Position numbers and translations under genes: made by a program. Positions 1-64,000 of a DNA stretch of 64,000 nt are shown here, one piece after another (within the stretch, counting starts at the first letter, position 1; the number at the start of each line of letters is the position of its first letter). Source of the DNA: Ligustrum vulgare (Eukaryota; Streptophyta; Magnoliopsida; Lamiales; Oleaceae). The stretch is taken from contig OY743174.1 in assembly GCA_963555705.1 (NCBI GenBank), positions 61,154,234-61,218,233 on the forward strand, written 5' to 3'. The notes under the pieces are model-generated. The model worked only from the letters and a program-made list of their open reading frames with translations, did not search any database and was not told the origin of the DNA.

Positions 1-242
1 CGAGAACAAGATTTCTTCTCATATTATTTTTCTAGTCATATTTAATTATTTATTTTATGCATAGTTTTTATTCAAGCAATTCAAACAAAAAAAAACCCCC
101 CCATTCCATTCTAATTGATCGAACAACTAAAATTAGTTTCCGTTCCTCGTGGGATCGACCCTTACTCTCGCTACTACATTATTAATTAATATTTAGCAAG
201 TTAGGAATTATTTATTATTTTGGTGCATTGCGACACGCATCA
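1..242 (+). repeat. 5' LTR (3' part), family A retrotransposon, copy 1
   Basis: This segment matches the last part of the LTR at 4875-6322, including the C-rich tract, the stretch with 'gtgggatcgaccc', and the terminus ending GCATCA. It is followed directly by a primer-binding site, so it is the 3' end (late R/U5) of the 5' LTR of an element running to 6322. The rest of this LTR lies outside the window, so its left target-site duplication cannot be read. Confidence 0.9.
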
Positions 243-248
243 AATTTT

Positions 249-266
249 TGGCGCCGTTGCCGTGGA
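249..266 (+). other. Primer-binding site, tRNA-Asp type
   Basis: TGGCGCCGTTGCCGTGGA lies seven bases after the LTR end. It is complementary to the 3' end of plant tRNA-Asp apart from one base (T for G). The family B and C copies here have the unmutated TGGCGCCGTTGCCGGGGA. Athila-type Ty3/gypsy elements are known to use this primer. Confidence 0.85.
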
Positions 267-397
267 ACGGTTAACCAATTTAGTGTTTAATCAATTAGAA
301 TTTTATTTTTCTGCATTTATTTTATTTTATTAATTTTATTTTCACTTTATTTCTATAATTTTTCAAAAAAAAAAAAAAGAATTCATATAATAATCAT

Positions 398-2770
398 TTG
401 TGCTTCTTTGCTTATATGTTTAAAACTCGGTCAACTAATTGTGAAATTTTTGACCTTGACCCAGAAATTGAGATGACTTTTCGACAGCAAAGAAGAGCAG
501 CGCGACAAATGGCAGCTAACAACAGGACTCTTAAGCAACTGGCTACCCCCGATGTGGCTCAGCAGCCATTATGCATTACTTTCCAACGGTGGAAGAAGGA
601 AAAACTTTCGAGCTTAAATCTGGGCTCATCCACTTATTACCAACTTTTCGAGGGAACCCCGGCGAAGATCTGTATAGACACTTAAAGGAGTTCCATGTGG
701 TTTGCGACAGTATGAGGCCCACGGGCATTACCGAGGAACAAATAAAAATGAGAGCCTTTCCATTCTCATTGAAGGATGCCGCCACTGACTGGCTCTACTG
801 TCTGCCATCGGGAACGGTTACTACTTGGAGCGACATGAAAAGGCTCTTCTTGGAAAAATACTTCCCTGCATCGAGGGCCGGTACCATCCGAAAAGAAATA
901 TGTGGGGTTCGCCAAAGCAATGGCGAGACATTATATGAGTACTGGGAGCGCTTCAAGAAACTCATTTCGAGCTGCCCCCACCATCAGATCAGTGAGCAAC
1001 TCCTGGTGCAGTATTTCTACGAAGGCTTAGCACCGATGGATAGAAACTTGATAGATACCACAAGTGGAGGAGCACTGATGGACAAGACGCCGGAACAAGC
1101 GCGGGCTTTAATCTCTAATATGGCAGAAAATACTCAGCAATTCAATTCAACCCGAGATTCCCAAGTCCGCCGAGTGAACGAGGTAAATAGTTCCAATATT
1201 GAAGGTCAATTATATGAACTGACGAATCTTGTTAAGCAGCTTGCTGTAGGGAATTCGAAGCAAGCCAAAGCCTGTGGAATCTGTTCGAACTTTGGACATC
1301 CAACGGATACATGCCGGTATTGCAAGAAGAAAACAATGAACAGGTAAAGGCCGCGGATGGGTTTCCATTTCAAAGGCAACAATACAACCCATATTCAAAC
1401 ACGTACGACCCCGGGTGGAGAGATCACCCCAACCTGAGTTACGGAAATAACAAACCCCCAGGTTTTGCTCCAAACAAGTCACAAGGACAATTCCAGCAAC
1501 AAGGGACTTTCCAACCGCAGGGGCAATATCAACAAAAACCTCAAAATGCAGGTATGTCTCTTGAGGATATGGTTAAGGTGTTGGCAACTAACACGATGCA
1601 ATTCCAACAGGATACCAAGTCAAGCATTCAAAATCTGGAAAATCAAATGAGCCAAATGGCCATTGCCATAAATAGATTGGAGGCACAATCTGGAGGGAAG
1701 CTACCATCACCGCCCGAGGTGAATCCCAAAAACGTGAGAGCCATAACTCTCCGGAGCAGAAAGGAAATTGAGGGTCCGCAATTGGAACCGGCTGCACCTG
1801 AAATGGATGAAGATGAAAAAGAAGGGGTCGGAAAGAAAAACAGCACTTCGCAAAACCCGCAGGTAAAATCCAACTTTAACTCAATTGTTAAATTGACTCT
1901 ACCTCCTTTTCCTAGCAGGTTAGCAAAAGCGACTAAGGAGGGCAAGGAAAATGATATACTGGAGATGTTCAGGAAAGTGGAAATCAACATTCCATTATTG
2001 GATGCCATCAAACAAGTTCCCCGATATGCAAAGTTTTTGAAGGATTTGTGCACCAATAAGAGAACGCTAAATGGAAATGAGATGGTAAGAATGGGTGAAT
2101 CCGTGTCTGCCCTTTTTCAAAGAAAATTGCCTCCCAAGTGCAAGGATCCAGGTATGTTTACCATACCCTGTCAAATAGGTAACACTAGGATAGATCGTGC
2201 ATTGATAGACCTAGGAGCATCTATAAATGTAATGCCTAGATCTACGTACACTTCATTGAAACTTGCTAAAATGACTGAAACTAGTGTTATCATTCAACTA
2301 GCCGACCGTTCCAATGCATATCCGGATGGGGTAGTTGAAGATGTTTTAGTACAAGTAGGGGGTTTAGTGTTTCCAGCAGATTTTTATGTGTTAGACATGA
2401 ATGATGATCACTCTCCAAACCCCACTCCTATTTTGTTAGGCAGACAATTCCTAAAAACATCGAAAACTAAGATAGATGTTAGTGATGGTATACTTACCAT
2501 GGAGTTTGATAATGAAATTGTTAAGTTCAATATTTATGACTCCATGAAACACATTAATGATGCTAACAAAGTTCATTCTACTGTTGTGAGTTATTCTCCA
2601 TTTCAGGACACTGTTGCTGAGCTTAATGATTGTCCAAAGCCATCACAACCAGATGAAAACTTTTGTACCACCCTACCAGTAGCTGATGAGAAGTTTCCCC
2701 TATTTTGCAGGCCCTAATGAAAAATATGAAAAAGAAGTTGAGCTTTGGAAATCCACCTAATCCCGGTTAA
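398..2770 (+). pseudogene. Gag-protease of Athila-like non-autonomous retrotransposon (frameshifted)
   Basis: This encodes a capsid-like gag domain (block with YEYWERFKKLISSCPHH near 920-990), a CX2CX4HX4C zinc knuckle (CGICSNFGHPTDTC, about 1272-1313), a basic and Gln-rich linker, and a retropepsin-like domain with DLGASINVMP (about 2208-2237). DLGA is the usual Athila form of the protease motif. Compared with the copy at 9644-11911 there are three breaks: a T lost in a T-run near 583, a T lost after ACATG near 1314, and a frame change near 2695. The original stop is probably 2768-2770 (TAA). No reverse transcriptase, integrase or RNase H follows, so the element depended on another element's pol. 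It resembles the described plant 'TR-GAG' class. It is too damaged to make a full protein. Confidence 0.88.
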
Positions 2771-2812
2771 AAAAGGACTCGGTCGAGCCAACGACTGTAA
2801 ACAAAGGCGCTG

Positions 2813-2830
2813 CTCGGGAGGCAACCCGAG
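2813..2830 (+). other. Conserved post-gag RNA hairpin, copy 1
   Basis: Stem CTCGGG, loop AGGCAA, stem CCCGAG, starting 43 bases after the likely original gag stop. The flanking GGCGCTG is shared with the copies at 11958 and 13557. A sequence-different but structurally equivalent version is at 22651. Role unknown; translation, packaging and splicing signals are all possible. Confidence 0.65.
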
Positions 2831-2960
2831 AGGGGAGTTTTTTTACCTCCTCGATTCTTTATTTTCGTACTCTCATTTTTAGTTTAATTTTATTTAGTCA
2901 TTTCATTCAAAAAAAAAAAAAAAAACATACATATATATACAAAAATTTTCAGAGGCAGTC

Positions 2961-3038
2961 TTACGGCCGTAATGCACTTTTTTTATCTTTTGTTCAGAAC
3001 CCACCTTACGGCCGTAATACGCTACCTCACGGCCGTAA
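2961..3038 (+). repeat. TTACGGCCGTAA palindrome array, internal, copy 1
   Basis: Three copies start at 2961, 3006 and 3027 (the last begins TC instead of TT). Spacing is 45 and 21 bases, and 66 from first to third. It lies in the 3' untranslated part of the element, just after the post-gag hairpin. Confidence 0.9.
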
Positions 3039-4861
3039 ATCCGGATTTTCAAATTTTTTTACAAAAAAAAAAAAGCACGTAGCCCTCGTGCATAACTCCC
3101 CTTTTATTGTTTTGTTTTACAATGAGGACATTGTTTTTTCTTAGTGTGGGGGGGATCAAATTGATTGTGAGCTTATTGTCTTTATCTACTTTCTATGGTC
3201 GAAACGTTAAAATTCAGTTTGAGTCAGCATCCATTTTAATCTTTGATAGAAAGCGACCCTACTTTTGGTTCATTTTTTTGAAAAATCATTGCATAATTGG
3301 ATATAAATTGAGCACATAGAGATCATCTCGTCCAAAACTTCACAAATAGGTTGAAAATGAAAAATAAAATATTCAAATGTCTACAACCTAGTCAACCTAA
3401 CCCACAATAGACAGATTATTCCTACATATATAACCCTGAACGTCCCAATTATTATACTTTTTTGAGTAGTCATGGTTTGAATACTTTTAACCACTATCCT
3501 CGACCAATGGATTTAGATTTGGAATGAAGATCAAGCAATGACCTATAACTCATAATTGGATGGGAGAAACACATGAAAACCATAATTTGTGAGCTTTTGA
3601 GCCTAAGAGCTATTTTTAATACTTATGAGCTCGTGATTCTTTGATGTGTGTCCTGCATGGTTGGGTTATGCTTGGATGTATTTTCTTGTGCATACCGTTG
3701 TAGCTTCTTGATTCAAGTGCAAATTATAGCAAAGGCAATAGGTTAAACTAAATTTGACTTGCTAAAAGAGCTTACCTTGCTACATGGACAATTAGAAGCC
3801 TGTTTGAGCCTTAGCCTTTCTTTGAATTTTTATGCCACGTTACAAGCCATGAATACCCTTTCTTTCGCATTGTCTCTGTTTTGAACCCATGGAGAGGGGA
3901 TTCGCAAGCTTTTGTTGATTGAGGATTGTGCTATGGTCTAAGTCTAAGAAGTTGAAAATGATTATCTTGTGTTGGGCGATGGCCGTGTAATGGACTGAAT
4001 TCAGGGGATTGAAATTCTATCTTGTGATTGAGAAAAAGTTGAATTCTTTATTTGAAAAAAAAAAAATCGAAAGAGAAAAAGCAATGAAAAGGAAGTTCGT
4101 CATGAAAATTAGTAGTTGAGGATGTCAAACACTAAACTTGTGAAAAAAAAAAGAGAAAAGAAAAGAAAAGAAGAGATTCAAGTTTGAACAAAGTTGGGTA
4201 GCGGGAAACAATGAAGTTCATATTAAGGGGAAAAGGAAGTAATGCCATTATGAATTGACTTGGTTTGCGAAGTTCCTTCTCGACTCAGCCTAAATATATC
4301 CTTTTATCCTACCTGACCCGAAGCCCCCGTTACAACCAAATAAAGACCTTCGCATTGCACTTGTGTTATTGTTGGCTCCGGTTATGACAGTTAGGCAATC
4401 TGTGTAACTGACTTATCCATGCAGAGAGCTGAGCGAAAATTCTAACCCTTATACACTTTGTGTGAAGAGAGAAATATCTTGTGAGGGTGTTAAACTCATT
4501 ACATATGCTTATGAGTGGTTTGAATTGCTTGGTCTAGGGTTGGTGCTATGAATGTGGTCGGGGGTACTGTGTTGACTGAATTCACATCATGAACAACTCG
4601 GTTTACGAAACTGATTTCTTCTGGAGTTGGGCGAAACTATTTTCCTCATAGTCACTCATAAATGGTTGGGATGTGAGCAAACACGAGATGTGCAAGGAAA
4701 TAAGTGTATCTCTAGCACACACGAACACAATCCGATCATGCAATGGAACATTTTTGGTAAAGAAAAGTGGGTTGCAACCTCAAGTCTCTGAATTGTAATC
4801 TATTGTTTGAATCCTATTCTTTTCTTTGCAAATCTTTGTTCGAGGACGAACAATGGTCCAA
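3039..4861 (+). other. 3' non-coding region of family A retrotransposon, copy 1
   Basis: No credible ORF. A second polypurine-like tract AGTGTGGGGGGG is at 3143-3154, preceded by GAGGACATTG. The rest is AT-rich and closely matches 14236-16067 of the chimeric element. It contains A-rich stretches around 4055-4080 and 4140-4175. The small coiled-coil ORF present at this position in the other copies is missing here; the array passes straight into the polypurine-like tract. Confidence 0.75.
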
Positions 4862-4874
4862 GTGTGGGGGGATT
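4862..4874 (+). other. Polypurine tract, family A, copy 1
   Basis: GTGTGGGGGGATT lies directly before the TGATAAG start of the 3' LTR and is preceded by GAGGACGAACAATGG. This is the expected plus-strand primer position. Confidence 0.8.
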
Positions 4875-5053
4875 TGATAAGTGTTATATAAACGTTTATT
4901 TTATATACTTATATCCTTGAATATGCCATAATGTGATTCTATCTAAGTATTATTAATACATTTTATGTTTTATATTGTATAGGATCATAAAAGAAGAAAA
5001 AAGGACCAAATTGCACTAAAAACTGAAGTTTGGGGTCTTAGGTGCAAATAAGG

Positions 5054-5267
5054 TTACGGCCGTAAGGAAATAAAGTCACGGCCGTAAAAGTATGATGAAT
5101 CAAGAAGAAAATAAGCAGAAACACGTTTACGGTCGTAAAGGTGGATTTACGGCCGTAAACCTCAAAAGGTGAAAAATGCGCAGAAACATATTTACGGCCG
5201 TAAATCAGAAGTTACGGCCGTAACTTCAATTTTTGAGAAATCAGTAGAAACTCCTTTACGGCCGTAA
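5054..5267 (+). promoter_or_regulatory. TTACGGCCGTAA array in LTR U3, copy 1
   Basis: Seven copies, some with one mismatch, start at 5054, 5076, 5127, 5147, 5192, 5212 and 5256. Pairs are 20-22 bp apart and the pair-to-pair period is 64-65 bp after an initial 73. Spacers share a 'gcagaaac' core. The array ends about 85 bp before the TATA box, the place of an enhancer or upstream activating array. The binding factor is unknown. Confidence 0.75.
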
Positions 5268-5351
5268 GTCTCCAGTCAAAATTCCCATATTTTAATTCTT
5301 TCCATAATTTTGGGATTTCTTGCTCCCAAAGTTAGGGCACGAAATTGAGGC

Positions 5352-5360
5352 TATAAAAAG
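5352..5360 (+). promoter_or_regulatory. LTR TATA box, family A, copy 1
   Basis: TATAAAAAG sits in a block that is nearly unchanged in all family A and B LTRs of the window (16587-16595, 25744-25752, and TTATAAATAG at 8453-8462). It marks the U3/R boundary region. Confidence 0.7.
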
Positions 5361-6322
5361 GGAACTTCATGACAAGAAAAAGAGAATTTTATTTTTGTGA
5401 AAGAGGCTAGACATTGAGGAAAATTGAGAGCAAAATATAGAGTATTCTTGAGAGATTTTTTAACACAAGAGCATCAAAAGCAAAGGGAATCCATGAAGCA
5501 ATTTGAAGAATCTACCACAACCATGCTAGGCTAAATTTCATATCTTGTTCAAAGGGGCAGTTGTGTTAACTTGATTATGTTATTTTCTTTTCCTACAAAT
5601 TAGTAGCGTGAATTTATTCCTTTATTTCAATTGTTGGATTATTATGTTTTGAATGTTCAATTGAGTTTATTTGATTAATAGTTTAATTTGGCCAATTGGA
5701 TTATTGATCTTTGGATTCATGAATATGCTATGTTTAGATTCTTGATCCGTAATTATCATTGAATCTTTACTTTAGTAGCAAATAAATCTCGTGCAGGTTT
5801 AGTAATAATTCAACTTGGATTGATTAATTCGAGCTTGTGTAATTAACGATCAAATTCAATCTATTCTTCTAAATTTTCATACTAGTCGTGCATTAAATCC
5901 TAAGAGCTTGTTTAGGATTGTCCATGGCTAGAATTGGTTCAAAGAGCTTATTTTGAATCAATACACATAATGAAGAATTTAGATAATCAGAGTTTGTTGA
6001 TTATTTATGATTGATAATTGAATTAGGGATAGAAACACGTTACAAGGAAAGGTATAACATTAATTGAGGGCACAACCGAACCCGAGAACAAGATTTCTTC
6101 TCATTTTATTTTTCTAGTCATATTTAATTATTTATTTTATGCATAGTTTTAATTCAAGCAATTCAAAAAAAAAACCCCCCCCATTCCATTCTAATTGATC
6201 GAACAACTAAAATTAGTTTCCGTTCCTCGTGGGATCGACCCTTACTCTCGCTACTACATTATTAATTAATATTTAGCAAGTTAGGAATTATTTATTATTT
6301 TGGTGCATTGCGACACGCATCA

Positions 6323-7232
6323 ACAAACATTTTAAAAAATAAAAAAATTGCTCAAACTTAAATTAAATGTTGCAATTTGTTAAATTTACACACGACAAAT
6401 TTATACACAGTCATATATTTAAATGAATGTAACAAATATATAATATGAAATACAAATCTTTATTAAATTTTATTGAATGAATATTGCAAATATATTTTTT
6501 TCAATATTCTTACCCACACATTCTTTAAAAACTCATTTTCCACAATTCCACTTACTGTTTTTGTGTATGCTAAATAAACACGTTGACCATAATCTATTTT
6601 TAAATAGAATAATTTTGCTAACATCATCTATTTTACAAATTGAACCAATGAGTTTATCGAAATCTAAAGTTGTAAAAAATTAAATGATTGAATTGAATTT
6701 ATTTAGAAAGATCGGATATTTATTATTTCTTTCAATTTGATATGAATAAAGATTCAAAATTAATCATTTAAGTCAAATTGAATTTAGTTAAGAAATTATA
6801 AGTATTATTTTAGGACTTAAGTGAGGTAACTTAAAAAGATTGGATGTTGGAAAAAGTAAAAAATATAAGTAAAACTTTTACATTTAGTATTTAAAATTAT
6901 TTCATGAATGATATGTTTAGATTTTGCTCTCAGTTCTTATTTTGTATTAAACTTCTCGTTAAGATCTTGGATTTGACACTCATATTGCATATTTTTTTCT
7001 TCAAAATAATGCAATAATTATAAAAAGAAAAAGAAATCTATAATTTAACTTTTTAAAGATATTTTTTCACAAATCCATAAATCATTTATTACATGCATTG
7101 ATTGAGCTTTCCAGTTCATGTATTAAAATAAATTGATAAAAATAAGAAATTTCCTAAAATGACATATGAAAATGGGCGGAAGATTATTTGCGTAAAATGG
7201 TGACGGTTATCCTATTATTATATATGTATAGA
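6323..7232 (-). mobile_element. Helitron-like copy, 5' part, interrupted by the family A element
   Basis: This matches 18479-19165 closely: the same ordered blocks, ending in the same terminus 'tatatatgtatagat'. On the minus strand the right end reads A|TCTATACATATATAATAA, a typical Helitron 5' TC end flanked by A. The remaining 3' part would lie left of the family A element, outside the window. No ORF is recognisable, so this is a non-autonomous copy. Confidence 0.6.
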
Positions 7233-7399
7233 TTGCTAATATCATAGTCTCTTATTGTTTTGTCGAAATTGTAAATATCATAGTCTTGTATTGTTTTGAT
7301 TTGGCGGTTGTATGAGGATCTTTTGCTGTGAAGAAAAACGTCTTCCTCAATATTTCATATTTCACGAAACATTGAAAGTAAAATTTTATATTTTTCACT

Positions 7400-7595
7400 A
7401 AACTTAGGGGGCATATTAGGTCTCAACCCTTTTTAACCCAAGCTGAAAAGCTTAGTGTCGCGAGCCTTACATTCCACTTCAATGTTCTCATCATCTTCCA
7501 CTCCTTCAACATCATAGTCACTTGTATCACTGATTAAATATGACCCGCAACCACCAATCGAGGATGGTGGTCGAACTCTGTCGGGATATGGCATT
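7400..7595 (-). pseudogene. EIN3/EIL-like transcription factor fragment, middle to C-terminal part
   Basis: Read on the minus strand, 7595 to about 7400 encodes YPDR, then PPSSIGG, SYLISDTSDYDVEGV and a charged DDENIEVE stretch, the pattern that follows the DNA-binding domain in EIN3-like ethylene-response regulators. The preceding part of the same gene lies at 28912-28691, ending NQEEGLSR. The two pieces are adjacent once the CACTA element is removed, so this is one gene copy cut by the transposon. It has an in-frame stop after FSLG and a one-base frame offset at the junction, so it is a pseudogene. The family assignment rests on motif recall and is strong because both halves fit in order and orientation. 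Confidence 0.75.
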
Positions 7596-7943
7596 CACTA
7601 GCACAAAACTGTCCAAAAAAGGGTAATATACATCGATTTTTAGTAAAACCGACGAGTATAAAAGGGCTGTGGCATTTTTGTAAATATATTTGATATTTAC
7701 ACGTTGGTTGTATAAATGAAACAGACAGGAAAGGTTGAACGATAATGAATGGGTGTCGGTTCTTACTTGATTTTGCACGTCGGTTCTTCGACGCGCAAAT
7801 CCGGCATGAACCGGCATTGGGTGTTAGCTTTGAGCGTCTGGAGGAACTGATGTGCAAATCCGGAGTGAACCGACTTTGGGCATCAGTTCTTCAAGAACCG
7901 ACATGCAAAATCAAGTTTTAGGTCTCGGTTCTTCAACCGACGC
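7596..7943 (+). repeat. CACTA left terminus and subterminal repeats
   Basis: After the CACTA end, repeats built on CGGTTCTTC / GAACCGAC alternate in both orientations. AAGAACCGACATGCAAAATC (from about 7889) is an inverted copy, with one mismatch, of the segment from about 7768. Two direct repeats with 'gcaaatccgg..tgaaccg' start near 7794 and 7853. Such short subterminal repeats are the usual transposase-binding region of CACTA elements. ORFs called across this stretch are by-products of the repeats. Confidence 0.7.
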
Positions 7944-9380
7944 TGATAAGTGCTTTACTAGCACTTTATTTCTTTACTTGTTGCCTCGAATTACTGTTAG
8001 TTTGATCCTAATTAAGTATTGCTTAATGCATTTTATGTTTTATATTGTGTAGGATCGCAAATGACAAGAAAAGAAGGAAAAAGGACCAAAAAGCACGCAA
8101 AAAGGAAGTTCGAGGACCTGGCATGTAAATAAGTCACGGCCGCAAGCAAATATCATCACGGCCGTAAGTGCATGAGTGAAACGGGCAAAATTCAGCAGAA
8201 AAGATGTTACGGCCGTAAGAAACATCTTTACGGCCGTAACCCTCAAAAGATAAAAATACGCATAAACCCAATTACGGCCGTAAAAGAAATATTTACGGCC
8301 ATAACTCCAATATGATGAAATATGCAGTAACTCAATTACGGCCGTAAAAGAATAGTTACGGCCGTAAATCTTCAAGTCAAAAATTTCCTTATTTCAATTC
8401 TTTCCATAATTTTGGATTTCTTGCTCCCAAAGCTAGGGCACGAAAATTGAAGTTATAAATAGGGAAGTTCATGACAAGAAAAGAGGAGAATTATTTTTGA
8501 GAGCCACCAATATCAAGGTTTGAAGAGAAGAAATTCTGGGTAAATTCAAGGTGAAACAAGACAATATTTTTGGGGAATTCTTCATGTCAATGCGTGGCTA
8601 GTCTTCTCAACTTAGTTCAAGGGGGACGTTGTGTTCATTTTATTTTATTATTCATTCCTCAAACTCGTAACGTAGTTCTTGTTTTTATGTTTTATTTATT
8701 GGATTTCTCATGAACATTAATTTCGTCAAGACAATTTATTAATTGATTAAGGCCTTATCTTTTAATTATTGTGTTGATGTTTGCTAATTTGGGTAATTGG
8801 ATTCGTATTTGTCTTGTTATCCAAATCATAGTAGCAATTGGTAATTTTATATTTCCATATGAAAATCCAATCTAGATTAATCAATTCGAGCATATGTAAT
8901 TGGTAATTTAGTTCACTTAATTCTTCTTGTTTTCACATAGTTAATGAATTAAATCTAGGGAGCTTATTCTAGGTTGTTCATTCACTCTAAATTGATTGGA
9001 GAACTAATTCTAATTGATTATTATTAAGGAAGAATTGGATTAATTAGAGCTTTTTTATTATTCCCGGTGATAAATAAAACAAAGGAAATAGTACATGCGT
9101 TGCTTGGGGAATGACAATATTATGATAGGGCACAACCGAACCTGAGAACTAGGATTCTTTATTATTTGATTTTTATTCCAGCTATTTTACATCTTTATTT
9201 GATTATTTAGATTAATTGCAATTTTCAACTCAAAACCCCCCTTATAATTCTAATTGACATGGCATTAAATTAGTTCCCGTTCCTCGTGGGATCGACCCTT
9301 GCTTCCGCTATCACATTTAAATTTGAGTTTTGGCAAGTAAGGAAATTCAATTAATTCTTGGTGCATCGCGACGCGCACCA
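7944..9380 (+). repeat. 5' LTR, family B
   Basis: 1437 bp, beginning TGATAAGTGC and ending GCGCACCA just before the PBS. It resembles family A LTRs strongly only in the block 8310-8450 and in short stretches elsewhere. It has a palindrome array (8134-8367) and a TATA box (TTATAAATAG, 8453-8462). Confidence 0.9.
8134..8367 (+). promoter_or_regulatory. TTACGGCCGTAA array in family B LTR
   Basis: Eight copies, several with one changed base (TCACGGCCGCAA, TTACGGCCATAA). They are arranged in pairs about 20-22 bp apart with a 64-66 bp period between pairs, ending about 85 bp before the TATA box. The layout matches the family A LTRs although the surrounding sequence differs. Confidence 0.75.
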
Positions 9381-9386
9381 AGTTTT

Positions 9387-9404
9387 TGGCGCCGTTGCCG
9401 GGGA
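9387..9404 (+). other. Primer-binding site, tRNA-Asp type
   Basis: TGGCGCCGTTGCCGGGGA, a full match to the complement of the plant tRNA-Asp 3' end, six bases after the LTR end. Confidence 0.88.
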
Positions 9405-9643
9405 ACGGTTAACCAATTTTCTGTTTAATCAATTAGAATTTTATTTTCTGCATTTTTATTTATTTATTTTTATTTTCGGTTTAACTAAAAAAAAAAAAAA
9501 TTTGAAATTCCGAAAATTTTATTTATTTATTTATTTATTTATTTATATGCATAAAACTCGATCCACTAATCCTGAATATTTTTTTATTATGTCCAGAAAT
9601 CGAGCGAACTTTTCGACAGCGAAGAAGGGAAGCACTAGAACAA

Positions 9644-11911
9644 ATGGCAGCTCATAACCTCAACAAAAGGACACTTAAACAATTGGCCACTCCAGATGTC
9701 GCTCAACAGCCACTCTGTATCACTTTTCCGACAGTGGAGGAGGGAAAAATTTTTGAACTCAAATCTGGACTCATTCACTTGTTGCCAACTTTTCGAGGAC
9801 ATGCTGGTGAAGACCCTTACAGGCATCTCAAGGAATTCCACGTGGTTTGTGACAGTATGAGACCCACTGGTATTACCGAGGAACAAATTAAAATGAGGGC
9901 CTTTCCATTCTCGTTAAAGGATGCCGCTACTGATTGGCTATACTGTTTACCATCCGGATCAGTCACCACCTGGAATGACATGAAGAGGCTATTTTTGGAA
10001 AAATATTTTCCTGCATCTCGGGCTGGAACAATCCGGAAGGAAATTTGCGGGGTTCGTCAAAACAATGGTGAGTCGCTGTATGAATATTGGGAGCGCTTCA
10101 AGAAGCTCATCTCGAGCTGCCCCCATCATCAAATCAGCGAACAACTACTGGTGCAATATTTCTACGAAGGACTGCTACCAATAGACAGAAGTATGATTGA
10201 TGCCGCAAGTGGAGGTGCCTTAATGGACAAAACACCGGAACAGGCTCGGGCTTTGATTTCCAACATGGCTGAAAAAACTCAGCAATTTAATTCAACCCGA
10301 GACTCCCAAGTCCTCCGAGTGAACGAGGTAAGTAGTTCCAATATTGAAGGTCAATTATATGAACTAACCAATCTCGTTAAGCAGCTTGCTGTAGGGAACT
10401 CGAATCAGGTCAAAGCATGCGGAATCTGTTCGAACTTTGGACATCCAACGGATACATGTCCGGTATTGCAAGAAGAAAACAATGAACATGTAAAGGCCGC
10501 AGAAGGGTTCCCATTTCAAAAACAACAATACAATCCGTACTCAAACACTTACAATCCTGGCTAGAGGGACCACCCGAACTTGAGCTATGGAAATAACAAA
10601 CCTCCGGGTTTCGTCTCCAACAAGCCTCAAGGGAATTTTCAACAACAAGGAAATTTCCATCCACAGGGACAATATCAGCAAAAGCCACAATCATCAGGTA
10701 TGTCTCTTGAAGAAATGATGAAAACTTTGGCCACTAACGCTCTACAATTTCAACAGGATACCAAATCCAGCATTCAAAACCTGGAAAATCAAATGAGTCA
10801 AATGGCCACAGCTATCAACAAACTGGAAGCACGAACAGGAGGAAAGTTGCCATCTCAACTCGAGGTGAATCCGAGGAATGTAAGTGCAATTACTCTTAGA
10901 ATTGGAAAAGAAATTGAGGCGCCACAATCAAAGCCAACCGCGAGTGAAGAGGAGGAGGTTGAAGAAAAAGAAGTCGAAAAGAAAAACAGCATTCCACAAA
11001 ACTCTCAGGTAAAAACCGAACCTATTGTGAATGCGAAACTAACTCCACCGCCTTTTCCGAGCAGGTTAGCGAAGGCGACTAAGGAAAGCAAGGAGAAGGA
11101 AATTCTGGAAATGTTCAGGAAAGTGGAAATCAACATTCCACTGTTGGATGCAATCAAGCAAGTGCCCCGATACGCGAAGTTCTTAAAGGAGCTGTGCACC
11201 AACAAACGGAAGTTGATGGGAAATGAAATGGTAAGAATGGGGGAAAATGTGTCAGCACTCTTCCAAAGGAAACTGCCCCCAAAATGTAAGGATCTAGGTA
11301 TGTTCACTATACCATGCCAAATAGGTAACACTAAAATGGATCGTGCATTAATAGATTTAGGTGCATCTATAAATGTAATGCCTAGGTCTACATACAATGC
11401 ATTGAAACTTTCCAAACTGACTGAAACTAATGTTATAATTCAACTAGCCGATTTTTCTAATGCTTATCCTGATGGGGTAGTTGAAGACATTCTAGTGCAA
11501 GTGGGCGGGTTAGTATTTCCTGCAGATTTTTATGTATTAGACATGAATGATGACCATTCCCCCAACTCTACTCCTATTTTGCTAGGTAGACCATTTCTAA
11601 AAACATCTAAGACCAAGATAGATGTTATTAGTGGTTCACTTACCATGGAATTTGATAATAAGATTATTCAGTTTAATATTTATGATTCTGTGAACTACCT
11701 TGATGATGATAATCCTGTTCATTCTTTTAATGTTATTGATTCTTCAGTACAGGAAACTTTCAAATTTGGTGGAAATGGTGGAAAGCCAGGTAAAATCTCG
11801 TGCATTACATTGCCAACTTCTGATGACATGCTTTTGCCCCCTGTCTTGAAGGCCCTGATGAAAAATATGAAAAAGAAGTTGAGCTTTGGAAATCCACCTA
11901 ATCCCGGTTGA
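9644..11911 (+). pseudogene. Gag-protease, family B, one in-frame amber codon
   Basis: One reading frame runs from 9644 to 11911 with a single internal TAG at 10562-10564. The copy at 398-2770 has TGG (Trp) at that point, so a point mutation is more likely than programmed readthrough. Order: gag capsid-like domain (YEYWERFKKLISSCPHH about 10081-10131), zinc knuckle CGICSNFGHPTDTC (about 10420-10461), basic/Gln-rich linker with a predicted coiled segment, then retropepsin with DLGASINVMP (about 11356-11385). The C-terminus ends KKKLSFGNPPNPG. The original start was probably near 9547 (MHKTRSTNPEYF), cut off by an extra T near 9590. No pol follows. It is better preserved than copy 1. Confidence 0.87.
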
Positions 11912-11957
11912 AGGAGGAAACAACAAGTCTAGCCAAAGACAGTAAACAAAGGCGCTG

Positions 11958-11975
11958 CTCGGGAGGCAACCCGAG
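11958..11975 (+). other. Conserved post-gag RNA hairpin, copy 2
   Basis: CTCGGG, loop AGGCAA, CCCGAG, starting 47 bases after the gag stop and preceded by AACAAAGGCGCTG. It is identical to copies 1 and 3. Confidence 0.65.
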
Positions 11976-12096
11976 AGGGAGTTTCTTTACTCCCTCAAAT
12001 TTTTATTTTTTTATTTTTTTTATTTTCATTTTTGTCATTTTCCTTATTATTTAATTTCATTAAAAAAAAAATTAAAAAATTTGGCCAGTAACTCAG

Positions 12097-12258
12097 TTAC
12101 GGCCGTAATGCATTAAGTTACGGCCGTAACCCCAATTTTTTAAAAACAGGCAGTAACTCAGTTACGGCCGTATTTAAAATGTTACGGCCGTAACTCCATT
12201 TATGTGTAATTCTCCAGAGCCTTCGTTACGGCCGTAAAGACATGAGTTACGGCCGTAA
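12097..12258 (+). repeat. TTACGGCCGTAA array, internal, family B
   Basis: Six copies (one ends TATT) start at about 12097, 12118, 12160, 12181, 12226 and 12247, so pairs are 21 bp apart with a period of 63-66 bp. Each pair is preceded by a 'cagtaactca' or related spacer. It lies between the post-gag hairpin and the small coiled-coil ORF. Confidence 0.9.
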
Positions 12259-12308
12259 GTCTGGTAAATTCAAAATAACATATTACACATTCCACTTCAC
12301 ATTCACGG

Positions 12309-12572
12309 TTGCATCCTCACAATTCTCTCCCGAACCCTCTTGAAACTCGCATTACTTATATTTCAAAGCAGCATTGTGGGTTGTTAATTCCTTCCCCTTC
12401 ACTTCAATTCATCCAAAAATTCATAGAGAACTTTCAGCTCCAGTTGGACGGCATGCAAGAAGACCAGCAGGCTATCTTGGAAGAGCAGAGGTTCATTCGA
12501 GAGGAACTCCAGCGTTTGCAAAGGCTCCATGGCGGGCCCCCCTCCTCAGTAAAACCCGAGGGAGTCTTCTAA
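12309..12572 (+). CDS. Small coiled-coil protein, family B, env position
   Basis: An 87-codon ORF. Its second half (about 12414-12515) is a strongly charged heptad-like segment: QLQLDGMQEDQQAILEEQRF, continuing IREELQRLQRL. It aligns with the ORF at 13972-14157 (TQLNGMLEDQQLMLEEQRAL, continuing REEIRQLRK). Many nucleotide differences between the two are third-position silent changes (GAC/GAT, CAG/CAA, TTG/CTG, AGG/AGA, GAA/GAG), which suggests past selection on the protein. The true start may lie inside this ORF. It follows the palindrome array and precedes a polypurine-like tract, where Athila elements carry env-like ORFs, but it has no membrane segment. Function unknown. Confidence 0.5.
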   Translation: MHPHNSLPNPLETRITYISKQHCGLLIPSPSLQFIQKFIENFQLQLDGMQEDQQAILEEQRFIREELQRLQRLHGGPPSSVKPEGVF

Positions 12573-12626
12573 CCCCCTCTTTCATTTTGTACTTTCTAGT
12601 TCCTCTTTGAGGACAATGTGGGTTTT

Positions 12627-12642
12627 AAGTGTGGGGGGGGGG
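12627..12642 (+). other. Internal polypurine-like tract, family B
   Basis: AAGTGTGGGGGGGGGG, preceded by GAGGACAATGTGG. It copies the layout of the terminal polypurine tract (GAGGACGAACAATGG then AAGTGTGGGGGGATT at 16068). It could act as a central plus-strand primer; it equally marks the end of the coiled-coil ORF module. Confidence 0.5.
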
Positions 12643-13535
12643 TGTCTTCTGTCAATTGATGTCGCATTATCTTCCTTTTATGTTTAATTTTGTATATAAC
12701 TTCTGTCAATCATTTAGTCTTGCTTGTCATTTTTCTATTTTGGTCCTCCTTTATTTACACTGGTTGGATAGGAAGCAACCCACTTATCATAATTTTTGAA
12801 CTACCAACCCCTAATTATCATAATTTTTGAACTACCAACCCCTAAATTGCATAATTGGACATGAATTGAGTACGTAGAGATGAATTTTCCAATACTTTCC
12901 GAATAGGGTTGAAAATGGGGACAAAATGCCATATCTCTGCAACCTAGTAGATTCAAACCCAAATTTGATATGACTAATAACTACCCCGAGTAAAGAGATT
13001 CACCCCTTTGGCCACTAGATTTTTTGCTTTTTTCAATTCGACCCTAAGACCGAGCAATGACCAAAACTCATAATTGGATGGGAGACACACATATGAACCA
13101 TAATTTGTGAGCTTTTGAGCCTATGAGCTACTTTTACTCTTTATATAAAGCTCTTATATTTTTTTTTTATGTGTGTCATGCATGGTTGATTTGTTCTTGG
13201 ATATGCTTTTGTGTACATGCCGTAGTAGCTTCTTGGCTCGAATGCAAAATATAGTAAAGGCACTAGGATGAACCAAATTTGGCCTTCTAAATAAGCCTAC
13301 CATTGTACATTTACCAATAGAAGACCCTTTGAGCCTTAGCCTTTCTTTGGAATATTAATACCACACTACAAGCCACGAACACCCATTCTTTCATGTTATC
13401 CTTTTTCTTGAATCTATAGAGAACGGATTCACAAGCTTGTGTTGGTTGAGAAGTTTGAGGTGGATTAAGTTTCAAAGTGGAAATTCAATCTTGTGTCATT
13501 GGGAATTGCGGGATGATTTGACCAAAAGAGAAAAA
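12643..13535 (+). other. 3' non-coding region, family B
   Basis: No ORF of note. It corresponds loosely to the family A 3' region. A 33-bp tandem duplication ('ttatcataatttttgaac' unit) is near 12784-12849. It ends abruptly at GAGAAAAATTGCAGT, where the sequence jumps back to a post-gag module of family A. Confidence 0.65.
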
Positions 13536-13574
13536 TTGCAGTAAACAAAGGCGCTGCTCGGGAGGCAACCCGAG
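13536..13574 (+). other. Recombination junction and third post-gag hairpin
   Basis: The B-type text 'agagaaaaattgcagt' is joined to AAACAAAGGCGCTGCTCGGG, repeating the module at 11940. The hairpin CTCGGG-AGGCAA-CCCGAG is at 13557-13574. In family A the 'gagaaaaagttgcagt' text occurs at about 15201, so the short GCAGT match could have guided the join. The text after the junction resembles copy 1 (2797-2930), not family B. Confidence 0.7.
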
Positions 13575-13681
13575 AGGGGAGTTTCTTTATCTCCTCGACT
13601 TTTTATTTTCGTATTTTCATTTTTGGTTAATTTTAGTTTACTTCGTCATTTCATACAAAAAAAAAAAATTCAGAGGCAGCC

Positions 13682-13810
13682 TTACGGCCGTATCTCACTT
13701 TTTAATTTTTTATCCAGAAACCACATCTTTACGGCCGTAATTGATTTTTTTTTTCTTCACAATCTTCAGAGGCCTGTTTACGGCCGTAATCCACCTATTT
13801 ACGGTCGTAA
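13682..13810 (+). repeat. TTACGGCCGTAA array, internal, family A part
   Basis: Four copies start at 13682, 13729, 13778 and 13799 (the last is TTACGGTCGTAA). The last two are 21 bp apart; the others have lost their partners. Same position relative to the coiled-coil ORF as in family B. Confidence 0.85.
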
Positions 13811-13971
13811 ACCCGGCGGTTTCATTTTAAAAAATAAATAAATAAAAATAAAATAAAATAAAATAAAATTTTTATAAATAAAAACAAGGCAACTTCCATT
13901 TCAACCAAATCATTTCCCATCTTCTCGCGCAATCTCTTCCAACCCACAATCATAATTTCAAGGATTCTCCT

Positions 13972-14157
13972 TTGTATCACATATCAATTCCATTTTCTTC
14001 TTCGCAAGAATTTAAGATGCTGGAACTGATGCAGGCCTTCCAGACTCAGCTGAATGGTATGCTGGAAGATCAGCAACTCATGCTGGAAGAGCAGAGAGCC
14101 CTTCGGGAGGAGATTCGACAACTGCGAAAACCCCGGAACGATCAACCGCCACATTAG
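13972..14157 (+). CDS. Small coiled-coil protein, family A
   Basis: A 61-codon ORF beginning MYHISIPF; the conserved part starts at MLELMQAFQTQLNGM (about 14017) and continues with a Glu/Gln/Leu-rich heptad segment, then a basic, Pro-rich tail. It is homologous to the ORF at 12309-12572, with conservation mainly at the amino-acid level. No signal peptide, membrane segment or metal-binding motif. It is followed by the same GAGGACA... polypurine-like tract. Function unknown; an oligomerising accessory protein is one possibility. Confidence 0.5.
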   Translation: MYHISIPFSSSQEFKMLELMQAFQTQLNGMLEDQQLMLEEQRALREEIRQLRKPRNDQPPH

Positions 14158-14222
14158 ACCGAGGGAGTTTCTTTTATTTTCCCTTTTTTGTTTTGTTGTA
14201 CAATGAGGACATTGTTTTGTCT

Positions 14223-16082
14223 AAGTGTGGGGGGGAATTGAATTGATTGCAAGCTTAATGTCTTTATCTTCTTTCTGTAGTCGAAACATTAAATTCATGT
14301 TGAGTCAGCACCCATTTTAATCTTGTTATCTACTTTTGCTACCTATCTATGCTACTTAGGTCTTAAACCATACTTTGATAGGAAGCAACCCCACTTTTGG
14401 TTCATTTTTTTTGAAAAATCATTGCATAATTGGATATAAATTAAGCACATAGAGATCATCTCGTCCAAAACTTCACAAATAGGTTGAAAATGAAAAGTAA
14501 AATATTCAAATGTCTACAACCTAGTCAACCTAACCCACAATAGACAGATTATTCCTACATATATAACCCTGAACGTCCCAATTATTATACTTTTGTGAGT
14601 AGTCATGGTTTGAATACTTTTAACCGTTATCCTCGACCAATGGACTTAGATTTGGAATGAAGATCAAGCAATGACCTATACCTCATAATTGGATGGGAAA
14701 AACACACGAAAATCATAATTTGTGAGCTTTTGAACCTAAGAGTTGTTCTTAATACTTATGAGCTCATAATTCTTTGATGTGTGTCCTGCATGGTTGAGTT
14801 ATGCTTGGATGTGCTTTCTTGTGCATACCGTTGTAGCTTCTTGATTCAAGTGCAAATTATAGCAAAGGCAATAGGTTAAACCAAATTTAACTTGCTAAAA
14901 GAGCCTACCTTGCTACATGGACCGTTAGAAGCCCTTTTGAGCCTTAGCCTTTCCTTGAATTTTTATGCTACGCTACAAGCCACGAATACCCTTTCTTTCG
15001 CATTATCTCTGTTTTGATTTGAACCCATAGAGAAGGGATTCGTAAGCTTTTGTTGATTGAGGATTGTGCTATGGTCTAGTCCAAGAAGTTGAAATGGTTG
15101 TCTTGTGTTGAGCATTGGTTGTGAAATGGACTGAATTCAGGGGATTGTAATTCTATCTTGTGCCAATTGATGACTGCGTAATGATTTGAAAAAAAAAAAA
15201 AAGAGAAAAAGTTGCAGTCTATAATCGAAAAAAAAAATCGAAAGAGAAAAAGCAATGAAAAGGAAGTTAGTCATGAAAATTAGTAGTTGAGGATGTCAAA
15301 CACTCAACTTGTGAAAAAAAAAGAGAAAAGAAAAGCAAGAACGAGATTCAAGTGTAAATAAAGTTGGGTAGTGGGAAACAATGAAGATCATATTAAGGGA
15401 GAAGGAAGTAATATTATTTTGAATTGACTTAGTTTGCGAAATTCCTTCTCGACTCAGCCTAAATATATCCTTTTATCCTACCTGACCTGAAGCCCCGCTA
15501 CAACCAAATAAAGACATTCGCTTTGCACTTGTGTTATTGTTGGCTACGGTTATGACAGTAAGGCAATCTGTGGTACTGACTTATCCATGCAGAGAGCTGA
15601 GCGAAAATTCAACCCCTTATACACTTTGTGCGACGAGAGAAATATCTTGTGAGGGTGTTAAAACCCATTACATATACTTATGAGTGGTTTGAATTGCTTG
15701 GTCTAGGGTTGGTGGTATGAATGTGGTCGGGGGTACTGTGTTGACTGAATTCACATCATGAATAACTCGGTTTACGCAAATGAATTCCTCTAAAATTGGG
15801 CGAAACTATTTTTCTTGTAGCCACTCAATAATGGTTGGGAGGTGAGTGAACACGAGAGGTGAAAGGAAATAAATCATAACGAGCCATGATTGGGTTGGGA
15901 AATAAAGGGCGTTGCATCTCTAGCACACACTAACACAATCCGATCATGCAATGGAACATTCTTGTTAAAGAAAAGTGGGTTGCAACCTCAAGTCTCTAAA
16001 TTGGAATCTATTGTTTGAATCCTATTCTTATCCTTACAAATCTTTGTTCGAGGACGAACAATGGTTCAAGTGTGGGGGGATT
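14223..16082 (+). other. 3' non-coding region and polypurine tract, family A part
   Basis: Begins with the internal polypurine-like tract AAGTGTGGGGGGG (14223-14235), then about 1.8 kb that matches 3155-4861 nearly throughout, without a credible ORF. It ends with the terminal polypurine tract AAGTGTGGGGGGATT (16068-16082), directly before the 3' LTR. Confidence 0.78.
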
Positions 16083-17556
16083 TGATAAGTGTTATATTAA
16101 CGTTTACTTTATACACTTATATCCTTGAATATGCCATAATGTGATTCTATCTAAGTATTATTAATGCATTTTATGTTTTATATTGTATAGGATCACAAAG
16201 GAAGAGAAAAGAAGGAAAAAGGACCAAAATGCGATCAAAATGAAGTTTGGGGACTTAGGTGCAAATATATTTACGGCCGCAAGAAAAGGTGTTACGGCCG
16301 TAAGAAAATAAGGTTACGGCCGTGAAAGTGTAGTGAAGCAAGTTGAAAATAAGCAGAAACCACTTTACGGCCGTAAAAGGAAAAGTTACGGCCGTAAAGG
16401 AAAAGTTACGGCCGTAAATCAAAATGTTACGGCCGTAACTCCAATTTAAGGAAATATGCAGAAACTCAATTACGGCCGTAAAAGGAATGTTACGGCCGTA
16501 AATCTTCAAGTCAAAAATTTCCTTATTTCAATTCTTTCCATAATTTTGGATTTCTTGCTCCCAAAGCTAGGGCACGAAATTGAGGCTATAAAAAGGGAGT
16601 TTCATGACAAGAAAAAGAGACTTTTATTATTTTTGAAAGAGGCTACACATTGAGGAAAATTAAGAGAAAAATATAGAGCATTCTTGGGAGATTTTCAAGC
16701 CAAAGAACATCAACAACAATGGAATTCATGAAGCAACTTGAAGAATTTACCACAACCATGCTAGGCTAAATTTCATATCTTGTTCAAAGGGGAAGTTGTG
16801 TCAATTCAATTATGTTATTTTATCTTCCTACAAATTAGTAGCGTGAATTTATTCCTTTATTTCAATTGTTGAATTATTATGTTTTAATTGTTCATTGAGT
16901 TTATTTGATTAATAGTTTAATTTGGCCAATTGGATTATTGATCTTTGAATTCATGATTATGCTATGTTTAGATTCTTGATCCGTAATTGTCATTGAATCT
17001 TTACTTTAGTAGCAAATAAATCTCGTGCAGGTTTAGTAATAATTCGACTTGGATTGTTTAATTCGAGCTTGTGTAATTAACGATCCAATTCAATCAATTC
17101 TTCTAAATTTTCATACTAGTCGTGCATTAAATCCTAAGAGCTTGTTTAGGACTGTCCATGGCTAGAATTGGTTCAAAGAGCTTATTTTGAATTAATACAC
17201 ATAAGGAAGAATTTAGATAATCAGAGCTTGTTGATTATTTATGATTGATAATTGAATTAGGAATAGAAACACGTTACAAGGAAAGGTATAACATTAATTG
17301 AGGGCACAACCGAACCCGAGAACAAGATTTCTTCTCATATTAATTCTCTAGTCATATTTAATTATTTATTTTATGCATAGTTTTCATTCAAGCAATTCAA
17401 ACAACAAAACCCCCCCATTCCATTCTAATTGATCGACCAACTAAAATTAGTTTCCGTTCCTTGTGGGATCGACCCTTACTCTCACTACTACATTATTAAT
17501 TAATATTTAGCGAGTAAGAAATTATTTATTATTTTGGTGCATTGCGACACGCATCA
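16083..17556 (+). repeat. 3' LTR of the chimeric element (family A type)
   Basis: 1474 bp, TGATAAG...GCATCA, followed by target duplication GACGC. Very close to the solo LTR at 25237-26709 and to 4875-6322. TATAAAAAG at 16587-16595. It is not a sequence partner of the 5' LTR at 7944-9380. Confidence 0.92.
16271..16501 (+). promoter_or_regulatory. TTACGGCCGTAA array in family A LTR, nine copies
   Basis: Starts at about 16271, 16292, 16314, 16365, 16386, 16406, 16427, 16470 and 16490. Nearest-neighbour spacing is 20-22 bp within clusters and 43-51 between them. Clusters of three and four show growth by single 21-bp units. TATA follows about 85 bp downstream. Confidence 0.8.
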
Positions 17557-17561
17557 GACGC

Positions 17562-17991
17562 CAAAGAACTAACGCCTAAAACCTTATTTATTACTCGCCA
17601 ATTCACTTATTTTCTTATTTTCTTCTTCTTCACTGCAATTTCGCTCCGCTCTCCCTACCTCTCTCAACCGCACGTACGACGAAGCCATCTAGCCACCACC
17701 ACCATTTCGCCTGCATTACCACCATCACATTCCACCCCTCTCTTTATCTCTTCCTCCCACTAAAACCCACCTCCAACCGCCTCCACAGCACCTCCACTGG
17801 CGTTAACCCACCCTTTCCTCCCACCTTGTAAGACCAACCTCCTCTATATGTGTGTGTGTGTGAGTATATATATATATATATATAGACACACACACACACA
17901 CACACACACATATTAATTAACAAATACACACACACACACATAATTGGTATTTCAAATAGTTAATTGATTTAATTTGTTAGTTTTTTATTGA
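17562..17991 (+). other. CACTA internal leader with compound microsatellite
   Basis: This continues the CACTA sequence after the retrotransposon insertion (CCAAAGAACTAACGCC...). It is C-rich and pyrimidine-rich, like a 5' untranslated leader. A compound repeat (TG)n-(TA)n-(CA)n lies at about 17848-17942 and can fold on itself. The ORFs across it are repeat artefacts. Confidence 0.5.
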
Positions 17992-18761
17992 ACTAGTAAT
18001 CGCAACCATTCGATGCACGGAAGATATAATTGAAAATTATTTATTGAATAAGTTGTAAAAGTACAATGTCGGACATAAATTATTCATATAATTAAAAATA
18101 CTAAAAAAAGTAAAACATAAAATTGCGACTTTCACATTTCTTTTAACAACTAGCTGTTCATTCTCTAGTTTTCTTATTCTATTTAAGCGAAGTAAGATAT
18201 AGACATGTGACTTATTCTGTGCTTTATGATTTTGATTTGATGACTGAAGTCGAGCTTACGGTTTTTTGATTTTTAAAAGTTGAAATGTTTACAATTTTCA
18301 AATCGTAAAATGAAATAAAGAGGCTAATAGATATTTACAAAATTAATTTGTCGACTCCCGTATAGTACTATAAGAAGTTTTACTGACTATCTTAATGTAA
18401 TAATTGATATTTAAATATATTAAACAAATATTTCATTTCATTACATGTAAAAAAGCAAATACATTACGAACAAAATTTAACAAACATTTTAAAAAATAAA
18501 AAAAATTGCACAAATTTAAATTAAATGTTGCAATTTGTTAAACGTACACACGACAAACTTATACACAGTCTTATATTTTATTGAATGTAACAAATAAATA
18601 ATATGAATTTATTTAGAAAGATCAAATTATTTATTATTTATTTCAATTTGATAAGAAAAAAGATTCAAAATTAATCATTTAAGTCAAATTGAATTTAGTT
18701 AAGAAATTATAAGTATTATTTTAGGACTTAAGTGAGATAACTTAAAAGGATTGGATGTTGA

Positions 18762-18802
<41 letters not shown>

Positions 18803-19165
18803 TAAAACTTTTACATTTAGTATTTAAAATAAATTTACGAATGATATGTTTAAATTTTGCTCTCATTTCTTATTTTGTATTAAACTTCTCGTTAAGATCT
18901 TAGATTTGACACCCATATTGCATATTTTTTATTTTAAAATAATGCAATAGTTATATAAGAAAAAGAAATCTATAATTTAACTTTTTAAAGATATTTTCTC
19001 ACAAATCCATAAATCATTTATTACATGCATTAATTGAACTTTCCTAATTCATGTATTAAAATAAACTGATAAAACTAAGAAACTTCCTAAAATAGCATGT
19101 GAAAATGGGCGGAAAATTATGTGCGTAAAATGGTGACGGTTATCCTATTATTATATATGTATAGA
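17992..19165 (-). mobile_element. Non-autonomous Helitron, complete
   Basis: On the minus strand it starts TCTATACATATATAATAATA after a host A, and ends ...GATTACTAGT followed by a host T, with CTAGT as the CTRRT terminus and CCGTGCATCG shortly before it. 1174 bp. No Rep/helicase coding. A poly-TA tract is near 18770-18800. Its 5' part is shared with 6323-7232. It sits between the CACTA leader and the transposase domain. Confidence 0.68.
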
Positions 19166-19771
19166 TTTATGATTTTATATGCTAATTGATTTAAATGACT
19201 TTTTTATTAGTTTAGTTTGGATTTTAATTGTATATTGTTGATTTTGAGTTAGTAAATGGATATATTGTAATATTTGAATTATTGGAGTTCTATTGAAATT
19301 ATGAGATGTTAAGTTATGAAATCTTGGTTTGACTTTTTAGGAATTGGGAATTGATTTTTTGGATTAATTTTGAAGTAGTTGATGATGTTGAATTTTGATT
19401 TAAGTTGTGTTTGAGTTTTGAATATGTCGAGATTGAACATTTTGGTTTTATTGTGGCATTTTGATTCCTCCTACAAGTTGGCTAAGTCCAATTTATGGGG
19501 GAGGTTCTGCCGAAATCTTTATAGGATTTTGTAAATAAAAATTGAAAATTATAATTTAAAGTGATTTTCATTAGTACAGAATTGACCATACTAAATAAAT
19601 AACTACATAGAATATAATCATCCGAATATAATTATGAAGTTTCCAACCTAATAAATTATCGTATTTGATTTCAAATATTAATGTATAGTTGGTTTAAGGT
19701 TGTATCCTAAAAAATATTAACTCAGAACTAATAATTTTTTTAACTACATCTTCACATATAGGTCATTAGAT
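19166..19771 (+). other. CACTA internal non-coding sequence
   Basis: AT-rich, without coding signal, between the Helitron and the transposase-associated domain; probably leader or intron. The phrase with 'ggctaagtccaatttatgg' near 19481 recurs in altered form near 27738 and 45399. Confidence 0.45.
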
Positions 19772-20000
19772 ATGGATCAAGGTTGGATGTATGGTAGACG
19801 TAATATACATGAATACGTAAAAGGTGTGAAGAGTTTATTAAATGTGCGGACGAACACAAGAGAAAGAAAGGTGAAACAATGATTTTGTGTCCTTATTATG
19901 ATTGTAAGAATATGAGAATGTTTCGTAGTTTTGAGCAAGTGAAGAGCCATTTGATTCGTCGTGGGTTTAAGGAAGGTTATACACGATGGATATGACATGG
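19772..20000 (+). pseudogene. CACTA transposase N-terminal (transposase-associated) domain
   Basis: Begins MDQGWMYGRR, then (after a one-base loss near 19835) a CADEH segment, a zinc-site-like CPYYDCKN, HLIRRGFKEGYTRW and HGE. This is the pattern of the transposase-associated domain found at the N-terminus of plant TNP2-type CACTA transposases. A TGA interrupts just before HGE. After an acidic spacer the frame is cut by the family C insertion at 20131 and resumes near 24676. Confidence 0.75.
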
Positions 20001-20130
20001 TGAGAGTATGCTTCCTAGGACGAGCATTGGTGACAATGTTGGTGATCAGCAGGAGAATAATTTGAGCAATATTGTTGAGAATGATGCGGAAAATGATGAG
20101 AATGATATGATAGACGAAATGGTGTGTGAT

Positions 20131-21630
20131 TGATAAGTGTATTTTATACACTTATTTGTATGTCTAAATTAGGATTAATTATTGTCGTTTGGGAATATTT
20201 GCTATTTAATTTATGTTTATTTGTTTATCTTTCAGAAAATGTCCCAATTGAAGAAGAATGAAGCAATTAATGGAAAAATGACACGATTGGATGTTAATTG
20301 GAGCTAAATTGGACAAGTGAGGAGTTTGTGACAACAACCGGAAAACATGCTTGGTGCCAAAGTGACTAAATCAGAGGTTGGGAGGACCTAATTGAATGAA
20401 TCAAGAGCTTGAATGGTCAAACCGAGAAGAAGATAAAGTTTGGGGACTAAATTGCAACAATTGAAAGTTGAGGACTGAAGGTGCAATTAAAAGTCAGGGA
20501 CTAACTTGCACAGCCGGAAGAAGATGAAGTCGCGATCGCTGGATACGTGCCACGCGATCGCGAGATGATGCGAAAATATAACCCGAGAGTAAAAGGGTTT
20601 TCCACGCGAGCGCCGGCCATTAGCCCACGCGATCGCGTGCTTGTCCGACTGGGCCGCAGATCAGATTTTTCTCGCGATTTTTGACAGGCTCTGGGCTTTT
20701 TGACCTAGGTTTTCTCCAAAACCTATATATACAACATAAGAGGCACGAAATTCAGACCTTTGCCTCTCCATAGAAAGAGCCACAACAGAGATTTTACATC
20801 AAATTCTTGGGGAATTAAGCATCGCAAAGGGGCGTGAATTGAAGATAATTGAAGAATTGAGACTTGGTGCATGCTTTCCTTTCTTCTTATTGTTTTCAAT
20901 GAACGTTTTACTTTATTGTTTATGCTTTTTAATCATGATGTGTAACTAAATATAACGTTGGGATGAACGATGTAGCCTAGTTAATTATTTTAATTCCAAA
21001 TTCCTTTATTTTAGTAATTCGTTGCATGTATTGATTTATTATTGTTCTTAATGCTTGAATTGCTTGATCACCAATTCATGATTTATTAAGTTATTTCCAT
21101 AATCCGAGAGGTGAGTTAATAATTTAGAACGTGGTAATAAATCCGGTAATTGAACAAGAGATAGAGATATACTCGTGTTATTATTGTGGTCATGTGTGAA
21201 TTCTTGTGTGTTATGCATCTAGATAAGGAATATTCGGACCCTCAGTAGAGATACATGGTTGACTTATTTAGGTAGAATTGATTTAAACTCGAGAGAGGAA
21301 TTTCAATATACATTAGTGAATTCGACCGAATGCATATTTAGAAAATAAAATCTGGAATTGGAATTGATTTAATTGGCTAGGTGAAATCGTGAATCCCAAC
21401 CACTTTACAATCATACTTGAAAACAAAACAATTTCACAATTCTTTTTTTTAATTCATCTTCTTAGTTTTAATTTAAAACATAAAATTCATTGGTCTGTTC
21501 AAATAAAGTTTAGAACTGAAATATTTCGGTAATTAATAGCAGTCCTCGTGGGAACGATAATCCGGACTCTAAGGTCCACTTTATTACTTGATTGCGATAT
21601 CGTACACTTTCGATCTCAAATTGCACAACA
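20131..21630 (+). repeat. 5' LTR, family C
   Basis: 1500 bp beginning TGATAAGTGTATTTTATACA and ending TTGCACAACA, with the PBS seven bases on. It shares only the terminal TGATAAGTG and the overall layout with families A/B. TATATATAC at about 20724-20732 is the likely TATA box. Confidence 0.85.
20532..20636 (+). promoter_or_regulatory. GCGATCGC palindrome array in family C LTR
   Basis: GCGATCGC cores at 20532, 20554 and 20629 and a decayed copy (ACGCGAGCGCC) near 20604. Pairs are 22-23 bp apart with a period of about 75 bp. The last is embedded in a longer perfect palindrome CACGCGATCGCGTG (20626-20639). The array lies about 90 bp before the TATA box, as in families A and B. Confidence 0.75.
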
Positions 21631-21636
21631 AGTTTT

Positions 21637-21654
21637 TGGCGCCGTTGCCGGGGA
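21637..21654 (+). other. Primer-binding site, tRNA-Asp type, family C
   Basis: TGGCGCCGTTGCCGGGGA, full match to the tRNA-Asp complement, six bases after the LTR. Confidence 0.88.
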
Positions 21655-21821
21655 CTGTTTTTATATTAATATCGATACCAATTAGTTCTTGCTTTAGTTT
21701 GAATTTGTATTTGTATTTTTTATTATTTTTATTACTATTTATTTTTATCTTTTTTAGTTGTGAATTGACTCCTTCTCAGGTATTGAATGAATATTGAGAT
21801 AGTTGGAGGCAACACAGCAAG

Positions 21822-22604
21822 ATGGCAGCAAACAATAATCAATGGCTCTTTGATCGAACGGCAGTTCAAACGTATCTGATGTGTGATTTCTGTTGGGGAA
21901 ATCATGTTGTATTCGATTGCCCTATTGCACCCAAGGATGCTATATGGAAGGCTGATTGCTGTGGGAATTATTATATGGTAGAGCAGGAGTGTCCACCAAT
22001 ACATGCAGTTCAAGCTGAAACTGAAGATTTTGACAATGAAGATTTGATAAACCAGGAATTGCAAAAACAACAAGCTGAAATTAAGAAGTTGATGGACAAG
22101 TGGACAGTAAGCATGATAGAGAGTCAGCCATTGCCATTACCAGAAATTCAGGTGCAGAGATCAGAAGAGCCAAACAAATTGGTTGAAACAGTTGAAGAAA
22201 AAGAAGAAGAAATTGAAAGAGTGGATCAACCAGAAGAAAATAGCTGCCATGAAGATATCCTTGTCCAACTGTCAACGATGCAAAATCAGGACATCGAGCT
22301 CGAGGAGACTTCAATCAAAGTGGAAGAACAATTGAAGAACGAGGAGTTGATCACAGAAAAGCAGACACTTAAGGGTGCCGAAGTTACAATGCAATCCTCC
22401 AGATTCAATGATTGGGCGAGAATTGATTTCATCATTGGTGATGAAGAAATAATTGAAGTCTACATTTTGAAAGTTGAATCGAGTGGAGAGGTTAAAACTT
22501 ATGACATGGGCAAGGTACATTTTTTGAGCTTAAATGCACTTTGGAACAAATTTGACATTCACAAACAAAGACGGTCATCAAAAACTCTCTTTAAAGTTCC
22601 TTGA
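21822..22604 (+). CDS. Family C single ORF, zinc-knuckle-like, acidic
   Basis: 260 codons, intact, starting MAANNNQW. Near the N-terminus is CDFCWGNHVVFDCP (residues 21-34), a CX2CX3HX4C variant of the gag zinc knuckle, followed by a Cys pair and CPP. The middle is Glu-rich and probably coiled coil (about residues 65-180). The C-terminal 80 residues end in a basic tail. There is no capsid block, no protease motif and no pol. It occupies the place of gag: after the PBS and before the post-gag hairpin. It could be a remnant or specialised nucleic-acid-binding product; function unknown. Confidence 0.6.
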   Translation: MAANNNQWLFDRTAVQTYLMCDFCWGNHVVFDCPIAPKDAIWKADCCGNYYMVEQECPPIHAVQAETEDFDNEDLINQELQKQQAEIKKLMDKWTVSMIESQPLPLPEIQVQRSEEPNKLVETVEEKEEEIERVDQPEENSCHEDILVQLSTMQNQDIELEETSIKVEEQLKNEELITEKQTLKGAEVTMQSSRFNDWARIDFIIGDEEIIEVYILKVESSGEVKTYDMGKVHFLSLNALWNKFDIHKQRRSSKTLFKVP

Positions 22605-22650
22605 AAAATCAGGTAAAAAGTCGGGCTTTAGACTTAAAACGGAGCGCTTG

Positions 22651-22666
22651 TTGGGAGGCAACCCAA
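22651..22666 (+). other. Post-gag RNA hairpin, family C version
   Basis: TTGGG, loop AGGCAA, CCCAA, preceded by GCGCTTG, starting 46 bases after the ORF stop. Relative to families A/B, the C-G pair next to GGG/CCC is replaced by T-A and the next pair remains T-A. The loop and the GGG/CCC part are unchanged. Confidence 0.65.
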
Positions 22667-23007
22667 TTTTTCTCCCCTTTTATTTATTACACTTTCATAA
22701 TTTATTTATTTGCTGAATTTTAGATATATGCATGGTAGGAATTGTGTTTAAGTGTTTTGCATGTTTCATGTTAAGAGCACTTGGGCATAATAGTCTATTA
22801 TTGCATATTTAGGTATGTTTTTTTTGATTTTGCATGTTTATATTAGACTAGGTTTTTAATCATCATTCCAAACTCACACACACACTAGTTTGGATCATGA
22901 AGTTAATGTTTGAAAAATCATTGCATCGATCATGAAGTGATTAGAGGGATAAAAATGATTTTGAATTTCAAAAATAGGAAAAAAATTTCATTATTCCTGT
23001 GAACTAC

Positions 23008-23114
23008 GCGATCGCGAGCCTATAGGCTCTAGCGATCGCGACAATGCATTAAAAAATCAACAGATTATTTAACCGTGAACCACGCGATCGCTGGCACTCC
23101 AGCCAAGCGATCGC
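23008..23114 (+). repeat. GCGATCGC palindrome array, internal, family C
   Basis: Cores at 23008, 23032, 23084 and 23107: pairs 23-24 bp apart, period 75-76 bp, the same as in the family C LTR. Between the first two lies another palindrome (GAGCCTATAGGCTC). Confidence 0.85.
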
Positions 23115-24590
23115 GTGGGTACTCTGGGACAATAATCGGCAGTTTAAGTGTTTTTCCTCATTCTTTCAACTTTAAACATTACAAACTCGTTTTCTCCCCC
23201 CTAATCACCTCATATTTGATCTTACATTTTGTGTGCATGTCATCACCACCTAGTTGCATCAATATCATTGCTATTTCCCGCATCCAAATCAATCAAAGGT
23301 ATGTAATTCTTCACTTGAAACTTACTTTACTCAAATGTATGAAATTTTCTTTGAGTTCTTCTACCTAGAAATTGTGAATTGTGAAGAATGGGCTTAGGTT
23401 AGTGGTTGGAGAGTGTGATTTGTGGTTTAGTAGACAAAAATTTTGGGTTCATTCATGCCTCCAACCCTATGCATATCCATTGATTTTTGCAATGCCCATT
23501 TAGTGTTTGATGAAATGCCTCAAAGATGTTCTTGTGCTAATTTTAGAAATTTATTCGAGCATTTATCTTCATGACATGTTTATCATTGATTGTGTGTATT
23601 TAGTTCAAGATTTAGTTCACTACATTGCATGAAAATCATGAAAACCAACATTGCACCATGGCAGCCCCATTGCAAGGCCACTGCAGGCCATTGCACCCTG
23701 AAAACTGCTTCACGTCACCTACTTCTCCACATAGTTTCATGACACTATTGACCTTCAAACGAGCTGAATTTTTAATATATTGTTGATCATGCTGTGAACT
23801 TTAAAGTATCAAAAGATGGCTCGGAAAAATTTATGTTTTTCTAGGCGACGTCAAGGCTTGAATGTGTGTGTTCAACCAATTTTGAAAATTCAAAATTTTG
23901 CTTTAACTTTAGTTTGGGGGTGTGGTACTGAACTTCCATTATTTCTTATTGATGTTTATGACTTTTAATATTACTTATCTCTTATTTGCAAGGTAAACAT
24001 CAGTCAAGACACATCCGATCAAGTTGGGCAAGGCAAGAAATAGGGTCAAATTCATCCAACATCATTTCAAATTGAAGCATCAAGACTACAATGAGACATC
24101 TCCTCTACACTTGGGAAGTTCTCGTTCTCTTTCTTTTGTCAAGTTTTGCATATTCTTACTTATTTATGTGGCAAAACATTGACGACAATGTTCATTTCTA
24201 GTTTGGGGGTGGATCTCATTATTTCCATATTATTACTCTTCATTCTATTTTATTGGGATAAAAAAAAATTAAAATTTGAAAATTGAAAACTTTGTTGACA
24301 TGTTTATTGCCTAGGATATAATATGAATCAATTTGTGTTTAAGCTTGAAAATTGGACAACATGAAAGCATGAACTTATTTTTGAACTAGTTATGTTTTGC
24401 TAGATTCATACTTATTGCGCACATAGCCAGTGTTAGATAATTGCTTGTGTGAGTGATTTTGTTTAATACATGTGGGGCAAAGTTTTATGCAATTTGAACT
24501 TAGAAATGACTTGAAAAGCCCTGAACTTAGATTGTTAGACATCCCACCCCTAAATTAGAACCAATCATGCTAAAAGGCGAGTTTGGGGGT
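23115..24590 (+). other. 3' non-coding region, family C
   Basis: No recognisable gene. G-rich polypurine-like tracts (TTTGGGGGTG) are near 23922, 24201 and 24570, each after text resembling the families A/B 3' region. GACGACAATG near 24181 parallels the GAGGACAATG motif there. It ends where CACTA coding resumes. Confidence 0.55.
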
Positions 24591-24675
24591 AAAATGGTTA
24601 GAATTTGTGTGTATTGACGGGTTGGAGGTCTTTGGTTCTTGGTTTTGCACTTTCGTCATTACAGTTTTGTGTCCA

Positions 24676-25236
24676 AATGTGGAGATCGAGAGGATATATG
24701 CATGTCCAAATGATTGTATACTTATTGAAATGAGTACAAGGACTTGCGTCTATGTCCAAAGTGTGGGGCATCAAGGTATAAGCGAAAGAACGTGAACGAT
24801 AATTGTGATGATAAGAAAAGCCCTTCGGCAAAGGTGTTATGATACCTACCCGTAATACCAAGATTTAAACGTTTGTTTGCCAATGCAAAGGACGGAAAGA
24901 ACATGTGGTGGCATGCTGATGGGAAAAAAGAAGATGGAAAACTAAGACACGTGACTGATTCTCCGCAATGGAGGAACATTAATAGGTTGTTTCCTGAATT
25001 TGGGGGCGAATATAGAAATCTTAGGTTGGGACTATGTACAGATGGGATGAACCCGTATGGAACATGAGTAGTCGACATAGCACTTGGCCGATTCTTTTGA
25101 CGATTTACAATCTTCCTCTTTGGTTATGTATGAAGCGCAAGTATATCATATTGTCTTTGTTATAGATGGTGCAGAAGTGTTCTATCTTCCAGGCCATCTC
25201 AATACCACACCACAGTGGGGGAAGCTATTGGAAGCT
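24676..25236 (+). pseudogene. CACTA TNP2-type transposase core fragment
   Basis: Conserved transposase blocks in order: IYACPNDCIL, a C-x2-C-type site with ASRYKRKNV (shifted frame), PRFKRLFANAKDGKNMWWH, a GKLRHVTDSPQW block (about 24934-24972), NLRLGLCTDGMNP, then WPILLTIYNLPLWLCMKRK. These belong to the TNP2 (PF02992-type) transposases of CACTA elements. Several frameshifts are needed and the middle of the usual protein is missing before LPGHLNTTPQW. A solo LTR then interrupts the element at 25237. Confidence 0.8.
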
Positions 25237-26709
25237 TGATAAGTGTTATATTAACGTTTATTTTATACACTTATATCCTTGAATACGCCATAATGTGATT
25301 CTATCTAAGTATTATTAATGCATTTTATGTTTTATATTGTATAGGATCATAAAAGAAGAGAAAAGAAGAAAAAGGACCAAAATGCACTCAAAACTGAAGT
25401 TTGGGGACCTAGGTGCAAATAAAAGTCACGGCCGTAAGGTAACATGTGTTACGGCCGTAAGAGTGTTAATATTGTTAAGAAATATGCAGAGACACAATTA
25501 CGGCCGTGAATGGGTATGTCACGGTCGTAACCTTCTAAAAGAAGAAAATTGCAGAAACATAGTTACGGCCGTAAATCAGAAGTCACAGCCGTAACTTCAA
25601 TTTGCGAGAATTATGCAGAAACCGTGTTACGGCCGTAAAAGGAAATTCACGGCCGTAACTATTCTAGTCAAAAATTCCCATATTTCAATTCTTTCCATAA
25701 TTTTGGATTTCTTGGTCCCAAAGCTAGGGCACGAAATTGAGGCTATAAAAAGGGAATTTCATGACAAGAAAAAGAGACTTTTATTATTGTGAAAGAGGCT
25801 AGACATTGAGGAAAATTGAGAGAAAAATATAGAGCATTCGTTGGAGATTTTCAAGCGCAAGAACACAACAACAATGAAATTCATGAAGCAACTTGAAGAA
25901 CCTACCACAACCATGCTAGGCTAAATTCCATATCTTGTTCAAAGGGGAAGTTGTGTCAATTCAATTATGTTATTTTATCTTCCTACAAATTAGTAGCGTG
26001 AATTTATTCCTTTATTTCAATTGTTGAATTATTATGTTTTAATTGTTCATTGAGTTTATTTGATTAATAGTTTAATTTGGCCAATTGGATTATTGATCGT
26101 TGAATTCATGATTATGCTATGTTTAGATTCTTGATCCGTAATTGTCATTGAATCTTTACTTTAGTAGCAAATAAATCTCGTGCAGGTTTAGTAATAATTC
26201 GACTTGGATTGTTTAATTCGAGCTTGTGTAATTAACGATCAAATTCAATCCATTCTTCTAAATTTTCATACTAGTCGTGCATTAAATCCTAAGAGCTTGT
26301 TTAGGACTGTCCATGACTAGAATTGGTTCAAAGAGCTTATTTTGAATTAATACACATAAGGAAGAATTTAGATAATCAGAGCTTATTGATTATTTATGAT
26401 TGATAATTGAATTAGGAATAGAAACACGTTACAAGGAAATGTATAACATTAATTGAGGGTACAACCGAACCCGAGAACAAGATTTCTTATTATATTAATT
26501 CTCTAGTCATATTTAATTATTTATTTTTATGCATATTTTCTGTTCAAGCAATTTCAAACAACAAACCCCCCCATTCCATTCTAATTGATCGAACTAAAAT
26601 TAGTTTCCGTTCCTCGTGGGATCGACCCTTACTCTCACTACTACATTATTAATTAATATTTGGTGAGTAAGGAATTATTTATTATTTTGGTGCATTGCGA
26701 CACGCATCA
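25237..26709 (+). repeat. Solo LTR, family A
   Basis: 1473 bp TGATAAG...GCATCA flanked by perfect target duplications AAGCT (25232-25236 and 26710-26714). No internal sequence, so it arose by LTR-LTR recombination. TATAAAAAG at 25744-25752. Palindrome array (about 25426-25658) has eight copies, more diverged than in the other copies (TCACGGTCGTAA, TCACAGCCGTAA). Confidence 0.93.
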
Positions 26710-26714
26710 AAGCT

Positions 26715-28265
26715 TCTTTCAATGGTCTAAGGAATTGGTGATTTTTGAAGAGGTAATAACATTTAATTATATAAAAGTTTCTATTTCTTTTTAATTTGTA
26801 TTAGACGTGTTATGATGATAAAATTGTCTTATTACAGGAAGATGCACCAAAACGGTAAAAAGATCTAACGAAAGGAAAACGTCTCAGAGTTTCAAATTTT
26901 CATTTACCCAGCGACCTGCGATTGTTGACGATGAGACGGTATAACGTCTGAGTGATAAATGCAAAATGTTACACACTCTGATCCTTTGATTGCCTGTTAG
27001 TGATGACTTCTATCGAGTGACCGTAGATCACTCTGTGTTCAATTGTACGTTTGACGATGGTACTTTTGTTACAGTCGGAGATATCACCGATTTGCTTACG
27101 ATGCAATGGTTGGATACATATATCCAACAAGTATTTTCATTTTAAGAATTCTGACCACAAATTATAAGTTCAATTTAATTAAATCATTATTTTATTTCTA
27201 TTTCTTACTTTTACTTGTTTTAGGTACCTCCATAAATTGTGTCAGCAATACGGTATTGAATCAATTTGATTCATGTCTCCGACACACATTGCGTCGATTA
27301 CGGTCAAAATAAATGTGAATGGAGTTGTAACTTATATGGCCGACACCATGAATGCAATGCAATCTAAGAAATTCATTCTAGCACTGTATTTTCAGGAGTA
27401 AGACCACTGATATTCTCTCATTTTTTACTTAAGTTGATTCATATGATGTTTAAAGTTGTATTTCGACGTACATAATACGTAGGAATCACTTGATATTGCA
27501 AGTGATTTCTCCTCAGAAGAATACGGTGCACTTCTTGGATTTAGCTGCTGCATCAAAGCATGACATTGATATCAAACAGATATTGAATACGTAAGTAATT
27601 ATTTCCTTGATCATAATTTTCGTTTATAAGTGGTTAAGTTAGCATAATTTTTATGAAGTAATTGTGGAGTTTGTGGTGAAAGTGATTGTAGAGTTGTGGT
27701 GAAATTGATTGTGTTTTCTATAGCAAAGTCTCTCTACAGGTTGGATAAGTTCAATTTATAGGGGAGGAGACTCTGTCAAAAGTTATGTAAAAATTTGAGT
27801 CTTATTATTAATTTTTAACTTGTTCATATAATTTATTAAACTTTAGGGCTTTCAAAACGTATTGGGCATATGGAAGCCTTAGAACAAAAATGAATACAAC
27901 GTAGAAAAATATAAAGGTATGAGAACGCAGATTTAAAATTATTACAGATGTTTGAATTATTTCAATATTTTATTTAGTTTGATTATTAATGTTCGTTTAC
28001 AATTTTAGAATTTCAGTGTCCTCGGTAAACTGAGGTTTTGAGTGTGGCTATTACGTTATGAGAAATATGTATGAGATAGTCACAGATCACTTTCAACTCG
28101 AGTCGTTAGAAAATGTACAAGTTAGAAGAATGAGAATTTTTAATTATGACTTTATATTTTATTAACAAATAAATAATTGTTCATTTTAATTGGTTGTAGG
28201 CATTTAAAGAATACTACTCAACGGAAGAAATCGTGGAGATTCAAAACTTATGGGCAAAATACTTT
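26715..28265 (+). pseudogene. Ulp1-like C48 cysteine protease of the CACTA element
   Basis: Scattered exon-like blocks in plus orientation. One block encodes a segment with ISPQKNTVHFLDL (about 27500-27545). Further on are AFKTYW, CPRQ, then ECGYYVMRNMYEIV (about 28040-28081), which contains the catalytic-cysteine box (C-G-Y-Y) of Ulp1/SENP-type proteases, then an EEIVEIQNLW block near the end. Plant CACTA and some Mutator-like elements carry such proteases. Stops and frameshifts separate the blocks. The original exon structure is unclear. Confidence 0.7.
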
Positions 28266-28444
28266 GTTGATGTGTGTATGTAAATCTTTTTCATTCAAAT
28301 TTGCATTTACATATTTGTATAACAAATTAACAATCTTGTAAATATAATTATTTTTTATTTAATTCTATTACGAATATGTCGATTATCTATATTCGATGAT
28401 GATATATTTGGTGATGTAAGTATGTGGATAATGTTAAGATGATC

Positions 28445-28690
28445 GCAGGCCACACTCATGTGATTGCACCTGCGGTGACATATGTCATGACCGCAGTGAC
28501 CTGAATCTTTGCAGGCCACGTTCAGGTGATTGCACCTACAGTGACATAGGTCATTGCAAGTTATGACCTGCAGTGACCTGGGTCATTGCAGACCACTTTC
28601 AACCGACGCGTCTGCATCATATACATCGTTTCCACAATCGACACATATTATTTTTTACAATCAACGCGAATGAACCTGCCTGTACTAGTG
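28445..28690 (+). repeat. CACTA right subterminal repeats and terminus
   Basis: Two direct repeats start with GCAGGCCAC at 28445 and 28511 (66-bp period), containing GTGATTGCACCT and GTGACCTG motifs; further GTGACCTG units follow, then AACCGACGCG, then the end TACTAGTG at 28690. The left subterminal region has a different repeat; only the AACCGACG motif is shared. Confidence 0.6.
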
Positions 28691-28912
28691 TTTCTAGATA
28701 AACCCTCCTCTTGGTTAATAATAGCAAGCCAAGTTGCACTTTCCATCGCTGTCATCTTATCCTGTAGGCATTTTGACTGCCGAACAAGTTTGTGGATCTT
28801 GGCAATGTCAAGGGACGTGTTTGATCACGGACTTTCCAGGCCTTTTTCAAATCATGTATCTTCTTGTAAGGGGGAGGCCCTTGAATCTCGATCAGTAGAC
28901 AAATCCAATTGA
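28691..28912 (-). pseudogene. EIN3/EIL-like transcription factor fragment, DNA-binding part
   Basis: On the minus strand this encodes QGPPPYKKIHDLKKAWKV, then [24 protein letters not shown] and [15 protein letters not shown], signature text of the EIN3 DNA-binding domain. Five codons are missing after KAWKV and a frameshift lies near 28808. The next codons continue at 7595 on the other side of the CACTA element. The upstream N-terminal domain is not found to the right, so this was a fragment or single exon before the transposon arrived. Confidence 0.85.
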
Positions 28913-28934
28913 GAGTATGTGGATGTGCATAATG

Positions 28935-28937
<3 letters not shown>

Positions 28938-28968
<31 letters not shown>

Positions 28969-30857
28969 GCTTACTGCTATTTTGTATAAGAAGATAATAA
29001 GAGAGAAGCAAAGCTGCCAAGAAATGGGTAGTGGGGTAAGTTTCAATTTTACTGTGCAGCTGGCTCAAATACGTTATTTATATTTAAAAGGACAATTTCT
29101 TAAATTTATATCATAATCACCCCTATGCTTTTATTACTCATAAAATTCATATAATTCATATAAAAGATTAAAAGGTGAAATAGGAAGATGGTGATCTGTT
29201 GCATTTCTTCTTGACTCGAGTATGGTTGTCAAGTTAGGGAGCAGACAATATAATATAGAAAGGGTTTCAAACATTTTACCTAAAAGAATTTTATCAAATT
29301 CAACTTTGGAAAGATCATTAGTGCATATGTAATTGTAATCGACACATTTAAAGTTCAACATTCCATCATTTTTATATAGACTAACAATTTAATTGCCTCT
29401 TTTATCTTCTCTAGACTCTTAACACAATTTGCTTGTAAAAGTTTTTTGTTTTTGAAATAAAATAGTGATTTGAAAAAATGTGTGGTTAAAAATTGTGCTT
29501 CAACCTTAGCATAGAGTAAGTTGACCGACTCTTACGTGACTTCTTCCGTCTTTGGGACGATTTAGTGAACTCGCGTTAGGAAATTTCGATTGGGTTTCAA
29601 ATATACTCCCAAGAAAACCCTTGGAGAAAATATCAAGAAATCCTTTGAGAAAAATATAAAGACGACACTGGTTTTGCCCAAAACTGGAGATTTTCCTCTA
29701 TATGAATTTTTTAACAATTATAAAGTATTATTCACACACTGAAACTCCCAATAACAACCTACTCATTTTTGCATGCATATTTCACCAAATGTTTGTTGAA
29801 TTTGTTTATTGCTTATGATATAGTTTGAATTAACTTTGTTCTTTAGTTAATCGTCAATTATTAGGTAATTGTGATTAAAATATTGACTAATTGTGATCAA
29901 GAAAATGAGAAAGTAGTGAGCAATAAATAATATGCAACTAAAAATATTTGATTGCGACTATATTTGTAATTGTAACCAAAATTTGTGTCAGTTGTGACTT
30001 TGTGCGACTTTTGACGAGTACGGAATGTGATCGTTTGATTTATATCAACCTTGACTTTGTGTGATAAATTATATGGGTGATTGTGATCAATTGTGACGAT
30101 GAAGTTAGAGGATGAAGATGAAAAAAGAATTGTGGTCACATTCCACATAAGAAAAGTTTAAATTATTAGTTTGCAAGCATTTAGGCTGGAATTTCCCCAA
30201 GGAAACATATGTAAAATAATCAGGTTCACAGGTTAACGTGCCATATTTGAAAGAATTACATTCGAAGCAAGTATAATAGGAAGTCACACTGTAACACATC
30301 GCAAGAGAATGAATGTATACTACATTTAAACAATAACATTACATTTCATTAACCTACAGAATTCAAATCAGATAAGCAACAGCTCAACAGAACCTGTGTG
30401 CAAAGATTGAAGACATGTTCAAAAGTTTGTGCATATGTGAGAAAGGCGAAGGCATGTACTAATAGGAAAACATTGGTAAAACACAAGAATTTCAGGCAAT
30501 GAAGTTATTTCAATAGTACACACAAAATGTAAGCGTTACAAGACAAGGATTTCTCTGTCAATCAATGACCCTACTACATAAAGTTTGATATAAAGGATAT
30601 AAAGGAGACAGGAAATGTGAATCTCTGACCAAGTTAGAGTCCAAAAGTATCTACAATTCCTCATTTCTAAATTCTCAAAATGTAAGTGATCTATCAGAAC
30701 ACTGATGGTATGTTCTCTTCCACTCAAATACAGTAAAATAGATATAAAGACATATTTCAAATTATTTCGCTTGCTAATATTTTCTGGAAGTCTGACTTCT
30801 GAAAATTCGACAGAAGAACCAAAAGAGAATAGAAATGGAACTTTTCTGCATTATTTT
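28938..30857. other. No recognised gene; poly-T tract
   Basis: Starts with a run of 30 T (28938-28967). The rest is AT-rich and shows no protein family, TE terminus or RNA gene that I can recognise; ORFs are short and lack codon pattern. The stretch 30300-30560 looks like untranslated or intergenic DNA. Confidence 0.4.
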
Positions 30858-30880
30858 TGTAGCGACCAAGAAATTTCAAG

Positions 30881-30915
<35 letters not shown>

Positions 30916-33353
30916 TCGTTACAACTCTCCAATTTTAAAAGATCATTATTTAAGAATTATCACACTCGTCTAGCCATTTACAAGTGAAATTAATTTATTT
31001 TGATCCGAATCCAATTCCAAATTTATTAAAAATATCTCAATTTTCCTTATTAAATTATTTTAAGTCCAAATACGAAATTCAATTTTATCTCAAAATTTAT
31101 TTATTCTCAAATTTATTTTCGGTCCAAAATAGATTAGTTTTAAAAACATTGCCTAATCGAAGTTAGTCTAAATTTTAGTTAATTATCCTAAACTAATTCT
31201 ACCAAATTATTCCCCATGTTAGCTTCTTCTTCCTTTTTCTTTTCCACCCATTTCATCATCATTTTGTCACAATCAATCAATATACTTTACACCACTTTCC
31301 ACTTCATTCCAACATAATTCTCCACCATTCTCCCCTATATTTCATATGATTCTCCACTAACTCACAACCATCATCCATATCCCACATTCTTAAAACATGA
31401 TCATCTCAACCAAAATGTATCATGAACCCACGGTTTCACCAAACCAGCTCCCTACCTACTGCCATTCATTCTCAAACAACCACTCACCACCACCACCATC
31501 AATCAAATTGATTTCATCACCAAATCAAACCACATCACTGCCACTACCCAAACCAATTTACCAAGTTGCCACCTTCAACGCCAAATTGAATAATGAACAT
31601 CACCACCGTAACACTGCCTGCTTCACAACACATATATGATGCCACACATCCTAACTCACGACTCCAGACTGTAGGTAATTTCTCAACACTCACGACCAAC
31701 ATCACCGCCACATCTACCGTTTTACAGCCCCTTCACCGAACCAATTAGCACCTACACCAAATGGTCGAACCAAGGACCACCACCTACCTACCGCAGCACG
31801 CCACAGTCAAACCACCGCCCCTGCCCACAGCCCTTTCACCCAACCAACATGAATTTCACAAGCAAATCATCATCATTATCATCATCACCGACTGCCATTC
31901 ACCACCTCAATAGCCGGACAATCCAACACATAAGCCACTGCCCAACTCCAAAATCCCCAGTTCAAACCCAAATCAAACCTAACACCCATGAAGATCAAGA
32001 AATCGATCCATTACCTACCTCAACCGCCGGACTTTCTCCGGTTAAGCTCCAAACCGCAGCCAATAAGCCTCGGTTTAGCCATCGATTTCGCACCCAATCC
32101 CACACCAAACTCCCTTGAATCTGAAGATTCCCTTGTGCGCCGCTCGCCGCACCCTGCGACGGCGAAACCGCCGATTGGACACCAGCTTGTGCGAAGCCTT
32201 GCACCGTCGCTCTCCCATCTCCTCGTAACCACCTCTCTATCTCTCTCCTCGTTTCTCTGTTGGACCGAATGTGAGAGAGAGAGAGAGAGAGTGATTTGGT
32301 TTTTAAAATTTATTTTGTAAAACTTGCACCTTAGTCCCCAAGTTTTAAAATGTTTCAAATTAGTCATGTTAGTTTTAAAACAATCAATTCAGTCCCTTAA
32401 GTTTTTAAATGATTTTTAATCAGCCAATTCATTTTTTTTAAAATCTATTATTTGTTTTGAGTTTCAACTCAACTTTTGAAAAATTTACATTTTAGTCCCT
32501 CAAGTTGAAAAGTATTCATTTTAGTCCCTCAACTTTTAAAGTATTCATTTTAGTCCCTCAACTTTCAAATCATCAATTTCAGTCCCCAAATTGTAAATTA
32601 TCATTTTTTTAACTATGAATTTCAAAAGATTTATTTAACTTATTATTCTAATTGGCTAGACGAAGCGTACGGAGATTTGAAAGATTGAAGTAATTCCCGC
32701 TCAACCACACTCGTTAAGTTTAAGGTAGACTCGCCCCCACTAATTGATTTATATTATAATTGCATGTGTTATGTGAATTTACGTGATTATATGCTTAATT
32801 GCATATGACAAGAGTATCTCTTATGAGATAAGACAAGAGAATCTCTTATGAGATCAGAAGAGAAATTTATGTTATGTATGTCATAACTTATATGCGTTAG
32901 CGCATAAGACAAGAATATGTTCATTTGCATTCACTATGTGATGCCTATGATTAAGAAGAAAATGTCATTATATTATTTGCATAATTACGTGTTCAATTAT
33001 ATTGTAAATTAATTATTGGCGATGAGTTTACTGAGTATTTCTTTTGAAATGCTCACTCCGTTTTTAACAACATTTGCAGAGATCGGAAGCGGTGGCGAAT
33101 GATGGCAAACATTTATTTTTAAATTAATTTGAAAGTTGAGATTTTCCGAACTTGTTTATTTATCTGAGTTTTGGAATTTTATGGAATGTTTCTCAAGTGA
33201 ATTTATTTAAATGTGAGTTCCGTTGAAATTTTTCAAATGGATGTGATGTTTGGATTTTCTTAAAATTCATTTATTTCCGCAATATTTGTTAAATATATAT
33301 TTTAAAGAGAGACGAAGTAGCGTCCTGAATTTCACGGAATTCGGGGCGTTACA
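30858..33353 (+). repeat. Solo LTR of the TGTAGCGACC family (older copy)
   Basis: 2496 bp, starting TGTAGCGACC and ending GGGGCGTTACA, with perfect 5-bp duplications ATTTT (30853-30857 and 33354-33358). The ends are imperfect inverted repeats (TGTAGCGACC / TGTAACGCCC). It has the same architecture as the LTRs of the 41762-51195 element: C/A-rich U3 around 31230-32220, tandem 'ttttagtccctcaac' units (about 32490-32600), a GACGAAGCG block, and GTAGACTCGC near the end. A28 tract at 30885-30912; (GA)n near 32273. ORFs within are not genes. Confidence 0.85.
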
Positions 33354-33358
33354 ATTTT

Positions 33359-34178
33359 ACATTGTTGTAAAACCATGCCGCAGCTAGAAGTTTCTGAATA
33401 TGCAAATCTGTCTAGAGAAAATTCTAGAATTACTTTGCTTAATTAATATTTGTTTTGATACAATTTAATTATTATTTTTCCATAAAATCTTCTAAAAATT
33501 TTAGTTGGATTTATTTTCATAGAAAAATTGAAAAAAAAGAATGAAAAAGAAGATAACCAAAATATAAAAAAAGAATATTAAAAACAAAAAAATATATGTA
33601 AAAAAAATAACATGAAAGTAAATCACAAGTTTAAGGTTTCTAAAAATAATATGAAAGAAGAGAGAAAAATATAGAAGAAACAAAATTAAAATTTAAAATA
33701 TATTTTTTTTAAAGTCTTTCAAAATCTTGTAGGTTAATAAAAGAGAAATTAACAGATTTTGTGATTGTATAGTCTATTAGAAGTTAATATATAGAAGATT
33801 TCGAAGGAGTCTTTAAAAATTATTAACATTTTGAATAACATAAAACTTTTAAAGATTTTTAAAAGTTTTTTTATAATACACATTTACTTTTATGGACTTT
33901 TAGAATGTCCATTAATTAGAAGTTAGTATATAGAGAATTTCGTAGGAATCTTTAAAAATTATTAACATTTTGAATAACACAAAACTTTTAAAGACTTTTA
34001 AAAGTTTTTATATAATACACCTTAACTTTTTTAGACTTTTACAATGTCCATTAAAATCTATATTAAATACCTCAAGATTTTAATGGAGCCTCTAATGTCT
34101 AAATTGAATATAACTAAACTTTTCGATTCCTTTAAAACATTTAAAAGTCTTTCAGAATCTATATTAAATAAACCACCC
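33359..34178. other. AT-rich sequence with 139-bp tandem duplication; MITE-like
   Basis: Two tandem units of about 139 bp (33776-33914 and 33915-34053) share AAATTATTAACATTTTGAAT and TTAGAAGTTA text with a few changes. The segment ends where a fumarase coding fragment begins; the boundary GGGTGGTTTATTTAATATAG (minus strand) looks like a MITE end, but no partner end or target duplication was established. No gene. Confidence 0.45.
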
Positions 34179-34325
34179 TTAGTTCCGCTACCAATTTGCC
34201 AAACCATTAGTGGAAAATGATCATTTAAACTTTCCCTCTGCAACTTCTTGAGCAGCCTGCATAATTGCTTTCCCGATGGATGGATCAAGGCCGTACTCCA
34301 CGCAGAGACGGATCCAATCGGTGTC
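34179..34325 (-). pseudogene. Fumarate hydratase (class II) exon fragment
   Basis: Minus-strand text reads EYGLDPSIGKAIMQAAQEVA, EGKF, then (after a frameshift) LNDHFPLMVWQIGSGT, matching the region of class II fumarase before the substrate-binding GSGTQSNMN motif. It stops at GSGT, where the MITE-like sequence starts. About 150 bp remain. It is a dead fragment, perhaps carried here by a transposable element or left from a disrupted gene. Confidence 0.75.
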
Positions 34326-36085
34326 GAGCTAGTGCGGTCGTGCTAGCTGGATCGCAGATCGATCAGTTTTTTCCGTCGCTATTTTTTTTATAAAAAAAAA
34401 AAAACTGAGATTTGATGATGAATATGAAGATATATGGAACCTTTGTTGACTGGTTGGAAGCTACCATTTCTGAAGAAAGAAGAACTGTTATATGTGTTCT
34501 CCGATGGCATATGAAAGGAGTCACCGGAAGCTGGAAGAAGAATCAGTCTTGTTTGAAGAAGATGAAGGACTTTTGGGCCTTTTTAAAAGATTGAATTGGG
34601 CCTAATTAAATTGGCCCAAATACTAAGTTTGATAGATGATTTGCACTTTGTTATGTGGTCGTGTATGTTTGAATTCAATAACCAGATCTAATTACAAAAT
34701 TCTTCGTTTGGTAACAATGTTTGGTTTATTTATGATTTTGATGTAAAAAGTAGTTGTTGAAAATTGAATACAGAAAATATGTGTGATTAAAAAGTGATTT
34801 GAAAAATTGTATGATTTATAAACATGTTTATAAACCATATTTTCTCTTTTTCCGAACACACGGTAGATGATTTATGATTTTCAGAATGAATTATAGTTTG
34901 ATTATGATAGATAATATATGATTTTCAGAATAAATTATAGTTTGACTTTGATAAATAATTTATGATATTCAGAATGATTAATTGATTTTCAGAATGAATT
35001 ACAATTTAATACATTGATATATAATTTCCAGAATGAATTTAATGACATTGATTTACTTTATGATTTGTAATTCTTATATTTTGTAATTTGTATTTTTTGT
35101 AAATAATAAGTTTTTATGTTCTCATTGTGTAATGAAGATGTGCATTAAATAATGAAGTCATCACCCAATAAAAAAGTGACACATGACGGTCGTTCAGTCA
35201 ACGATTGTCGGTCAACGATCCATGATTGGCTGCTCTAGCTAGAATCTCGTCATGGATCCGTCACTGATACCACGTTAACCTTCATGCAAGACAATAATAT
35301 GCAGAAGGTTAAACATTAAAAGAAAAATAAACGTGAATATACTAATCACAAACATTCTGAGAGTTAACTACGCTATATAATTCTAAAAAGCATCACACTA
35401 AATAGGGAAAATTGTTCATTATTTTGCAACGATCGTTGTGTTTGAGCACACCATAATATGAATGAATTCAATATAAAATGTGTGGAAAGAGAAGAACTAT
35501 CAGAAAGGAAGAGAATAACCTGGATATATATAAAGTTAAAAAAATATTTCTCAGAAGTCAGCTCACTTAAGAATTCTTATAAAATGAAATTTTGTGCCAA
35601 AAGAATGATAACAAAATTCAAAACAAAATATCATCGTGGGTTAAATCAGAATAGAACACGAAACATGAAAGTTTAACGAATCAAATTCCACAAAATTTCA
35701 AAGTCACACTGTGCAAAATTTCTGAAAAATGATACCACTTAACAATTTGCTAGTTCTGAACTGTAAAACTAATGAATTTTTACATGTAATAGAAATGCAA
35801 AACAAAGCAGAATTTGATAAAGATCGAAAACCATAATTTTCTAGTAAGTGGAGCAACCTCAGAAAAATGCATTGAAATCAATAATGAAAACTTTACAAAT
35901 AGGAGAGATCAAAATCAGAAGAGAACACAAAACATGAAAGTTTAACGAATCAAATTCCATAAAATTTCAAACCCACACTGTATCATCAAATTTACAATAT
36001 ATAATTCATGATTTTTTCAGAGGTTCGATAAAAATGGAGAAAAAGAGTATCTGAATAGGCAAAGCAATAGGCAGAATGAACGGTC
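34326..36085. other. No recognised gene; diverged direct repeat
   Basis: AT-rich. A 40-bp block around 35661-35701 (AACATGAAAGTTTAACGAAT...) recurs near 35929-35970 with two or three changes. A 60-codon ORF at 34412-34594 has no recognisable family. GTCAACGATTGTCGGTCAAC near 35196 contains a short tandem. Nothing else could be assigned. Confidence 0.4.
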
Positions 36086-36666
36086 TGTTGGGAATTACAC
36101 ACAAATTTCCTCTCTAATTAACCTCTACAGGAATTTTGATGTTCAAGAAATAATTGAATCAAAAAAAAAAAAAATATGAACACAGAAATTTACGTGGTTC
36201 GACAACTTGCCTACGTCGACGGGCCTTCGTCAAAGCTTTTCACTATATAATAAATTGTTACAATTATATAGAATTTGTACTCACCAAACCCCCTAAATAT
36301 TGTAGGAAAAATAACCAAGTTTTACCACATCTATCAATTTCTACTTCTTTGTACAACCCACAAAGAACAAAAAAAAACTAAGATGCTAGACTATATTTTT
36401 CCCTACAATACTCTCTAATCAATGTGTCATTAATTGGCCTTCAACACACATATTTACAGGTAAACATAACCCAAAAATGTGTATTACTTGTACTTCAAGA
36501 TGTTTCCTTGCTGAAGTAGAATATCAGAATAAGGAAAGAAATTCATGCCAAAAGATTAACTTCCTTTTTTTTTCACCTTTAATTTGGTCTTCAAGTTAGC
36601 CACTTTAATAAGGAAATCAATTGTCCAATATATTCTCATTCTTAATTTGGGTCAAATATCTCAACA
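36086..36666 (-). repeat. Copia 3' LTR (minus orientation)
   Basis: 581 bp, plus strand TGTTGGGAATT...CTCAACA. About 88-90% like the partner at 38661-39229 by eye, including the block 'aatttacgtggttcgacaac', so an old insertion. Confidence 0.8.
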
Positions 36667-37329
36667 ATCTCCACCTTGACACAAATTCACCTGAACCAAA
36701 ATATTTAAATCAACAATTGGGTAACAGGCAAGTAATTTTCCACTTTGACGATCTCATACTCCACCATATGAATATAATCGCACTCAGAATTATCAACGAA
36801 CTCCGAGCTTTTCATAGCCTCATGTCGAAAATAAATCTTGATGAAAAATTATGGTGCAACTCCCATGTTTAGTTTTCCTTTGGAGCTTATCAACCATCGA
36901 CATCAATTTCACAACACGCCTTGCATTAACGTCAAACCAATGCCTGTGTGCAAACACATGTACCCGTCAGTAAGAACACATCATCTATCATAGCAACTCA
37001 TGCCATAAGGAATCTCGTCTTACTAAAGTACAACATCTCCCCCCCCCTCCACAAGAAGAGTCGCATTGTCCACCTCCGAGCAGTTAGCAGACTCTGCTCC
37101 ACCTTTTGGACAATTTCTTCTCACAGACTAGATCTACCACAGTTCCAACATATTAACTTCTTCTTCATGGAGTTGCCTCTCTTCCACTTTTCAGTAACAA
37201 GCAAAGCGTTTTCAGATTAACTGTCACTTCAACATAATCAACTTAACTTCTGAAAATTCAACTGTTTCCTTCCCGTACATCAAAATCAACATGATGTGCT
37301 CAAACGTGGATGGAAGAGACTAGATGAAC

Positions 37330-38640
37330 CTTATCTTCATCATCAATCTTAATTCTAATAGATCCAGTTCAGAAACAATCTCATTGAAAACACTAAGATG
37401 GTCTAAGATTTTTATACCTGCATTTATTCTCAAAGAATGAAATCGCTCATTCAGATACAAGTTATTTGACAAGCTCTTTATTTGATACAACTCTTCCAAT
37501 TTTTCTCAAAGTTCCTTCATGGAAAATATCCTATAAATATTTGCAAGAATATTTTTGGTCAAACAAAGTTGTAACATGCTAGCAGCCTTCAAATCTCAAT
37601 CTTCTCAATCTTCATCACTCGCGCTGGATTCAGTTTCTTTGTCAGAACTCGGGGTTGGTTTTTCCTTCAAAGCTTTCTGTAGTTCCATCTGAATCAATTC
37701 ATCCATGACTTGTATTTACCTAGGATGGCAAAACGAACTGTGAAAACCGTTATCTGCGTAGCCCCGCCCCATTAGGGGCAGAACCGTCCCGCATAAATGG
37801 ATCCATGGGCGGATACGGGGTAAAAAAGCTCTGCCCCCATCTAAACGGGGCGGGGACGGTTTTCCCTTGCCCCACCCCGTTTCGCCCAGCTCCGCCCGAT
37901 CTCCAGTTTTAAAAAAAATGAGGTATGCTTGACTAATTAATAAATCAATGCCGTGTGGAAACCAACTGATCCTTCACTATTTTTATTCTCAAACTTTATT
38001 TTATTTTGCATTTCCTCCATTTTTAGTGAATAGCAAGACAAAATTGTTTATTCAATGAAATGACTTTGAACATAAAAATGAATTATGGAAGCATAAGACA
38101 GATAAGAAAAATCAAAGAAAATAAGTCAATCTCCTAAAGAAAATAATTCAGTTTTTTCTGGTGTAGTGTAATTTACTATATATCTCTCAAATTCAACATT
38201 GTTAATTGTAGCAAGAAAAACTGCAATGTAAATGACTAATTACTTTCTTCAAGTAATTTTATTGATGCAGTGTATAATGGTAAAAACTAATTTTAATACT
38301 AAGTAGAGACCCTTTTGTGTGTGTGTGAAGCTCGTGATTTGGTTTTGATTCAAAATAGTTTAGTTTTATACTCTATCCTACTAATATAAATGGTTCACTA
38401 AATGGGACGACTTGTCGACCCACCCCGTCTTTAAGCGGGGCATGGGGTGGATGCGGGACAAATTATCCTAGGCGGGGCGAGGCGTGGGGCACGTCGACCC
38501 GCCCCGTTGCCATCCATATATTTACCACAAGCCAAAATTGATCTTCTCGTCAAAATTCTTCACATTTTACTTTCTAAATATATATTCTTTTGCTCTAAAA
38601 ATCTTTGAACCACCTGATACTCTGTTAATTAAACGTCGAT
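37330..38640 (-). pseudogene. Copia gag (UBN2-type) remnant split by a MITE
   Basis: On the minus strand, 38590-38527 gives FDEKINFGLW; after the MITE (37721-38518) coding continues MDELIQMELQKALKE, an acidic linker, then MLQLCLTKNIL, a KLEELYQIKSLSNNLYLNER segment and FNEIVSELD, the order seen in plant copia gag. It has several stops and frameshifts. The polyprotein downstream of gag is deleted. Confidence 0.75.
37721..38518. mobile_element. hAT-type MITE
   Basis: 798 bp flanked by perfect 8-bp duplications TATTTACC (37713-37720 and 38519-38526). Termini are inverted: TAGGATGGCAAAACG and CGTTGCCATCCATA. GC-rich ends (GGGGCGGGG runs) and an AT-rich centre. The 8-bp duplication and GGATGGCAA terminus fit plant hAT-derived MITEs. 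No transposase. It sits inside the copia gag. Confidence 0.88.
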
Positions 38641-38660
38641 TTTTCCGTCGACGGTGCCAC

Positions 38661-39229
38661 TGTTAGGAATTACACACAAATTCCCTCTCTAATTAACCCA
38701 CAGGAATTTTGATGTTCAAGAATAATTGAACCAACAAGAAAATAAATACGAACACAGAAATTTACGTGGTTCGACAACTTGCCTCCGTCCACAGACCTTT
38801 GCTAAAGCTTTTCACTATATAATAAATTGTTACAATTATATAGAATTTGCACTCATCAAACCCCCTAAGTATTGTAGAGAAAATAATCAATTTTTACCAC
38901 ATCTATCAATTTCTACTTCTTTGTACAACTCACAAAGAACTCAAGAAAAACTAAGATGCTAAACTACATTTTTCTTCACAATATTCTCTAGTCAATGTGC
39001 TCTTCAACACACATATTTATAGGTAAACATAACCCAAAAATGTGTATTACTTATATCTCAAGATGTTTCCTTGTTGAAGTAGAATATCAGAATAAGGAAA
39101 GAAATTCATGTCAAAAGATTATTTTCATTTTCGTTTCACATTTAACTTAGTCTTCAAGTTAATCACTTTAATAAAGAAATCAATCCTTGAATATATTTTC
39201 ATTTTTAATTTGAATCAAATATCCCAACA
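38661..39229 (-). repeat. Copia 5' LTR (minus orientation)
   Basis: 569 bp, plus strand TGTTAGGAATT...CCCAACA, partner of 36086-36666. On the minus strand it is followed directly by GTGGCACCGTCGACGG, the primer-binding position. Confidence 0.8.
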
Positions 39230-40009
39230 CGCCTACCGCCAAATCTGTGTCGGAGAGAGAGAGAGAGACACCATCCACGAAATGCAACAGCTAATGTGAA
39301 GAACTCTTGCACACTCTTATTCATTGAATTCACCAGCAGATTTGAAACACGTACTACAGACTGAATTGCTTCTTTCTTTGCTTTCCCTAATTTTGTTACA
39401 AACAAAACAACTGAAAATATGATTAAATTCAATACCTTCATCATAAAATCCCCAAAATTAACAATTTCAGAGTAACCAAACCGCGCGATGAATATAGCAC
39501 CCACGACTACTTCACTTCGAATCAGAGCTATGTAAGGTGTAATAAAGCTGAATATAGGAAAGGGAAGGATGACCAATCACCTAAATCCAAGTTTATAACA
39601 AAGATTTTCTCACCCAGGTCGTGTATAACCCGCTGTAAATAGTGCACCATGTTCTCATATTTCGAGTATTTTTTGGCATTGCTGCTGGAAGGAGGAGGTT
39701 TGAGAGAAAATATGATTTAGAACTCAGTGTGTTTGAAGGCGACCCAAAGCCGGATAAGGAACTCAGTGTGGAGGGAGCTGAAGGGACCAACGTTGGCTTC
39801 AGATTGGTGGGTAGAGGGGATAAAGGAGGGCGACAACGGAAGATGAGTGGAGGAGTTAACCGGCAATAGAGATGGTTTGGCATTCATCAAGTTTGAGCAT
39901 AAATTCAGAGCCCACTAGTTCAATAACTGGTGAGAAAATGGGAAAAAAACCGATGAAAAGAAAATTGCCGGGACATTAAAAGGCAGAATCTATTTACAAA
40001 ATTTAAGGT
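39230..40009. other. Unassigned sequence with overlapping opposed ORFs
   Basis: After a (GA)n tract (39248-39268) there are ORFs on both strands at 39593-39883 (-) and 39642-39869 (+). The minus ORF (96 codons; PSAPSTLSSLSGFGSPSN, Ser/Pro/Leu-rich) looks like an N-terminal organelle-targeting stretch, and the plus ORF is basic and Gly-rich. I recognise neither. The base composition is less AT-rich than around it, so a decayed first exon of a host gene is possible. Confidence 0.3.
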
Positions 40010-40880
40010 GGTGTTCTGTATGTATTTTATTTTGTATTTTCATTTTCGAAAATATTTTGTATTTTCTGTTTTCATTTTTATTTTCAAATTTGCTGAAAAC
40101 GCGTTTGGTTTGTCATTTCTGAAAATTGTTTTTGAAAATGAAAAATTGAAAAATACGTTCTGTTTGAAATTTTCCAGAATACTATTTAAACTATTTTTAA
40201 TTAATTTGCTTGTAGAATACTACTGACTCAAACTCAAATTTCTTTTCACAATACACTGAAAAACATGGTTACATGCAACACACTAATGTGAGTATTAAGA
40301 GTTTATATTAACACAACTTGATCAGGTTTGGGATTTGAGAAAACTCTAGTTCTATTAAAATTCAGAAAATGCAAGTTCTTTCAAAACTACCAGAGTCCAT
40401 TTATCAGTGTATTTTTTGAAATATAACAACAAGAATTCTCACTTAATTTTTTTTTTTTTTTTTGTAATGTTGATATTGAATTCAATAAAACATTATTTAA
40501 GCTTACTTCAAAGTTATGATAATTCTTCAAAAAAAGAAAAAAAATATCTTTATTTAGGTTTAATTCCAAGTTAGGATAATTCTAAAAAGAAAATAAAAAA
40601 TATATAAAAAAATAAAAAATTTATATTAAACTTAGTTCCAAGTAAAGATAATTCTTTAAAAAAAAAAATCAAAACTCGTTTTCCGTGTTTTGGACATTTT
40701 TTGTCGAAATACACACAAAACGCCCAAAATGAGGTTTTGAGAGTTTTGCGTTTTGTGTACAAATTTTTTTTTTTTTGTTTTACAAAATGCGTTTTCGAAA
40801 ATGGTAAAGAGAACGCAATGTTAGCGTTTTCGAAAATAAAAACAGAAAACGACCTCAAAACAGCAAAGAGAACAGAGCCC
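40010..40880. mobile_element. Possible non-autonomous DNA transposon or MITE
   Basis: The left part begins GTGTTCTGTATG and the right part ends CAAAGAGAACAGAGCC; the inverted right end, GGCTCTGTTCTCTTTG, resembles the left. Subterminal text rich in GTTTTCGAAAA / CATTTTCGAAAA occurs at both sides. No ORF of note and no target duplication confirmed. Confidence 0.35.
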
Positions 40881-40959
40881 TGAGATTCTGATTAAAATTA
40901 ATTGACCAAAATCTCAGTTATTTTTATAAATATATAAATATAGATATAGATGAGCAAAA

Positions 40960-41761
40960 GAAATATGATTTTGTTTAAAATGTTGATTTTAAAATTTGCT
41001 CCTTAGTCCCCGTTTTTGAAAGAGTTTTTACTTTAATCGTTTCAGGTTTAAAAGCGATTAACTACAGCCCATTGCAGCTTTTAAAACATTTATTCCCCAA
41101 ATTTTATTTTGTCACTCTATTCGTTAAATTTCAAAGTACTAAATTAATTTAACTTTTCTTTGGTTAGACGAAGCATTTGGTGAATTAAGAGATTGACGTA
41201 TTATTCTCACTCCTTCTTTTTGTGAATTAGTAAAATTGATGTAGACTCGCCCCCACTAATTAGTTTAAATTATAATTGCATGTATTATGTGAATTTACGT
41301 TATTTATGTGCTTAATTGCATGAGATAAGACAAGAACATTTCTTATGAAATAAATGAGAAATTGATGTGTTATGCATGTCATAACTTATATGCTTTATTG
41401 CATGAGACAAGACAAGAATATGTTCATTTGCACTCAGCACTCACTATGTGATGCTTATGATTATGAAAAGAATGTCACTATATTATTTGCATAACTACGT
41501 GTTCAATTATTTTGTAAATTAATTATTGGAGATGAGTTTATTGAGTATTTCTTTTAAAATGTCCGTCCCGTTATTTTAACAACATTTGCAGATCTTGGAG
41601 ACAGAAACGAATAAAGGGCAATGATGACAAATCATTAATTGAAGTTAATTTTGAAAGTCATGTTTTATGAACTTGTTAATTAATTTTGTCGTTACAATAC
41701 TTGAAAATCGAGATTTAAGGATTTCATGAATTGTTTCAAATAAAACTATTTAAATTTGAGT
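40960..41761 (+). repeat. Old LTR fragment of the TGTAGCGACC family, left piece
   Basis: This resembles 32310-33290 of the solo LTR (CCTTAGTCCCC, GGTTAGACGAAGC, GTAGACTCGCCCCCACTAAT, 'gataagacaagaa'). It lacks the 5' half of the LTR. The remaining end lies at 51201-51318, beyond the younger element, so the 41762-51195 insertion went into an older relative. Confidence 0.65.
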
Positions 41762-44463
41762 TGTAGCGACCCAAGATTTTACGCAATTAATAATTATTTT
41801 AATATTTAGAAAATTGTGTCGCTATTGTTTTGAAATTAATGCCGCGACGGATTCGTCTAGCCAAGTCAAGAAATATCGAATTTGTTCGATTTTAAATTAA
41901 AATCCGAATTTCTAAAATTATGTTATTTTAATTATTTATTCAAATGTATTTTTCAGTCCAAAATATATCAGTTTTAAATACGTTTTCAAATCAAAGTTAG
42001 TCCAATAATTAAACATAGATTCTCCACACATGTTTTTCTTTTCCACCACATTTTTATCAAACGCCAATTTTAAATCATCACCATTTCCGCCACCTTCATC
42101 CTCAAAACATCATCATCACCAAACCAACTAATTATTCCCCATGTTTTCCCACTTTTCTTAATACCTAACTATCCACATCTCTTCCTCTAATTTTATATGT
42201 TCTTCATCATGCTCATCACATCCTCACCAACTCCACCTATCACACTTTCAATCCACTATATCACCATCATTTGAATAATCAATATCTTCACCCACATCAA
42301 ACTCAATTTGCATTCTTCCGTCCTGCACATACAAACTATCATCATTATTATTATTATACCTAACAAAGAACACCACTACCAATTAATCAAAGCTATCACA
42401 ATTCAATCCTACCCCATGTGTCTACTAAACATAATGATTTTTATTCTCCATTAATCTTCTTCTTTTCCTTTCTTTTCTCCTTTAAAGATACCTTCATCCC
42501 ACCTTCATGTTTGGAATCATCAGTCTAACCACCAGCCTGCTTTGTCATTTTCAATTCCCAGCACGCCTGCAAATCTCAACTCTCTGCATGATCATCACCT
42601 CCATCACCAATTCACTACCAAGAATTTATCACCACCACTGCCAATCTAGCAACTGCAATAACCATCACCATCTTCGCAACCAAATCGCAGCCAACCCCAA
42701 ATCAAAATCAAACTCAAGAAATAGAAGAAGCCGGAACTTACCTCAGCCCCGACCCATTTCTGGCCGGATCTTCGCCGACGAAACTCCAAAGAAATCACGA
42801 ACCCAGCTCCACTTTTAACCTCGGTTTTTCACAACAACAAAAAATCTCGCACCTAAACCCCTCAAGCTTGAACACATCCTCGACCCCTACTCCCCGCATT
42901 CTGGCGCCGGCGAACTGTCGGCTGTGACACTGGTTTCTTCCATTTTCCACCGTCGGTCGCGAACCTCCCTCTCTTTCCTTCGATCTGAAATTTGGTAGAG
43001 AGATAGAGTAATAAAATCGTTTTTAATAATTGTTTTGATTTTCAGATTTTGCAAACCAGTCCCCAGCCTTCTAATATGATTTTATTCCAGTACCAAGTTT
43101 TGCTGATTATTTATTTCAGTCCTTCAGCTTCTAAAACTGTTTATTTTACTCCTTGCTGATTTAAATCATTTGATTATAAATCCCAAGTTTCAAAAGTATC
43201 TATTTTAATCCCTCTATTTTCAAAATATCTATTTTAGTCCCTGAACTTTCAAAAGTATTCATTTTAGTTCCTCAACTTTCAAAACATCAATTTTAGTCCT
43301 CAAATTATAATTTATCATTTTGAACTATATATTCGATATACTAAAGTGACTTATTGGCTAAGACGAAGCGTACGGAGAATTCAAAGAAATTGAAGTCATT
43401 CCCGCTCAACTTTGCACTCGTCGGATTTGAGGTAGACTCGCACTTATTAATTGATTTAAATTATGATTTCATATGAATGTCATGTGACTTGTGAAAGTCA
43501 ATTTTTAAGAAAAGCAAGTATGTTTTTATGAAAGGTAAATATACCTTATGTTTTTATGAAAAGTAAGTATGTTTTTATGAAAAGAAAATATACTTTATGT
43601 TTTTACGAAAAGTAAGTATACCCTATGCTTCACGAAAATGTTTTTTTGGATCATTGCTATGAAATCAATCTACCAAGATTGTTATGGGTCCCATATGATA
43701 AGTTATGATATGTTAAGGGGACCGGAGTTTTAGTAGCGCTACACATAAGAATTCTTGCCACGAAGTTCGGTAACGTTCTTGTGTCTCTTATGTTTATGAG
43801 AATTTCAATCCTATCTTATGTTATGCTTTCAAAAGAAATTATGCTTGGCATAATTAAAATGTTTTTATAAGTATATGGTTTTCAAAGAGCTGTTTTCAAA
43901 GAGTTATTTTCAAAGAGCTTATGATTTGCAAAATATGTCCTGTGCTGTAATGCACAATATGAATTTTATCAAGAGCCGTTTTATAAAGAAGCTCTATCAA
44001 TGCCCGTTTTATAAAGAGCCGGGATTTATGTGTTTAATCATCTTATAAATTAAATTAATTTGCGATGAGTCTACTGAGTATTTCCTCCATGAAATGCTCA
44101 CCCTACTTTTTAACAGTTTTGCAGATTTCGGAGACGGTGGCGAGCGATGAATGATGGTGGCAATAATCGTTAAACGGTTGAAAGTTTGACGTTAATGATT
44201 TCCGTATTTTTTCCAAACAATCGAATAATTTAGAGAAGTTCATTTATTTGAGAAATTATGACATTATCAATTTCTTTACAAAATTAATGGTTCGATTTAC
44301 TATTTCAAATGGTTTCATAAATGTTTCAATTTTATCGGCCATTACAGTATATTTAATGTTGCCAAAAATGAATTTCAATTATTTCTTCCGCAAAAATATT
44401 ATTCGAAAAATTTAGACAGAAAATGACATAGTGAATCGGGTATACGGAACTCGGGGCGTTACA
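41762..44463 (+). repeat. 5' LTR of the LOG-carrying element
   Basis: 2702 bp, TGTAGCGACCC...CGGGGCGTTACA. It contains a C/A-rich region (42030-42720), tandem 'attttagtccctgaac' units (about 43195-43300), and one copy of a repeat with TTGCCACGAAGTTCGGTAAC (about 43755) that is expanded in the 3' LTR. A 103-codon ORF at 42507 is present in both LTRs only because the LTRs are identical; it is not considered a gene. Confidence 0.93.
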
Positions 44464-44466
44464 AGT

Positions 44467-44478
44467 TGGTATCAGAGC
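44467..44478 (+). other. Primer-binding site, initiator tRNA-Met type
   Basis: TGGTATCAGAGC, complementary to the 3' end of plant initiator tRNA-Met, three bases after the LTR end. Confidence 0.9.
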
Positions 44479-45780
44479 TAGTCTGCGTTTCTGTAGACTG
44501 GTAAAATTTTCAAAAAGAATTTTCAAGAAATATTTTCATTATAAGATTTTTATTGATGAAGATTGCCACTACCATCATTCGTTCCACCAACTCCGAGGTA
44601 AAGAAGTTTATGATGTTTAAAGTTATTTCAGTATTTCGAATACTCATTTTATTGATTTATGAGAAAGAATGAAGAGTATTTCGGATACTTATGATTTATG
44701 AGAAATAAGAATGTATTTCTTCGAAAATAATGATGTTGTTATGCTTTGTCATAACTTATATGCTTTAATGTATGATTATGAGAAAAAAAATTTTAGAAAG
44801 AAAACGAGTGTTGAGCATAATGGGAATAATATGATTTAAGAATGATTTTTAAATAATTTTTGTCCTCGAGTTAGAACCCTAGATGGACTTTGCATAATTG
44901 ATTTTAGACATGGCACTAAGTATGAGAAGTCAACAGAAAGGATTTGATTATATTTTCAGATTATTTATCGTTTAGATTTAAACGAGAAATAGCAAGCCAG
45001 TTATGAAGTTGTGATAAGATGTTAAGATTATAACTGATATGATTTTATTGAGAATTAAGTAATGGATATTATGTTGAGTAAGTGAATTATTTCCTCTATT
45101 TTGAAGAGAAATTTATTATGAAGTTTGGCCTTGTGAATATTTTGGGAATATGATTTATGGCATATATTTATAGGTATGAGTTATCTTTTGAGCCATTAAG
45201 GTATCGAAGGAAGTGATATTGTGATATTGAAAAATATAATTTGAAATTGTTATGTTGAGGAATTATGAATTGAATTATGGGATATTTTTGATGATATTGA
45301 AGTGTTGGAATCATTTTCAATATTTTTAGATCGTTGTGATCAAATGTGGAGTTATTTATTATTGTGAGTTATGAAGTATGTTTATGGTTTGGAATAAGTC
45401 CAAATTACAAGGGAGACTCTGTCCAGAATTTTATCATTTGGAATTAAGAGCATAATATGATAAGCATCTACTAAAGGAATTAAGTTTAGACATGCAAGAT
45501 CATTTACATCACAAACGAGATTTAGTAGCTGATAGCAGAGATTTTATTATTTTCTCATAAGGAGAACACACAAGAGTCACACTGTAAAGGAAATACATGA
45601 AACACACGAAAGCATAAGAGAAAAACATGGAAAGATCCTCAGAATGAGAGATGTGTTTCCGGAGTAGCCGTATCCTACCACCTCTGATCTTTTGAGGAAA
45701 TAAAGAAACCTTCAAAGAGGTGTGTTTCGAGAGTAAGAATACTCCGTAATCTACCACCTGGAACCTTTGAGGTACACACA
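44479..45780 (+). other. Non-coding interior, left part
   Basis: About 1 kb of AT-rich sequence where gag would be expected; ATGAAGATTGCCACTACC near 44557 could be a remnant of a gag start but the frame closes soon after. From about 45651 three imperfect repeats lie downstream of the LOG gene on its strand (45651-45697, 45719-45773, 45815-45860), each with ATACTCCGTA-like and CTACCACCT-like text. They may belong to the 3' untranslated region of the antisense transcript. Confidence 0.5.
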
Positions 45781-45868
45781 AGATTTAAACATTAAGGAAA
45801 TCCTAGTAAATGGAGGGGTGTCTCGAGAGTGAGAATACTCCGTACTCTACCCCCACCTATTCTAAGAT

Positions 45869-46522
45869 TCACAGAGTTAAATTTACATTAACCGGACTCC
45901 ATTTTCGCTTGATTCCCCTTCCTTGCGACCAATTTATCTTAACTCCTGCTGGATCTTGTATTGAGATATATGACTGCAGCTTATCCAGTAGTTCATCAAT
46001 GGTAGGAGCAGAAATAAGGAGCCTTCTGGAAAATGGAGAGATGAATTCCTGTTCCACAGCATAATCAAGAAAGGTTAACAAACCATCAAAAAAATTGTTA
46101 ACATTCAGAAGCCCAATAGGCTTAGTATGGAGATCTAGTTGAGCCCACGAGGTAATGTTAAAGATTTCTTCTAAGGTACCAAAACCTCCGGGCAGGGCTA
46201 TAAAGGCATCAGAACCATATAGCATACAAGTTATGCGTTCATGGATGGATAAGGTTTGAACTTCATGCCCTCGTGTTTTGCCTGCAACATCTACCAAAGG
46301 GACAGGTATGACACCGATTACTTTTGATTTCTCTGCAAGAGCAGATTGGGAAACACAACCCATTAGACCACTGCTACCACCCCCATATACAAGAGTGATA
46401 CCTTTTTCCCCCAGTTTCTTTCCAAGATCTACAGCCGCTTCTAGATAACCGAAGCCTTTCCCCACTTTTGATCCACAAAATACACAAATAGTTTTGATTT
46501 GTCGAAGTTTTGGTGCTTCCAT
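45869..46522 (-). CDS. LOG-like: LOG-family cytokinin riboside 5'-monophosphate phosphoribohydrolase, intronless, inside retrotransposon
   Basis: 217 codons, intact, starting MEAPKLRQIKTICVFCGS. LOG enzymes release active cytokinin bases from riboside monophosphates in one step, in cytosol and nucleus. Visible signatures: CVFCGS near the N-terminus, YGGGSSGLMG (residues 46-55), GVIP, and the phosphoribosyl-binding PGGFGTLEE (111-119), then TSWAQL, KPIGLLN, FISP, SAPT. The length is normal for the family (about 215-240). Ahead of PGG the usual H-x-R-K-x-x-M reads HERITCM: Arg kept, Lys replaced by Ile, so activity is uncertain. Plant LOG genes usually have several introns; none is seen here, suggesting capture of a processed transcript. 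It runs antisense to the retrotransposon, downstream of the ORF at 46822-47388, with its own TATA-like site in between. Confidence 0.88.
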   Translation of the reverse strand: MEAPKLRQIKTICVFCGSKVGKGFGYLEAAVDLGKKLGEKGITLVYGGGSSGLMGCVSQSALAEKSKVIGVIPVPLVDVAGKTRGHEVQTLSIHERITCMLYGSDAFIALPGGFGTLEEIFNITSWAQLDLHTKPIGLLNVNNFFDGLLTFLDYAVEQEFISPFSRRLLISAPTIDELLDKLQSYISIQDPAGVKINWSQGRGIKRKWSPVNVNLTL

Positions 46523-46597
46523 CTTTGATAGTATAGAAGAGAAAACTTACGAAGAAGATGTGATTTTGGGATGCCTGAACTATGAAATATGTTTGGC

Positions 46598-46605
46598 TAT
46601 TTAAA
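46598..46605 (-). promoter_or_regulatory. TATA-like element upstream of the LOG gene
   Basis: On the minus strand TTTAAATA sits within GGCTTTAAATAGCC, about 76 bp before the LOG start codon. The 46523-46821 spacer then reads like a short plant promoter and leader (pyrimidine-rich CTTCTTCG near the start). This suggests the LOG gene can be transcribed on its own rather than only from the LTR. Confidence 0.45.
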
Positions 46606-46821
46606 GCCGGAAAAATTTACTGTTTTTGATTGATTCTGAAAAAGTAAAGATTTACTTTTGACAAAATCAGCCCACTTTTGAATATTTTTATCGTATCGAG
46701 GCTGTCACCTTTCGGCGATTTAATATTTTATTTCCAGCTTTATCAAACCTCGAGAAAGGAAAATATATTTTATTTTCAAAACGCGTGAAAGAAAGCAGCA
46801 AAATATTTTAAAAGATTTACC

Positions 46822-47388
46822 TTATATCATTGCTGAACTGCCAGAAGCCTCATTTTGTAAAACAGACTGGCAAACAGGATCTTTTGCTATTATATTTTGG
46901 AGACTATAACGATTTTTGTCCTCGTTAAACTGAGCGTATAAGGAGAGAAGTTCACGTTGCACATAACCACTTGGGTGCGTCTCAAGAGTCAGTCGAATAT
47001 CATCCAAAGACTCCTTACTCAGTCCACCCTTTATGAATTCGATTTTATCATCCCGATTAGTAGAAGAATATCCTACTGATTTGCAACGAGTATTACAGTT
47101 CCATCGAGCACATTTATAGCAACCACCCAGTCTTTTTGCTCTTCGTTTCTTTGCAAACGTGCTTTTGCCTAAACCAGGCATGTGCTTTGGAAATGTTGAT
47201 GGTAATTCACCAGATAGTCGAACCTTTGCTTCTATCAACCAGCGAACATCTTCTGGAATATCATGAGCCATCAGCAACCTCAATCTTTCGAGCCTTATTT
47301 TATAGATCTTTCTCAGATCATTCATAGGAAGACTGGAATAATACTTGCGAATGTTAGAAAGAATGATATCCATTGTTTGATGATTCAA
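46822..47388 (-). CDS. Basic Cys-rich protein resembling plant-virus nucleic-acid-binding proteins (NABP-like)
   Basis: 188 codons, intact, start MNHQTMDI. Residues 1-70 are helical, charged and unassigned. Residues 76-90 contain STFAKKRRAKRLGG, a strongly basic patch, followed at once by a putative zinc site C90-x2-C93-x4-C98-x3-C102 and, later, a DDKIEFIKGG segment. A basic patch running into a small Cys cluster with a following charged FxK/EG segment is characteristic of the small 3'-proximal nucleic-acid-binding proteins of Betaflexiviridae (vitivirus/carlavirus type), several of which act as RNA-silencing suppressors. The C-terminal 60 residues are acidic and Ser-rich. It lies 299 bp upstream of the LOG gene on the same strand. 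The viral link is a recall-based resemblance, not a search result; a plant zinc protein of unknown family is the alternative. Confidence 0.5.
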   Translation of the reverse strand: MNHQTMDIILSNIRKYYSSLPMNDLRKIYKIRLERLRLLMAHDIPEDVRWLIEAKVRLSGELPSTFPKHMPGLGKSTFAKKRRAKRLGGCYKCARWNCNTRCKSVGYSSTNRDDKIEFIKGGLSKESLDDIRLTLETHPSGYVQRELLSLYAQFNEDKNRYSLQNIIAKDPVCQSVLQNEASGSSAMI

Positions 47389-48158
47389 CCTCTTCCCAGC
47401 ATGAACTATTTAAAAGCATTAAGGATCTGAGTGAATCCGCGTGATTTTGATTTCCAGCAAGAAAGCAGGGATTATTTTTATGAAAAGAGGAGACAGAGTT
47501 AATGCGGTGTTAATTATATTGATAAAGGAGATTTGATTGGAGATTTGGAATATTTTCTTGGATTATGGGTACTGATATTTTGTTATAATAATGATAATCA
47601 TGGTATAGTGTGATGATACGTGGAAAGTAAAATGAGTACCGTATTGAATCAGAATTCATACGTATATACAAGTGAAAGAAATACTTTGCAGGAAATGTAG
47701 TGACATTTAAGTAAATAATCTTAGTTTGGGAGATATTTGTTTACTGAATTTTTGGGTTACAAATATTGGAAAGATAAGTTAATGATATTATGTTGATATG
47801 TCAGTAGAGATTTGTTGAAATTTTAGAGATATATACGAATATTTGAGGTCACATGATACGATGATAAGTGACATGTTACATGAATACTACAAGATATGAT
47901 GAAATATCACATACGATTGGGAATTTTCATTTTGATTCAGAAGAATTTATGAGTAGACACATATGTCTATAGAAAAGTCCATGTCCTAAGAAAACAAATT
48001 GATGCATTTAGTCAAAGTCCAGTAGGTTAAATATGGTTGGGTTAAATATGGTAGCGATGATGCTACATAAGAAGAAGAAGATTCTGATTAAGTATTCAGA
48101 AATCATAAGATCAAGTAAGTTTAATTTCGAGGACGAAATTATTTTAAGGGGGTAAGAT
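47389..48158 (+). other. Non-coding interior, right part, ending in polypurine tract
   Basis: About 750 bp AT-rich with no pol remnant. It ends TTCGAGGACGAAATTATTTT then AAGGGGGTAAGAT (48146-48158) directly before the 3' LTR. The left part should hold the promoter of the NABP-like ORF (minus strand); no clear TATA box was picked out. Confidence 0.55.
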
Positions 48159-51100
48159 TGTAGCGACCCAAGATTTTACGCAATTAATAATTATTTTAAT
48201 ATTTAGAAAATTGTGTCGCTATTGTTTTGAAATTAATGCCGCGACGGATTCGTCTAGCCAAGTCAAGAAATATCGAATTTGTTCGATTTTAAATTAAAAT
48301 CCGAATTTCTAAAATTATGTTATTTTAATTATTTATTCAAATGTATTTTTCAGTCCAAAATATATCAGTTTTAAATACGTTTTCAAATCAAAGTTAGTCC
48401 AATAATTAAACATAGATTCTCCACACATGTTTTTCTTTTCCACCACATTTTTATCAAACACCAATTTTAAATCATCACCATTTCCGCCACCTTCATCCTC
48501 AAAACATCATCATCACCAAACCAACTAATTATTCCCCATGTTTTCCCACTTTTCTTAATACCTAACTATCCACATCTCTTCCTCTAATTTTATATGTTCT
48601 TCATCATGCTCATCACATCCTCACCAACTCCACCTATCACACTTTCAATCCACTATATCACCATCATTTGAATAATCAATATCTTCACCCACATCAAACT
48701 CAATTTGCATTCTTCCGTCCTGCACATACAAACTATCATCATTATTATTATTATACCTAACAAAGAACACCACTACCAATTAATCAAAGCTATCACAATT
48801 CAATCCTACCCCATGTGTCTACTAAACATAATGATTTTTATTCTCCATTAATCTTCTTCTTTTCCTTTCTTTTCTCCTTTAAAGATACCTTCATCCCACC
48901 TTCATGTTTGGAATCATCAGTCTAACCACCAGCCTGCTTTGTCATTTTCAATTCCCAGCACGCCTGCAAATCTCAACTCTCTGCATGATCATCACCTCCA
49001 TCACCAATTCACTACCAAGAATTTATCACCACCACTGCCAATCTAGCAACTGCAATAACCATCACCATCTTCGCAACCAAATCGCAGCCAACCCCAAATC
49101 AAAATCAAACTCAAGAAATAGAAGAAGCCGGAACTTACCTCAGCCCCGACCCATTTCTGGCCGGATCTTCGCCGACGAAACTCCAAAGAAATCACGAACC
49201 CAGCTCCACTTTTAACCTCGGTTTTTCACAACAAAAAAAAATCTCGCACCTAAACCCCTCAAGCTTGAACACATCCTCGACCCCTACTCCCCGCATTCTG
49301 GCGCCGGCGAACTGTCGGCTGTGACACTGGTTTCTTCCATTTTCCACCGTCGGTCGCGAACCTCCCTCTCTTTCCTTCGATCTGAAATTTGGTAGAGAGA
49401 TAGAGTAATAAAATCGTTTTTAATAATTGTTTTGATTTTCAGATTTTGCAAACCAGTCCCCAGCCTTCTAATATGATTTTATTCCAGTACCAAGTTTTGC
49501 TGATTATTTATTTCAGTCCTTCAGCTTCTAAAACTGTTTATTTTACTCCTTGCTGATTTAAATCATTTGATTATAAATCCCAAGTTTCAAAAGTATCTAT
49601 TTTAATCCCTCTATTTTCAAAATATCTATTTTAGTCCCTGAACTTTCAAAAGTATTCATTTTAGTTCCTCAACTTTCAAAACATCAATTTTAGTCCTCAA
49701 ATTATAATTTATCATTTTGAACTATATATTCGATATACTAAAGTGACTTATTGGCTAAGACGAAGCGTACGGAGAATTCAAAGAAATTGAAGTCATTCCC
49801 GCTCAACTTTGCACTCGTCGGATTTGAGGTAGACTCGCACTTATTAATTGATTTAAATTATGATTTCATATGAATGTCATGTGACTTGTGAAAGTCAATT
49901 TTTAAGAAAAGCAAGTATGTTTTTATGAAAGGTAAATATACCTTATGTTTTTATGAAAAGTAAGTATGTTTTTATGAAAAGAAAATATACTTTATGTTTT
50001 TACGAAAAGTAAGTATACCCTATGCTTCACGAAAATGTTTTTTTGGATCATTGCTATGAAATTAATCTACCAAGATTGTTATGGGTCCCATATGATAAGT
50101 TATGATATGTTAAGGGGACCGGAGTTTTAGTAGCGCTACACATAAGAATTCTTGCCACGAAGTTCGGTAACGTTCTTGTGTCTCCTATGTTTATGAGGAT
50201 TTGCCACGAAGTTCAGTAAAATTCCTATGTTCCATATGTTTATGAGGATTTGCCACCTAAGTTCGGTAAAATTCCTGTCGCATATGTTTATGAGGATTTC
50301 GATCCTATCTTATGTTATGATGCAATTGATCCCTATGAATTTCAAAAATTATGCTTGGTATACTTACTACATAAGAATTCTTGCCACAGAAGTTCGGTAA
50401 AATTCTTATGTTTATGAGGATTTCGATCTTATCCTATGTTATGATGAAAACTTACTGTTATTATGATTTTACTGCATAAGAATTCTTGCCACCTAAGTTC
50501 GGTAAAGTTCTTGTGTCTCTTATGTTTATGAGGATTTCAATCCTATCTTATGTTATGCTTTCAAAAGAAATTATGCTTGGCATAATTAAAATATTTTTAT
50601 AAGTATATGGTTTTCAAAGAGCTGTTTTCAAAGAGTTATTTTCAAAGAGCTTATGATTTGCAAAATATGTCCTGTGCTGTAATGCACAATATGAATTTTA
50701 TCAAGAGCCGTTTTATAAAGAAGCTCTATCAATGCCCGTTTTATAAAGAGCCGAGATTTATGTGTTTAATCATCTTATAAATTAAATTAATTTGCGATGA
50801 GTCTACTGAGTATTTCCTCCATGAAATGCTCACCCTACTTTTTAACAGTTTTCCAGATTTCGGAGACGGTGGCGAGCGATGAATGATGGTGGCAATAATC
50901 GTTAAACGGTTGAAAGTTTGACGTTAATGATTTCCGTATTTTTTCCAAACAATCGAATAATTTAGAGAAGTTCATTTATTTGAGAAATTATGACATTATC
51001 AATTTCTTTACAAAATTAATGGTTCGATTTAATATTTCAAATGGTTTCATAAATGTTTCAATTTTATCGGCCATTACAGTATATTTAATGTTGCCAAAAA

Positions 51101-51195
51101 TGAATTTCAATTATTTCTTCCGCAAAAATATTATTCGAAAAATTTAGACAGAAAATGACGTAGTGAATCGGGTATACGGAACTCGGGGCGTTACA
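48159..51195 (+). repeat. 3' LTR of the LOG-carrying element, with expanded minisatellite
   Basis: 3037 bp, 335 bp longer than the 5' LTR. The extra length lies at about 50170-50520, where a unit containing TTGCCACGAAGTTCGGTAA and TATGTTTATGAGGATT is present four to five times (partly nested in a larger unit with CTACATAAGAATTC) against once in the 5' LTR. Elsewhere the two LTRs are almost identical. Confidence 0.92.
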
Positions 51196-51200
51196 TGAGT

Positions 51201-51318
51201 TACCGTTACAACTTTCAAATAATAAATGTGATTCAATTATTTTCGTAATATTTTTTTAAATAGTTAGTTTTAAAGGATTAAGTGACATTCTGAATTTTAA
51301 GGAATCCGAGGCATTACA
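51201..51318 (+). repeat. Old LTR fragment of the TGTAGCGACC family, right piece
   Basis: Ends GAATCCGAGGCATTACA, a decayed form of the family terminus CGGAATTCGGGGCGTTACA. It joins 40960-41761 once the younger element and one TGAGT are removed. Confidence 0.65.
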
Positions 51319-52138
51319 TTAATGAATTTTTATCTTCCATTAGAGGTAGATCTCTATATTCTAAAATATTGAAATTTTCCCAATTTAATTCATCTTCATT
51401 TGTTCATTGTTTGTTTAATGATATATATTGAAATACTAGATTTTCCACCCATACGATGCACGGATTTCTATCAACGAAAATTTTTTCAATAAAATATTAT
51501 GAAAATATGTTGATTATACAATCGTATCAAATAAAAAAATATAGACAAATAAAATCTTTCTACAAAATGTTATCGAACTTTAAGCTTTAAAAAAAACCTA
51601 AATAATAAAACTTTATTTTATTTTTTTCTGAAAATGATAAAACATTATTTCATTTATGCATTGGTAACAAAAAGTTGATATGAACAAATTAATAATTCTT
51701 GTAATATGCATGTCGAAGAACATTTGACATATTAGGAACAAAAAATAAATAAAATAGCTCAAAGATAAATTATAAATTTAATGCTCATAGCTATAAACCG
51801 ATTTATAAATTACACAATTTCCAAAATCACTTCCCAAGGATCTGCAATGGAAACGCTATGTACTTGCTTTGACAACTTAGATCATTTCCCAAAGTATAAC
51901 TTTTCTTAAAAAAAATGATTTATTTGTATTCAAATATATTATTCAATTCATTTCAAAATATATATAATCCAATTACTTTAAAAAAAAAAAAAGTATCTAT
52001 ACATATATTATCCAATTTGTTTTTTTAATTTTCAAGGTTACACGTTAAACATAGAATATCAATTCTTATTAAATATGCAATAAATATTAAATTTCTACAA
52101 AATATTATTTAGAATATAGAAAGTGCATTTTGACGAAA

Positions 52139-52172
<34 letters not shown>

Positions 52173-52974
52173 CCCTCCAAATAATTTTAAGTATAAATTT
52201 TCCAAAAAAATAATTTATTTGCCCAAATTCTAACACATATATTTAAGAACAACAAATTAATAAAATATCTAATTAATTATAATTTTAATATTGATAACTA
52301 TAAATATTGACTAAATTCATTCAATGTTTTTGTTTCGCGTGTTTTGATACCCCTATAAAGCCCTGTTTGATACTCATCATTCTGTTTGATACTCATCATT
52401 CAAAACCCCATTGCTTCAAATTCATTTCCAATTGCACATTCTATTAATAAAACAATTTACAAATAAACTCAAAAAGATTCATTATTAAGCGACAACACGT
52501 TCTCAAAAAAATTACATAGATATAACATTTATTTGTAAATAAACATAGTAATTCATTTTTTTCATTTTCATTGTAACACATTTACATCGAATATATTAAA
52601 TACAACTCTTGCTAAATACATAATAAATATGAAATTTTCTTCAAAATTATTTAGATTTTAGAAAGTTCATTTGATGGGAATCTATATGTGTATTTTTGTG
52701 ACGACTTTTTTATTATAAAAAATATAGATATAATTTAGCAAAAAAAAATATAGATGTAGATCGGTAGATATATAAAATATAGACTTAGATATAGACAAAA
52801 AAATATATATATAGATATAGTAGATATTAAAAATATGGATATAGATATAGATATATAATCCTTGATACAAAAAAAATATATAGATATAGTAGATATTAAA
52901 AATATGGATATAGATATAGATATATAATCTTTGATTTAATTATTTTTTTAAAATTATATAATATCAAATTTGTG
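51319..52974. other. AT-rich intergenic DNA with simple repeats and a possible Helitron end
   Basis: ACTAG at 51435-51439 followed by CCACCCATACGATGCACGG resembles the 3' end (minus strand) of the Helitron at 17992, but the flanking base is A rather than T, so this is tentative. (GT)n at about 52141-52170. A 19-bp tandem duplication near 52363-52401 (CTGTTTGATACTCATCATT). A 68-bp tandem duplication of 'tatagatatag' text at about 52805-52930. Text around 52236-52325 resembles 62225-62300 beyond the LINE. No gene. Confidence 0.45.
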
Positions 52975-53045
52975 TATAGGCCCTTTTGGGTTATTCCGAT
53001 TGCTTTGGCAGTCAGCTTCGATTCTTTCTTCACAATTTTTCAGAA

Positions 53046-53988
53046 TGAGATTCCAGTCGGGGAATCTCGTCGAAAACGCGGAATAACGAAATTTAAAATC
53101 TAGGAAAGATCTAGATCAGATTTAAACACGAAATTAAACAAAAATTAAACTACTGGAAAGATAAAATTGACGATAGGACCTTGACCCAAGATTCACGACG
53201 CAAGAAATTGACGATGCGGAATCGAGATCCAAGGTTTTCGTAACACCACAAGGACTTGTCAATTTCCTTGATAAGATTCTAATTGGAAACGCCACAAATA
53301 TTCTCGCAAATATTTGATAAGTTCAACGCCACAAATATTTTACAATATTTGATAAGTTGGATTTGTCCTCGAAGAACACCAAAGGGACTCCTCAACCTTT
53401 CAATTGGAGAAAACTCTCTCAACTATATTAATCTCAATACTCAAACTAAACTAAATTGTTTTTTACAATGAATGGAAAAATATATATATATTTATAAGCA
53501 AAATAACCTAGTTGCTAATTTACTCAAAATAGAATTCTAATTATACTAAAATTCTAAAATAGGAAAATAACCTAAAAACCAAAAAGGAATTAAAATAATT
53601 ATGAAATCCCGCAAAATCTGGTCCGCTCCTCATTTACGGTCGTGAAGAATAACGTTACGGCCGTAAAGGCCTCTCGGGTCCAAAACTGCTTCAATAGTTA
53701 CGGTCGTAACTTTCAGACTTACGGCCGTAAGCCTGGTTCTGCTGAAATTCTGCATTTTCCCTCGATAGTTGATTACGGCCGTGATTAAATGAGTTACGGT
53801 CGTGAAGGATTTCAATTACGGCCGTAATGCCTTTTCTGTACCAATTACTTCGATAACTTGGCTCGGCTTGATCTGTCCCTCTTCTCGGCTCGACCCCAAC
53901 ATAGAACTTGCTCCGTTTTGCACGTAGATCATTGTCATATTGCCGATGGCTCGACTTCGCCCTCCGATGCCTGGTCCGGATCATATCA
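53046..53988 (-). repeat. 3' LTR (minus) of the chromovirus-like element
   Basis: 943 bp; plus strand TGAGATTCC...CATATCA, minus strand starting TGATATGATCCGG. A long TATATA stretch near 53480-53505 (minus TATA box) follows the array on the minus strand. Very close to 55794-56751. Confidence 0.88.
53634..53827 (-). promoter_or_regulatory. TTACGGCCGTAA array in the chromovirus-like 3' LTR
   Basis: Seven copies, some TTACGGTCGTGA-like, start at 53634, 53655, 53698, 53719, 53773, 53794 and 53816: steps of 21, 43, 21, 54, 21, 22. The first pair-to-pair step is 64. The spacer 'gctgaaattctgca' is the complement of the 'tgcag...cagc' spacers in family A/B. On the minus strand it lies upstream of the TATA stretch. 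Confidence 0.78.
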
Positions 53989-54002
53989 TACTCCCTCCCT
54001 TG
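53989..54002 (-). other. Polypurine tract (minus) of the chromovirus-like element
   Basis: Minus strand CAAGGGAGGGAGTA directly before the LTR start TGATATG. Confidence 0.8.
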
Positions 54003-54375
54003 AAAAGGATTCGACCTCGAATCCAACTTTGGTCGGCTTTTCAAACTCGTTCTGCTTTTTTGGGCTCGATGATCATGTTTATGCCTCGTGCTTGTTTTCA
54101 ACATTTTGGACTGCCCCATTTTTCTCCTTCAACTTTCTCGGCCTTTTGGGCTGCTCATTTGTGCCAACAAGTTTTTTTCCTGTTTTAAGCTCATGGTTTG
54201 ACTTCGGTACCTGTAAAACAGATTTTAAAGAACTGAGGAGTGGTGTGTTAGCGTGAGTAAGTGCAAATAGACTCATTTTTGTGGTAGACTCTCTTTTCTT
54301 TTGATTTTTGCACTCAGTCTCTCATTTTTCTGAAGTTTGAACTTCAACCATCTTTTTTTTATTTCTCACTCTCTC
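54003..54375 (-). other. 3' untranslated part of the chromovirus-like element
   Basis: Between the gag-protease stop and the polypurine tract. The upstream end still shows decayed repeats of the GAAGTTCAAACTTCAGAAAA / GAGGTCGTGGCCTCA type that continue the C-terminal repeat of the ORF. No RT or integrase fragment. Confidence 0.5.
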
Positions 54376-55410
54376 TCATTTTTCTGAGGTCGTGGCCTCA
54401 ACTCTCTTTTCTTTAATTTCCACACCCTCTCCTTTTTCTGAGGTCATGGCCTCAACTCTCTTATTTTTCCCCTCAAACTCACTTTTCACTTTCAATTGAT
54501 CTTTTAGGGCTTCAGTTGGAGATAGTGGCATTAGAGTAAACTTTTTTCCCCCTTTTACCAGGCTGTATCTATTCGTATACTCATCATGTAGCACAGCCTT
54601 TTCATGCTGCCAAGGTCTCCCCAACAGTATGTGACTAATTTGCATTGGTACCACGTCACAAATTACCTCATCCGAATACCCACCAAAAGAAAATGCCACT
54701 AAAGTCTGTCTCTTCACCTTAACTTCCCCTGACTCAGTCAACCATTGTAATTTATAAGGCGTTGGATGTTTCGTTAAAGGTATGCCTAATTTTTCCACCA
54801 ACATTGTACTAACTACATTAGTACAACTTCCCCCGTCAATCACCAAGCTACAAACTTTTTCATCCACTAAGCATCTAGTGCGAAAAATATTATCCTTCTG
54901 TTCATCCACGTTACCCACAACATCCACCTTACGTCTAATGCTAAGAGCATGCTTATCAATAATTGACTCATCCACCACAACACTTTTCGCCCCTTCACTA
55001 TCACCCCTAACCTTTTTACGTGGACAATCAAGTGCAATGTGACCCCGTTCCAAACATTTAAAGCATTTAACATTTTTATCCTTAAGATGCTTGGAATCAG
55101 AATTATTTTTACCTTTGGTTGTCGATTCCTCTCTCCTTTTGTGAACATGATCACCACTCTCCCGTTTTGATGTCTCTTTTCGCTTCAATGTCCTTTCATC
55201 ACCCCCATCTCCACCTCTAGAATTGGCTTCACGCCCCTTATGCCTCCTAGCCCTAGAATCCGCTTGATGTTGCTCCTTTTCCCATTGAGCAAGTTCTGCT
55301 TCCCTTCTATCCATCCTAGCCATCAATCTCTCAAGTTTTACCTTCATGGCCTCCATCTGTTTAAAATTCTTGTGGTCACCTGTTGATAGAGATTTTTCCC
55401 TACGAGACAT
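54376..55410 (-). CDS. Zinc knuckle-protease polyprotein lacking the capsid domain
   Basis: 344 codons, intact, start MSRREKSLST. Residues 15-50 are a predicted coiled coil typical of the very N-terminus of chromovirus polyproteins; then a basic, charged linker, zinc knuckle CFKCLERGHIALDC (116-129), and a retropepsin-like domain with the common plant variant IDGGSCTNV (191-199) and ILLGRPW further on. The normal capsid-coding stretch between the coiled coil and the knuckle is missing without breaking the frame, and coding stops after protease in an imperfect repeat (KRVEAMTSEK / KRVEATTSEK). It is open despite having no pol, so it may still be made. Confidence 0.85.
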   Translation of the reverse strand: MSRREKSLSTGDHKNFKQMEAMKVKLERLMARMDRREAELAQWEKEQHQADSRARRHKGREANSRGGDGGDERTLKRKETSKRESGDHVHKRREESTTKGKNNSDSKHLKDKNVKCFKCLERGHIALDCPRKKVRGDSEGAKSVVVDESIIDKHALSIRRKVDVVGNVDEQKDNIFRTRCLVDEKVCSLVIDGGSCTNVVSTMLVEKLGIPLTKHPTPYKLQWLTESGEVKVKRQTLVAFSFGGYSDEVICDVVPMQISHILLGRPWQHEKAVLHDEYTNRYSLVKGGKKFTLMPLSPTEALKDQLKVKSEFEGKNKRVEAMTSEKGEGVEIKEKRVEATTSEK

Positions 55411-55776
55411 GGTTAGTTTTCAAAGACAAACAAAAATTCCTCACGTGTTTATTTTCACTCGTGTATCACACTCAATCCCTTCAAATTTCACCCAAAAACA
55501 AACCAAGGATCAACAATCAAGGAATTTATGGAAGATACGAAAAGTAAAAAATTAAGAAATTCTCGGAATATTCGATTTTTTTTTAATCTGCCAGAAAATT
55601 TGACTACGAGTATGGCAGAAAAAAAAACGAAATTGGATTTGGACGAGAAACGAACAAGAAAAACACTTTTGAATTTTTGGGACTGACTCTTATGGATCAA
55701 ACTGAAAAAAAAAATTTATGACTGACACGAAGAACAAGAAAATATCAAGAATACCAAGAACTGAATCTAGATCCAA

Positions 55777-55788
55777 GCTCTGATACCA
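55777..55788 (-). other. Primer-binding site, initiator tRNA-Met type (minus)
   Basis: Minus strand TGGTATCAGAGC, five bases after the 5' LTR end (TCTCA at 55798-55794). Confidence 0.88.
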
Positions 55789-55793
55789 GATAA

Positions 55794-56751
55794 TGAGATC
55801 CCAGTCGGGGAATCTCGTCGAAAACGCGGAATAACGAAATTTAAAACCTAGGAAAGATCTAGATCAGATTTAAACACGAAATTAAACAAGAATTAAACTA
55901 CTGAAAAGATAAAATTGACGATAGAACCTTGACCCAAGATTCACAACGCAAGAAATTGACGATGCGGAATCGAGATCCAAGGTTTTCGAAACACCACAAG
56001 GACTTGTCAATTTCCTTGATAAGATTCTAATTGGAAACGCCACAAATATTCTCGCAAATATTTGATAAGTTCAATGCCACAAATATTTTCACAATATTTG
56101 ATAAGTTGGATTTGTTCTCGAAGAACTAAAAGGGACTACTCAACCTTTCAATTGGAGAAAACTCTCTCAACTATATTAATCTCAATACTCAAACTAAACT
56201 AAACTATTTTTTACAATGAATGGAAAAGAATATATATAAGCAAAATAACCTAGTTGCTAATTTACTCAAAATAGAATTCTAATTATACTAAAATTCTAAA
56301 ATAGGAAAATAACCTAAAAACCAAAAAGGAAATAAAATAATTATAAAATTCCGCAAAATCTGGCCCGCTCCTCATTTACGGCCGTGAAGAATAACGTTAC
56401 GGCCGTAAAGGCCTCTCGGGTCCAAAACTGCTTCAATAGTTACGGCCGCAACTTTCAGACTTACGGCCGTAAGCCTGGTTCTGCTGAGAATCTGCCTTTT
56501 CCCTCGATAGTTGATTACGGCCGTGATAATAGCTTTTACGGTCGTGATTAAATGAGTTACGGCCGTGAAGGATTTCAATTACGGTCGTAATGCCTTTTCT
56601 GCACCAATTACTTCGATAACTTGGCTCGGCTTGATCTGTCCCTCTTCTCGGCTCGACCCCAACATAGAACTTGCTCCGTTTTGCAAGTAGATCATTGTCA
56701 TATTGTCGATGACTCGACTTCGCCCTCCGATGCCTGGTCCGGATCATATCA
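55794..56751 (-). repeat. 5' LTR (minus) of the chromovirus-like element
   Basis: 958 bp, partner of 53046-53988 with few differences. Its palindrome array (about 56376-56590) has eight copies, one more than the partner, gained or lost as a single unit of about 21 bp (TTTTACGGTCGTGAT near 56535). Confidence 0.88.
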
Positions 56752-57047
56752 GAATCCGGCGTTGGTGTGTGTGATTATCCTTGGTACTTGTTTCCTTGAT
56801 TTTCTTCTTCGCTTCTTTTTCCTTTCGGTGTGCCTTCTCGCTCAAGAATAGAGATTTTTTTGGCTTCTAGCGGTGGTCCTCTATTGACATCATCCCTTCT
56901 TTTCTGGTGGAGAATGTGATTTCTCTGGTTCCTATTCCTCTGGTCCCCCTCTTGGCATCCTTTTCGTTGGTGGTGCTTTCTTGCAGTAGAAGTAAGTTTC
57001 ATTATTGTGTCGCTTGACTCAGTAGGGTTTCTTGCTAGGTTCTCTGC

Positions 57048-57613
57048 ATGGAAGTTCCATATATTTCGAAGTTATACGAGGAGATGCGGTTATCTGATAG
57101 AGAGGGTCCTGCCCATCTTATCTTGCAGAATTCACTAGAGGATGGGCTCGAACACATAGATCACTGCCTATTTGGAAAAGTACTATGCACAGGTGAGGGG
57201 TTCATTGGAGTTTTACGTATCATATGGCAGACGGAGCACCCATTCAGATCCGTAATGTTCCAATTGTCTTGGAAACAGATTCTTGTGTGCAACAGTGGGG
57301 AAGCAAATTTTGGAAGGTGGAGGCGGTTGAACTTGATGGTCAATGTGTCCGGTTGAGGGTATGTATCGATATCTCCAAGCCTTTATTGCGGTCTATTCGT
57401 CTACTTGTTGGTGATGTTCAAACTGAAATTGCACTTTTGATTCAATATGAGAGGCTGCCAGATTTTTGTTACTTGTGTGGACTTTTGGATCATAAGGAGG
57501 GGGAGTGCAGTGATGGTGATGGCGGGGGGAAGCAAACGGAGGGTAGAAAACCTAATGGGGATTGGTTGTGCGCCCCTACCCTATTGGAAGTCCTCTTCTG
57601 TTCGCTCAGGTAG
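57048..57613 (+). pseudogene. LINE ORF1 (DUF4283/zinc-knuckle type), frameshifted
   Basis: Two overlapping frames share the protein. The first (57048-57356) has the LFGKVLCTG stretch typical of the plant LINE ORF1 N-terminal domain. The second (57224-57613) has NVPIVLETDSCVQQWGS-type text and the knuckle CYLCGLLDHKEGEC (57467-57508, CX2CX4HX4C). ORF1 proteins bind the LINE RNA. A frameshift near 57340 and premature stops break it; the region 57614-58132 holds its decayed C-terminal part. Confidence 0.72.
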
Positions 57614-58132
57614 TAGCACAGGGAGAAAGGCACAAGCTGATATTTGCATGGAGAATAAGGCAGGGGTAGTAAAGTGGTAGTATGCGAAGCATCCCTCGAT
57701 TCGCATGTGTCTGGTTCAGCCAAGGAGGGTGAAAGAATAACTATGAATAAGCAGGCGATTGGAGGGCATAGCGGGAGAGATGATGCTAGGGAGAATGAAA
57801 GGCCTAGTTGGAGAGGAGCTTCCGGCTAGGCATGAAAGTGTAAAGAGTAAGGGACATGTTTCTCAGGTTGCTACAAAGCTTGCTTCTTAGAAACGGAGAG
57901 CTCGTGAGGCAAAGGTGATTGGGGCTTTAGCTATTGATCGGGGTGAGTTGGGACAAGGTGTTATGGATCTTGAGGAGGATTCGGCTAAGCACAAAAAACG
58001 TATGGAGCCTCTTGAGAAGTTCGATGGGTGTGATGCAAAGCGAATAAAAATGGGAGTTGATGCTCTAAGGAATGCAGTCTTTGATGATGATACTTCAACG
58101 GTAAACTCAACTCAGCGAGGCCGTCGAACTCA

Positions 58133-58850
58133 ATGAGTTGCCTCAGTTGGAACGTACAGGGAGCGGGGAACCCTAGTATGATCCGCACAGTTTGGCGCTT
58201 AATCCGAACCTATTCCCCAAATCGAGTTTTCTTGTCCGAGACTAGATTGGCTGGAGATAGGGTAGGAAACTTTAAGTTTAAGGTTGGTATAGATCACGAT
58301 TTGGTGGTGGATAGTAGGGGGCGTAGTGGAGGGCTTATGTTATTATGGAATGATGGCTGGGATATCACATAATTCGAAGTTTCTCAATTGGGCACATTGA
58401 TGCAAGTGTTAAGCAGTCAAATGGTGTTTCTTGGAGATTCACAGGATTCTACGGTCATCCAAGGCCTGATCAACGAAATAGCTCTTGGGAACTACTTCGA
58501 AGGCTAAAGGGGACTGGTCCAGAAAACTGGGCGTGTGGGACGGGGGGATTTTAATGAAATTTTGAGCCAAGAGGAGAAGAAAGGAGGTCCGATCAGGGGC
58601 ATGCGGCTATCACAGGGTTCAGAGGGGCACTTCAGAATTGTGGATTGAACGAGATTACTTATGTTGGACCCCCTTTCATATGGAATAACAACAGAGCTGG
58701 CGTACACAATATTCAGGAACAACTTGATTGCTTTATCTGCAACTTGGAATGGCAGTCTTTTTTCCATTAGCTAAGGTGGGACACCTGGATCTTTTTTGTT
58801 TAGATCATCGCCGTATTCTCCTCATCACTCATGGTTCTTGCGCTGACAGA
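58133..58850 (+). pseudogene. LINE ORF2 endonuclease domain (APE type)
   Basis: Starts MSCLSWNVQGAGNP, with FLSETRL and GRSGGLMLLWND, classic motifs of the LINE apurinic endonuclease. After the stop at 58370 the domain continues in other frames (SWRFTGFYGHP, a FNEIL block near 58552, WNGSLF near 58750). It would nick the target DNA to prime reverse transcription. It is broken by at least three frameshifts. Confidence 0.8.
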
Positions 58851-60750
58851 TAAATGACAGGAGAAGATGACCTTTTCGCTTTAAACCTTTTTGGATGAAG
58901 GAATCTGGTTATGATGAGGTGGTCTGACAGTGTTGGGAGGAGGACCATATTAGTAATACCGGGGATTCTTCTTTGAGGTGCTTTCAATCCCTTTTGGGTG
59001 TATGTAGTCAGGGTTTGCAGTCATGGCATCAGAGTAAGTTTGGCAGTTGGAAACGAAAACTCAGAACACTCAGAAGACAACTTAGTGAACTTTATGATTA
59101 TCCAGAAAGTAGGGACCGTATGGAGGAGATCAAAGACTTGAGGGAGAGGTCATTTTGCTCTCGTACAGAGAGGAGATATATTGGAAACAAAGAGCCCGAG
59201 CGGACTGGTTAAAGGAAGGGGATAGAAACATTAAGTACTTTCACTTAAAAGCTACAAGCAGAAGGCCGAAGAACCTCATTGAAAGACTTCAGAATGCAGA
59301 TGGAAATTGGGTCTCAGGTCAGGGAACAATCACAGCAGTTGTGGAGGAATATTTTCACTCTCTGTTTACAAGTTCGAAGCCGACTCAAGAAATGTTGGAT
59401 GCAGGAGTTAGAGGGGTAGAGCGGGCTCTTTCAACTGTGGATATGGGATTTCTTGACAGACCATTTGATGCTTATGAGGTTCAAGCAGCTCTCAAAATGA
59501 TGGGGCCACTTAAAGCACCAGGACCTGATGGATTTCATGCAACTTTCTACCGGTGACATTGGGAACTCATGCATGATTTCATTACCCAGGTATGTTTGGA
59601 TGTATTGAATGAAGGGAAACCTCTCGATTCTTTGAATGATACTAACATTGTGTTGATCCCTAAAAAGAGAACACCAAAGTCGATAAGGGACTTCCGACCG
59701 ATCAGCTTATGTAATGTCATTTATAAGCTTATCTCCAAAACAATAGCTAATCATGTTCTTCCAAGCTTAATTTCGGAAAACCAGAGTGTTTTTGTGCCAG
59801 GCCGTCTGATAACTTACAATGCAACTGTGGGGTTTGAATGCATCCACTCAATGAACTTGAAAACGAAGGGGAGAAAGGGTTATCTGGCACTCAAACTTGA
59901 TATGAGCAAAGCTTATAACAGAGTGGAATGGGAGTTTATTCTCGCAGTGATGGAAAAAATGGGGTTCTCAAATAAGTGGTAGAATTTAATCATGAATTGC
60001 ATGAGCTCGGTGAGATTTAGTTTTCTTATTAATGGATGTGTCCGAGGACGGGTGGTGCCTTCCAGGGGACTTCGACAGGGATGTCCGCTATCTCCCTATC
60101 TATTTTTGCTTTGGGAAGAAGCTCTCTCTGGCTTGTTGATGCTTGGTGAACGGGAGAGTAATTTGGAAGGTTTTCAATGTGCAAGGGGTGTCCTAAGAAT
60201 TAATCACTTATTCTTTGCAAATGACTCTATTACCTTTCTCCGATCCCATGTTGCAGATTTCCATTCACTATTACAAATTTTGGATTGCTATGAACAAGCC
60301 TCTGATCAGCAGATTAATTTTGAAAAGACTTCTACTTTCTTTAGCCCAAACGTATCCCCCTCACTTCAGAGTGAGCTTAAAGATCTTTTAGGCGTGAATT
60401 TGATTGGCCTTCAGGGAAACTACTTGGGGATTCCAACGACAGTTGGGAGAAATAAGAGATAGTCTTTCTCTTCAGTTAAGGAAAAGATCTGGAAGCGGGT
60501 GAAGGGATGGAAATCTGGCCTATTTTCAGCAGAAGGGCGAGAGGTGCTGGCTAAGTCAGTTCTACAGGAAATTCCCACTTATATCATGAGCATTTTCGAA
60601 CTTCCAAGTTCTCTTTATCATGATATCCATGCTATGATCCGTGATTTTTGGCGGAGTGGTTGGAGCTCTGGAAAGAAGATTCCTTGGATTAGATGGTCCA
60701 AACTATGCGAACATAAAGTGAAAGGGGGGACTTGGCTTTCGAGATCTTGA
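58851..60750 (+). pseudogene. LINE ORF2 reverse transcriptase domain
   Basis: Blocks in order: WLKEGDRNIKYFHLKA (about 59205), LKAPGPDGFHATFYR (ending 59553), IVLIPKK and [15 protein letters not shown] (about 59700-59740), [30 protein letters not shown] (about 60067-60108), and the catalytic box. That box reads FAND (60214-60225) where active enzymes have [FY]ADD, so one metal-binding Asp is lost. Stops at 59554, 59980 and 60460 separate the pieces. Confidence 0.85.
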
Positions 60751-61530
60751 AAAGAGGATTGAGATGGAGAGTGGGTGATGGCAAGCATGTCAGAATTTTT
60801 TGGGATCCTTGGTTGCCTCGATCAGAAACTTTTTTGCCTTATACTCCACAATCAGATAGGCTTTCTCATGTGGCAGATTTAAGATTGGCCTCAAGTGACT
60901 GGAACTTAGAGCTCATTCTTTCCATTTTTTGGCGGATTGATGTAGATCTTATCACTTCCTTGCCCATTGGTTCTTGTAATCAACAGAACAAAATTATTTG
61001 GCATTATGAATCAAACGGGAAGTACTCTGTAAAAAGTGGATACAGGGTGGGGGTTGGTGGTCATCGAGAAATGGTAGAGAAGTCGGGGGGAGACAGGTGG
61101 TGGAAGTTATTATGGCACTTTCTGACTCCTCCAAAGGTAAGGGTGTTTATTTGGCGACTATTCTTGGACTCACTTCCCATTGGACAGAATTTGGTTAGGA
61201 GATGCATTCTATCTGAAGGGCAGTCTCGCTGCCGAGCGTGAGGGGTGGTGAACGGGGTGCATGTCATTTTCCTTTGCCCTTTTGCTCGTCAAGTTTGGAA
61301 GGCTATTGGTATGTGGACGGAGTTGAAAGAACTGGCAGGTCCGGTAACATTAAATTGCTACTACGTGAGTTGGCACAGCGGAAGTCCCCTGATAAATTGG
61401 GATGGCTATGTGGGGTTATGTGGATTATTTGGGGTGAACGGAACCGTGTTATTCATGGGAGCAAGAGGAGAACAATAGAGGTGCAGGTGGAGGTAGTGCA
61501 AGGACAATATGATTGGGGTTAGAATTGTAG
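60751..61530 (+). pseudogene. LINE ORF2 linker and zf-RVT-like domain
   Basis: 60732-61241 encodes RVGDGKHVRIFWDPWL, a GKYSVKSGYR block, then LWHFLTPPKVRVFIWRL and LPIGQNLVRR, the zinc-binding RT-associated region common in plant LINEs. The usual CxxC..H..H part is frame-broken around 61240-61290. Confidence 0.75.
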
Positions 61531-61540
61531 TGCAGGTGGG

Positions 61541-61876
61541 ATGGCCTCTCCCGGTAGCACTCTTGTAGCCCGTTGGGTATTGCCTCCATCCGGATGGATT
61601 AAAATTAATATTGATGCAGCTTTTAATATGGGGACGTCCACCTTCTATGTTGGCGCGGTCCTTATGGACGAATTTGGTGTGGTGATGGGGGCTCAAGTCA
61701 AACAGTGTATAGGTGGTCTTTCGGTGGAGGCGGCCGAAGCCTGTGCAATAAAGGAAGGCATACTCTTTGCGCAGAAATTTGGTTACTTGCAGTGCCTTGT
61801 AGAGACAGATTCCAGTCAAGTTGTACAAGCGCTCAAGAATGATCTTTCATGTCATCTCAATGCTGAAACTTTGTAA
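61541..61876 (+). pseudogene. LINE RNase H domain
   Basis: 111 codons with WIKINIDAAF (first catalytic Asp), VEAAEACAIKEG (Glu position) and LVETDSSQVV (third acidic residue), the plant RNase H-like (RVT_3) pattern at the end of LINE ORF2. The following 61821-62018 frame (SNKVVHALA) carries the decayed C-terminal part with a frameshift between. Confidence 0.8.
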
Positions 61877-62040
61877 TTACTCATGTTCTTTCGTTCCTAG
61901 GAGTAGTAATAAGGTAGTCCACGCTCTAGCAGTTTATGGTGCAAATCGGTCTAGTTCCTTTTTTTGGTCTGATTGTATTCCACGTTTTTTATCTGCCCTT
62001 GTTAGAGTAGATAATTAGTAATCTATTGATAGTTTGATTT

Positions 62041-63361
62041 CAATATATATATATATACACACAAACCACATTATTTTAAAATAATGGGCCTCATATTAAC
62101 AATAATTAATTCATAAAATAATATATATGATATCTAATTCAAAAAACATGATTTATAATATTAAAGATAAAAAACGATAATAATTAAAACATAATTTTAA
62201 TACTGATAGTTATACATATGATTTATAATATTAAGAACAATAAATAAAATATCTAATTAAATTATAATTTTAATATTGATTGAATTCATTTAATATTATC
62301 ATCAATACAATGTCTTTTGCCATATGTACACATTGTCCCATTTAATGTAATTATTACAATTTATAAAAAAATACAATTTCTCAAATCACTTTTTAACCAT
62401 ATACATTTTTCTCTTCCCTTTTCAATTTTCATTAAAAAAATCAATCACAATAATAATATATATGATTTGTAATTCAGAAAATATGATTTGTAATACAAAT
62501 GATGATAATAATGAAAACATAATTTTAGTACTGATATCTACACATATAATTCATAATGTTAAGAATAATAAATAAATAAATAAAATATCTAATTAAATCA
62601 TAATTTTAATACTAATAGCTACACATATACGCATAATTTTGAACTAAATTTATGTTATTTAACGCAATCATTACAAATCATAAAAATAATTTAGCCTCTT
62701 TTCGACCAGTGGTTTTTTCAGCTTTTTAATAATGATTCAAAATTATAATTTACACAATTTTTTAAACCACCTTTTAATAATTCACATTTTTTTCTATCCA
62801 GTTTTTAATCACATATCTTATCTTATTTAAAAAAATCAAAAAAGTCAAATAAACTCAAATCAATATAACCGTTTGACAACTCCATTTTTTTTGTCAATGA
62901 TTATAATTTATAATTTATCGCAAATTTTCAAACTATTTTTTAACTACATATAATTTATCTCTCTAATTTTAAATCACAAATCGTAAATTGAACAGTAACA
63001 TTGCGGTTCTTTAAAAAGCACAATTTGAAATTTTGAAAAATAAAACAAAAGTGGGACCCACTACAATTCAAAAATTATGCCGCTTAGTACTTTGTCAACG
63101 TAGATAGTTTTTTTTATTTTTATTTATATGGGTCACTGGGTCTTGACTTGATTGACAAAGAATGATGTGTGTGTGTGTTATTTCAATTTCGTAGGCCAAT
63201 AGGCGCTAGCTTCATTCTTGTTCTTGGCTTTTAAAAAATGCTCTTTTTTTTTTTTTTTAACCCTTGGGTGGGAGTTTTGGCGGAAACTTGGGCGGGAAAA
63301 ACCATTGTAGCTAAGCTCCTTTAATATATGAATAAGATAAGATAAGATAAGATAGGTTTTG
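62041..63361. other. AT-rich intergenic DNA, diverged tandem repeat and microsatellite
   Basis: A unit of about 300 bp occurs twice in altered form (around 62135-62300 and 62460-62640; shared text AAAACATAATTTTAATACTG and AAATATCTAATTAAAT), and part of it also at 52236-52325. (GATAA)n is at about 63333-63355, and a T16 run near 63245. TTGGGTGGGAGTTTTGGCGG near 63265 looks like a transposon terminus but has no partner. No gene. Confidence 0.45.
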
Positions 63362-63660
63362 GGAGGAAAACGAAGATGCTCAGATGATTGCAAGAGTCTC
63401 AAACACGTCTTTATCCAACCAAAATATCGAGGGATGGTTCCATCATGGAGTAGGTAAGTTTAGAAGTTCAAATAATTTCTTAGTTTCTCTTCATTTTTCT
63501 TAACTCGAACCCTTTCTAAAAGGTTGCAAGTAGAAACTATACTCTCATTATTCTCTTTGTCATGATACGTGCAGGACTTTGAGGATCCGAAATGCATCAT
63601 AGGCATGTATCCCACCTATTTGGCCTATTCCCAGTGCACTCAATTACTCTTGAGACTGCT
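63362..63660 (+). pseudogene. GH95 alpha-L-fucosidase fragment (two exons)
   Basis: The first exon piece reads ENEDAQM, then in a shifted frame RLYPTKISRDGSIME followed by TAG where the family has Trp, and a GT splice site. After an intron (about 63454-63573) the second piece reads DFEDP and, shifted by a small deletion, MHHRHVSHLFGLFPVHSITLE. This is the conserved catalytic-region text of plant GH95 alpha-fucosidases (cell-wall xyloglucan trimming). Three lesions make it a pseudogene. It starts and ends abruptly. Confidence 0.8.
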
Positions 63661-64000
63661 TTATTTTCGAGCGGTACGCGATTCAGACTACTCTTGAGAT
63701 ATGAGAAACCTGAAACCATTAACAATGATATTAATCGAATTTTATGCAAGTTCCTATTTATGCAACAGAATCTTATAATGAATTTCGTTACATTTCTTTT
63801 CTTTTCCTTTATTGATCCTTGATTTGTTGAGACGAGATCTACTCTTGCATAGTTTCTCACATATACCATCTTTTTATTTAACATGGGATAACAAGGTTTC
63901 TATTAACTCTAATTCCACATTTTAGAAAGGTATATACCACCTTACTTGGGAAGCTATCTAATTTTTCTACAACTTTCTACTCATCATTTGTTTGCTCAAC
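63661..64000. other. No recognised feature
   Basis: AT-rich sequence after the fucosidase fragment; short ORFs on both strands only. Nothing could be assigned. Confidence 0.4.

Follow-up and report, generated by a model that had tools for sequence, protein, structure and literature searches.

A LOG (YgdH) domain is present in Gypsy consensuses of two Citrus species and of Populus trichocarpa, according to part of a published account (PMC9289625, citing Steinbauerova 2011), and the same account describes an AlkB m6A demethylase in Ty3/gypsy elements of two orchid (Phalaenopsis) species. Additional ORFs, frequently antisense, are described for further Ty3/gypsy elements of plants in excerpts of PMC11963269, PMC7264820 and PMC6317226, examples being Retand (TRP28), Grande and Ogre (PMD). 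VANDAL transposons, in the portions consulted of PMC5735166 and PMC10398659, encode the VANC anti-silencing proteins. Here we describe a locus of Ligustrum vulgare that may bear on an open question: how plant retrotransposons evade silencing long enough to be inherited. It lies in a stretch of 64,000 nucleotides, referred to below as the window. We incline to the reading that a young non-autonomous LTR element carries an old antisense cassette of two genes, NABP and LOG, that would aid the element's own expression and inheritance.

A young LTR retrotransposon without gag-pol

Positions 41762-51195 were confirmed as a complete young LTR retrotransposon with the following parts.

41757..41761, no strand: target-site duplication TGAGT, left copy
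41762..44463, + strand: 5' LTR, 2702 bp, TGTAGCG...CGTTACA
44464-48158: element interior, flanked by TGTAGCGACCC LTRs
44467..44478, + strand: primer binding site (PBS) TGGTATCAGAGC, tRNA-Met type, from the sequence
48146..48158, + strand: polypurine tract AAGGGGGTAAGAT, adjoining the 3' LTR, from the sequence
48159..51195, + strand: 3' LTR, 3037 bp, TGTAGCG...CGTTACA
51196..51200, no strand: target-site duplication TGAGT, right copy

The initial annotation had described a complete element, and the features that define an LTR retrotransposon (two TG...CA LTRs, target-site duplication, PBS and polypurine tract) were all located in the window. The PBS starts three bases beyond the end of the 5' LTR, and we take it to be complementary to tRNA-iMet. 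Immediately upstream of the polypurine tract is TTTCGAGGACGAAATT; the 3' end of the element is presumably Tekay-like. Since the PBS follows the 5' LTR and the polypurine tract precedes the 3' LTR, the element is read on the + strand, which makes the two ORFs described below antisense. The LTRs had been called near-identical. This held for substitutions (9 in 2701 aligned bases; K2P 0.0033) but not for length, the 3' LTR exceeding the 5' LTR by 335 bp through one length difference. A tandem array occupies 50152-50299 in the 3' LTR, and none is listed for the 5' LTR.

The minus strand of the interior contains two intact ORFs.

45869..46522, - strand: intact LOG-like gene of 217 aa plus stop (Pfam PF03641, 3.7e-33)
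46822..47373, - strand: intact NABP gene of 183 aa plus stop (PF05515, 3.4e-7; PF01623, 5.1e-6)

Both are open, as had been claimed, and the first has the length given for it; the second was put at 188 codons and is shorter than that. Of the other stop-to-stop frames with 80 aa or more, three overlap these ORFs (84, 80 and 87 aa), and the remaining interior frame, of 91 aa, had no Pfam match at E <= 1. The gag-pol ORF (RT, RH, INT) of an autonomous Ty3/gypsy element was found neither among the frames nor by Pfam in the interior, and the integrase of a relative, used as query against the window, gave no match at E <= 0.01. The absence of gag-pol stated in the initial annotation thus stands. The matches of both ORFs exceed chance at the sequence level, given the PF03641 value for LOG and 352 homologues at E <= 0.001 for NABP. 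An intact antisense LOG gene and a second gene in a young LTR element without gag-pol make a mobile hormone-activating gene plausible.

The PBS type fits chromovirus (Tekay-like) membership, for an element that has no pol by which to place it. Ty1/copia lineages likewise use tRNA-Met. Priming by tRNA-Met suggests that the element is mobilised in trans, probably by chromovirus-type (or Ty1/copia) proteins. In the consulted part of PMC6317226, the tRNA-Met PBS is reported as unused by non-chromoviruses.

The LOG gene

The first ORF had been named a LOG gene with PGGFGTLEE. This was borne out by the PF03641 match and by the motif, which is kept together with IHER; in the PDB it matched 2a33 (At2g37210; 2.4e-56). 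The sequence hallmarks of a LOG phosphoribohydrolase (PF03641, PGGxGTxxE) are thus present in the window copy, which we infer to be a cytokinin-activating enzyme with predicted catalysis. A LOG of the same length in a separate record, P0001, is 92% identical to it.

The C terminus raises a different reading, namely that the LOG fold is retained as a nuclear adaptor, in which a basic patch and an EAR-like tail would serve to recruit a corepressor of the TOPLESS type, with cytokinin activation secondary. TOPLESS binds LxLxL. Of the 120 LOG relatives listed, 96 end in LxLxL after basic residues, whereas shuffling the tails predicts 12.5; this favours such an adaptor. So do the P0259-type LOGs of Orobanche: PGGxGTxxE is missing from 12 of 17 examined models, so that catalytic ability does not persist throughout, and the LxLxL tail remains in 10 of these 12. 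Against this, PGGxGTxxE is kept by 106 of the 120 listed relatives and by the window copy, whose own C terminus (KRK, then VNVNLTL) is not the strict LxLxL of an EAR motif, and two further Orobanche LOGs, P0265 and P0268, have PGGxGTxxE and no LxLxL tail. We regard the adaptor reading as unlikely.

Repeats follow the gene on its own strand.

45640..45854, - strand: imperfect repeats, downstream of LOG

Copies of a 42-nt repeat at 45717 and 45813 are 88% alike, and a weaker third was seen by eye near 45640. RNA structure in these repeats was not clearly above shuffles (z -0.16, -1.77 and -1.15). When viral contigs were scanned with the LOG alignment, 24 distant LOG loci were found (24-41% identity); other scans of viral contigs for relatives of the cassette genes found none.

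The NABP gene

The second ORF, left unnamed in the initial annotation, encodes a basic patch, KKRRAKR, ahead of a CX2CX4CX3C cluster. It scored above the curated Pfam cut-offs for Viral_NABP (30.9 vs 23 bits) and Carla_C4 (26.8 vs 20.9 bits), and in a family alignment of 90 members, the window's included, 79 matched Viral_NABP and 75 Carla_C4. On this profile evidence, the ORF is homologous to the nucleic-acid-binding proteins of flexiviruses. A fold search using a weak model (pLDDT 70.6, pTM 0.35) placed viral NABPs at ranks 1-3 of 22, with E values of 0.65-2.9. The best PDB match of NABP had an E value of 0.28, the NABP profile found nothing there at E <= 1, and phage records gave no NABP match at E <= 1e-5.

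Excerpts of PMC12172455 describe viral CRPs as silencing suppressors, one of them inducing hyperplasia. The window NABP may suppress silencing too. Between the window NABP and that of a presumed plant contig, L025, dN/dS was 0.18 over 171 codons, at a dS of 1.39 that is near saturation. This ratio speaks for long-term constraint on NABP, as distinct from constraint on the window copy.

The gene pair in other plants

Relatives of the NABP-LOG pair occur in distantly related flowering plants. Of 120 listed clusters, 22 combine the two domains in a single gene model by precomputed Pfam assignment, 20 from Orobanche (three species) and two from Citrus. NABP came first in all 18 models in which a motif script found both, and an Acer gene model aligns to both window ORFs. 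In L025, an integrase (PF00665, PF17921) is followed directly by NABP on the same strand; we read this as a plant contig with a sense NABP behind a Ty3/gypsy integrase. LOG and NABP matches also share two exact record sizes above 3 kb (8723 and 4511), chromosome-sized records aside, which is suggestive only.

In the LOG tree the window LOG grouped with P0001, P0004, Diospyros P0005, P0006 and the Orobanche LOG P0259 (clade support 100/100), separately from two Arabidopsis LOGs. The NABP tree placed the window copy with Orobanche and Striga (100/98). A second Orobanche pair, P0265, fell outside the window clades in both trees. Arabidopsis and bacterial LOGs lay among other element-type rows, adjoining P0292 of Acer and P0098 of Xanthoceras, so one single LOG capture is not established.

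These results bear on the origin that had been proposed at first, in which the element recently captured a processed transcript of a host LOG gene. An uninterrupted LOG ORF and its homology to plant LOG are what such a capture would leave, but the tree placement and the occurrence of the pair in other genera oppose it, and LOG has already been reported in Citrus and Populus Gypsy elements in the consulted part of PMC9289625. We consider recent capture very improbable. The sequences are best read as evidence that NABP-LOG is a long-standing accessory cassette shared by Ty3/gypsy elements of asterids and rosids.

Candidate promoters and the status of the cassette

Each ORF is preceded by a TATA-like box.

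46598..46605, - strand: candidate antisense promoter of LOG, TATA-like TTTAAATA, 83 nt before the ATG
47407..47414, - strand: candidate antisense promoter of NABP, TATA-like TTTAAATA, 41 nt before the ATG

These are the only two occurrences of TTTAAATA on the minus strand of the element. Their placement was matched by 0 of 3000 simulations, for a word that was chosen after looking. The canonical words TATAAA or TATATA occur at five other minus-strand sites in the interior, none within 160 nt upstream of either ATG.

The boxes count against the view that the ORFs are passive cargo, a Ty3/gypsy accessory region taken up backwards (e.g. by template switching) and open merely through youth, with no benefit to the element. 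That both ORFs are complete, in the order seen in other genera, and that P0001 carries so similar a LOG of equal length speak against it as well. On the other side, gag-pol is absent and the ORFs are antisense; the few LTR substitutions mean little time for decay; NABP is in sense in L025, hence the antisense state may be derived; and the window LOG tail deviates from LxLxL. Passive cargo seems to us a rather doubtful account.

Under the reading that we prefer, a cassette that aids its element, the cargo would be an antisense two-gene unit. Gene 1, NABP, would encode a nucleic-acid-binding protein of the zinc-finger type, related by homology to flexivirus silencing suppressors and transcription factors. 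The product of gene 2 would be the cytokinin-activating LOG, which in most listed relatives has the basic patch and EAR-like LxLxL tail. Short antisense transcripts would start at each gene's own TATA-like box and yield both proteins. NABP would weaken RNA silencing or reprogramme host transcription, and LOG would locally raise active cytokinin. The element would then be expressed in dividing cells (meristem, germline-lineage), where a new copy is inherited.

More tentatively, and with less confidence, the pair may be a conserved virus-like cassette. An NABP silencing suppressor and a cytokinin-activating LOG whose tail is of the nuclear repressor type would jointly render host cells permissive and cause them to divide, giving new copies a route into the germline. 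On this view the cassette alone is what non-autonomous elements move, and NABP would have been exchanged between RNA viruses and retroelements. A conserved pair of a virus-type NABP and a hormone-activating enzyme would, if true, be a concrete, testable accessory system that links RNA-virus counter-defence to retroelements. It might also account for some of the multi-copy genes that plant genome annotations label 'LOGL10-like'.

Comparison with known systems

LOG in Gypsy elements is already known; among the literature matches listed, there was no report of NABP in retroelements or of an NABP-LOG pair. The Gypsy elements of Citrus and Populus with YgdH share a LOG domain with the window element, and the account of them in section 12 of PMC9289625 makes no mention of NABP, pairing, orientation or the C-terminal tail. 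The orchid AlkB elements likewise carry a type of gene noted in both flexiviruses and Gypsy (same source, in part), although the gene differs from those of the window.

Retand, Grande and Ogre, as described in the excerpts cited above, share with our element accessory ORFs outside gag-pol that are often antisense, occur in distant species and are proposed to bind nucleic acids. Neither NABP nor LOG is among the domains named for them there (TRP28, PMD, Smc and others), whereas the window element is without gag-pol and has a PBS of the tRNA-Met type.

VANDAL elements resemble the proposed system in that a plant transposable element encodes a protein against host silencing; the VANC proteins differ in being sequence-specific proteins of DNA transposons. 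The flexivirus cysteine-rich or nucleic-acid-binding proteins (PF05515, PF01623) have in common with the window NABP a basic patch and zinc-finger region, with the profile score above cut-off. To our knowledge, VANC has no relation to NABP. The flexivirus NABPs belong to RNA viruses, whereas the window NABP lies in an LTR element, paired with LOG.

Structure and age of the LTR element

Analysis of the window delimited the following features of a complete LTR element:

41762-51195: LTR element with TGAGT on either side; its LTR starts TGTAGCG and ends CGTTACA
50152-50299: tandem array in the 3' LTR; no such array is listed for the 5' LTR
47373-46822, minus strand: NABP ORF, 183 aa; PF05515 (Viral_NABP) 30.9 bits (cut-off 23) and PF01623 (Carla_C4) 26.8 bits (cut-off 20.9)
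46522-45869, minus strand: LOG ORF, 217 aa; PF03641 at 3.7e-33, Arabidopsis At2g37210 at 2.4e-56

The interior of 3695 bp carries both sizeable genes on its minus strand, and no gag-pol ORF was found in it, in agreement with the initial annotation. The flanking TGAGT duplication reported there was recovered at both ends, as were the near-identical LTRs: only 9 substitutions were counted across 2701 aligned bases (K2P 0.0033). At LTR substitution rates of 0.7-1.5e-8, the element inserted ~0.11-0.24 My ago. The LTRs measure 2702 bp (5') and 3037 bp (3'), a gap of 335 bp despite just 9 point differences (regions compared, 43774-44463 and 50152-51195).

The element LTR was matched piecewise, at 66-79% identity, by the left flank (41075-41602) and by 31057-33104; the same comparison gave no LTR match in the right flank. 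The element has thus probably inserted into an older LTR related to its own, with 41075-41602 as the likely host site.

Other repeats were also seen in the window. Two Ty3/gypsy gag regions (535-2717 and 9506-11911; Retrotrans_gag about 1e-21) are enclosed by repeats that are 79.5% alike (130-2891 and 9267-12032) and Athila-like by eye. Another element probably occupies 53044-56751, where 93.8% repeats (53044-53988 and 55792-56751) surround an ORF on the minus strand that matches an aspartyl protease and, weakly, a zinc knuckle. Successive plus-strand ORFs at 59113-61241 resemble, by eye only, a broken non-LTR retrotransposon reverse transcriptase.

The two antisense genes

The second ORF, left unnamed in the initial annotation, does lie on the minus strand but measures 183 aa, not 188 codons. 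It has 352 homologues at E <= 0.001, and Orobanche, Striga, Populus, Xanthoceras and Acer are among the 120 listed. Of these 120, 105 contain a CX2CX4CX3C cluster, and 94 have a basic patch at most 10 residues ahead of it. In an alignment of 90 members, made up of the window protein and 89 of the 120 listed relatives, 79 matched PF05515 and 75 matched PF01623 at E <= 0.001. A fold search was no more than suggestive: the top three of 22 matches were viral NABP or silencing-suppressor proteins, all with non-significant E-values and from a model of modest confidence. Excerpts of PMC12172455 ascribe silencing suppression to viral proteins of this kind and describe one as a transcription factor inducing hyperplasia.

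The LOG ORF retains PGGFGTLEE and IHER, and its PF03641 match bears out the LOG signature noted initially. Among the best 120 of 7128 matches, which do not sample all LOGs, PGGxGTxxE is kept by 106. An LxLxL end after basic residues was found in 96 of them (12.5 expected from shuffled tails) and LxLxL elsewhere in three. The tail shared by the window LOG and its relative P0001, VNVNLTL, falls outside the strict pattern. The LxLxL tail resembles the EAR repressor motif and points to a possible nuclear function in some lineages, alongside catalysis or in its place.

Orobanche models were compared separately. Among 17 of P0259 type, hand-picked from the listed matches to a fused Orobanche query, PGGxGTxxE is absent in 12 and LxLxL present in 13; two P0265-type models have PGGxGTxxE and lack LxLxL. 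The altered catalytic motif of the former lineage (e.g. P0241, P0243, P0259) reads PGGYDTLNE in 7 of the 17 examined, and its LDLSL tail is mostly retained.

Age of the NABP-LOG pair

Precomputed annotation placed both Pfam domains together in 22 of 120 listed clusters (query, the fused Orobanche model), 20 from three Orobanche species and 2 from Citrus. A separate Pfam scan detected both domains in three Citrus models, at scores under the curated cut-offs. Each of the three aligns to both ORFs of the window element, as does the Acer model P0292, in which Pfam detects the LOG part alone. Among 296 proteins scanned with a motif script, 18 contained both regions, each time with NABP first. Judged by these comparisons, the pair is old and common to several plant genera.

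The initial annotation had read LOG as a host transcript captured recently. Trees were built from rows hand-selected among the matches listed. The LOG tree (48 rows) unites the window protein with P0001, P0004, Diospyros P0005, P0006 and Orobanche P0259 (100/100), the P0259 branch being very long (2.93). At2g37210 and At5g11950 (LOG3 and LOG8) are placed with bacterial LOGs in the remaining 42 rows, adjoining Acer P0292 and Xanthoceras P0098. This placement, with the window protein apart from the Arabidopsis LOGs, speaks against recent capture and leaves a single capture undemonstrated. The NABP tree (47 rows) has the window protein with P0123, Orobanche and Striga rows in a clade of 14 rows (100/98). 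In neither tree does the second Orobanche pair, P0265, belong to the clade of the window protein.

NABP beside an integrase

In one scan, made on contigs from bacterial and archaeal genomes, a single relative turned up among 83 pattern matches. This contig, L025 (3330 bp), is filed under a Candidatus Nomurabacteria MAG and is probably plant contamination of that public MAG.

L025:104-2347, same strand: Ty3/gypsy integrase (PF00665, PF17921) and NABP

The integrase frame stops at 1594 and NABP follows at 1799; profile matches at E <= 0.01 included no chromodomain. The L025 and window NABPs are 67% identical, with dN/dS of 0.18 over 171 codons at a dS (1.39) near saturation. The window LOG found no match on L025, which stops 983 nt past the NABP stop. 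By eye, the stretch just past this stop resembles the NABP-LOG spacer of the Acer model, from which we infer that some pol-bearing elements carry both genes in sense. L025 is Athila-like in appearance (by eye), whereas tRNA-Met priming, to which the primer binding site of the window element points, is said, in excerpts of PMC6317226, to be foreign to non-chromoviruses; the cassette is therefore probably present in more than one element lineage.

Possible expression and relation to known elements

Across the full length of the element, TTTAAATA is present on the minus strand only twice, 41 nt 5' of the NABP ATG and 83 nt 5' of the LOG ATG. When the interior was simulated 3000 times with a first-order model, no run had the word in the 100 nt ahead of both genes; the word had been picked after viewing the sequence. 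Canonical TATAAA/TATATA words occur at five other places, none close upstream of either gene. Because of this post hoc choice and the canonical words elsewhere, the TTTAAATA pair counts as a lead, which suggests separate antisense transcripts for NABP and LOG, each starting from its upstream copy. Going by the gene families, the element would benefit from silencing suppression and local cytokinin activation in dividing cells.

Among the papers listed by a literature search, with most subscription journals outside its coverage, none reports an NABP or the pair in retroelements. Excerpts of PMC9289625 describe Gypsy consensuses with a YgdH (LOG) domain from two Citrus species and, once that paper's filter is dropped, from Populus trichocarpa, in stated agreement with a 2011 paper. 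Antisense ORFs are known from Retand and other lineages (excerpts of PMC11963269, PMC7264820 and PMC6317226).
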